From: a virus
DNA: 26,830 nucleotides
Reading direction: 5' to 3' (one strand)
IMG/VR virus record: IMGVR_UViG_3300030328_002852
Location: 1 to 26,830 of that record
Under the pieces are notes generated by a model. It was not told where the DNA came from. It made no database searches and worked only from the letters and a program-made list of their open reading frames with translations. Positions 1 through 26,830 of the stretch are shown here, one piece after another. Within the stretch, counting starts at the first letter, position 1, and every line of letters starts with the position of its first letter. The position numbers were made by a program, and so were the translations under genes.

Positions 1-61
1 TACCAAAACTTTTCTTGCTCCCCTGTGGAGCTGGGATTCCATACGCTCTAATTTTGATCAT
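1..61 (-). CDS. RusA-like Holliday-junction resolvase, N-terminus only
   Basis: Only the first 20 codons are in the window; the gene runs off the left edge. The readable peptide begins MIKIRAYGIPAPQGSKKSFG. The G-x-P-x-P-x-G-S-K-K segment after a short beta strand is typical of the start of phage RusA-family endonucleases, which resolve Holliday junctions and branched replication intermediates. The ATG (59-61) overlaps the end of the upstream gene by 14 bases, as is usual in this operon. The call rests on one short motif; the catalytic aspartates lie outside the window, so the assignment is plausible but not proven. Confidence 0.55.
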   Translation of the reverse strand, partial: MIKIRAYGIPAPQGSKKSFG

Positions 62-245
62 TTAAAGGAGCTGGAAATTTATCTGTTTCATGGTTAAACC
101 ATGAGTTCTCCTGAGCTGAATAAGCAGCTTGTTTCGCTTTGATTTTTCTTGTTTTTATTTTGTGAGCAAGTCTTAAGACCACATTCAAGTTTCTCATAGG
201 CAAATTATCAAGCCATTGATAAAGCTGAGATTTCGCTGTACTCAT
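48..245 (-). CDS. Small basic hypothetical protein (65 aa)
   Basis: I do not recognise this gene. It encodes 65 residues, with a lysine/arginine-rich centre (about residues 27-40) and an acidic to neutral C-terminus. The start (243-245) overlaps the stop of the preceding gene by four bases, and its end overlaps the RusA-like start by 14 bases. It is therefore most likely co-translated within the leftward early operon. No enzymatic motif or membrane segment is visible. Its position between recombination genes suggests a DNA-metabolism accessory role, which is inference from context only. Confidence 0.55.
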   Translation of the reverse strand: MSTAKSQLYQWLDNLPMRNLNVVLRLAHKIKTRKIKAKQAAYSAQENSWFNHETDKFPAPLNDQN

Positions 246-547
246 TTCTTTGCCTCATTAAAGATCCAGCTAATTGATTCAGTAAGAGTTGCAATTCCTT
301 TTTGTTTTTCTTCTTCCTGAAGCTTTTGTATTGCATCTGTATATTTCCACCTTTTAACTTCCCTTCTTTCAATTAATACTTCTCCTATTGCAAATTTATT
401 TTCTTCTGCATCTTCAAATTCTTGTAGTCCATTTTTTTCATAATGATCTTTGAATTTGATTAGTAGTTCTTTTTCTTTTCTGATCAATTCATTCTTCTTC
501 AATTTGACTTCGTTAAGTTCTTTTGAAAGTTCTTCAATGTTGATCAT
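242..547 (-). CDS. Coiled-coil hypothetical protein (101 aa)
   Basis: The reading frame is open further upstream, to 706. I place the start at ATG 545-547 (MINIEELSKELNEVK) because that gives a 14-base overlap with the preceding gene, whereas the longer version would lie over it for more than 150 bases. The protein is charged, with a predicted helical coiled coil at about residues 1-35, followed by a mixed region and an amphipathic C-terminus. I see no catalytic motif. Short coiled-coil proteins of this kind are common beside phage recombination genes. Function unknown. Confidence 0.6.
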   Translation of the reverse strand: MINIEELSKELNEVKLKKNELIRKEKELLIKFKDHYEKNGLQEFEDAEENKFAIGEVLIERREVKRWKYTDAIQKLQEEEKQKGIATLTESISWIFNEAKK

Positions 548-746
548 TTTCGGTTCTTGTGTCCAAGGTAAAAGATTGTTCGAGGTTGTTAAGTCGCCAA
601 GCTTTGGCTGCTTTTTTTTCTGCATCGGTTGGTTCATGATCGGGTACAAAATCGGGGCAAATGTCGTTCGGATAAATTCCTTTCTTACGGTTTTCCAAGA
701 ACCCATAAGGAAGATCTTTCACTGTGTTGGGTTTGGTAATAGTCAT
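534..746 (-). CDS. Hypothetical protein (70 aa)
   Basis: The frame is open back to 854, but ATG 744-746 (MTITKPNTVKDLPYG) is the more sensible start, since the upstream part would lie inside the previous gene. Even so it overlaps the end of 685-921 by 62 bases, which is large. The product is hydrophilic and acidic at the C-terminus, with no cysteine pairs, membrane helix or known motif. The stop overlaps the start of the next gene by 14 bases. Function unknown; assigned from operon packing and continuous coding. Confidence 0.5.
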   Translation of the reverse strand: MTITKPNTVKDLPYGFLENRKKGIYPNDICPDFVPDHEPTDAEKKAAKAWRLNNLEQSFTLDTRTENDQH

Positions 747-921
747 CTGGAAGTCCAGCACTTCTGGCCTCCTCCTTAAGAGGAAAACTAGGAAGCGGGT
801 TAGAGGCGAGAGATTCTGCATATTTAAAAAGTGCGATAGCAGGAACGTATGCAATAAGTAAAAGAAAAAGATTCAATCTTCTCCTGATTCTATTTTGCTT
901 AAGGAGGCTTAATTTATTCAT
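685..921 (-). CDS. Small membrane protein (78 aa)
   Basis: The start overlaps the stop of the nuclease gene as ATGA (918-921), the classic arrangement for translational coupling. The N-terminus is positively charged (residues 1-16), followed by one hydrophobic stretch (about residues 17-35, LNLFLLLIAYVPAIALF). This predicts a single membrane-spanning segment with a short soluble tail. A holin-like or membrane-anchor role is possible, but holins usually sit in a lysis cassette and no endolysin is adjacent. No assigned function. Confidence 0.55.
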   Translation of the reverse strand: MNKLSLLKQNRIRRRLNLFLLLIAYVPAIALFKYAESLASNPLPSFPLKEEARSAGLPDDYYQTQHSERSSLWVLGKP

Positions 922-1544
922 TGAAAATTATGCTCCGATTGAAATCTTTGCCATGCGGTGGTCCAGGCGTGCGAGCAGGTAATGGTTCCCTGGTTTGGTG
1001 AAACTGTTGTTTTTCCTGGCCTGCACCAAATCGTTCTAACTTCATCAGGAACAATTCCTGTTGATGTTTTTAGCAGGTGCAAATAACCCCCAAGCTGGGC
1101 ATCTGTTGAATATGGTTTTCTGTCGATAGCGCTTTGAGTTTTTAGATCAAGAAGAATAAGTTTTCCTTTCCAATAGCCAAGAGCATCAAAAGATCCTCCA
1201 AGTGAAATCCTTGGATCACACATTAAATATTCACTAGCTATGGGTTGAAACTCTTGAATAAATTTGTGTTGAAATAATGGAGTGACATAAGTTTCATGAT
1301 CAGGCCAGTAAAAGAAATCTTTCTCTTGCAAGAAATCAGCGAAGACTCTATGAATATCAACCCCTTTAAATTCCCAATTCGGTCTGTGCTTTTCTATTGC
1401 ATCTTTTTCATGCTGAGATTTCAACGCCCATAGCACTCCAGTCACCGATAATTTCATCACCTGATTAGAAGGCAAATGAGTATATTGATGCAGCTCTTGA
1501 TCAAGCTTTATTGGTTGGGGTTTTAGTCGTTCGAGTGTTTTCAT
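918..1544 (-). CDS. PD-(D/E)XK nuclease (RecB/Cas4-like exonuclease)
   Basis: The 208-residue product carries the ordered motifs of the RecB/Cas4/AddB nuclease fold. These are a histidine in a helix (GVDIHRVFADFL, H65), an aspartate in a beta strand (GGSFDALG, D120), the D-x-K pair (ILLDLKTQS, D133 and K135), and a Q-x-x-x-Y helix (QLGGYLHLL, Q150 and Y154). These residues would bind two metal ions and hydrolyse DNA. I see no cluster of four cysteines, so a Cas4-type iron-sulphur cluster is unlikely. In a phage early operon next to a RusA-like gene, the likely role is end resection for recombination or host DNA degradation. Fold confidence is high, exact role moderate. Confidence 0.75.
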   Translation of the reverse strand: MKTLERLKPQPIKLDQELHQYTHLPSNQVMKLSVTGVLWALKSQHEKDAIEKHRPNWEFKGVDIHRVFADFLQEKDFFYWPDHETYVTPLFQHKFIQEFQPIASEYLMCDPRISLGGSFDALGYWKGKLILLDLKTQSAIDRKPYSTDAQLGGYLHLLKTSTGIVPDEVRTIWCRPGKTTVSPNQGTITCSHAWTTAWQRFQSEHNFQ

Positions 1545-1576
1545 TTAATAATTACGGTTGCTTAGGGTGAATGTAT

Positions 1577-1945
1577 TTAGGCAGCTAGATCTTTTGGATC
1601 TGGGAAAGCTTCCACTTTCTCCACTACTTGACCGGACATAGAAAGCCATTCATTTCGGTTTCCTTCTATCCATTCCCTGCATAAGTTTCTATAGACAGGG
1701 GCTTTTGGATATTTAACAGTTGGCCTTGGAAATGTGTCATAACTTTCTGTTAGTCCATCTCCTAAATATTTAGGGATTTTGTGGCTTGGATTTGTAGCAT
1801 CCGCAGGATCTAGAGAATCAAATCTTGATTTTTCTAAGGCTGCATAGCCTGGGCTTGGTTTGTCGAAATCTTCAATAGTTGCTTTTCCAGATGCAACTAA
1901 TCTTGCAAGAACTTTTCCAGCTCCAGAGCTAATAAGTTTTTCCAT
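1577..1945 (-). CDS. Hypothetical protein (122 aa)
   Basis: Starts at ATG 1943-1945, with a good ribosome-binding site (AAGGAG on the minus strand, complement of about 1955-1960) at normal spacing. One base separates it from the preceding stop. The product has an amphipathic N-terminal helix (residues 1-25), a proline-rich middle and a C-terminal segment rich in aromatic residues. I recognise no domain. It is not membrane-bound and has no catalytic signature. Its place in an early operon suggests a replication or host-takeover function, which is context inference only. Confidence 0.6.
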   Translation of the reverse strand: MEKLISSGAGKVLARLVASGKATIEDFDKPSPGYAALEKSRFDSLDPADATNPSHKIPKYLGDGLTESYDTFPRPTVKYPKAPVYRNLCREWIEGNRNEWLSMSGQVVEKVEAFPDPKDLAA

Positions 1946-1946
1946 T

Positions 1947-2207
1947 TTATATTTCTCCTTTCCTATGTCTTGCTTCTAGCTTTACCCTTGCAGTCATGTT
2001 TTCCCTTTCCTCTTCTGAGTATTGAGAAAGGAATCTTTTTTTCTGTTCTTTGTCCCATCCTTGTAAATGCCAAGGCTCATGGAAAACTAAAGTCTTTTGT
2101 GTCTCCCTAACTTTTTCTCTGACATCAGGAACTGTTTTTAATTTTGGGTAAAGTTCAATCATTTCATTCATGTACTCATATTCTTTTTTTAGTGCGTCTA
2201 AATCCAT
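1947..2207 (-). CDS. Charged helical hypothetical protein (86 aa)
   Basis: Starts at ATG 2205-2207, directly after the stop of the preceding gene, with a strong GGAGG ribosome-binding site about nine bases upstream on the minus strand. The product is rich in glutamate, lysine and arginine and appears almost entirely helical. It has a tryptophan-containing segment near the centre (HEPWHLQGWDKEQ). No family recognised. It abuts the genes on both sides, so it is part of the same transcript. Confidence 0.6.
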   Translation of the reverse strand: MDLDALKKEYEYMNEMIELYPKLKTVPDVREKVRETQKTLVFHEPWHLQGWDKEQKKRFLSQYSEEERENMTARVKLEARHRKGEI

Positions 2208-2612
2208 TTATTTTCCCTCCAAAGTTGCTAATACACCTTTTCCAGTTAATTCAGTTTTCTTTAAATCTTCCCCTTTTAGATAAGGGCTTTTTGCTTGAGG
2301 GTTAAATTTATGGCCCATCTTCATACGATGTTCCAAGTCTTGTTTTAAGCCCCATGAATAATTGGGCATCTCGTTCTCCAGGCGAAATAAATACCTGAGC
2401 ATCGAAATATGAACAGCCAAATCTTTGGATGGCTTGGGGTCCATCAAATACTGGTTAGAGGCATAAGCCCACATTTGGTCAGATACAACATCCTTAACTA
2501 ATTGAGGAAGTGTTAACCAAAGAGTGGCTAGATCTTCTGAATCAAGACTCTTTCCATAAGGCGAAATCTTGTAAGTGGTTTTTAAAACCTGAGTAAATAC
2601 TTTTGCTTGCAT
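2208..2612 (-). CDS. Hypothetical protein, possibly replication-associated (134 aa)
   Basis: Begins at ATG 2610-2612, two bases after the stop of the first gene in the operon. The N-terminal half (residues 20-75) is helical, with a repeating hydrophobic pattern and a tryptophan (ATLWLTLPQLVKDVV). The overall look resembles small phage helicase-loader or replication accessory proteins, but no P-loop or defined motif is present, so that is only a suggestion. The C-terminus is basic and probably disordered. It shares the operon with a nuclease and a resolvase. Confidence 0.55.
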   Translation of the reverse strand: MQAKVFTQVLKTTYKISPYGKSLDSEDLATLWLTLPQLVKDVVSDQMWAYASNQYLMDPKPSKDLAVHISMLRYLFRLENEMPNYSWGLKQDLEHRMKMGHKFNPQAKSPYLKGEDLKKTELTGKGVLATLEGK

Positions 2613-2614
2613 GA

Positions 2615-3094
2615 TTAATAAAGTGATGGGGCATTGTCCATTGCTTCAAAGTCCAATTCTTTCTCCTGCCTTTTTATGACTCTTGGCAATCCATATTGTT
2701 CATAGTTGGATAGCGTGATTGATTTCCATTTATTGGCAATAGCCAATTCAAGTTGAGCCTTTGCTACATCAAAGCCATATTTGTCCTTAACTCCTAAAAG
2801 CCCTTTATGACCACAAAGCAAAGCCCATGCCTGCTTTGACTTAGAACCTGGCTTAACTACCCAATAGCTATCAATTAATGGTTTAAGTTCTTGTAGTTGT
2901 TTTGGAACTAAATTTTTATTGTTTCTCTTATTGTTAGTTTTAATGATGGCATAGCTGTCAACACTCTTCAAAACCAACTCATTCACAAAGGCTTCTTTGT
3001 TTAAATGTGAAGGTAGTCGTGCATTGACTTTTGCTTCTGCCTCAGGAGACAAGCGTGGTCTATACGGTCTTTTTCTGTCGCCAATTAGGGGCAT
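2615..3094 (-). CDS. First gene of leftward early operon; basic protein (159 aa)
   Basis: This is the promoter-proximal gene of the leftward operon. The product has a basic, proline-containing N-terminus, a lysine/asparagine-rich linker (about residues 53-63) and a C-terminal helical region ending in an acidic tail. The segment VAKAQLELAIANKWKSI resembles the C-terminal 'A..AI..GW.GI' motif seen in several phage replication initiator proteins. A DNA-binding replication or recombination role is therefore possible. No helix-turn-helix can be asserted by eye. The next gene starts two bases after its stop. Confidence 0.55.
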   Translation of the reverse strand: MPLIGDRKRPYRPRLSPEAEAKVNARLPSHLNKEAFVNELVLKSVDSYAIIKTNNKRNNKNLVPKQLQELKPLIDSYWVVKPGSKSKQAWALLCGHKGLLGVKDKYGFDVAKAQLELAIANKWKSITLSNYEQYGLPRVIKRQEKELDFEAMDNAPSLY

Positions 3095-3226
3095 GGTGTG
3101 ATCCAGTTATGTGCCGAGTGTCTCCCCATTATGCCCCAAGAATGCCCCAGGGTCAATTATTCCCCAAGAATAAATTTCTACAATTCTTAACACTGTTATC
3201 ATAGAAATATCAAAGCAGGGTTCCAC
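3095..3226. promoter_or_regulatory. Divergent control region with CCCC-phased repeats
   Basis: This 132-bp gap separates the leftward operon (start 3094) from a rightward small gene (start 3227). It contains four CCCC tracts at 3124, 3134, 3145 and 3162. The first three lie 10 and 11 bp apart, so they would face one side of the helix. The fuller unit is CCCCAAGAAT, seen at 3134-3143 and 3162-3171. A near copy, TGCCCCAAGTAT, lies at 7652-7663 just upstream of the integrase start. I infer operators for a phage regulator. No repressor gene is visible in the window. Confidence 0.45.
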
Positions 3227-3382
3227 ATGAAACTCTCCACCGCACAAATTAAAAAAAGCCTTATCACCTCAGGTGCTGATCCTTTTCAAGTTGCAGCAGA
3301 AGCCATTGAAAGAGGTGACAGACTACTAGCTCACACCCAACGACTTGAAGAGATGATTCAAAACTCTTCCCTTAAGAATTAA
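3227..3382 (+). CDS. Small helical protein (51 aa)
   Basis: An ATG-started frame of 51 codons facing away from the leftward operon (begins MKLSTAQIKKSLITSG, ends SSLKN). It is predicted to be wholly helical, with alternating charged and aliphatic residues. It is the only rightward gene in the left arm and starts right after the CCCC repeat region, the position often taken by a lysogeny or early regulator in temperate phages. It is too short for me to see a helix-turn-helix. Its last 11 bases overlap the end of the convergent gene 3372-3602. Real-gene status is likely but not certain. Confidence 0.5.
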   Translation: MKLSTAQIKKSLITSGADPFQVAAEAIERGDRLLAHTQRLEEMIQNSSLKN

Positions 3383-3602
3383 GGATTCTCCTGATCATCC
3401 AGCTCTTACTATTTGTATGGCTACAGCCAGCCATCTTTGCTAATTCTTTTTTACTCTTACCCCTATAAATTTCTTCCAGTTGTGGATCACTAATAATTCT
3501 TTTCTCTGGTGATCTATAAACAAACAAAGACCCAATCCCTTTCATTAACTTTCTAATCCATTTAAATAAGAAAAACTTTTTCTTAAAACCTCCTCTTCTC
3601 AT
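3372..3602 (-). CDS. Small basic protein with HTH-like C-terminus (76 aa)
   Basis: The frame is open to 3635, but ATG 3600-3602 (MRRGGFKKKFFLFKW) is preferred because it forms an ATGA overlap with the stop of the upstream gene. The N-terminal 30 residues are very basic and aromatic. The C-terminal half (about residues 40-75, EEIYRGKSKKELAKMAGCSHTNSK) reads like a helix-turn-helix ('...KELAKMAGCS...'). This could be a DNA-binding regulator near the terminase genes and the divergent control regions. Target unknown. Confidence 0.5.
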   Translation of the reverse strand: MRRGGFKKKFFLFKWIRKLMKGIGSLFVYRSPEKRIISDPQLEEIYRGKSKKELAKMAGCSHTNSKSWMIRRILNS

Positions 3603-3811
3603 TCCCCTGCCCCAGACATTGTAATTCTGGTACACATCTTGTATTCACTTTTTAAAATATCTTTTCCATCGCATCCTTCCCTATAGCATTTAAGCGCTTG
3701 CCATCCCAATCCATAAACCCTCCTTTCATGACCATTAGGGCATTTAATTACAGCTCCTGTATTTGGTAATCTCTTTCCTTTCTCGATTGGTACAAATACA
3801 TTTACTGTCAA
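3599..3811 (-). CDS. Zinc-ribbon-like small protein (70 aa)
   Basis: The product contains a CPNGHE motif (about residues 24-29) and, about 18 residues on, C-Y-R-E-G-C. Together these supply the cysteine and histidine ligands for a treble-clef or zinc-ribbon fold. Small zinc-ribbon proteins are common in phage genomes and usually bind nucleic acid or a host protein. The stop overlaps the start of the next gene as ATGA. The divergent start relative to terS (93-bp gap) suggests it marks the beginning of a leftward transcript. Confidence 0.55.
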   Translation of the reverse strand: MTVNVFVPIEKGKRLPNTGAVIKCPNGHERRVYGLGWQALKCYREGCDGKDILKSEYKMCTRITMSGAGE

Positions 3812-3904
3812 TTTTTTCTCCCTTTTTTTATCAAAGTATACCCATCCTTAGGCAGAATGAAATCTTTTCTAGTACTCTGTCCTTATTAGCCTTTATTCTT
3901 CAGA
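3812..3904. promoter_or_regulatory. Divergent gap before terminase genes
   Basis: A 93-bp AT-rich gap between the leftward zinc-ribbon gene and the rightward terS. By position it should hold divergent promoters, and it is where a cos or pac packaging site would be expected. I see AT-rich stretches but no clear -35/-10 pair and no convincing inverted repeat, so this is a positional call only. Confidence 0.25.
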
Positions 3905-4234
3905 GTGACAAAGAAAGGTAAGAAAGGAACTAAATATGAAGTCAGCTCTAGAATTTCTGCTGTTTATGGACTCTTAGCATCGGCAGCTAGTAGGCAAGAA
4001 ATTATTCAACACTGTTCAGTAAATTTCAATGTGTCAGAGAGACAAGCTGATACTTATATAACAAGAGCAAGAGAACAAATTTCTAAAGATTGTGAATTAT
4101 CCAGACCTGCTTTTTTGGCTGAATGTTTAACACGTCTTAGAAATTATGAGAAGGCTGCAATTAAAAGAGGTCATATTCAAGTGGCTGTAAATTCTGTAAG
4201 ACTTCAAGCTGAATTGGTTGGCATTGCTTCATGA
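3905..4234 (+). CDS. terS: Terminase small subunit (probable)
   Basis: The 109-residue product begins at GTG 3905 with a lysine-rich tail. A helical DNA-binding region follows (about residues 30-60, SRQEIIQHCSVNFNVSERQ) that looks like a helix-turn-helix, and the C-terminus is helical and probably oligomerising. This architecture, the size and the immediate position before terL (ATGA overlap at 4231-4234) fit a small terminase, which recognises the packaging site and presents DNA to the large subunit. The assignment depends mainly on gene order, because small terminases are poorly conserved in sequence. Confidence 0.7.
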   Translation: MTKKGKKGTKYEVSSRISAVYGLLASAASRQEIIQHCSVNFNVSERQADTYITRAREQISKDCELSRPAFLAECLTRLRNYEKAAIKRGHIQVAVNSVRLQAELVGIAS

Positions 4235-5559
4235 GTCTTTTATTAGACTCTTGCCCTGGTGGATTACTTTTAGAACCGCCTGAACCTGCAACATCTAAAT
4301 TTGATTACTTAGCTTTATCTCAAAAACTTTATACAAATCTAACTGAACCACAAAAGTTGGTTTATGACGCTGGAGTGAGATTTACTTATCTCTGTTCAGG
4401 TAGAAGATTTGGAAAAACTTATTTAGCAATTACCAGATTAATTAATTGGGCTATTGAAAAGCCTGGTGGTCTTTTTTATTACGTTACTGCTACCTATCGC
4501 ATGGCAAAACAAATTGCTTGGATTCAACTAAAGCAGATGGTTCCCATGGAGATATTTGCATCAAAAAATGAAAGTGATTTATCTGTAACTCTCACTAATG
4601 GATCAACTATTTCTTTAAAAGGTGCAGAAGATCCAGACAAATTAAGAGGGGTTTCTTTGTCTGGAGTTGTTGTTGATGAGGCGGCGTTTGTCAGGGAAGA
4701 TGCTTGGACAATGGTATTAAGGCCAGCTCTTTCTGATCAACAGGGTCCAGCTTGGTTTATTACTACACCCGCTGGATTGAACTGGTTTGCTGAGGCATGG
4801 TCAAATGCAGAAGATGATGATGATTGTTCTACCTTTTCATTCACTACTGTTGAAGGTGGCCATGTATCGAAGGAAGAAGTAGAGGCAGCAAAAAGAACAT
4901 TAGACAGCCGAACTTTTAGCCAAGAATATGAAGCCAGCTTTGTTAATTTGGTTGGTCGGGTTGTTCCAGACTTTGATGAAAATAATATCTCTGAAGATGT
5001 TGTTGATTTAGGTGGTGAGCTTCTTGTTTTCGCAGATTTCAACGTGTCTCCCATGCACTGGATCATTTGCCAAAGAGTTGGTGGTGATCAATTACATGCC
5101 TTTGATGAGATTCATATTAAAGAAACTCATACAGATGAGGCTTGTTCAGAATTGCTTAGGCGTTATCCAAACAGAGAAATAAAAGCCTTTCCAGATCCAA
5201 CTGGTAATGCTAGAAAAACTTCTGCTGGAGGAATTACTGATCATGGCATCCTAAGAAATAGAGGTATCTGGGTTTATCCAAATAAAAGCCCTTATGGACA
5301 GACTGATAAAAGAAATGCGGTTAATGCAATGGTTATGGATGCAGAAGGAACAAGAAGATTCTTTATCCATCCAAGGTGTAAGCAAACAATTAAATCACTT
5401 AGGAACTTGACCTTTAAAGAAGGAACCAATATTCCAGATAAGGATTCAGGTTGGGATCATGGATGGGACGCAATTTCATACGGGATATTAGGAGCGTTTA
5501 ATAGAGTGAAGCCCTGGAAGTCTGGTAAGGCAAAAGCAAAGGTTGCTCAGATTTGGTAA
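4231..5559 (+). CDS. terL: Terminase large subunit
   Basis: A complete 442-residue packaging motor. The N-terminal ATPase domain has a Walker A motif (SGRRFGKT, residues 56-63), a Walker B motif with its catalytic glutamate (VVVDE, 146-150) and a coupling motif (WFITTPAG). The C-terminal nuclease domain shows the expected acidic residues: VFADFNVSP (D269), FPDPTG (D322) and DHGWDAISYGI (D409 or D413). It would pump DNA into a prohead docked at a portal and cut it to length. Portal genes normally follow directly, but here a non-coding stretch and the integrase follow instead. The frame is intact, with no sign of decay. Confidence 0.95.
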   Translation: MSLLLDSCPGGLLLEPPEPATSKFDYLALSQKLYTNLTEPQKLVYDAGVRFTYLCSGRRFGKTYLAITRLINWAIEKPGGLFYYVTATYRMAKQIAWIQLKQMVPMEIFASKNESDLSVTLTNGSTISLKGAEDPDKLRGVSLSGVVVDEAAFVREDAWTMVLRPALSDQQGPAWFITTPAGLNWFAEAWSNAEDDDDCSTFSFTTVEGGHVSKEEVEAAKRTLDSRTFSQEYEASFVNLVGRVVPDFDENNISEDVVDLGGELLVFADFNVSPMHWIICQRVGGDQLHAFDEIHIKETHTDEACSELLRRYPNREIKAFPDPTGNARKTSAGGITDHGILRNRGIWVYPNKSPYGQTDKRNAVNAMVMDAEGTRRFFIHPRCKQTIKSLRNLTFKEGTNIPDKDSGWDHGWDAISYGILGAFNRVKPWKSGKAKAKVAQIW

Positions 5560-5707
5560 CTGTCTAATGTCGCAGGTAAAAAACTAAAACTTTTATTTTT
5601 CCTACTTACACCCCCCATGTACGGTCCTTCCCATTGTGCTTCCTTAAGGGAAACAGTATACTAAGAATGTAGAAAAGACAGACAAGACAAACAAAACCCT
5701 AAGTACA

Positions 5708-5825
5708 CGGGCTGTAAGTCAAGTCAAACAACATCTAACAAGTTCAGGTACCGCCAGACCAAACCTTTTGAAATGGGTCAGGCCGCAAAAGATAAGCGTA
5801 ACCTTTAATGCTACCGATCAGCCCG
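5708..5825 (+). ncRNA. Candidate structured RNA downstream of terL
   Basis: Between terL and the integrase operon, 5560-5985 has no convincing gene. Inside it, CGGGCTG (5708-5714) pairs perfectly with CAGCCCG (5819-5825), closing a domain of about 118 nt. Within the domain, GCC-A-GACC (5753-5760) pairs with GGTC-A-GGC (5776-5783) around one A.A mismatch, and AGC/GCT and GGTA/TACC can add weaker helices. A rho-independent terminator follows at 5856-5880. I could not match it to tmRNA, 6S, RNase P, a group I or group II intron, or a hammerhead. It could be a small RNA, a structured 3' UTR of terL, or part of a packaging site. Confidence 0.4.
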
Positions 5826-5855
5826 AAACACTATCTAGGGGCAGATCTAAATTAA

Positions 5856-5880
5856 GCCTCCTTAATCGGAGGTTTTTTTT
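5856..5880 (+). terminator. Rho-independent terminator after terL and the structured RNA
   Basis: CCTCC (5857-5861) pairs with GGAGG (5868-5872) around a six-base loop and is followed by eight T residues (5873-5880). The stem extends by weak flanking pairs (AAG with TTT). It would end the terminase transcript and define the 3' end of the candidate RNA. Confidence 0.8.
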
Positions 5881-5956
5881 ATGGGATTCATTAGAATAAG
5901 ATTGCTGTTTATCCATGCAACTTATTTCTTAAGCACTTGACGGGAATTAGATATCC

Positions 5957-5987
5957 AACCTCTTGGCTTTATTGCTAAGGGGTTTTT
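5957..5987 (+). terminator. Second rightward terminator, facing the integrase operon
   Basis: AACCTCTTGGC (5957-5967) and GCTAAGGGGTT (5974-5984) form an 11-bp stem with two G.T pairs and a TTTATT loop, followed by a T-run to 5987. It lies between the rightward terminase transcript and the convergent leftward integrase operon, so it insulates the two. Confidence 0.7.
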
Positions 5988-6150
5988 ATTTGCTGGTTTT
6001 TTCTTTCAACATCCCAACTTCTACCTCTAGTGCGTTGAGCCTTTTAAAGATTTCGACTGTATAGGCTTCTTTCCTTTTACCACTATTAGCAACGACCATT
6101 GCAACGCAACTAATAGCAGCTCCTAAAACAGCGGCAATTATTTCATTCAT
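5986..6150 (-). CDS. Small membrane/coiled-coil protein (54 aa)
   Basis: A 54-codon frame from ATG 6148-6150 to TAA at 5986-5988. Residues 4-21 (IIAAVLGAAISCVAMVVA) form a clear hydrophobic span. A basic turn (GKRKEA) and an amphipathic heptad-like helix (about residues 31-51) follow. Its start lies inside the end of the preceding gene (8-base overlap), so it is coupled in the integrase operon. The layout resembles small holin- or spanin-accessory proteins, but with no endolysin nearby a lysis role is speculative. It may be a lysogeny-expressed membrane protein. Confidence 0.55.
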   Translation of the reverse strand: MNEIIAAVLGAAISCVAMVVANSGKRKEAYTVEIFKRLNALEVEVGMLKEKTSK

Positions 6151-6298
6151 TTTCTAAAAGGCTTTTCCATTTGAGATAAGTTTCTAATTCTTTTCCTAAT
6201 CCATTTAGTAGACCATTTGTTCTTTTGTCTAAGTGGTACATCTTTTCAATTAATGATGCCCTTTCAGTTGTTTCTTGAGGAGTAATGTTCTTTGTCAT
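6143..6298 (-). CDS. Small helical protein downstream of integrase (51 aa)
   Basis: A 51-codon frame (MTKNITPQETTERASLIEK...) beginning ten bases after the integrase stop and overlapping the next gene by eight bases. The product is hydrophilic, charged and probably helical throughout. Small genes beside integrases are often excisionases or regulators, but I see no winged-helix or MerR-like motif here, so that role is only a possibility. Tight spacing argues that it is translated from the integrase transcript. Confidence 0.5.
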   Translation of the reverse strand: MTKNITPQETTERASLIEKMYHLDKRTNGLLNGLGKELETYLKWKSLLENE

Positions 6299-6307
6299 TC
6301 AATAATA

Positions 6308-7621
6308 TTAATCGTCAGGAAGAATGATAGATGACATTACACGTTTTCTATATTCTTCTTTTGATACCCATTTTAGATAATGATTTTTATGGGTTTCTAC
6401 ATCATGGCCCATTGCTAAAGCAGCTTGAGAAATATCTACGTGTTTGAATCTTGGATCTGTTGCCAGTCTTATAGCGAAGGTGTGTCTCAGGTCATAGCAC
6501 CTAATTTGTTTTTCAATTGTTTCTGGCTGATGTTGTCCTCTTGCATCTGGAACACTAGCCGCCCATTCAGGTAGCACCTGGCGCAATCTGTCACCAATAA
6601 ATTCACCAAGCTTTTTATTGTTCATGCATATTCCTTGATCAGTTGGATCTTTTGAATCCCAATCTTTTGATGGATCATGCTGGCTAACTAATTTAGGTTT
6701 TGCTATTTCATGCAATTGTTTTTGGCATTCTTCAAATCTGTTCTTTAGGCCATAGCGCACAATCCAAGATTTATATAAAGGGAAGACCCAATGTTCATAT
6801 TTAGATTTTGTTCTCCAATATCCAGGGACATAAACCCAACCAAATTGAATACCTTCTTCTTTGTTTTCTTCAGTGATATTTGAAACCCAATGAAGTTCAT
6901 GATTTCTCAATCCGTAATTCATGAGCATGGCCAAACACCATTGCTCTAGTTTGTATTTAGGCCATAAGTTGTCCAAATATTTTTCAGCTTCTTCTTGAGT
7001 TGGGATTCCTCTTATCTCAACTTTCTTTCCATTGGTCAATTTGTTCTGGCTATTAATTCTTTCATTGTGGAGATTTCTAAGGTCTTGATATTGCTTTTCA
7101 GTTAGCCAAGTAGGTTCCTGATTTTTATTATCTGCTTTTTTTAGAGCCTTAATTATTTGCTTGATAGTATCTAATCTATTTCTGCAAGCACTAGATCCAA
7201 GCTTTTTAACTGTTACCCAATCCTGTATAGCATCAAAATTTCTAGGAATATCATTTCTTTTTAAGTCATTTAATCCAGCCCAAAGGTTAACGGTTGAACC
7301 TTCTTTCATTCTTAAAGGCCAATCATCCTTGCAAGCTTTTTCTATCTCTGCCCAAGAAGGGAGAATTGTTTTAGTAGTTTCTTCTTTCTCGGTGGTTACT
7401 CCTGCCCAATCTTTTTGGTCGGTAACAATGCAGGCATCAAAAACTTTATTTATATCAATAGGATTATCTGTTCTAAATGGTTTGCATGAAATTCTTTTTC
7501 TGTCTTTTTGATCTCTTACATATATAAAAGGAGATTTAGAATCTTTCTCTAATCTCCATCTTGTCCCAGCTCTTTTTAGATCTTTTGTGTATTCAGGCCA
7601 GGTTCTAAGAATTAAGGCCAT
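6308..7621 (-). CDS. int: Tyrosine-family site-specific integrase
   Basis: The 437-residue product has the tyrosine-recombinase catalytic set: R239 in NYGLRNHEL, a lysine at 272-274 in WRTKSK, R379-H380 in YDLRHTFAIR, H406 in MGHDVETH and the nucleophile Y415 in KNHYLKWV. Box II reads Y-D-L-R where many members have H-D-L-R, so the first histidine is replaced by tyrosine (Y376), a tolerated variation. The N-terminal 80 residues would bind arm sites and the next 100 the core. It lies next to attP and is transcribed away from it, as is usual. It would integrate the circular genome into a host tRNA gene. Start ATG 7619-7621; no good ribosome-binding site is visible. Confidence 0.95.
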   Translation of the reverse strand: MALILRTWPEYTKDLKRAGTRWRLEKDSKSPFIYVRDQKDRKRISCKPFRTDNPIDINKVFDACIVTDQKDWAGVTTEKEETTKTILPSWAEIEKACKDDWPLRMKEGSTVNLWAGLNDLKRNDIPRNFDAIQDWVTVKKLGSSACRNRLDTIKQIIKALKKADNKNQEPTWLTEKQYQDLRNLHNERINSQNKLTNGKKVEIRGIPTQEEAEKYLDNLWPKYKLEQWCLAMLMNYGLRNHELHWVSNITEENKEEGIQFGWVYVPGYWRTKSKYEHWVFPLYKSWIVRYGLKNRFEECQKQLHEIAKPKLVSQHDPSKDWDSKDPTDQGICMNNKKLGEFIGDRLRQVLPEWAASVPDARGQHQPETIEKQIRCYDLRHTFAIRLATDPRFKHVDISQAALAMGHDVETHKNHYLKWVSKEEYRKRVMSSIILPDD

Positions 7622-7627
7622 TTAGGA

Positions 7628-7647
7628 AGTCGGGAAAAAGTCGGGAA
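7628..7647 (+). repeat. Integrase arm-type repeat pair, left side of attP
   Basis: AGTCGGGAA occurs at 7628-7636 and again at 7639-7647, 11 bp apart start to start, i.e. about one helical turn. The same pair, with one base changed in the second copy, occurs on the other side of the core at 7867-7886. Paired, phased direct repeats on both sides of a tRNA core are the expected layout of sites bound by the N-terminal domain of a tyrosine integrase. Confidence 0.7.
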
Positions 7648-7660
7648 GAATTGCCCCAAG

Positions 7661-7700
7661 TATAACCATGTATCACCAACTATCACCAACTATTCAACAG
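7661..7700 (+). repeat. Four tandem 10-bp units in attP arm
   Basis: TATAACCATG, TATCACCAAC, TATCACCAAC and TATTCAACAG lie head to tail, two of them identical (7671-7680 and 7681-7690). The 10-bp period matches one helical turn. Between the left arm repeats and the core, this is where excisionase or a host bending protein would bind; that role is inferred. Confidence 0.5.
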
Positions 7701-7741
7701 AAGAGAAGTAAATGTATTCCTTGAAATCCCTTTGAGGCAAT

Positions 7742-7768
7742 AAAAAAGCCCCTGAGGGCTTTGTTTTT
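7742..7768. terminator. Bidirectional terminator adjoining the attP tRNA core
   Basis: AAAGCCC (7745-7751) pairs with GGGCTTT (7756-7762) around CTGA. T-tracts lie on the plus-strand side (7761-7768) and, on the minus strand, beyond 7745. Read in the tRNA direction (minus) it falls just after the CCA end, so after integration it can replace the host tRNA gene's own terminator. Confidence 0.7.
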
Positions 7769-7866
7769 ATTTGGTGGCGGGGGGAAGATTTGAACTTCCG
7801 ACCTTCGGGTTATGAGTCCGAACTTATTTTCTAAAATCCCTTGATGGCATTAGACTAGGTTTTGAA

Positions 7867-7886
7867 AGTCGGGAAAAATTCGGGAA
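7867..7886 (+). repeat. Integrase arm-type repeat pair, right side of attP
   Basis: AGTCGGGAA (7867-7875) and ATTCGGGAA (7878-7886) repeat the left-side pair in the same orientation and with the same 11-bp phasing. The last base lies directly against the ATG of the neck gene at 7887, so integrase bound here would cover the start region of the tail operon. Confidence 0.7.
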
Positions 7887-8348
7887 ATGGCTTTAAAAGA
7901 TTGGGTTCCTCAGGTCAGGAAAGCTTTAGACCAAGCTTTGACTGATCATATCGCTCTTACACAGGGAAAGCTATCTCAAGCCAATCCAAAAGATACTGGC
8001 CGTATGGCTTCAAGTTGGTTTGTCGGAAAAGATCAACCTGATCTACAAACAAGGGATGAAAATTGGGGTAAACCTGCAAAAAGAAAATATCCAGGTGGTG
8101 TTGGAACTGAAGGAGTAATTGTTGAACCTGGAGTAATGAAATTAGATATTCCTTATTATCAAAAGAAAATTACTTCTGATTCTGATTGGTATATATCAAA
8201 TAATCTTCCATATGCTGAAAGGGTTGCATATGATCCTGTTTATGCAAAAGGAGCGCCAGGTGGTGTTGCTTGGTTTACAACAATTGCAACACAACAAAAA
8301 AACGATTTAAAAAAACGCATCCTTAAAGAACTAGGAAAAATCAAATGA
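7887..8348 (+). CDS. Neck / head-tail joining protein (HK97 gp10-like)
   Basis: The 153-residue product has a basic helical N-terminus, the motif NPKDTGRMASSW at residues 34-45 (P-x-D-T-G-x-x), and a C-terminal helix rich in lysine. This is the pattern of HK97 gp10-type neck proteins, which sit between the connector and the tail terminator. It is the first gene of the tail operon and overlaps the next gene by four bases. Its ATG immediately follows the last attP arm repeat, leaving only GGGAA as a possible ribosome-binding element. The genes normally preceding it (portal, protease, capsid, connector) are absent here. Confidence 0.7.
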   Translation: MALKDWVPQVRKALDQALTDHIALTQGKLSQANPKDTGRMASSWFVGKDQPDLQTRDENWGKPAKRKYPGGVGTEGVIVEPGVMKLDIPYYQKKITSDSDWYISNNLPYAERVAYDPVYAKGAPGGVAWFTTIATQQKNDLKKRILKELGKIK

Positions 8349-8773
8349 GTTTACAAACAATTAGATCTTTATTTGAGAGAAAAATGACAACAGCTTTTGC
8401 TGGCCTTTCTCCATCTGTTCCCGTGATGTATGACAACGTACAGGAGGAACCTCCAGGGGGAGCAAATACAGAATACGTTCAATTAATTGTTAGTTTTCCA
8501 TCTATAAGTGAGCCAGTTGTAACAAAAGCAGAAAGTGGAATTGAAGTAATTAGAGGAAGCGTTCAAGTTAGTTGCTACGGACCAAAAGCAAAAGGAATGA
8601 AAAGGTTGGAAGAAATGGCAGCCTTAGCAGCCTCAACTTTGAACACATTGAAAACAGAAGATACAACGATTAGAGCAAGCGTTGGAGAAATCAGTGGACC
8701 TATACCAGTAATCAATTCAAACAATCCACTTGCATTGGTAACTATTTCAGCTCCATTTATTGCAAAAGGTTAA
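8345..8773 (+). CDS. Tail terminator protein (lambda gpU-like)
   Basis: The 142-residue product has a helical N-terminus (RSLFERKMTTAFAGL), a central 'EYVQLIVSFP' strand and an alternating beta-helix pattern typical of tail terminator proteins. These cap the growing tail tube and join it to the neck. The position after a gp10-like protein and before the tube gene supports the call, as does the size. The start overlaps the previous stop as ATGA. No odd features. Confidence 0.65.
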   Translation: MSLQTIRSLFERKMTTAFAGLSPSVPVMYDNVQEEPPGGANTEYVQLIVSFPSISEPVVTKAESGIEVIRGSVQVSCYGPKAKGMKRLEEMAALAASTLNTLKTEDTTIRASVGEISGPIPVINSNNPLALVTISAPFIAKG

Positions 8774-8795
8774 GCCTCCTTAGGGTTAATATAAT
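8770..8795 (+). promoter_or_regulatory. Candidate promoter for the tail-tube gene
   Basis: A consensus TATAAT lies at 8790-8795, 78 bases before the tube gene start, in a roughly 100-bp gap inside an otherwise tightly packed operon. The -35 region (around 8767-8772) is weak. The gap also contains a 13-mer, TTAAGCCTCCTTA (8770-8782), that recurs at 5852-5864 and, inverted, at 900-912. With the terminator after the tube gene, it suggests a separate transcript. Confidence 0.4.
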
Positions 8796-8872
8796 GTTAT
8801 TGGTTAGCCCTAGCCAAAGCCCCAAGCCCCAAAAGAAACGCCCTCAAATTGTTTTTTATTAGGTAAATTCAA

Positions 8873-9652
8873 ATGCCTGTAGCTTGTTCCTCAACGGCTT
8901 TAACTGGCCAAGAGGGTTCTATTTATTTTTCCCCTGCTGGGACAAAATGGTGTCTTAAGGATTACACAGATTTCCCAAGTGGCGCTAATGGTGTAACTGT
9001 TCCATCGAATCATGACTTTAGAGTTAATGATCCTGTGAAATTCACAGTGGTTGGAACTGCCACTCTTGATGGCAACCTTACAGCGGGTACTGTCTATTAC
9101 GTGATAGCAGTTACAGCTACCACAATTAAAGTTGCTACTGCGGCGGGTGGTTCAAATATCGCTCTTGCTGGTAGTGGCGGTACTGGGTCAGCAGATAAAT
9201 CTGGACATATTAATGTTCAGTATTCAGCAGCGGCGGCTGTTGCCCAAGTAAGGGAATTTTCTGTTGATATTGAAAGGGAAACTCTAGATGTAACAACGCT
9301 TCCAGCGGGTGTTGCTTCTGTTACTAAGTATGCTCCTTTCAGGAATACACAGCCAGGTTATGCCAGTGGTAGTGGTTCAATGACTGTTTACTTTACTGAT
9401 AGCCAAACCAGTCTTGCAAATAGATTGTTAGGTAATGTCCTTTTGAAGTCTCAAGAGGGTGCTTCAGTAAAACTTTATGTTGATACAGTTGATAACGGCG
9501 CTGGGGCTGTTGATGATACTAATTCAACTTATATTGATTCAGATGTCTCTATAACAGGGATGAGTTTAAGCGTTACTCCTGATGAAGCAACTACTGCTGA
9601 AATGAGTTTTAACCTTACTAATCCAAGACATATCTTTAGCACTACTTTGTAA
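8873..9652 (+). CDS. Major tail tube protein
   Basis: The 259-residue product fits a lambda gpV/TP901-type tube subunit by position (terminator, then tube, then chaperone, then tape measure) and by its beta-rich C-terminal half. The signature VREFSVDIERETLDVTTL is at residues 126-143, followed about 30 residues later by GSGSMTVYF, and recurs in two later genes (18132, 18594). An inserted beta-rich domain, about residues 38-115 (DFRVNDPVKFTVVGTATL...), precedes the signature and may be displayed outside the tube. The gene is flanked by its own candidate promoter and a strong terminator, fitting the need for many copies. Confidence 0.8.
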   Translation: MPVACSSTALTGQEGSIYFSPAGTKWCLKDYTDFPSGANGVTVPSNHDFRVNDPVKFTVVGTATLDGNLTAGTVYYVIAVTATTIKVATAAGGSNIALAGSGGTGSADKSGHINVQYSAAAAVAQVREFSVDIERETLDVTTLPAGVASVTKYAPFRNTQPGYASGSGSMTVYFTDSQTSLANRLLGNVLLKSQEGASVKLYVDTVDNGAGAVDDTNSTYIDSDVSITGMSLSVTPDEATTAEMSFNLTNPRHIFSTTL

Positions 9653-9686
9653 TAAGTGCTTAACTAAAAATAACCCCATCATTCTG

Positions 9687-9712
9687 AGCCTATTTTTATA
9701 TAGGCTTTTTTC
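9687..9712 (+). terminator. Rho-independent terminator after the tail-tube gene
   Basis: AGCCTAT (9687-9693) pairs with ATAGGCT (9700-9706) around TTTTAT, followed by a T-run to 9712. It lies 35 bases after the tube stop, within the tail operon. Confidence 0.85.
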
Positions 9713-9729
9713 TTGTCTAAAATTAATTT

Positions 9730-9784
9730 GTTAGGCGTTCTAGGTCATGCCTAACCGTATGCAAGAAGTCGCTACTTCATACGG
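9730..9784 (+). other. Two further hairpins between tube and chaperone genes
   Basis: GTTAGGC (9730-9736) pairs with GCCTAAC (9749-9755). Directly after, CCGTAT (9755-9760) pairs with ATACGG (9779-9784), enclosing GAAGT/ACTTC (9765-9769 with 9774-9778) around CGCT. Neither has a T-tract, so they are not simple terminators. They may protect an mRNA end or be processing sites, or may form a small RNA with the flanking terminators. Confidence 0.55.
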
Positions 9785-9790
9785 ACAATT

Positions 9791-9816
9791 GGGGGCTTAT
9801 ATCCATGCCCCCTTTT
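9791..9816 (+). terminator. GC-rich terminator-like hairpin
   Basis: GGGGGC (9791-9796) pairs perfectly with GCCCCC (9807-9812), followed by TTTT (9813-9816). It is the fourth hairpin in a row between the tube and chaperone genes and is consistent with a back-up terminator. Confidence 0.6.
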
Positions 9817-9820
9817 GTTA

Positions 9821-9849
9821 TGGATTACTCCTAACGAGGGATATATAAT
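9821..9849 (+). promoter_or_regulatory. Candidate promoter for chaperone and tape-measure genes
   Basis: TATAAT at 9844-9849, with TGGATT at 9821-9826 as a weak -35, 17 bp apart. It lies just after the tandem hairpins and 27 bases before the chaperone start, so transcription could restart here. Seen by eye only. Confidence 0.4.
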
Positions 9850-9875
9850 TTAATTAAGCGACACATTTCTTTTTT

Positions 9876-10262
9876 ATGGATGCACTTGATGAGTTGAAGG
9901 CTGCCTGTTCGATGGCAACGGTAAGAAAAGAAATAGCCTTACCCAATGGAAAATTATTTGAGTTTTACATGACTCCAATGACCTTGGCAGAAAGATCAAG
10001 GGCGCAAAAGATGAGCAAAGAAAATGATACAACTGATTTTGCTTTGAGATTATTGGTTGATAAGGCAATGAATCAAGACAATGAAAAGCGCTTTCATATT
10101 GGTCATTTGCCAGGATTAAGAAATGAATTGCCAGCTACTTTGGTTGAAAAGCTGATGATGGCATTGATTGGAGAAGATGAAGAAGATGAGGAGGTGCAAA
10201 AGGATCTAAATATCAAAAGTGTTAGCAAAGAGCCTAAGAAAAGACGGTCCACTCCTAGCTGA
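9876..10262 (+). CDS. Tail assembly chaperone, short form (lambda gpG-like)
   Basis: The 128-residue unshifted product is helical, with an acidic stretch near residues 105-112 (EDEEDEE), as in many G-type chaperones that coat the tape measure before tube polymerisation. It sits between the tube gene and the tape measure, the invariant position for this gene. The out-of-frame extension (10243-10410) shows it is the upstream part of a frameshifted pair. Stop TGA at 10260-10262. Confidence 0.75.
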   Translation: MDALDELKAACSMATVRKEIALPNGKLFEFYMTPMTLAERSRAQKMSKENDTTDFALRLLVDKAMNQDNEKRFHIGHLPGLRNELPATLVEKLMMALIGEDEEDEEVQKDLNIKSVSKEPKKRRSTPS

Positions 10263-10410
10263 ATTAGTAGTTGCAAAAGAATTGGGTTATACGTTATTTG
10301 AACTTAGGGAGAAAATGACACAGGAAGAGCTGCTGATTTGGCACGCCTTTTTTCAAATACAAAAAGAAGAAGAGGACAAAGTTATGAATAAAAGCAGAAT
10401 GCGGCGCTAA
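9876..10410 (+). CDS. Tail assembly chaperone, frameshifted long form (gpGT-like)
   Basis: After the AAA codon at 10239-10241 a +1 (or -2) shift enters a frame open to 10410. This gives about 122 + 55 residues in a fused product. The extension (ELGYTLFELREKMTQEELLIWHAFFQIQKEEE) has the tryptophan-containing helix typical of T-domains, which recruit tube subunits to the chaperone-tape complex. Lambda uses a -1 shift at G-GGA-AAG; here the relation of the frames is +1, so the mechanism must differ. A small amount of long form is normally required. The extension has no plausible independent promoter or start with good spacing. Confidence 0.7.
10233..10247 (+). other. Likely +1/-2 frameshift site
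   Basis: Codons read CCT AAG AAA AGA CGG in the short-form frame. The tRNA-Lys on AAA (10239-10241) can re-pair one base downstream on AAA (10240-10242), while an AGA codon waits in the A-site. Reading then continues GAC GGT CCA in the long-form frame. The zero-frame stop follows six codons later (10260). Confidence 0.5.
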
Positions 10411-10440
10411 AATAAAAAGGATTCTGCCTAAGGAAGAAGA

Positions 10441-13011
10441 TTGGCTGAGCAAACCCTGTTATTAAAGATATTAAGTTCGGGTGCTGAACGTAAGTTAAAG
10501 CAGCTTGAAGATAAGATGAACGCCTTTGAAAAGGCGGCTAAAAAAGCACAGGGAACATTACCAAAAACAAATAAGCAAATAAAAGATACAGGTAAGGCGG
10601 CCAATGAATCAGCAAAAGGTATTGGCAACTTACAAAAAAAACTACTTGGATTAGGTAAAACTATTGCAGTAGGCGCTGGGGTGATGACGTGGTTTAGAGG
10701 TTTTGCAGAAGCTGATCGAGCATCTGGAGCTGTTAAAACTTTGGGAGTAAATGTTGAAGAATTAAAGAAGCAATTATTTGATGTATCTGTAGCATCTGGA
10801 AACTTAAGAAGTCAAACAGAATTATTAGCAGCTTCTTATGATGTTGCATCTGCTGGATTTACTAGCGCTGCTGATATAAGCAAAATTCTGGCAGCTTCTG
10901 TTGATGGTGCTGTTGGTGGTATGACCACGATGGCAAAAGTATCTGATGCAGCTACCTCTGTTATGAACACTTATGGAAAAAGTGCTGATGAGGCTAGAGG
11001 TTTAATTGATGGATTTATACAGACACAGAATGACGGTAAAATTATCCTTGATCAATATGCAAGCCAGATTGGACGTTTGGCTCCTATGGGTGCAGCGGCT
11101 GGCGTAGGTATTCAAGAATTAAACGCTGCAATTAGTGCGATAACAGCAACAGGTTTACCAGTTGAACAGACATTTACTGGTTTGAAAATGGTTCTTCAGG
11201 GAATTGTTAGGCCAACAAGTGAAGCTGCTGCAATTGCTAAAAAATTAGGAATTGATTTTGATGCAACAGCATTAAAAGGCAAAGGTTTTGCTGGAGTCTT
11301 GCAAGACATGATTCAAAAGACTGGAGGAAATAAGGAAGCAATGGGCAGAATGTTTGGAAGCGTTGAGGCGTTGAATGCTTTCTTACCTTTGGTGAATGAC
11401 AACTTAGCTAAGTTCAATAAGAATTTAGATAATCAAAAAAATGCAAGTGGAGCTGCATCTGAAGCTGCAAAAATAATGAGTGGAACAGTTGGGCAAGCGC
11501 TGGGAAGAGTAGCTGATGGAATGGGAAATATTATTAGAAACTTGGATTATTTAGGTGTTGCTTTTAAATATGTTTTATCAATAGTTAATGAATTTATTCA
11601 AGGCTTTTTAAAAATGCCTAAATGGTTCCAAATTGCCACCACTTCTGTTGTTGCTTTAAGTATTGGATTATTGGCGCTAGGTCCAGCGGTTGGAGTTGTC
11701 ATGGCTGTATTTAAGGGGATGATGGCATTTGCAATTCCTTCATTAGTTACATTTGCGGCTGGTACTTTGGCGGCTGTTGGTCCTTGGTTATTATTAGCTG
11801 CTGGAATCACAGCGGCGGTTGTTGCTATAAAAAACTTTTTTGATAAAAAGAATCAATTTAAGGGAGCAAAATTAGACGATTTAATTGCTAGTGAAGATGG
11901 AGGCAAATTAAATAAAGCCTTAGAAGAAGCTGATAAAAGGATTCAAAAGTTAAGAGATAAAATGGCCGATGTTTCTAGGTACAGGGGAAGAGGTGGAACA
12001 GGAAAAGCAAAGAATGATAAAAATGAATTAGCGGAATTAATGGCAGCAAAAGCAGAAATAGAGAAAGCAATGGCAGCTTTAGAAAAAGGAGCTGCTGGTA
12101 AAATTGGGAAAGAAGGTGGAGTCATAGAACAATCAGAAGCTTGGTTGAAAGCACAGGAGGCTTTGAAAGAGTTAAATAAAAGTTCAGCGAGTGAAGGTGA
12201 AAAATTATTTGAGCAACTGACACAAGAAAATGCAATGCTTGAAGCGAAAATAAAAGGAACAGAAGCTGTTAAACAATTAGAGAGAGATATTTTATCTACT
12301 AAGTTAAAAGCTGCTGGATTTAATGATGCAGAAATTAAAGCAATACTTGATCAAAATGAAGGGTTAAAGAAAAAGCTTACACATGCTGAAAAACTCAAAG
12401 ATTTATGGAAATCAATTGGAGATGATATTAAGTCTGGAGTCGTTGATGGAATTAAAGCAGCGATTACTGGAGCTAAATCTTTTGGTGAGGTGATGTCAAA
12501 TATTCTTGGACGTATAGGAGATAAATTATTGAATATGGGGATAGATTCAATATTCAGTAATTTGGGTGGCGGTGGTGGATGGTTAGGTAAATTATTTGGC
12601 GGTGCAGAAGGTGGATTAGCTAGAGGAGGAATTTCATCTAAAGCCTTTGCTCAAGGTGGTGTTGCTACTGGTCCAACTCTTGGACTCGTGGGAGAAAACG
12701 GTGAGGATGAATACCTCATACCCTCCAGTAAAATGGCTGGGGCAATGCAACGGTACTCAGCAGGCGCCAGGGGTCAAGGTGTTATCCCTGGAGGTGGAAC
12801 TGTTGCAAGTGGAACTGGAATGCCTGCCACATCTACAACAGTGAACTACACAGGCCCAATATTATCGTTTAACAGTGAATCTTATGTACCAAAATCTGCT
12901 ATCCCAGAAATCATAAATAGCGCTGCTAGACGAGGTGCACAAGAAGGACAATCAAAGGTCTTTAACCAGCTTAAAAACTCTCGTAGTCAACGCTCAAGAA
13001 TAGGATTATGA
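10441..13011 (+). CDS. Tail tape measure protein
   Basis: The 856-residue product starts at TTG 10441 behind a purine-rich ribosome-binding site (AAGGAAGAAG). Its N-terminal third is coiled-coil and alanine-rich. A TP901-type tape-measure core follows (about residues 80-350, with 'GM..MAKVSDAATSVMNTYGKS'-like segments). Hydrophobic spans lie at about residues 400-465, and a glycine-rich C-terminus ends the protein. The tape measure sets tail length and is ejected into the cell ahead of DNA. At about 0.15 nm per residue the tail would be near 130 nm (inference). The frame is intact and overlaps the next gene by four bases. Confidence 0.9.
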   Translation: MAEQTLLLKILSSGAERKLKQLEDKMNAFEKAAKKAQGTLPKTNKQIKDTGKAANESAKGIGNLQKKLLGLGKTIAVGAGVMTWFRGFAEADRASGAVKTLGVNVEELKKQLFDVSVASGNLRSQTELLAASYDVASAGFTSAADISKILAASVDGAVGGMTTMAKVSDAATSVMNTYGKSADEARGLIDGFIQTQNDGKIILDQYASQIGRLAPMGAAAGVGIQELNAAISAITATGLPVEQTFTGLKMVLQGIVRPTSEAAAIAKKLGIDFDATALKGKGFAGVLQDMIQKTGGNKEAMGRMFGSVEALNAFLPLVNDNLAKFNKNLDNQKNASGAASEAAKIMSGTVGQALGRVADGMGNIIRNLDYLGVAFKYVLSIVNEFIQGFLKMPKWFQIATTSVVALSIGLLALGPAVGVVMAVFKGMMAFAIPSLVTFAAGTLAAVGPWLLLAAGITAAVVAIKNFFDKKNQFKGAKLDDLIASEDGGKLNKALEEADKRIQKLRDKMADVSRYRGRGGTGKAKNDKNELAELMAAKAEIEKAMAALEKGAAGKIGKEGGVIEQSEAWLKAQEALKELNKSSASEGEKLFEQLTQENAMLEAKIKGTEAVKQLERDILSTKLKAAGFNDAEIKAILDQNEGLKKKLTHAEKLKDLWKSIGDDIKSGVVDGIKAAITGAKSFGEVMSNILGRIGDKLLNMGIDSIFSNLGGGGGWLGKLFGGAEGGLARGGISSKAFAQGGVATGPTLGLVGENGEDEYLIPSSKMAGAMQRYSAGARGQGVIPGGGTVASGTGMPATSTTVNYTGPILSFNSESYVPKSAIPEIINSAARRGAQEGQSKVFNQLKNSRSQRSRIGL

Positions 13012-13508
13012 GTATTACTTATTTAACTGGATTTATCTATTTCACGGATGGAAATAATAATCCAAGAGGTGCTTATCAAAACAGTAGAAGAGATAATATT
13101 GAAAGTACAACAGGATCAGATAATGAAATTATTTTAAATGGCAATACTTACTCCTACTTACCCTTTATTTATCAAGGTGCAGCTAAAACAAAATCTGGAG
13201 ATAATTTAGAAGCGCAAATAATTTTTGCTAATAATTCTGTGGCAATGAATCACGCAAATCAAGCAGTAGTTGAAAAGTGGAATGTGCAAGTTGATATATG
13301 TAAAATGAACTCTTCTTTTACGAGTGTGCAGGGGAATCCTCTAACTACAGATAATTGGTTAGTTGCTTCTATGTCTTATGACCCAAGCACAATTGAACTT
13401 CTAGTCTCAAGTGCTATTGATGCAGTTGGAACCAATTGCCCGAATCGAGTTTTAACTAATAATCTTGTTGGTTATTTACCAACTACAGCAAACATAAGAA
13501 ACTTTTGA
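13008..13508 (+). CDS. Tail tip protein (lambda gpL-like position)
   Basis: The 166-residue product begins SITYLTGFIYFTDG and ends in GYLPTTANIRNF. It is beta-rich with no membrane segment. By position (directly after the tape measure, before an NlpC/P60-like protein) it fills the lambda M/L slot in the tail-tip operon. The C-terminal 'NRVLTNNLVGYLPTTANIR' pattern is reminiscent of gpL-type proteins. Two cysteines (in VDICK and TNCPN) are present but do not make the known gpL iron-sulphur pattern obvious. Overlaps both neighbours by a few bases. Confidence 0.6.
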   Translation: MSITYLTGFIYFTDGNNNPRGAYQNSRRDNIESTTGSDNEIILNGNTYSYLPFIYQGAAKTKSGDNLEAQIIFANNSVAMNHANQAVVEKWNVQVDICKMNSSFTSVQGNPLTTDNWLVASMSYDPSTIELLVSSAIDAVGTNCPNRVLTNNLVGYLPTTANIRNF

Positions 13509-13894
13509 AACCACATCAATTAATTGGATTGCCGTATCGTTTAGGCGCTGATCCTATTAAGCACCATGCCGCTGATTGTTTAACTCTTGCTTTGAGGTTT
13601 TTAGAAAATTACGACATTAAAACTCCGATACCTAAAAGAGAATGGTATAGACGTTTGAGAAGAAAAGATTATTCAGTTTTTGAAGAGCAACTTAAATTAT
13701 GGGGCGTGAGAACAAACAGACTAGAATTGGGTACAGTGGCTCTATGCCCAATTGAAGAACGTTTTGGTCTTGCTGTTTACTATGAAAAAGGATGGATAAA
13801 CTGCAAAGAGTCGGGGGTTTGCTGGAGTCCCATAGACGGCCTTCAGGTCCACGCCTGCTATTACCCTTTGAACAGCAACTCTGCGAAGTCGTAG
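13505..13894 (+). CDS. NlpC/P60-like tail assembly protein (lambda gpK-like)
   Basis: The 129-residue product starts at TTG 13505, overlapping the previous stop (TTGA). The motif HHAADCLTLAL at residues 20-30 matches the cysteine-containing helix of NlpC/P60 peptidases (C25). Where the catalytic histidine strand is expected the sequence reads RFGLAVYY, lacking the usual H-x-G-I, and the only later histidine is in LQVHACYY (H116). The enzyme may therefore be catalytically degenerate. In lambda, gpK acts during tail-tip maturation. The 3' end overlaps the next gene by 103 bases. Confidence 0.65.
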   Translation: MKPHQLIGLPYRLGADPIKHHAADCLTLALRFLENYDIKTPIPKREWYRRLRRKDYSVFEEQLKLWGVRTNRLELGTVALCPIEERFGLAVYYEKGWINCKESGVCWSPIDGLQVHACYYPLNSNSAKS

Positions 13895-16800
13895 GGCTTA
13901 CAGAGCAGGAGTATTGGTATTTTGTAGACAAGACGGCAAGTTATAACGGTAAAAGACCCAAGGCTTATGACTTAATCCCAGATGTAAGAAATGATCCCGT
14001 TACTATCATCACCAATATTGTTATTGGGGTAGTTTTATCGTATGTTTCAAATCTTTTAACCCCTAAGCCTAAGGAGCAAGAATATAAAGCTCCTCCATCA
14101 TTACAAACAGCAGCGCAGGCAGGTTTAAGAAGATATTCACCTCAGTCAGGTTTTGATTCTGTTCAACTTCTATCCGAATTGGGAGAAACAATTCCACTTG
14201 TATTTGCTTTTCAAAGAGAAATTGAAGGAGTCATTTATGGAGGTATAAGGGCAAATACTAAACTCGTATGGTCACAAATGCGAAGTTTAGGAAAGGGCCA
14301 ACAATTTAAAGCGGTGTTTATACTTTCGTCTGGGACATTAGGAGCAAGACCTGAGTTTGCAGGCTATGCAATAGGAGATACTTTATTAGAGAATTATTCA
14401 AATGGAAAACTTGCTTTATATCATAGGGATGGTTCAAGTATTAGCGGACGATTAAGAGAGACTGATAGATACCCAGAAGGAATATTAGATAAAGAAACTT
14501 TTATAAATACTAATGGAAATACTGTTATAAATGATGGAACCGCTGTACCTTCTGTATATTTAGGTGATTTTAGAGATAATGTTTTTAGTGGAACAAGAAA
14601 TCCTACAACTCAATCTATATTTGGTAATTACAGCCCTTTGCCTAATTCAATGCAATTCAAATTGCCCTATGAATTGGTACTAAATAATCACAAGGCTAAT
14701 CATAATGATACTGTAAACGTAAACGCTAGGGCTAAGAACAAAAAATTAGAAACTAATTTTCCAAGATATGCAGCAGTAGTTGCAAAGAACGGAAATACTA
14801 ATCATGGTAATTTTGATGTTGCAAAAGATGATTTAGTTACTTATCAAATTAGCGGCCATGATCCAAAAACAATTTATAAAGATAATTTTGAGGATTGGGG
14901 AGCTGAAGACGTTTCTTCTAGTGTTGATGCTGACCGAGAAACATCAGATGATTCAATTTCTATTGGTGAGCAATATTTAATCGGTACAGCAAAAGGAGTT
15001 TGTACTGAAATAGATAAACCAGGGGAACTATGGCAAGTTGGACTTGTTAAGCAATTTACTTTTAAAGTTACCGAGCCAGGAAAAATACAAGTTAGAGGAG
15101 TAACTAATACACACAATCCAGACGAGTTATTACTTATTCAGAAATGTGCAATTGCTACGGTAACAAATAATATAAAATGCAATTCATCTGAAATTGGTAT
15201 TAAATCAACAGTATGGAAACAGATTTCAGGTTTTGCTAATGTAAATAGTCATCCTGGACATTGGAATATGCCCAAAGGTGTTGTCTATGACTATGAAAAA
15301 GAAGGGGGAAATATTACTTTAGGGCAATTGTCTAAGTATATAAAGAGATATAGTTTCTTTCGTTTATATGCAAGAGAAGCAGGAAAATCAAATGAGTGGA
15401 AATTAATTGATGGTGGTAAACCTTTTGCTGTTTTAGGTCGTTCACCTCAACCTCAATATAATTTTATAAGGGTTAATCATACAGATGCTTATTTACATGA
15501 GTTTAGAATGGAACCCTTCCCAGGGAATAAGGTTAGAGAGGAATTTATAGGTAAAAATGTTAATTACTTAGGCACAGGACCATTACAAGTTTTAAATACT
15601 ATGAATGGCTATACTGTTAGTTTTTCTGGAGATAAGAATCATTTATTAGACGCTACTAGAGCATCTAATCCAGAATGGTTTTTAGGTACTACGGTATCAA
15701 GTGAGGCTGACAATTCAGGGAAAGTTATAAGTATTTATCCATCAAGCCAAGGTTCTCCCCCAACTGCTGAACCGTCTTTTGATTTGATTGAAAGTGATGT
15801 TTATATTGGTGGACATCATGGGGAGGCAGGCGGCACTTTTTGCAAAGTGCAAATATCTAATAATATGAATCAAGATACAGATGGGATTTATTTTTATGTT
15901 GATGGCCATGTAATTGGTTTTGTTTCACAAGATGATCGGGTTTCGAAAGTTTTATCAAGCGTTTTATATAACGGTAAAAAGTATGAGCAAGAAAGTTTTA
16001 ACTTTAAAATGCACCCTTGGGATCCAAATAATTATGTAGCTTATTACGGTGTAAATATTTATGAGTATTCAGGAGGAGGTCTAATACCTAGTACGCAGGT
16101 GGTAGGAGTAACAGGTGGCTCTGGCTCAGGTTTGCAGGTACTTGTTTCTACATACGATAATGGAGCAAAAAGCTGGGAAATCTGGAGTGGTCAAAATGGT
16201 TCAGGTTATGTTTCTGGAGAAACTGTGACTATCCCAGGAGTTATGAACGTACAAGTTAGCACTAGCAAGATTGATTTTGTTACACCTGCCTGGCCTTATG
16301 GTCAAAATTTAAACCCTTATGATGCGATTAGTGATTATGTAAGATTTGACGCTGAAAGAGCCAGCCATTTGGATGGACCTGAGCATGAAATCACATATAT
16401 AAATGAATTAAAAAGCAGCGTCAGTTTGCCTTATACACGTCTTTCGACAGTTGGAGTAAGAATTAATAGTTCCAAAGAATTTAGCAGTTTTTCACAAATA
16501 TCTGCTTACTTAAAGCGTGGTCTAAAAATTAAACGTTTAATTAGTGATACAGGAGGAGATGTTGTACTTGATAGAGGTGAAATTAATGCAGCAGGTCAAG
16601 GCCCATCTAATATTTTCCCTGAGATTGCTTATGCATTATTAACAGATGATTTAATTGGTGCAGGCAACTTGGTTGGTGCTAATGCTGTTGATGATGAAGA
16701 TATGAAAATTGCAGCTAAATTTTGTTATGCAAATAAATTCTTCTGGGATGGTGCAATCGTTGATTCACAAAATTTAAGGAATTTTATTTTTGAAAATGGT

Positions 16801-17613
16801 AGTTATTGTTTCTTAGATTTTTCTATTAAGGGAGGACGTTTTTCTTTAATACCTTCTGTTCCTTATAACAGTAACTATGAAATAGATTTTAATGCTGAAC
16901 CACCTATTAAAGCTTTATTTACTGATGGAAATATAAAAGATTTAAAAGTTACATTTTTATCTCCTGAGGAAAGACAACTGTTTCAGGCCAGGGTTATTTA
17001 TAGACATGAGGTTGTGAACGGTTTTTCAGAAAGAAGGGTTTTGTCTTGTAAGTTTACAGATGGGGATTCAAAAGATGGACGAGAGAGCTTTGATTTGTCT
17101 AATTTTTGCAGCAGTCGAAGACATGCCGAATTTTTTGCCAAATACATCTTGAAATTGAGGAAAGATGTAGATCATGGATTATCTTTTCAAACAACTCCAC
17201 AGGCTGCGATGTATTTAAAACCAGGAGATTATTTTAGGTTGGTTTCTGAGTCTACTCATACTGATAGGTTTGAAAATGGTTTAGTTAGTGAGTCTGGAGC
17301 AGTACAAACCCAAGGAAATTCAGTATTAAATAATCAATCTATTTTCTATTGGAAACCAGGAATGGATGCTCCTGCTACTGCAAATTTGACAGTTACAGAT
17401 GGTCAAGCGAATAATGCAACTTTAAACGGTTGTGTCTTTACGACAAATAACACAACCACAACTAACAGAGTTTATAAGGTGGAAAGTTTGACATATGCAG
17501 AAGATGGTTTGGTTGAATTAGCAGGTAGTCATGTACCTCTTACCAGTGAAGGAAAAATGAAAACTTTACAGTGGTACAACAGTGACGGTACATCAATGTT
17601 TTTAACGTCTTAA
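13792..17613 (+). CDS. Central tail hub / tip attachment protein (lambda I-J-like fusion)
   Basis: A 1,273-residue product, the largest in the window. Residues about 30-68 (GLTEQEYWYFVDKTASYNG) and the hydrophobic stretch at 70-90 (TIITNIVIGVVLSYVSNLL followed by TPKPK) look like a lambda gpI-type segment. The remainder is long and beta-rich like gpJ, which forms the hub closing the tube and carries host contacts. A glycine-rich insertion lies near residues 760-830. ATG 13792 is the only ATG near the start and overlaps the NlpC-like gene by 103 bases; residues 1-30 may not be conserved. The I-J fusion is inferred from the single frame. Confidence 0.75.
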   Translation: MDKLQRVGGLLESHRRPSGPRLLLPFEQQLCEVVGLTEQEYWYFVDKTASYNGKRPKAYDLIPDVRNDPVTIITNIVIGVVLSYVSNLLTPKPKEQEYKAPPSLQTAAQAGLRRYSPQSGFDSVQLLSELGETIPLVFAFQREIEGVIYGGIRANTKLVWSQMRSLGKGQQFKAVFILSSGTLGARPEFAGYAIGDTLLENYSNGKLALYHRDGSSISGRLRETDRYPEGILDKETFINTNGNTVINDGTAVPSVYLGDFRDNVFSGTRNPTTQSIFGNYSPLPNSMQFKLPYELVLNNHKANHNDTVNVNARAKNKKLETNFPRYAAVVAKNGNTNHGNFDVAKDDLVTYQISGHDPKTIYKDNFEDWGAEDVSSSVDADRETSDDSISIGEQYLIGTAKGVCTEIDKPGELWQVGLVKQFTFKVTEPGKIQVRGVTNTHNPDELLLIQKCAIATVTNNIKCNSSEIGIKSTVWKQISGFANVNSHPGHWNMPKGVVYDYEKEGGNITLGQLSKYIKRYSFFRLYAREAGKSNEWKLIDGGKPFAVLGRSPQPQYNFIRVNHTDAYLHEFRMEPFPGNKVREEFIGKNVNYLGTGPLQVLNTMNGYTVSFSGDKNHLLDATRASNPEWFLGTTVSSEADNSGKVISIYPSSQGSPPTAEPSFDLIESDVYIGGHHGEAGGTFCKVQISNNMNQDTDGIYFYVDGHVIGFVSQDDRVSKVLSSVLYNGKKYEQESFNFKMHPWDPNNYVAYYGVNIYEYSGGGLIPSTQVVGVTGGSGSGLQVLVSTYDNGAKSWEIWSGQNGSGYVSGETVTIPGVMNVQVSTSKIDFVTPAWPYGQNLNPYDAISDYVRFDAERASHLDGPEHEITYINELKSSVSLPYTRLSTVGVRINSSKEFSSFSQISAYLKRGLKIKRLISDTGGDVVLDRGEINAAGQGPSNIFPEIAYALLTDDLIGAGNLVGANAVDDEDMKIAAKFCYANKFFWDGAIVDSQNLRNFIFENGSYCFLDFSIKGGRFSLIPSVPYNSNYEIDFNAEPPIKALFTDGNIKDLKVTFLSPEERQLFQARVIYRHEVVNGFSERRVLSCKFTDGDSKDGRESFDLSNFCSSRRHAEFFAKYILKLRKDVDHGLSFQTTPQAAMYLKPGDYFRLVSESTHTDRFENGLVSESGAVQTQGNSVLNNQSIFYWKPGMDAPATANLTVTDGQANNATLNGCVFTTNNTTTTNRVYKVESLTYAEDGLVELAGSHVPLTSEGKMKTLQWYNSDGTSMFLTS

Positions 17614-17616
17614 AGA

Positions 17617-17670
17617 ATGAAATACTTTAGACTGGTCATAGAAAAAGATTTTGTACTACAAGGTAATTAA
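17617..17670 (+). CDS. Possible 17-codon leader peptide
   Basis: ATG 17617 begins MKYFRLVIEKDFVLQGN, with a stop at 17668-17670 directly abutting the ATG of the next gene. It fills the whole gap between the hub gene and 17671. It may be a real micro-gene or a device for ribosome delivery to the next start. Too short to judge from composition. Confidence 0.3.
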   Translation: MKYFRLVIEKDFVLQGN

Positions 17671-18096
17671 ATGGCTCAAATACAATTCCCTGCTTTAGTA
17701 CCAAGTGGTAGAAGTTTCAGCCCTGGCTCATACCCAGAAAGAGTTTTTGAATCTCAAAACGGTTCTAAAAGTTTTATAAGATATGGTAATAAACCAGTAA
17801 ATGCCTCACTTAGTTTATCCTTTTCAAATATTAGTGATGATGATGCAAACTCAATATTGACTGCTTATTTTGATAGTGAATCAGTTGGAGATAATTACAT
17901 AAATTTCGGCTCATCAAGTGGTGAAACTTTGTCTGGCATAACTTACAGCTCTATCTCTGGTTCTTTGTCTAACAGGATTGGTCAGTATTCCTCTGGCTTG
18001 AGATGGAGGTTTAGCGGCCCTCCTGAATATTCAAGTGTGTTTCCAGGTGTGGCAAATGTGAGCTGTTCTTTTGTGGCTTGCCTCGATGGTGACTAG
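17671..18096 (+). CDS. Probable minor tail protein (141 aa)
   Basis: The product is serine/glycine-rich and apparently all-beta (AQIQFPALVPSGRSFSPGSYP..., ending VSCSFVACLDGD). It resembles the small beta-rich proteins that decorate or complete tail tips. No family firmly recognised. It lies between the hub and the second tail-tube-like gene, in the same direction, so a virion role is likely. Confidence 0.55.
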   Translation: MAQIQFPALVPSGRSFSPGSYPERVFESQNGSKSFIRYGNKPVNASLSLSFSNISDDDANSILTAYFDSESVGDNYINFGSSSGETLSGITYSSISGSLSNRIGQYSSGLRWRFSGPPEYSSVFPGVANVSCSFVACLDGD

Positions 18097-18131
18097 AATG
18101 CTTTTATTAGTGTTCTGCCTCCTTAGCCGCA

Positions 18132-18593
18132 ATGTCTGGTTTTTATTCAGGTCAAGATGGCCAGCTTTATGTAAATGACAATAAAGTGGCAAAAGTTCGG
18201 TCTTGGTCTTTAACCGTTAATCAAGCAATTCTAGAAACTGTTTCTCTAGAAGATACTGATAGAACGCTGTTGCCTGGCCTAAGGAGTGTTAGCGGTGGCT
18301 GTAGTCTTTATTACTATCAAGAAACTGCTGGCAATGGAACAGCAGCGGGGGGCATCACAACATTATTAACCAATATGATTACATCTAATACTAATGGTGC
18401 AGGTTTGCAAGGAGGGGGAACAAAATCAACAGTGAAGTTTAAATTAAAAGTTGATGATGGCACAGCAAATGGAAGATATACAGAATTTTATGCTTATTTG
18501 ACAAGTCTTTCGATGACAAGTGCAACAGGTGAAGTACTAGCTGCTGATGTAAGTTTTGAAGTTCATGGAGCTGTTACAGGTATTGCTCTGTAG
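18132..18593 (+). CDS. Tail-tube-like protein, second paralogue (153 aa)
   Basis: The product lacks the inserted N-terminal domain but carries the same signature as the main tube protein: VRSWSLTVNQAILETVSLED at residues 22-41, then VSGGCSLYYY at 53-62. The C-terminal strand pattern (ADVSFEVHGAV) is also tube-like. It lies downstream of the hub, where lambda-type phages do not normally encode a tube. It may form a tip ring, a minor tube segment or a decoration protein. Its stop is immediately followed by the third paralogue (TAG ATG). Paralogy is by eye. Confidence 0.6.
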   Translation: MSGFYSGQDGQLYVNDNKVAKVRSWSLTVNQAILETVSLEDTDRTLLPGLRSVSGGCSLYYYQETAGNGTAAGGITTLLTNMITSNTNGAGLQGGGTKSTVKFKLKVDDGTANGRYTEFYAYLTSLSMTSATGEVLAADVSFEVHGAVTGIAL

Positions 18594-19454
18594 ATGACTA
18601 TTTATTTTGGGACTACTGGAATAGTCGAATTAAAAAGAAATTCAGGCAGGGCTTTTAGAACAAGTCTGGACCCTGCTGATGTTAATACGACTAAAAAACG
18701 ATTTAGTGTTGATTTTGTTGATGGAGCAATTCTTACAGGCGATCAGATAAAAATTGAAACATTAGATGGTTCAACTCTAGAACTTGTATCAGGTCATAGC
18801 CATCCTGATGGGCGTTGGTATGTGTATGTTGATGATGCTGGAGGAATGCGTTTATATAGCACTTTTTCGGCTTCCCTTGCTGGTACAACTGGGGAGGCTT
18901 TGACATTAGTTACTCCTTCGTCTGCAAAAGATATAAATATTTCTACATCTAATTCTAGATATAGGAATCTTGCAAAAATCAAGGAATTTGAGATTCAAAC
19001 AGAAAGAGAAAATATTGATATCACACTTTTAGGAGATGAGTTTAGGAAACGATATGACAGGGGTATGATTTCAGGTCAGGGAAGTCTTGATTGTATTTGG
19101 GAGCATAAAACTGATCCGTGTAGTAGTGGGGATACAATGCCAGAATTTCCAGTATACCTAGCTCAATTAGCCGTAAGAATACAACAAGGCTCAGACTTTG
19201 ATGCACGATTCTATATTTACCATGAACCTAATGCATCACAAAATAGTGTCTGGTATGAATCAACTTGTTTAATTAATAATGTTGCTGTTAATGTTCCAGC
19301 CGCTGGAGTCATAGAAGCAAAGGTTGATTTTATAACTTCTGGGTCAATAGTTTTAAAAACTGGATTGCCTGATGCTTATCTGCTTCAGGAGAATACAGAT
19401 AGGATTCTTCAAGAAGATGGAACACCAATTCTATTGGAAGACCCTACCTCTTAA
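18594..19454 (+). CDS. Tail-tube-like protein, third paralogue (286 aa)
   Basis: The product keeps the tube signature (IKEFEIQTERENIDITLLGD at 129-148, then ISGQGSLDCIW at 159-169). Like the main tube protein it has an extra N-terminal beta domain (about residues 35-115, RFSVDFVDGAILTGDQIKIETL...). The C-terminus ends in a short repeat-like tail, QENTDRILQEDGTPILLEDPTS. The start abuts the previous stop. The shared insert suggests it arose from the main tube gene, or that both acquired the same domain. The virion position is unknown. Confidence 0.6.
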   Translation: MTIYFGTTGIVELKRNSGRAFRTSLDPADVNTTKKRFSVDFVDGAILTGDQIKIETLDGSTLELVSGHSHPDGRWYVYVDDAGGMRLYSTFSASLAGTTGEALTLVTPSSAKDINISTSNSRYRNLAKIKEFEIQTERENIDITLLGDEFRKRYDRGMISGQGSLDCIWEHKTDPCSSGDTMPEFPVYLAQLAVRIQQGSDFDARFYIYHEPNASQNSVWYESTCLINNVAVNVPAAGVIEAKVDFITSGSIVLKTGLPDAYLLQENTDRILQEDGTPILLEDPTS

Positions 19455-19523
19455 TATGTATATAGTTACGATTCCTTAGGGATACTGTCAGAATGGTCTT
19501 ATCAAATGGAGTAATTAAAAACC

Positions 19524-21572
19524 GTGGCTGATCTCCAAATTACGCAGCTTCCAAGCATTGCTTCAGGATCTGTTGCAGCGACTGACCCCCTGGCCCTGGC
19601 TGATGTCTCAGGAAGCCAAACTGTAAAAGTAACTGTTAAAGATTTAGTTGCAAGAGGAGTTGCTGTTATTGATGCTGGGACGATTCCAGCGACTTCTTTA
19701 AGTTACCCATTAACGGCAAACTCGATTGTTACCGCCTCGATTCTGGATGCAAATGTAACCAATGCGAAGCTGGAACATTCAAGTTTAAGCCTGGGCGGAT
19801 TGAATCTGGTTTTAGGGTCAACAGATGCGACTCCAGCTCTGGATCTGACAGATGCAACTAATTATCCTACTAGTTCTTTATCTGGCACCATATCAAATGC
19901 TCAATTAGGAGGATCAATTGAAAATGCAAAACTATCAAATAGTTCTATAAGTTTAGCGGGAGTCAGTATTAGTTTAGGCGGGACTTATGCCACTCCAGCC
20001 TTAAATTTAACCTCAGCAACAAATTATCCAACTAGTTCTTTAACTGGAACAATTACGAATGCACAGTTAGCAGGTTCAATTGCAACTTCTAAACTAGCAA
20101 CTCCTGCTATTTCTTTGGGAACAGTCTCAATAAGCCCTGGTGGAACTGACGCTACTCCTGCATTTGATTTAACTGATGCGACGAATTATCCTACAAGTTC
20201 GTTGACTGGGACCATTACAAATGCACAATTAGCGGGAAGTATTACGGGATCTAAGTTAACAAGTGGAACAATAACTTCAACTCAATTAGGTACAAATAGC
20301 GTAACAAGTGTAGAGCTGGCTGATAATTCGGTTGATTCAGCGGCTATAGCTGCTTTGGCGGTCATTGATGCAAAAATCAATGATGTATCAGGAACAAAAG
20401 TTGCTGCTGGGACATTGCCAGCAACGGCTTTAAATACTTCCAATATTGATAGAGGATTAAACGTTAGTTCAAATAATATTGGAATTTCTAATGCTGTTAG
20501 TGGCGGGGCATCAAGTCGGAATGGAATTACCTATACATTGCAGGGACTCATTAGTTCCACTTCTGCCCTAGTACCAAGCGATTTACCAGAAGCCGAGGTT
20601 GCTGCAATTGGTGCTGTTTCTGTCCCAGCGGCAGGCGGTCTATCTGTTACCAATTTAGGGGCATTATCCATAAATAATAATATTACTGCTGCGACTAGAA
20701 ATGGGATCACATTTAATAATTTAGGCTTGATTACTTCTACTTCAGTATTGCTTGCTTCCGATTTACCAGAAGCAACAACAACAGCAATTGGAGGAATCAA
20801 AGTTCCAACAGCATCTGCACCTTTAGCAGTGGATGGAAATGGTGTTCTTTCCCTGGCCGATTCAGGGGTAACTGCTGGGACTTATGAAAAAGTAGTTGTT
20901 AATGCAAGTGGAATTGTTACTTCTGGAGCTGATTTGGCAGCGGTTGATATTCCTGTTTTAGATGCAAGTAAAATAACCACTGGACAACTTGGCACAGCTA
21001 GGATTTCAGATGATGCTATTACGATGGATAAGCTTGGCAGTAATGCCATTTCGTTTATTCAAGAGGCTCAACCTGATATTAGTAATTTGCCCACAGGTGT
21101 CTATTGGCTTCAGGAATCTACAGGGCAGTTAAGAATATTTAACGGAAACTCATGGTTTTCAGTTGGATTTGGACGATTAGCAGAAGAGAACCTCAGATTC
21201 TGCGGAACTTTTAATGCAACTAATGGGCTTATTGTTAACTTAACCACCTTCGGAACAAGCGCAGGATTTACAGCAGGAAATGCCATTCCAGCAGGTACTG
21301 CAAGCCTTACTGGAACCTATTTTGTATGTACTACCCCAGGAAATGGAACTTCAGTTGTTAGTGGAACATCATTTGATGTTGGTGATTGGGCAATGTGTAT
21401 TGGTGCCACAGGTTGGCAAAGAGTAGATACATTATCTGGCCCTGGAAGTGTTTCAGCTTTGGATGATTTGTCTGATGTCACTATTGCTTCTCCTACTGCT
21501 GGCCAGTTCTTTGAATATGCTTCTGATGGTCAATGGAAAAACGTTTCTGTAATTAGTGGCGGTACTTATTAG
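19524..21572 (+). CDS. Repeat-containing tail fibre protein (682 aa)
   Basis: GTG start at 19524. The N-terminus (ADLQITQLPSIASGSVAATDPLALADVSG) is a fibre attachment segment seen in cyanophages. Residues about 60-240 hold repeats of 54 residues, each with 'ATNYPTSSL.GTI.NAQL.GSI', with exact 162-bp spacing at 19860, 20022 and 20184. A second pair of 60-residue repeats (RNGITYTLQGL and RNGITFNNLGL) starts at 20518 and 20698. The C-terminal region (about 520-682) is more varied and probably forms the tip or joins the next fibre protein. Repeats imply a trimeric beta-rich shaft. Confidence 0.75.
   Translation: MADLQITQLPSIASGSVAATDPLALADVSGSQTVKVTVKDLVARGVAVIDAGTIPATSLSYPLTANSIVTASILDANVTNAKLEHSSLSLGGLNLVLGSTDATPALDLTDATNYPTSSLSGTISNAQLGGSIENAKLSNSSISLAGVSISLGGTYATPALNLTSATNYPTSSLTGTITNAQLAGSIATSKLATPAISLGTVSISPGGTDATPAFDLTDATNYPTSSLTGTITNAQLAGSITGSKLTSGTITSTQLGTNSVTSVELADNSVDSAAIAALAVIDAKINDVSGTKVAAGTLPATALNTSNIDRGLNVSSNNIGISNAVSGGASSRNGITYTLQGLISSTSALVPSDLPEAEVAAIGAVSVPAAGGLSVTNLGALSINNNITAATRNGITFNNLGLITSTSVLLASDLPEATTTAIGGIKVPTASAPLAVDGNGVLSLADSGVTAGTYEKVVVNASGIVTSGADLAAVDIPVLDASKITTGQLGTARISDDAITMDKLGSNAISFIQEAQPDISNLPTGVYWLQESTGQLRIFNGNSWFSVGFGRLAEENLRFCGTFNATNGLIVNLTTFGTSAGFTAGNAIPAGTASLTGTYFVCTTPGNGTSVVSGTSFDVGDWAMCIGATGWQRVDTLSGPGSVSALDDLSDVTIASPTAGQFFEYASDGQWKNVSVISGGTY
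19860..20346 (+). repeat. 162-bp (54-residue) tandem repeats in fibre gene
   Basis: The codons for ATNYPTSSL recur at about 19857, 20019 and 20181, always 162 bp apart, with diverged bases between copies. Silent differences show the repeat is old and kept by selection on protein rather than recent duplication. Confidence 0.7.
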
Positions 21573-21647
21573 ATAAGAAGCTAAGATAAAACCATCCTGT
21601 ATAGGTTTACCCTCCTGAGGGGTATCGCTTGCATAAGCATTTGAACT

Positions 21648-24407
21648 ATGGCCATCAAAATCAAATTAAAAAACAGCGTTACTCAAGACGCTGTACCAAC
21701 TGGGACACATCTCCCAGAAGTTGGTGAGCTAGCAGTAAATGCAAATATCAACAGTATTGGCGGCTATATGCGAGCCAGTGATAACAGCATTGTAAAAATA
21801 TTTGGTCCAGGTTCAGTTTCAACTCCAGCAGCATCAACAACAGCTTCTGGAATTGCAGAATTAGCAACCTCAGCAGAGACAACTACAGGAACAGACACGG
21901 CGAGAGTTTGTACTCCAGCGGGTGTTAAGGCTGTTACTGATGCAGAGAGAACGACATCAAATAGTACTTATTTGGCTCTTTCAGGCGGGACTTTAGTTGG
22001 AGTTTTACAAGCGACTGCTGGGAGTAATTCTGCACCTGCTATTCATTTTGGCGATTCAGATTCAGGGATTTATGGCGGTACAAATACAGTTTCTTTAGCT
22101 GCTGGAGGAACTCAAGGTTTAAGTCTTAATTCTTCTGCTTATGTGAATGTTCCTACGAGATTAGGAATTGGAGTTGCTGCTCCTGCTGTACCTCTTCATG
22201 TTATAGGGGAAGCAAGAATAGACCCTGCAAGTGGAACCTCAACTATTCGATTTAGTGTTGGAGGAACTGAAAAAGGAAAACTTGCTGTTGATAGTTCAAG
22301 TAATTTATTTTTTGAAACTGCTGGTACAGAAAGAGCGAGGATAGATGCTTCAGGTCGGTTGCTTGTTGGTCTTGCTTCTGCAAGAACTTTAAATTCTGGT
22401 TATACGCCTCCTTTACAAGTTGAAGGAAATACTGCCACAACATCATCTATTTCAGCGATAAATAATATAAATCAAACAGGTGGTCCGTCTGTTTGGCTTG
22501 GCAAGAGTAGAGGAGCAGCTCTTGGAGGAGTTACGACTGTTCAATCTGGAGATGAATTAGGTTCTATTTTCTTTAATGGTGCTGATGGAACAGACATTCA
22601 AAGTATTGGTGCGTCAATTGTTGCTAAATCAAATGGAACGGTTGCAGGCAATAGGATGCCAGGTGAATTGTTGTTTGCTACAACAGCAGATTCAGCAGGT
22701 TCAGTTGCGCCTACAACACGACTAACCATTGATAGTGCAGGAGCCGTTAACGTTCCAGATAACGGGAAATTTACTGCGGGTGCTTCGGATGATTTATCTA
22801 TTTACCATGATTCAAACCATACTTATATTGACAATCATACAGGTCAGTTAAAGATCCGTAATGCTGCTGCTGGTGACATTCTAATTCAAGCAAGAGATGA
22901 TGACGAAGGTATTATTGTTAAGCCAGACGGAGCCGTAGAACTCTATTACGACCACTCTAAAAAATTTCAAACTTATGACGATGGCATAAAAGTTACTAAT
23001 AGAATTGTAGGAGAAGGAGGAGATCTTCGACTTTCAAGTGGTGCGGCTACTGGAGATATTCAGTTCCAAATAAATGGGTCTACTGTAATGACCGTTCAGG
23101 ACACTTCTAAATTAGAAGTTAATGATGATTTTGAAATAGTTTTAGGTAATGGTTCAGACCTGAAGATCTACCATTCTGCTGGTGCGGCAAGTCATATAAA
23201 TGCTACAGGGCTACTTAATATTGATGGAACTACTGGTGTCAGATTAGAATTTGATAATGCCACGAAATTTGAGACACTTACAGATGGAGCAAAGGTAACA
23301 GGAGACCTAACAGTTACAACTGGAAACTCTATATTAACCAATAGTTCTCAAGGTCAATTAACTGTAAAAGCTGGTGCTACTTATCCAGGTGGTGCTATTA
23401 AATTGGCTGGTGGACAGTCTGGTACAACAGATAGGGGAACAATAATATTTTATAGCGGTGAAGCAACATCGTTAGAGCCACGTATGTACATTGATAGTGC
23501 AGGAGAAGTTGGTATAGGTACATCCACTCCAACTGGTATTCATAACTTAGCCAAAGTTTTAGAAATATCTGGTGGAGACGGTGGTGATCTTATTATAGGA
23601 AATAGTGTCTCAACAAATGTAGGTGCTGGTGCCCATATTGGATCAATTGCTTTTAAAAATATAGATAGTGCGGGTTCTCAACCTCATTACGCAGGTATTA
23701 GATGCGAAGCAGTAGACACTGCTGGAAATATGGATTTACGTTTCTATACAGGAAGCGCAGACTTAGAAGCAGATAATTATGGAGTAAGACTAACAGGACG
23801 TACATATTATGGATATAACTCTAATGGTTATATAACAAAACAAGATAATTACGACACCGACGGTGGAAAATCATATTGGTATGACGGGGGTTCTGGTAAT
23901 AATGTTGTCCAAGCTTCTATTGATGGAACCACTGGTAATATCACATCTAAAGGTAATTTTGTAGTTGGAACTGCTGGTAAAGGTATTGATTTTAGTGCTC
24001 AGACTGCTTCAAGTGCTACAAATGCAACAACTGATAATGAACTCCTCGATCATTTTGAAAGAGGATCTTGGACTCCTACGGATGGAAGTAGTGGTGGTTT
24101 AACTCTTAGTGTTGGGAGTGCTTCATATGTGAGAATTGGAAATTTAGTTTTTATTAATTTTTATGTTACATACCCTTCTAATACTGATACCGCATTAAAC
24201 AATGTCTCGGGATTACCATTTGCTGCAAAAGGTAGCGGTAACTATTCTTATTTGACTGGTCGTATAAGTGGTATTACAAACAATGTTGCGGTGCAAGTCA
24301 ATGCAGGTGCATCTTATATGCACATTTATGTCGGTGATTCAGGGTATTCAAATACACAATTAAGTTCAAAATATGTATTAGTTAGTGGCTGCTATTCAGT
24401 TATTTAA
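21648..24407 (+). CDS. Long tail fibre / receptor-binding protein (919 aa)
   Basis: The N-terminus (MAIKIKLKNSVTQDAVPT) is a typical cyanophage fibre start. The central part repeats 'DLSIYHDSNHTYIDN..GQLKIRN', 'VELYYDHSKKFQTYDDGIKV' and 'DLKIYHSAGAASHINATGLLNIDG', matching the shaft repeats of cyanophage fibres. The last 130 residues (from ELLDHFERGSWTPTDG) form a distinct, aromatic and glycine-rich domain, probably the receptor-binding tip. I see no S74 peptidase (intramolecular chaperone) domain. It likely determines which cyanobacterial surface is bound. Confidence 0.85.
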   Translation: MAIKIKLKNSVTQDAVPTGTHLPEVGELAVNANINSIGGYMRASDNSIVKIFGPGSVSTPAASTTASGIAELATSAETTTGTDTARVCTPAGVKAVTDAERTTSNSTYLALSGGTLVGVLQATAGSNSAPAIHFGDSDSGIYGGTNTVSLAAGGTQGLSLNSSAYVNVPTRLGIGVAAPAVPLHVIGEARIDPASGTSTIRFSVGGTEKGKLAVDSSSNLFFETAGTERARIDASGRLLVGLASARTLNSGYTPPLQVEGNTATTSSISAINNINQTGGPSVWLGKSRGAALGGVTTVQSGDELGSIFFNGADGTDIQSIGASIVAKSNGTVAGNRMPGELLFATTADSAGSVAPTTRLTIDSAGAVNVPDNGKFTAGASDDLSIYHDSNHTYIDNHTGQLKIRNAAAGDILIQARDDDEGIIVKPDGAVELYYDHSKKFQTYDDGIKVTNRIVGEGGDLRLSSGAATGDIQFQINGSTVMTVQDTSKLEVNDDFEIVLGNGSDLKIYHSAGAASHINATGLLNIDGTTGVRLEFDNATKFETLTDGAKVTGDLTVTTGNSILTNSSQGQLTVKAGATYPGGAIKLAGGQSGTTDRGTIIFYSGEATSLEPRMYIDSAGEVGIGTSTPTGIHNLAKVLEISGGDGGDLIIGNSVSTNVGAGAHIGSIAFKNIDSAGSQPHYAGIRCEAVDTAGNMDLRFYTGSADLEADNYGVRLTGRTYYGYNSNGYITKQDNYDTDGGKSYWYDGGSGNNVVQASIDGTTGNITSKGNFVVGTAGKGIDFSAQTASSATNATTDNELLDHFERGSWTPTDGSSGGLTLSVGSASYVRIGNLVFINFYVTYPSNTDTALNNVSGLPFAAKGSGNYSYLTGRISGITNNVAVQVNAGASYMHIYVGDSGYSNTQLSSKYVLVSGCYSVI

Positions 24408-24453
24408 CTTCTTAGACCGTTAGCATGTCTCTAAACTAAGCCGTAAACCTGTC

Positions 24454-24468
24454 ACGTTCGGAGAACGT
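24454..24468 (+). promoter_or_regulatory. Hairpin exposing a GGAG before 24475
   Basis: ACGTTC (24454-24459) and GAACGT (24463-24468) form a perfect six-pair stem with a three-base loop. The only ribosome-binding-like GGAG (24460-24463) lies in the loop and first stem base, 11 bases before ATG 24475. It could tune translation of the next gene. Confidence 0.4.
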
Positions 24469-24474
24469 CCCTAA

Positions 24475-24762
24475 ATGGCATTAACAGAAACACAAGAGAA
24501 CGATAAGATTGAAATCGTTCAGAAATGGAGCATACAGGTAAGAACCGCAACAATCATCAAAAAAGATGGTGTAGAACTTACCCGTTCCTTTAATAGGAAA
24601 GTATTAACACCAGGGACACTTGATGCAAGTGATAACTTAGTGGATACTGATATTTCTGGAGAAGATGCAGACGTACAAGCAATATGTAACGCTGCATGGA
24701 CTTCACAGGTGAAAACAGATTACAAAGCTTTTTTAATTGCTAGCAAAAACGCTACGCCGTAA
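24475..24762 (+). CDS. Cyanophage-type small conserved protein (95 aa)
   Basis: The product begins MALTETQENDKIEIVQKWSIQVRTATI and looks like a small conserved protein I associate with cyanophages near fibre genes. It has a mixed beta-alpha pattern with two tryptophans and no membrane segment. Function unknown; position after the fibres suggests a virion or fibre-associated role. The resemblance is from memory and should be searched. Confidence 0.65.
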   Translation: MALTETQENDKIEIVQKWSIQVRTATIIKKDGVELTRSFNRKVLTPGTLDASDNLVDTDISGEDADVQAICNAAWTSQVKTDYKAFLIASKNATP

Positions 24763-24820
24763 ATTCCGTAATGGTCAGTATTAGTCAAACACTTAAACTC
24801 TTCTTATCTAACATTTTCTT

Positions 24821-25063
24821 ATGTCAACATTAATCGAACGCAGAGATGCACGCAAAGCAGAAGCACAGGCTTTAGCTGATACTTTCAATGCCTCTAAGCA
24901 AGAAATAGACAAGTTAAAGAAAGAGATTCAACAGAAAGAGAATGAGAATGCACAAGTTTATTCTGACTTCACTGTTAAAAATGCACAATATGCAGAACTA
25001 GAACAGATGATTAAAGAAGAAGAAGGCGTGACTGTTGACGTTGAAGCTCCACAAGAGGGCTAA
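24821..25063 (+). CDS. Coiled-coil protein (80 aa)
   Basis: The product is almost entirely a charged helix with heptad-like spacing from residues 5-68 (ALADTFNASKQEIDKLKKEI...), ending in a short acidic tail (VTVDVEAPQEG). It would form a dimeric or trimeric coiled coil. Placed among small late genes, it may be a fibre-associated or scaffold-like protein. No specific function can be read. Confidence 0.6.
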   Translation: MSTLIERRDARKAEAQALADTFNASKQEIDKLKKEIQQKENENAQVYSDFTVKNAQYAELEQMIKEEEGVTVDVEAPQEG

Positions 25064-25087
25064 ACTCTAACTAAACGATTTAATCCA

Positions 25088-25411
25088 ATGGCAATCGTAA
25101 AAACCTGGGAAGTGAACACGATGGAACGTGACATTTCTGACGGACATGTGAATAAGGTTATCTATCGTGTCAAAGCGATTAATAATTCTGACAACACAGA
25201 AGCACCTGATTCAAGACAAACAGGTGAAGTGAATTTCATCAAGCCTTCTAGTCTCCCTTCTGACTTCAAAGCTTACGATTCTTTAGATGCTGCTACCTGC
25301 ATTTCATGGGTCAAAACAGCTTTAGGAACTGATGGTGTTGCTTCTGTAGAAGCAAGAATAGATGCTGCTGTTGCTCCTGCTACGACTGCTGTTGGTAAAC
25401 CCTTCTCTTAA
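25088..25411 (+). CDS. Small late protein, first of a tandem pair (107 aa)
   Basis: The product starts with a strand-rich segment (KTWEVNTMERDISDGHVNKVIYRVKAI) and ends with a helix (ISWVKTALGTDGVASVEARI). Its neighbour 25414-25716 has the same arrangement: D-x-x-D-G-x-V near residue 17 and a VK..LG.D.V..E helix near the end. The two probably arose by duplication. The N-terminal pattern resembles DUF7936-type cyanophage proteins, from memory. Function unknown. Confidence 0.6.
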   Translation: MAIVKTWEVNTMERDISDGHVNKVIYRVKAINNSDNTEAPDSRQTGEVNFIKPSSLPSDFKAYDSLDAATCISWVKTALGTDGVASVEARIDAAVAPATTAVGKPFS

Positions 25412-25413
25412 TC

Positions 25414-25716
25414 ATGGCAACTACATCTTGGGGTCTAGCTAATACAGACTATGACCTTGATGATGGGTTTGTTCATACAGCCCATTACACTGTTCAAAGA
25501 GTTGATGGATCGTATTCTGCTTCTAGCTATGGCAGTTGCAGTTTGACAAAACCTGATACTTTGACAGAAAGGACTGATTTAACAACAGCAGATATTATTG
25601 CTGACGTTAAAAGTGTCCTTGGTTCGGATGCGGTTATAGCAATTGAAAACGGATTACAGCTTCAGATTAGTGAAGAAAAGACTCCTACTCAAGGATCTTT
25701 TGTTCCTAGTTCTTAG
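25414..25716 (+). CDS. Small late protein, second of a tandem pair (100 aa)
   Basis: Starts three bases after its paralogue's stop. The product shows SWGLANTDYDLDDGFVHTAHYTV near the N-terminus and IIADVKSVLGSDAVIAIENGL near the C-terminus, in register with the gene before it. Its 3' end overlaps the end of the leftward ParB-like gene by four bases, and a rightward terminator lies inside that gene. Function unknown; likely a late or virion-associated protein. Confidence 0.6.
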   Translation: MATTSWGLANTDYDLDDGFVHTAHYTVQRVDGSYSASSYGSCSLTKPDTLTERTDLTTADIIADVKSVLGSDAVIAIENGLQLQISEEKTPTQGSFVPSS

Positions 25717-26117
25717 ATCAAAAATCTTTTAATGTCTAAAAATTTAAAAAGATAAAAAGGGCTTTGTGTTATACCACTGGCCCTTATTTTTTGCATTCTA
25801 TGTTTTCCATCAATTAATGTGTATTTTCTCCAGAAAGGGTTAGGAATATTTTGAACAACAATCCCAGGATATTTTGTATCACATTCTTTATATCGTTCAC
25901 CCTGACAACATAAACAATCTTCTTCAATACCTTCTTTTAGATTGCAACCTAACCAAGCAATATCAACATGTTCTAAAACTTTTAACCGTTCAGGTTTAAG
26001 AAGAGGAGCCAGATCAGATATTTTTATAGCACAAGATCCATTACCTATTGTCCAGTCTCCGTAGTCTTTTGAATAAGAAAAAGAATGATAGCCTTCTAAA
26101 AAATAGTAGCTAGTCAT
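25713..26117 (-). CDS. ParB-like domain protein with cysteine cluster (134 aa)
   Basis: This is the only leftward gene among the late genes. Residues 90-115 (RKYTLIDGKHRMQKIRASGI) match the 'x-x-I-D-G-x-H-R' motif of ParB/sulfiredoxin-like folds. That superfamily includes CTP-binding partition proteins and small ATP-dependent enzymes, so function is uncertain. A cysteine cluster (CLCCQGERYKEC, about residues 68-79) could bind metal. It has its own promoter region (26118-26246) and is convergent with 25414-25716. Its separate direction and position suggest an independently expressed accessory ('moron') gene. Confidence 0.6.
   Translation of the reverse strand: MTSYYFLEGYHSFSYSKDYGDWTIGNGSCAIKISDLAPLLKPERLKVLEHVDIAWLGCNLKEGIEEDCLCCQGERYKECDTKYPGIVVQNIPNPFWRKYTLIDGKHRMQKIRASGITQSPFYLFKFLDIKRFLI
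25757..25792 (+). terminator. Terminator for the late rightward transcript
   Basis: AAGGGC (25757-25762) pairs with GCCCTT (25780-25785), followed by a T-rich run to 25792. It lies inside the 3' end of the leftward ParB-like gene, about 40 bases after the last rightward stop, and would end the fibre/accessory transcript. Confidence 0.6.
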
Positions 26118-26246
26118 TGTTGATTTATTATATAAGATTGATTAATTTGCATTTTTAGGACCATGTGTAACGGTAACAATGCAACTAATCCCATAAAAAG
26201 GATTAGAGTTGTGTGAGTTATAGCTTTTAAAATTGCTTCTCGTACC
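26118..26246. promoter_or_regulatory. Divergent promoter region with micro-ORF and hairpin
   Basis: AT-rich start (TATATAA near 26130) between the leftward ParB-like gene and the rightward membrane-protein gene. It includes a perfect 7-bp hairpin, CTAATCC/GGATTAG (26185-26191 with 26200-26206). A rightward 17-codon frame (26163-26216, MCNGNNATNPIKRIRVV) also spans the hairpin. Whether the micro-frame is translated cannot be told from here. Confidence 0.4.
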
Positions 26247-26504
26247 ATGCAGAAGATCCTAAACATTATCAGTGTAATCTCTTTTGTTCTCGTAGCAGCG
26301 ATTACTGGTGGCGGGGTGTTTGGTTATCTTTGGATAACGAATGAAGATAATCAAAAGATGCTTCAAGATAAAGCAATGGAGAAAGTAATGGGTGCTATTA
26401 AGATTCCTGGGTTATCTGGCCCTGCCTTACCTACTGGAGCGTTAACACCTGGACAGCAGAAGAATGAAGAGAAGAAAGCATTGAAGTTTAGTAATCCTTT
26501 CTAA
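26247..26504 (+). CDS. Small membrane protein of cyanophage type (85 aa)
   Basis: Residues 8-30 (IISVISFVLVAAITGGGVFGYLW) form one hydrophobic span. A polar helix and a proline/glycine-rich tail (GLSGPALPTGALTPG) follow. Similar small one-span proteins occur in cyanophages near structural genes, by memory. The next gene begins one base after the stop. Role unknown; a holin is conceivable but not supported. Confidence 0.65.
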   Translation: MQKILNIISVISFVLVAAITGGGVFGYLWITNEDNQKMLQDKAMEKVMGAIKIPGLSGPALPTGALTPGQQKNEEKKALKFSNPF

Positions 26505-26505
26505 G

Positions 26506-26830
26506 TTGATTCCTAAAATTGAAATCCCTGCGATAGGAGTTGAGCCTGTAAAAACATATTTAATACAAGCACCTGTTATTAATGCTCCGAACGTACCAAT
26601 CAATGTACCGATAGGGTTCCCAATTATTGAAATGCCTTGTGTTAAGACAAGAAAAAATTTTGAGAATGATGCCCTGATAGATAATGATCCTGAACACAAT
26701 TTAATTTTGTGTCCTGCACAGACACCAAGTTATGAGCCTATGAGTTACGAGCCTCATAAGCTTGTACCTATAAAAGATGAAGAACCTCAACGATACGAAC
26801 AACCAGAAACCCCTCCAGCACCAGAAGTGC
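26506..26830 (+). CDS. Proline-rich structural-type protein, 3' truncated by window
   Basis: From TTG 26506 the frame stays open for 108 codons to the window edge. The peptide starts IPKIEIPAIGVEPVKTYL, continues with repeated proline/isoleucine pairs (NAPNVPINVPIG), and has PSYEPMSYEP further on. This resembles a virion-associated protein I recall from T4-like cyanophages. The overlap of coding signal on the opposite strand (26442-26699) is a shadow of this frame. The start codon is chosen because it follows the previous stop with only one base between. Confidence 0.6.
   Translation, partial: MIPKIEIPAIGVEPVKTYLIQAPVINAPNVPINVPIGFPIIEMPCVKTRKNFENDALIDNDPEHNLILCPAQTPSYEPMSYEPHKLVPIKDEEPQRYEQPETPPAPEV

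Follow-up and report, generated by a model that had tools for sequence, protein, structure and literature searches.

Gene content of the scaffold

The window analyzed in this study, a stretch of 26,830 nucleotides, comprises bases 1-26,830 of G000, a 29,457-bp linear IMG/VR scaffold from an uncultured marine cyanobacterial phage. A run of 10 N at 26,831-26,840 marks its right edge, and the record was read to its true end at 29,457 bp, using open reading frames and PHROG matches for the gene calls. The 29,457-bp record has no terminal repeats, indicating an open fragment. Early genes, including an exonuclease (PHROG 298), occupy 1-3811 on the minus strand. On the plus strand, a terS-like small terminase gene (3905-4234) matched PHROG 34910, a family of unknown function, and held the same position in relatives, directly upstream of terL and overlapping its start. 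The terL gene for the large terminase subunit (4231-5559, plus strand) was intact (PHROG 2, E 4e-43; Pfam Terminase_6N). The tail operon begins with a Neck1/tail-completion gene of the HK97 gp10 type (7887-8348, plus strand; PHROG 169, E 1e-7; custom profile, E 2e-62). The tail module (8345-25,716, plus strand) was assigned from PHROGs and from 90% nucleotide identity to the relative G002 over 5996-22,111; it contains the tail terminator (8345-8773; PHROG 179), major tail protein, chaperone, tape measure, tip, fibres and small genes, the last being a 100-aa ORF at 25,414-25,716.

The interval between terL and Neck1, where a lambda- or HK97-type phage carries its head genes (terL-portal-protease/minor head-scaffold-capsid-connectors-neck, on one strand), held only a short RNA-like stretch, terminators, small ORFs, a leftward integrase and attP. 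Directly 3' of terL, a promoter-like element (5617-5662, plus strand) consists of the box ATGTACGGTCCTTCCCATTG and, 20 nt further on, TATACT, and it was invariant in all four relatives that have this region. A possible small RNA (5663-5885, plus strand), 92% identical in G002, ends in a terminator hairpin at 5854-5875, and the terminator scan placed a second terminator at 5957-5984. The folding z-score of this RNA-like stretch of approximately 220 nt was only -1.9, and no Rfam family matched it above the gathering score, with a single weak sub-threshold match. Two small minus-strand ORFs of 54 and 51 aa (5986-6298) lie downstream of the integrase gene. The 54-aa ORF (5986-6150) was homologous, at approximately 45% identity, to a 62-aa ORF at 29,172-29,360 of the full record; both are of membrane type, one adjoining the integrase and the other the cassette at the right end.

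The tyrosine integrase gene (6308-7621, minus strand) gave weak PHROG hits. In four relatives it is 73-96% identical with intact motifs, and it has a homologue in phage P-SS2 (25% identity across 97% of its length). The adjacent attP (about 7774-7822, minus strand) corresponds to the 3' half of a tRNA-Met(CAT) gene (cmscan tRNA, 27 bits) and is 92-94% identical to the P-SS2 site. On the host side, a complete tRNA-Met gene in the Prochlorococcus single-cell genome AG-402-B05 adjoins an integrase gene whose product is 87% identical to that of the window, the locus sharing 86% nucleotide identity with window 6187-7821. Over 81 bases, the attP and the tRNA-Met/integrase junction on contig L218 of that genome share 96% identity. 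This locus adjoins an asparaginase-like gene and is the tRNA-Met and ansA locus that was proposed as the integration site of P-SS2 (PMC2784084). An integrase and an attP matching a host tRNA, the equipment of a temperate picocyanobacterial siphophage, thus occur together in the window. On L218 (9774-11,435), the tRNA-Met island encodes a large RTX-like repeat protein in place of phage genes, and another contig of AG-402-B05, L220, contains a second partial copy of tRNA-Met. No TerL match was found in AG-402-B05, the one host genome examined, and hence no prophage with this terL; in GTDB species genomes, the search for an intact prophage returned only one integrase relative, in an island with RTX-like cargo and without terL. 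The cargo of the AG-402-B05 island and its lack of a TerL match indicate that this integrase family is used by genomic islands as well.

Custom head profiles were built from relatives, in which they do recover the corresponding genes. Searched in six frames over all 29,457 bp of the record, they gave no match for portal (best E 4.8), minor head (1.5), scaffold (0.019), capsid (0.72), Ad1 (6.5) or Hc1 (0.14), while terL, neck and tail terminator were recovered at 4e-225, 2e-62 and 2e-65. On the strength of this negative search, the possibility that short or overlapping frames conceal head genes was rejected. A first-pass annotation of the window had reported an intact terL without portal, protease and capsid genes behind it, an RNA-like stretch, terminators, a leftward integrase and attP in their place, a gp10-like gene next, and no head gene anywhere in the window. 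Each of these observations held, the last even over the full 29,457 bp.

Head genes in related contigs

A TerL scan identified nine relatives. Two of them, G002 (L005; 3300030095_004573, 26,514 bp) and G003 (L006; 3300026134_000044, 15,817 bp), aligned with most of their sequence to the window at approximately 90% identity, encoded TerL proteins 94-95% identical to that of G000, and repeated its terL-integrase-attP-neck junctions. The same terL-integrase-neck order occurred in G009 (3300030450_002819), with proteins 70-86% identical, and integrase, attP and neck were also shared by G018, G019 and G020. A further relative, G001 (L013; 3300030095_003963, 20,216 bp), matched window 1-2222 and 3127-4645 at 90-92% and reaches 15 kb to the left of window base 1. 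In G001 the early block leads leftward to recombination genes and then to the portal gene, and G003 likewise extends the early block leftward. Scans with the exonuclease and a 260-aa early-gene product found only G001 and G003 at high identity among contigs extending left of base 1.

The head genes of G001 all lie on the minus strand, with portal at 8454-9968, minor head at 2502-4838, scaffold at 1417-2115 and capsid at 285-1400, and their PHROG matches are to portal, minor head/head morphogenesis, scaffolding and major head proteins, respectively. In G002, the tail is followed by Hc1 and Ad1, both on the minus strand, and bases 1-101 of G001 equal G002 26,414-26,514 at 99%, linking the two contigs. 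The arrangement was also seen in G009, a single 37,693-bp contig without N, in which a capsid start, scaffold, minor head and portal, all leftward, are followed by leftward early genes and rightward terL, and which also carries the leftward integrase and the rightward neck and tail genes. Terminase, portal, capsid, neck and tail genes are accordingly present together in G009 and in G001 and G002 combined. The tail-to-head junction was spanned by G011, G012 and G013, while G020 reaches Hc1. In G010, G014 and G015, a cassette separates minor head from portal. In G010 (L067, IMGVR_UViG_3300020411_002946), the major capsid gene is interrupted at 7523-7765 (minus strand) by a group I intron (Rfam RF00028, E 5.7e-17).

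Together, these contigs give a circular map of the clade that reads tail (+), Hc1-Ad1-capsid-scaffold-minor head (-), cassette, portal (-), early genes (-), terS-terL (+), integrase (-)/attP and neck (+). The inverted head genes keep their internal order, but they are interrupted by a cassette of four secreted-type proteins after portal. G001 and G009 imply a genome of approximately 41-43 kb, and every long relative has head genes. In the literature searched, no paper describing terL-integrase-neck together with an inverted head arrangement was found.

In G001, G009 and G015, portal is preceded at approximately 1.5 kb by an inverted copy of the promoter-like element, with at most two mismatches in the 20-nt box; the canonical relatives checked had no such copy. 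Copies were located at window 5617-5662, L024 11,479-11,523, L065 9303-9347 and L072 841-885. The spacing between box and TATACT is constant, and in G009 two copies flank the early-terS-terL segment. The element is probably a phage promoter, one copy serving the leftward head operon and the other a short terminated RNA. The 45-bp inverted element is also attractive as a mark of an inversion breakpoint, because inverting the early-terS-terL segment between the two G009 copies sets terL before portal in one direction; a duplicated promoter explains the observations equally well.

The first-pass annotation had suggested extending the contig on both sides and searching it with head profiles, and had allowed that a moved head module might lie beyond the right end or before base 1. 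The circular map places the head genes of the relatives there. For the clade, the idea of a moved head module is upheld by an inverted head set in relatives of approximately 90% identity; for G000 itself, the extension to 29,457 bp on the right was negative and its own head genes went unseen.

The right end of the scaffold

Downstream of the tail module, a 134-aa cargo gene (25,713-26,117, minus strand; PHROG 35149) occupies the slot in which G002, G011-G013 and G020 have Hc1 and Ad1, the last part of the inverted head module; in some rearranged relatives Hc1 and Ad1 come after one extra gene. Homologues of the 134-aa gene occur in cyanomyoviruses, some of them annotated as chromosome segregation protein, and no relatives of it were found in IMG/VR. 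Relatives carry a 191-193-aa oxygenase-like ORF in its slot. The window then closes on the start of an ordinary cyanophage cassette (26,247-26,830, plus strand) encoding 85-aa and proline-rich proteins, in the same order as in G024, G025 and dozens more contigs. Across 26,831-29,457, these rightward genes continue and are followed by four leftward secreted-type genes (PHROGs 848, 650, 564 and 2714) and the 62-aa ORF, which sits where rearranged relatives have portal. The last 3.7 kb (25.7-29.4 kb) therefore show the ordinary cyanophage layout, with a slot after the tail that lacks Hc1, Ad1 and capsid. The complete cassette (26,247-29,360 of the full record: 85-aa, proline-rich and four leftward secreted-type proteins) was present in at least 80 marine contigs, and a homologue of one of its proteins in more than 400 cyanophage records, mostly named hypothetical. 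The cassette is possibly related to lysis or the envelope.

Identity to other contigs changes along the scaffold. High identity to rearranged relatives (approximately 92% for G002 and G020) extends to 22,111, a position within the fibre gene, whereas 24,766-25,707 and 26,148-29,457 match ordinary phages at approximately 78-89% (82-86% for the former segment). Compared with ordinary phages such as G024 and G025, the cassette of G000 was 43-91% identical in the 85-aa protein, 70-94% in the proline-rich protein and 83-87% in a 261-aa protein, whereas its proteins were 27-56% identical to the version of the rearranged clade (27-43% in G001 and G009). No second contig with the right-end junction of G000 was found.

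The absence of head genes and the ordinary right end of G000 imply that the scaffold is mosaic or was misjoined near 22-24 kb, within the variable fibre gene, or that its head genes lie in the gap between its ends. We consider the chances evenly balanced that G000 is a chimera, produced either by misassembly or by recent recombination, in which bases 1 to approximately 22 kb come from the rearranged clade and the rest from an ordinary cyanosiphophage. The loss of near-identity at 22,111, the closer match of the right end to ordinary phages, and the presence in all inverted-head relatives of their own cassette version between minor head and portal argue for this reading. Mosaicism is, however, natural in fibre regions, and matches to rearranged relatives recur past 22.1 kb (G013, 95% at 22,596-22,729; G002, 90% at 25,414-25,694). 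Furthermore, the join across the 10 N at 26,831 is sound: a misjoin at this run was rejected, since in dozens of contigs the sequences on its two sides form a single proline-rich gene. If G000 is a chimera, the missing head genes at its right end say nothing about the real phage, and this reading refines the assignment of the window to the rearranged clade rather than opposing it.

Alternatively, an intact head module could lie in the gap leading from 29,457 back to base 1, beside the early genes and in an order unseen in any relative. This is rather unlikely. The record is an open fragment, and genomes of 41-43 kb imply that some 12 kb is possibly missing; yet the ordinary relatives that share the right-end cassette continue into early genes only, and in no contig do head genes occupy this place.

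The first-pass annotation had also considered an element with terminase and tails but without a capsid. Such a headless satellite, with terminase, integrase and tail but without portal and capsid, would package its DNA into helper heads; we consider it highly improbable, and similarly remote is the prospect that G000 is a natural recombinant that has lost its head module and packages into related cyanophage heads, on which it would then depend. The lack of any head gene in 29,457 bp is compatible with a satellite, and a gap filled by early genes alone would close the genome at approximately 32-34 kb. However, head genes are present in every long relative, ordinary phages of similar size share the right-end cassette, and the same facts are accounted for by a chimera; the record, moreover, is incomplete. 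The capsid-less idea thus gained no positive support, no relative being headless. Capsid-forming satellites (cf-PICIs) carry capsids and borrow tails; their likeness to G000 is limited to the idea of a split head and tail supply, and nothing here shows the opposite arrangement. Finally, an assembly artefact in which a misplaced integrase contig created the terL-integrase-neck order, for which no support was found, is refuted by independent contigs from other assemblies that repeat the junctions (G002, G003 and G009; integrase-attP-neck in G018, G019 and G020).

Proposed organization and comparison with known phages

The window very probably belongs to a clade of temperate-type cyanosiphophages whose head module has been inverted and moved, and G000 has the appearance of a phage that was rearranged, not of one that lacks a head. 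The late genes of this clade form three units, namely terS-terL (+), neck-tail (+) and the head genes (-). The terS-terL unit ends in the promoter-like element, the possible small RNA and the terminators; the integrase with its tRNA-Met attP takes the place of the head genes between terL and neck; and the neck and tail genes run rightward from just past attP. The head unit runs leftward, as the early genes do, and is located between these and the end of the tail module; the phage from which G000 derives presumably has the same head set. Head proteins act in trans, so assembly does not depend on the usual gene order. The displaced head genes do need a leftward promoter of their own, for which the inverted post-terL element, approximately 1.5 kb before portal, is the likely candidate. 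The phage is presumably capable of lysogeny, and integration at the host tRNA-Met would open the circle between integrase and neck.

This arrangement indicates that siphophages can depart at both ends from the very conserved terL-portal-capsid-neck order, with the head genes on the other strand and an integration module filling their place, in an uncultured lineage that is widespread in ocean metagenomes. It also cautions against inferring a satellite from a metagenomic fragment that lacks a head module. Little is known about temperate phages that infect Prochlorococcus and Synechococcus. With an integrase, a tRNA-Met attP and a matching integrase at the same locus of a Prochlorococcus single-cell genome, integration by this clade is directly testable.

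By tape measure protein, the nearest isolates are the Prochlorococcus siphoviruses P-HS2/MED4-184 and MED4-117 (~38 kb), with 44-48% of the query covered at approximately 47-50% identity. Their TerL, portal, capsid, Ad1, Hc1 and neck proteins are homologous to those of the clade, but the genes stand in the canonical order terL-portal-minor head-scaffold-capsid-Ad1-Hc1-neck on one strand, and no homologue of the window integrase was found in them. Similarly, the metagenomic phage G004 (L007; IMG/VR 3300030376_006475), whose TerL is 80-81% identical and whose head and tail genes are homologous, differs in having the canonical order, as also seen in G016, G017, G022 and G024, and no integrase in the slot. 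P-SS2 resembles the clade in its integrase homologue, its nearly identical tRNA-Met attP and its proposed tRNA-Met/ansA locus (PMC2784084), but it is a 107-kb phage of another lineage with the integrase elsewhere in its genome. The closest TerL among isolates (49%) is that of S-2L, which also has a split head, with terL-portal-minor head leftward and scaffold-capsid-Ad1-Hc1-neck rightward. The breakpoint differs, however: in S-2L, terL stays with portal and capsid with the tail, whereas in the clade of the window terL is set apart from portal and the whole head set from neck and tail.

Follow-up and report, generated by a model that had tools for sequence, protein, structure and literature searches.

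The late leader of phage lambda consists of the promoter PR', the 6S RNA, which is 194 nt long, and the terminator tR'. The mechanism of antitermination by lambda Q has been described (PMC6606751), and in phage HK022 the putRNA suppresses downstream termination in cis (PMC9378689). Phage-encoded small regulatory RNAs have been reviewed (PMC12197685), and the cyanophage non-coding RNAs known so far are mostly Rfam matches in T4-like phages (PMC9964418). Here we report a locus (locus A) between the terL and integrase genes of the window, by which we mean the whole stretch of DNA analysed, the first 26,830 bases of the 29,457-base IMG/VR record IMGVR_UViG_3300030328_002852. The reading that we put foremost, with about even confidence, is that positions 5618-5880 form a self-contained small-RNA gene of a temperate siphophage, from which a discrete RNA would be expressed under regulation and would act in trans by loop pairing. 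Comparison among related records shows a candidate promoter, a conserved and apparently non-coding body of ~210 nt (RNA A, predicted at 5669-5880 on the plus strand), a predicted terminator, a fixed position between terL and integrase, and an exchange of modules.

RNA A resembles the reviewed phage small RNAs (PMC12197685) in being short, non-coding and phage-encoded, with a promoter and an intrinsic terminator of its own between coding genes, but it matches no Rfam family and its 5' parts are exchanged modularly. The PR'-6S-tR' unit of lambda is similar in its layout of promoter, ~200-nt RNA and terminator, with a possible link to late genes. Unlike in lambda, a convergent integrase operon lies downstream of RNA A, with tail genes only from 7887, and the sequence of RNA A is kept better than expected of a mere start-stop leader; late genes do not stand directly past the terminator on the same strand, as they would behind a late leader. 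Like the putRNA of HK022 (PMC9378689), RNA A is a structured RNA right behind a phage promoter, and the leader at a second locus described below (locus B) can be likened to putRNA by the same layout; unlike putRNA, RNA A stops at its own terminator. With cabRNA of staphylococcal phages (PMC10686824), which measures hundreds of nucleotides, it shares being a structured RNA of the terminase region. However, cabRNA lies inside terS-terL, whereas RNA A is found downstream of terL and has a promoter of its own; no sensing cyclase is known in the case of RNA A. Finally, the CfrI antisense RNA and the Rfam RNAs wcaG, manA, glnA and abiF (PMC9964418, PMC12197685) are cyanophage non-coding RNAs, as RNA A probably is, but those come from T4-like cyanophages and RNA A matches none of the Rfam families.

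The window has the layout of a temperate siphophage, judging from ORF calls and PHROG matches. An operon on the minus strand, which includes an exonuclease-like gene, comes before terS, terL, the gap and the integrase gene (minus strand), after which stand the connector, tail terminator and tail genes. terS is assigned by position, the PHROG that it matches being without known function. The upstream neighbour of RNA A is terL (4231-5559, plus strand; PHROG terminase large subunit, E = 3.9e-43), and its convergent downstream neighbour is an integrase of the tyrosine recombinase type (6308-7621, minus strand). A PHROG search with this integrase gave no match; its sole match in the phage collection, with ~25% identity across 97% of its length, is the integrase of cyanophage PSS2. 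A tRNA 3' remnant at 7774-7822, probably of a tRNA-Met with CAT anticodon, matches PSS2 as well and is flanked by repeats at 7621-7647 and 7860-7886; remnant and repeats are likely to be the attP core with integrase arm sites. Since both the tRNA remnant and the integrase match PSS2, the host is probably a cyanobacterium, and probably a marine one. The terL relatives found in the genome collection are all distant, and none of them is cyanobacterial.

Homologues were searched for with TerL, integrase, connector and portal queries and with DNA patterns. The order terL, gap, integrase was found in three further IMG/VR records, L003 (26.5 kb), L004 (15.8 kb) and L023 (37.7 kb, also called G001); no homologues were found in isolated phages. 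In all four records, the element TGTACGGTCCTTCCCATTG-N20-TATACT overlaps the end of terL or comes after it. This 45-bp element (5618-5662, plus strand, in the window) comprises an upstream box (5618-5633), a -35 hexamer TTGTGC (5634-5639), a 17-nt spacer containing CCTTAAGG and a -10 hexamer TATACT (5657-5662). Six records carry seven copies, of which four lie at locus A and three at locus B, with identical spacing and free spacer sequence; the -35 is TTGTGC or TTGTGG and the -10 is TATACT. The locus-B copies, the only others found in these genomes, precede the head block (L143 9347, minus strand; L146 9510, minus strand; L147 841, plus strand), and the one in L146 was called independently as a -35/17/-10 by a general promoter scan. 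Promoter A may be described as sigma-70-type with a conserved upstream box, and three features suggest that it is under control: its -35 is weak, the box around -40 to -55 is conserved, and the spacer contains the operator-like CCTTAAGG.

Sites resembling CCTnAGG are found close before a TATA-type -10 at 3834-3852 (minus strand), 5642-5662 (plus strand) and 8778-8796 (plus strand) of the window; the first precedes the early operon, the second RNA A and the third the major tail gene, and such sites are present in G001 too. With 1.25 sites expected in the window and three found, the case for one promoter class is no more than suggestive; perhaps they are operators of a single phage regulator.

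The transcript would start 6-7 nt past the -10, near 5669, and would end in the T run of the terminator. The preliminary description had noted a long stretch without genes and a clean terminator after the structure, and both observations hold. From the terL stop (5559) to the integrase gene, no ORF of at least 60 aa is likely to be genuine, small minus-strand ORFs start only near 5985, the ORFs within RNA A of the window are all of at most 15 aa, and no ORF at locus A has a match outside the locus itself. The terminator scan placed an intrinsic terminator at 5854-5880 (plus strand; hairpin 5854-5875 and T run), and in all four records the unit ends in a hairpin with a T tail, despite differing sequence. 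The same scan called a second, tandem terminator-like hairpin at 5957-5984 (plus strand), which is present in L004 and absent from L003. An identical 18-nt stretch, TAAATTAAGCCTCCTTAA, occurs at the RNA A terminator (5848-5865, plus strand) and inverted near 900 (899-916, minus strand). At the level of sequence, the locus has what places it among phage small RNAs, namely its own promoter and an intrinsic terminator around non-coding sequence. An Rfam scan at lax thresholds over stretches of the window, L004, L143 and L149 gave nothing beyond chance, the sub-threshold matches being mostly terminator-driven. The packaging-RNA covariance models in Rfam (phi29-type) had no match to the window at lax thresholds, and the sequence analysis found no evidence of a cos site or packaging RNA at locus A. 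Words resembling a group I intron in the 3' part were dropped, having no Rfam match. The earlier suggestion of an RNA of no identified kind, perhaps a small RNA, stands in the form of a discrete conserved non-coding unit with promoter and terminator, belonging to none of the Rfam families.

Between promoter and terminator, RNA A is a mosaic. Window and L003 are alike throughout, differing at 0 of 92 positions in the 5' module and 4 of 100 in the 3' module, while 28% of four-fold degenerate sites in terL and 21% in the integrase gene differ between them. The sequence of RNA A thus appears to be kept far better than neutral sites. Some of this may be due to recent recombination, but the 3' module is 96% kept in L004 as well, whose 5' module differs. 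The exchangeable 5' module (5669-5740, plus strand) is the same in L003, and L004 and L023 have other modules; it is predicted to form a hairpin of stacked 3-bp helices (GAC/GUC, GAC/GUC, ACA/UGU and CCC/GGG). The constant 3' module (5741-5852, plus strand), with hairpins H1 (5753-5783), H2 (5795-5812) and H3 (5816-5847), is common to the window, L003 and L004. In L004, different 5' modules are joined onto it. L023 and L004 have only the hairpin module GTAGCTGGGGGAAGGCAGAC...CACCTCTAnAACAGCT in common, and the 3' part of L023 is its own. Matches to the 18-mer AGGCCGCAAAAGATAAGC in L013-L016 and L019 were rejected as chance, lying inside unrelated coding sequence, and matches of the covariance model R1 in L144, L146, L149 and L153 (E = 0.002-0.1) were terminator-driven where the alignment was inspected.

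A 7-bp closing helix around an internal hairpin had been proposed for this RNA, a description that is right in kind and partly right in structure. The closing helix (CGGGCTG/CAGCCCG, 5708-5714 with 5819-5825, plus strand) is present and perfectly paired, but it is not beyond chance: perfect helices of at least 7 bp with at least five G-C pairs were found in 21% of dinucleotide shuffles of 5560-5885. Nor is its role as the organising element supported: it competes for bases 5819-5825 with the local hairpin 5816-5847, which is favoured in the predicted fold and kept in L003 and L004, and its 5' arm is missing in L004. It is probably not the functional fold of RNA A. The internal hairpin fared better: GCCAGACC (5753-5760) faces GGGTCAGGC (5775/5776-5783) with seven pairs around an A-A mismatch. 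In this hairpin (H1), C5760-G5776 is changed on both sides to U-A in L003 and L004. H1-H3 are all paired in the three alignable 3' modules (window, L003 and L004), with one further pair changed from C-G to U-G. The two-sided change modestly supports H1; with three aligned sequences only, one such change at locus A is not above shuffled controls (158 of 500). Folding energy is modestly better than in shuffles for 5660-5885 (z = -2.2) and better for the 5' module (z = -2.2), no better for 5560-5885 (z = -0.86), and gives z = -0.97 (window) and 0.03 (L003) for the 3' module alone. Ranging from z = -2.2 to 0 by segment, it is weak evidence at locus A, and what is clearly beyond chance there is the conserved sequence, the promoter and the terminator rather than the folding energy.

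In the relatives, the stretch upstream of the head block holds RNA B, a leader of ~230 nt with about nine hairpins (L147 881-1125, plus strand; L146 9230-9470, minus strand; L143 9070-9303, minus strand; L153 2369-2612, plus strand). The covariance model brought up the fourth member, in L153, which keeps RNA B without the upstream box. In the helices of RNA B, five pairs are changed on both sides and 94% of cells are paired; sliding the partners leaves 0-1 pairs of this kind. In the records scanned, RNA B matches no Rfam family. Its structure is well supported, and it is a stronger case of a structured RNA than RNA A. A further candidate, RNA C, lies between RNA B and the portal gene (L149 ~3380-3530; L153 ~3200-3310; L143 ~8470-8605, minus strand) and is closed by GCTGGGG...CCCCAGC. 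Its inner stems differ in sequence with pairing kept, around constant GAU...UGAAAG and AUAACC, and for the copy in G001 the folding energy is far better than in shuffles (z = -4.9); it is possible that RNA C is a new ribozyme or regulatory RNA. In a distant relative, G004 (L045 5320-6250), the gap between terL and portal is also gene-less for several hundred bases and contains two identical GCCGCCTTTACGGGCGGC terminators ~140 bp apart; perhaps it consists of tandem small RNA units.

Pairing in trans is favoured for RNA A because its most constant part, beneath the varying 5' modules, holds two ACCUUU loops. The copy in the H1 loop (5763-5768, plus strand) is an anti-Shine-Dalgarno-like candidate pairing site with a predicted mean unpaired probability of 0.85, and the copy in the H2 loop (5801-5806, plus strand) is a second candidate with 0.80; over the window and L003 the predicted values are 0.80-0.95. 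ACCUYW, a motif picked after inspection, occurs 2-3 times per RNA A against 0.1-0.3 expected (~9-15x over-represented), and its copies in L004 and L023 are predicted not to be all exposed. RNA A would accumulate as a discrete small RNA, and the exposed loops of H1 and H2 may pair with mRNAs of host or phage at their ribosome-binding regions. A search for targets among the phage's own start regions gave nothing convincing (best z = -2.2).

The promoter element common to locus A and the head-block leader raises a different reading, a tentative one in our judgement: RNA A may be the cis leader of a late promoter, where transcription stops at 5880 (and 5984) unless the polymerase is termination-resistant, as it is made by Q at lambda PR'-6S-tR' or by an RNA element such as put of HK022, in which case it would run antisense across the integrase gene into the connector and tail genes. 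The element stands before the head block in relatives, there followed by the structured leader RNA B; loci A and B are divergent in G001 and flank the early region; and on the path from promoter A to the tail genes there are several terminators, including a hairpin near 7745-7770. Against this reading stand the convergent integrase operon, which together with the likely attP separates promoter A from the tail genes, and the promoter-like CCTnAGG site that the major tail gene has directly upstream (8778-8796, and in G001 too). L153, moreover, lacks the upstream box at locus B though RNA B is retained. We consider it unlikely that the two RNAs, A and B, form a hitherto unknown pair of structured RNAs under one regulated promoter element, which would coordinate the head and tail arms of late expression in a temperate cyanophage lineage, for example by RNA-based termination control, with the exchangeable 5' modules tuning the response. 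Somewhat more doubtful still is the view of locus A as a conserved DNA element, such as an operator cluster or a replication or packaging site, with the RNA incidental. Conservation at locus A is indeed strong in sequence rather than in structure, and the upstream box is kept at both loci, but conservation spans ~260 bp from promoter through terminator, module exchange between constant promoter and terminator fits a transcript, and real RNA covariation is seen at locus B under the same element.

Translation of the tiny peptides MYGPSHC..., M(G/S)QAAKDKRNL or MLPIS(P/L)KH... seems very improbable to us. Their frames are open in the window, L003 and L004, but no clear ribosome-binding site stands ahead of them, the few changes in them mostly alter the amino acid (G/S, P/L, Y/N), and the 3' frames are not common to L023, whose own 29-aa frame has no match. 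The preliminary description had expected the portal gene at this location, the place after terL that it takes in other siphophages such as L005/G004, and the notion of a decayed portal or other head gene at locus A is scarcely credible. In relatives that have the order terL-RNA-integrase or an overlapping gene order, an intact portal lies in another block, ~10 kb from the RNA locus and on the opposite strand (6732-8216 in G001 and 6441-7955 in L146, both minus strand). The segment is conserved between the window and L003 rather than decaying, and no homologue so far has portal-like coding sequence at locus A. No protein or profile match to a portal was found in the 29.5-kb record of the window, which is consistent with the block being missing because the record is a fragment. 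The L146 contig overlaps the left end of the window at 88-92% identity and has the same portal block as G001, where the block includes proteins resembling a Mu-gpF-type head protein and a scaffold, names suggested by sequence features. Since relatives carry their own portal and head genes, the earlier idea of a helper phage, with the virus as a satellite, is not needed.

The reading of RNA A as a small-RNA gene bears on phages whose RNAs have received little attention, as non-coding RNAs of temperate cyanophages have hardly been described. Locus A is probably a genuine phage gene for a new small RNA, and the best reading is that RNA A founds a new RNA family. The lineage is rich in structured RNAs, with no fewer than two and possibly three loci outside Rfam, two of them under one promoter element and one with module exchange. 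The promoter element and the covariance models R1 and R2 make the transcripts searchable in ocean metatranscriptomes. If confirmed, these RNAs would give a handle on the control of late expression or lysogeny in such phages.

Follow-up and report, generated by a model that had tools for sequence, protein, structure and literature searches.

The site at positions 7622 to 7886 of the window, by which we mean the whole 26,830-nucleotide stretch analyzed, very probably represents the intact attP of a temperate siphovirus of Prochlorococcus, derived from the circular or virion form of its genome. Judging from the comparison with related viral contigs, the N-terminal domain of the adjoining integrase and the arm repeats on both sides of the attP core appear to form a single exchangeable module used with one constant attB, since the domain and both arms change together while the core, attB, and the catalytic part of the enzyme are kept. 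The features on which this reading is based are as follows:

4231 to 5559, plus strand: large terminase (phrog_2, E = 3.9e-43)
6308 to 7621, minus strand: integrase of 437 amino acids, a lambda-Int-like tyrosine recombinase (alignment, AF2 model, PDB matches)
7466 to 7621, minus strand: integrase codons 1 to 52, predicted to form a helix and a three-stranded sheet, the part exchanged with the arm repeats
7628 to 7636, plus strand: P-arm repeat 1, AGTCGGGAA (repeat finding, pattern count)
7639 to 7647, plus strand: P-arm repeat 2, AGTCGGGAA, 11 bp from P-arm repeat 1
7652 to 7691, minus strand: 10-bp array of four units, AGTTGGTGAT AGTTGGTGAT ACATGGTTAT ACTTGGGGCA (period 10; register from relatives)
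7659 to 7664, minus strand: TATACT, a -10-like hexamer and possible int promoter, overlapping the array
7745 to 7762, minus strand: tRNA-Met gene terminator carried with the core (a similar sequence adjoins the host tRNA-Met)
7772 to 7816, minus strand: attP core, the 3' half of an elongator tRNA-Met, reaching from the anticodon loop to CCA and sharing 45 identical bp with attB
7867 to 7875, plus strand: P'-arm repeat 1, AGTCGGGAA (repeat finding, pattern count)
7878 to 7886, plus strand: P'-arm repeat 2, ATTCGGGAA, immediately 5' of the neck gene start codon
7887 to 8348, plus strand: Tail completion/Neck1 protein, the first gene of the tail operon (phrog_169, E = 1.4e-7)

The pairs of A(G/T)TCGGGAA at 7628/7639 and 7867/7878, each 11 bp apart, described in the original prediction, could be confirmed base by base. 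These are the four exact occurrences of the pattern in 26,830 bases, compared with an expectation of 0.16 from shuffles and with 0 of 100 shuffles reaching four, and Tandem Repeats Finder assigned period 11 to both pairs. The same program also reported an array with period 10 at 7656 to 7693 (3.8 copies, 85% matches); the four 10-bp units that had been noticed do exist, but their placement at 7661 to 7700 was off by about 9 positions, the register being 7652 to 7691. The core is, as proposed, the CCA-bearing 3' half of a CAT tRNA on the minus strand, with the terminator described beside it found at 7745 to 7762, but the stretch identical to the host spans 7772 to 7816 rather than extending to 7823, the sequence departing from attB from position 7817 onward. 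The integrase starts at 7621 and the neck gene at 7887, and the arm pairs abut both genes directly. Repeated arm-type sites lie on both sides of the core, as in attP sites of the lambda type.

The terminase and the neck gene show that the site is flanked by phage DNA, and ARAGORN detected no whole tRNA in the window; the gene calls and the missing 5' half of the tRNA thus agree with the attP reading originally given. In particular, the terminase precedes attP, and the genes for tail completion, the tail terminator, and the tape measure follow it. The tape measure is closest to those of the Prochlorococcus siphoviruses MED4-117 and MED4-184/P-HS2 (47 to 50%), and the terminase is closest to that of S-2L (49%). 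The same terL-int-attP-neck1 order is found in a relative, the 37.7-kb phage contig G404, where the portal, scaffold, and head-morphogenesis genes form a separate block on the minus strand. No portal or capsid gene was found in the window or in the remainder of the 29,457-bp record, in which terminase and tail genes are present; the occurrence of head genes elsewhere in G404 indicates that their lack here reflects an incomplete record. A capsid-less satellite was ruled out on the same ground, and a tail operon and a terminase are present, different from tycheposons and phage satellites, which have no virion genes of their own. The end of the window at 26830 coincides with the start of unresolved bases in the 29,457-bp record (L002).

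As had been foreseen for picocyanobacterial genomes, the 45-bp core occurs exactly in the tRNA-Met gene of 19 of the 300 genomes of this family that were searched, and a 73-bp query matched 345 of 400 genomes. We identify the elongator tRNA-Met(CAT) gene beside ansA as the target: in Prochlorococcus AG-402-B05, ansA is followed by an intact tRNA-Met and then by an integrase 87% identical to that of the window, an arrangement which, together with the exact match over 45 bp, is that of a tRNA-targeting attP. Five further genomes carry integrases with 34 to 40% identity (whole alignment) directly after tRNA-Met, with ansA visible upstream in most of them. Furthermore, several host genomes contain displaced halves of tRNA-Met, before which lies sequence resembling the P' side of the viral attPs, as expected for the attR ends of islands. 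The integrated relatives that had been anticipated were therefore found at the level of the integrase at tRNA-Met/ansA, but not as an integrated window phage with the tail operon at one junction: the 400 genomes yielded no lysogen of the window phage, only islands with a related integrase and without a close terminase, the terminase relatives being at most 50% identical.

Some additional observations concern this locus. In AG-402-B05, a decayed attP-like relic (L021:1490-1730) has a truncated integrase start and TTTCACAGT arms, the type of the intact site in that genome. The cargo beside an integrated integrase (L020:11579-14419) is a long protein with repeated motifs of the calcium-binding type, and the DNA of this region repeats internally in near-identical stretches of about 1,035 bp. 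One host genome (L098; G087 contig 1, 231500-239500) contains three tRNA-Met 3' ends within 6.5 kb, which suggests a build-up of elements at this locus.

The integrase is a divergent lambda-Int-like tyrosine recombinase. Its residues R239, K272, R379, H406, and Y415 are invariant in an alignment of 24 relatives, and the histidine of HxxR is replaced by a tyrosine (Tyr376) throughout the 24 sequences, so that the catalytic set R-K-HxxR-H/W-Y is present in a tyrosine variant. The AlphaFold (AF2) model (pLDDT 86.9) has the catalytic-domain fold of tyrosine recombinases, its best PDB matches being lambda Int (1z1g/1z1b; Foldseek E = 2.8e-5); structure comparison gave a Z score of 13.2 to Tn1549 Int and 13.1 to lambda Int, the latter (1z1b) aligning over model residues 7 to 429. 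PHROG, Pfam, and NCBIfam gave no match above cutoff for this protein, and an integrase profile matched none of the sequences of solved structures. Pfam PF00589 reached 11.2 bits (cutoff, 27.1) over residues 368 to 416 only, a match that serves as an annotation aid and is not a property of the enzyme, the family membership being based on residues and fold. The N-terminal 76 residues are predicted to be arranged as helix-strand-strand-strand-helix (H8-18, E22-26, E32-37, E43-50), which we take to be the topology of the arm-binding domain of lambda Int. A fold search with this domain alone returned no significant match; its topology, its position, and the full-length alignment of the model suggest that it is a lambda-type arm-binding domain.

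A pattern search for the tRNA half matched 32 viral contigs, in 31 of which it is a half. In most of the 31 contigs, the core lies between paired or multiple short repeats whose sequence differs between phages; in most of them, paired 11- to 12-bp repeats match on the P and P' sides within one phage. The arm types include CCCGA, TACGA, GATGC, GGAGT, TGACAAG, TTTCACAGT, TGTCCAG, TGTCCG, GGCAGAC, GGCCCA, ATCAACA, and others, so that at least 11 types occur on one attB. The summed P/P' score was 391 for 26 attPs, compared with 211 +/- 15 after permutation, and 189 compared with 112 +/- 8.3 for 15 representatives (about one per arm type, the related L064 and L071 being among them), with 0 of 20,000 permutations reaching the observed value in either case. 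These permutation statistics ignore phylogeny, a concern lessened by the recurrence of arm types across independent samples and by reciprocal mosaics. The link between arms and N-terminal domain relies on a separate test in which P is compared with P', an earlier test on all 24 sequences having been contaminated by the shared 10-bp array. In several distant attPs (L052, L056, L064, L071, and L078), P/P' matching was no better than chance. We could also notice that L071 and L064 agree in the P' arm and almost fully in the catalytic part but differ in the int-side repeats (ATTACCCCC and CTCCCC, respectively), which is possibly a half-finished arm change.

The original prediction had expected the repeats to be present in close relatives with the same integrase. 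Repeat pairs are indeed present in all of them, but their sequence differs, which had not been foreseen, and the difference follows the N-terminal domain. The arms of the window are common to L061, L072, and L075, whose N-terminal domains are 77 to 78% identical to that of the window and whose catalytic halves are only 42 to 52% identical (amino acid figures, the nucleotide identities of the catalytic part being unreliable in these short contigs). Conversely, they do not occur in L020, L065, L060, and L004, with catalytic parts 94 to 98% identical and N-terminal domains 38 to 47% identical. Overall, pairs of sequences with the same arms have 77 to 100% identity in the N-terminal domain and 42 to 99% in the catalytic part, compared with 38 to 87% and 40 to 100%, respectively, for pairs with different arms; within the close group, the arms also show a somewhat smaller, partial association with the catalytic part. 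In L020, L065, and L060, identity is 42 to 54% over residues 5 to 52, 85 to 94% over residues 53 to 85, and 93 to 100% over the remainder, indicating that the exchanged block ends near residue 52, at the end of the third strand. Between the CCCGA and TACGA arms, which are a few bases apart, the N-terminal domains are distinguished by five residues (12, 25, 41, 42, and 66). The sequences are metagenomic fragments; assembly chimeras were discarded as the source of the mosaics, each arm type of the close group coming from at least two independent samples. This covariation supports the view that the N-terminal domain of the integrase binds the arm repeats.

The AGTCGGGAA pairs might instead be operators of a phage repressor or of another regulator, given that both pairs touch the start codon of int or of the neck gene and that the pair on the int side has a promoter-like hexamer immediately upstream. 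We regard this as very unlikely, because the repeat type tracks the N-terminal domain through exchanges of the catalytic half, because comparable paired sites with equal spacing occur in P-SS2, where the neighbors are different (int and bet), and because host islands retain the P arm beside int in the absence of the neck gene. A purely physical link, in which the 5' end of int and the adjacent P arm move together and no binding is involved, would be helped by the short distance between them (7 bp in the window and, within the close group, no more than 35 bp from the start codon of int), and it could account for part of the association of the P arm with the N-terminal domain. However, the P arm is matched by a P' arm about 240 bp distant, beyond the conserved core, which argues against such linkage as the whole explanation, and the exchanged block ends near a structural boundary, at residue 52; we give it a slightly smaller chance still.

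As to whether the site is functional, the 400 genomes without a lysogen, the integration without lysogeny reported for T7-like cyanophages (PMC8776855), and the decayed site of AG-402-B05 would all suit a relic in a phage that no longer integrates. Against this, the 437-amino-acid integrase is intact with its catalytic residues, the core and the four repeats are intact as well, and an integrase 87% identical is found integrated, so that a relic seems improbable to us. Finally, a tRNA half beside an integrase is also typical of a prophage junction, but an attL or attR end is practically incompatible with a site flanked on each side by phage genes and matching arms, with the lack of a 5' tRNA half, and with the terL-int-attP-neck1 order, found also in the 37.7-kb phage contig. 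We therefore retain the interpretation as an intact attP with integrase arm sites.

Between the core and the P arm, the 10-bp array varies on its own. Its units among relatives are of the type AGTTGGTGAT, AGTTGGCTAT, or AGTTGGGTTA, and these combine freely with the arm types, CCCGA, TACGA, and TGACAAG each occurring with two of them; the independent reassortment can be seen by comparing the window (7652 to 7691) with L061, L072, L006, L011, L063, and L004. Such free combination would be expected if a second DNA-binding protein recognized the array with a specificity of its own, and we propose that the array may hold the sites of an excisionase-type DNA-bending protein. A candidate excisionase, a helix-turn-helix (HTH) protein of 75 amino acids that resembles small excisionases, without Pfam or NCBIfam match, is encoded in G404 (L080:10064-10291, minus strand), with relatives near int in many other elements (L052, L053, L054, L057, L058, L064, L066, and L099). 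The TATACT hexamer (one site found, 0.6 expected) is kept in most relatives and overlaps the end of the array, which leaves the P arm in the int leader. Given that its likely promoter and the array overlap and that its leader contains the P arm, int is probably autoregulated.

It is possible to hypothesize the following mechanism. A heterobivalent, lambda-Int-like integrase would act with its catalytic and core-binding domains on the tRNA-Met core, the crossover occurring inside the 45-bp identity and, by analogy, near the anticodon loop, and its N-terminal beta-sheet domain would grip the direct-repeat pairs, spaced about 11 bp (one helical turn), on both sides. Int bound to core and arms would build the intasome, and integration would split the tRNA-Met gene beside ansA, with the phage-borne 3' half and terminator restoring it. 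The int gene would then adjoin an intact tRNA, and Int would be held down by its own arm binding until an excisionase-like HTH protein on the 10-bp array, in the interval between core and P arm, redirects it to excision.

As for the reason of the arm diversification, we can only offer a proposal, which we hold tentatively and with some doubt: it might keep apart elements that share tRNA-Met/ansA, each integrase assembling only on its own arms. If so, co-resident or superinfecting elements would not excise or integrate one another, and the separately reassorting array would be a second, independent specificity for excision. The proposal gains nothing from AG-402-B05, where an intact site coexists with a relic whose arm type is the same. 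The relatives form a natural panel of integrases with the same target, a near-identical catalytic part, and different arm-binding domains with matching sites, as well as the reverse, so that the arm-recognition code of tyrosine integrases becomes readable by comparison and the question of why elements crowding one tRNA gene diversify becomes testable. They also extend what is known of temperate siphoviruses of the most abundant photosynthetic organism by an integration machinery that standard annotation does not see, and support tRNA-Met/ansA as a landing site common to several elements.

Divergent tyrosine integrases of Prochlorococcus and Synechococcus, missed by standard annotation and located beside tRNA genes, have been described by Flamholz et al. 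(PMC10187409); that family, to which we liken ours by description only, is found at tRNA-Phe or tRNA-Cys, whereas the integrase of the window is found at tRNA-Met. The suggestion that temperate long-tailed phages of marine picocyanobacteria are rarely documented is fair, though not new: in P-SS2, an attP was predicted at this very tRNA-Met/ansA locus, its target being known by sequence only (PMC2784084). P-SS2 shares with the window the tRNA-Met/ansA target in Prochlorococcus and an integrase adjoining the core, which we found to be flanked by a pair of 18-nucleotide repeats (89%) 232 bp apart, the spacing in the window being 239 bp. However, its integrase is only 25% identical to that of the window, the arm sequence is another, and its attP lies between int and bet, different from the window, where attP lies between the terminase and neck genes. 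The overlap of TATACT with the array and the P arm in the int leader fit autoregulated tRNA-linked integrases of the kind of IntS/TorI of KplE1, where the promoter overlaps attL and autoregulation is predicted (PMC2951348), although integrase and sites differ and autoregulation in the window is one that we infer.

The lambda Int/attP system corresponds in its heterobivalent integrase with an N-terminal beta-sheet domain, such as we predict for the window, in its asymmetric P and P' arms, and as the top fold match, but the integrase of the window is about 12 to 14% identical to it, has Tyr for the His of HxxR, and targets a tRNA. The mycobacteriophages of cluster K are a small-scale precedent: in K1 and K3, two pairs of 11-bp arm sites surround a tmRNA/tRNA core, the arm consensus differs among close relatives and is linked to N-terminal residues of the integrase, and Pixie and Tweety have the core in common and different arms (Pope et al. 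2011, PMC3203893). In the open-access literature, we found no description of an exchange of arms and N-terminal domain in cyanophages. The K1 differences amount to about one base and two residues, whereas in the group of the window whole repeats and a whole domain of 52 residues are exchanged, and the reciprocal case, in which the same N-terminal domain and arms occur on a different catalytic half, is found too. Thus, what is new here is the scale of the exchange, its being bounded by a domain, and the double dissociation from the catalytic half.
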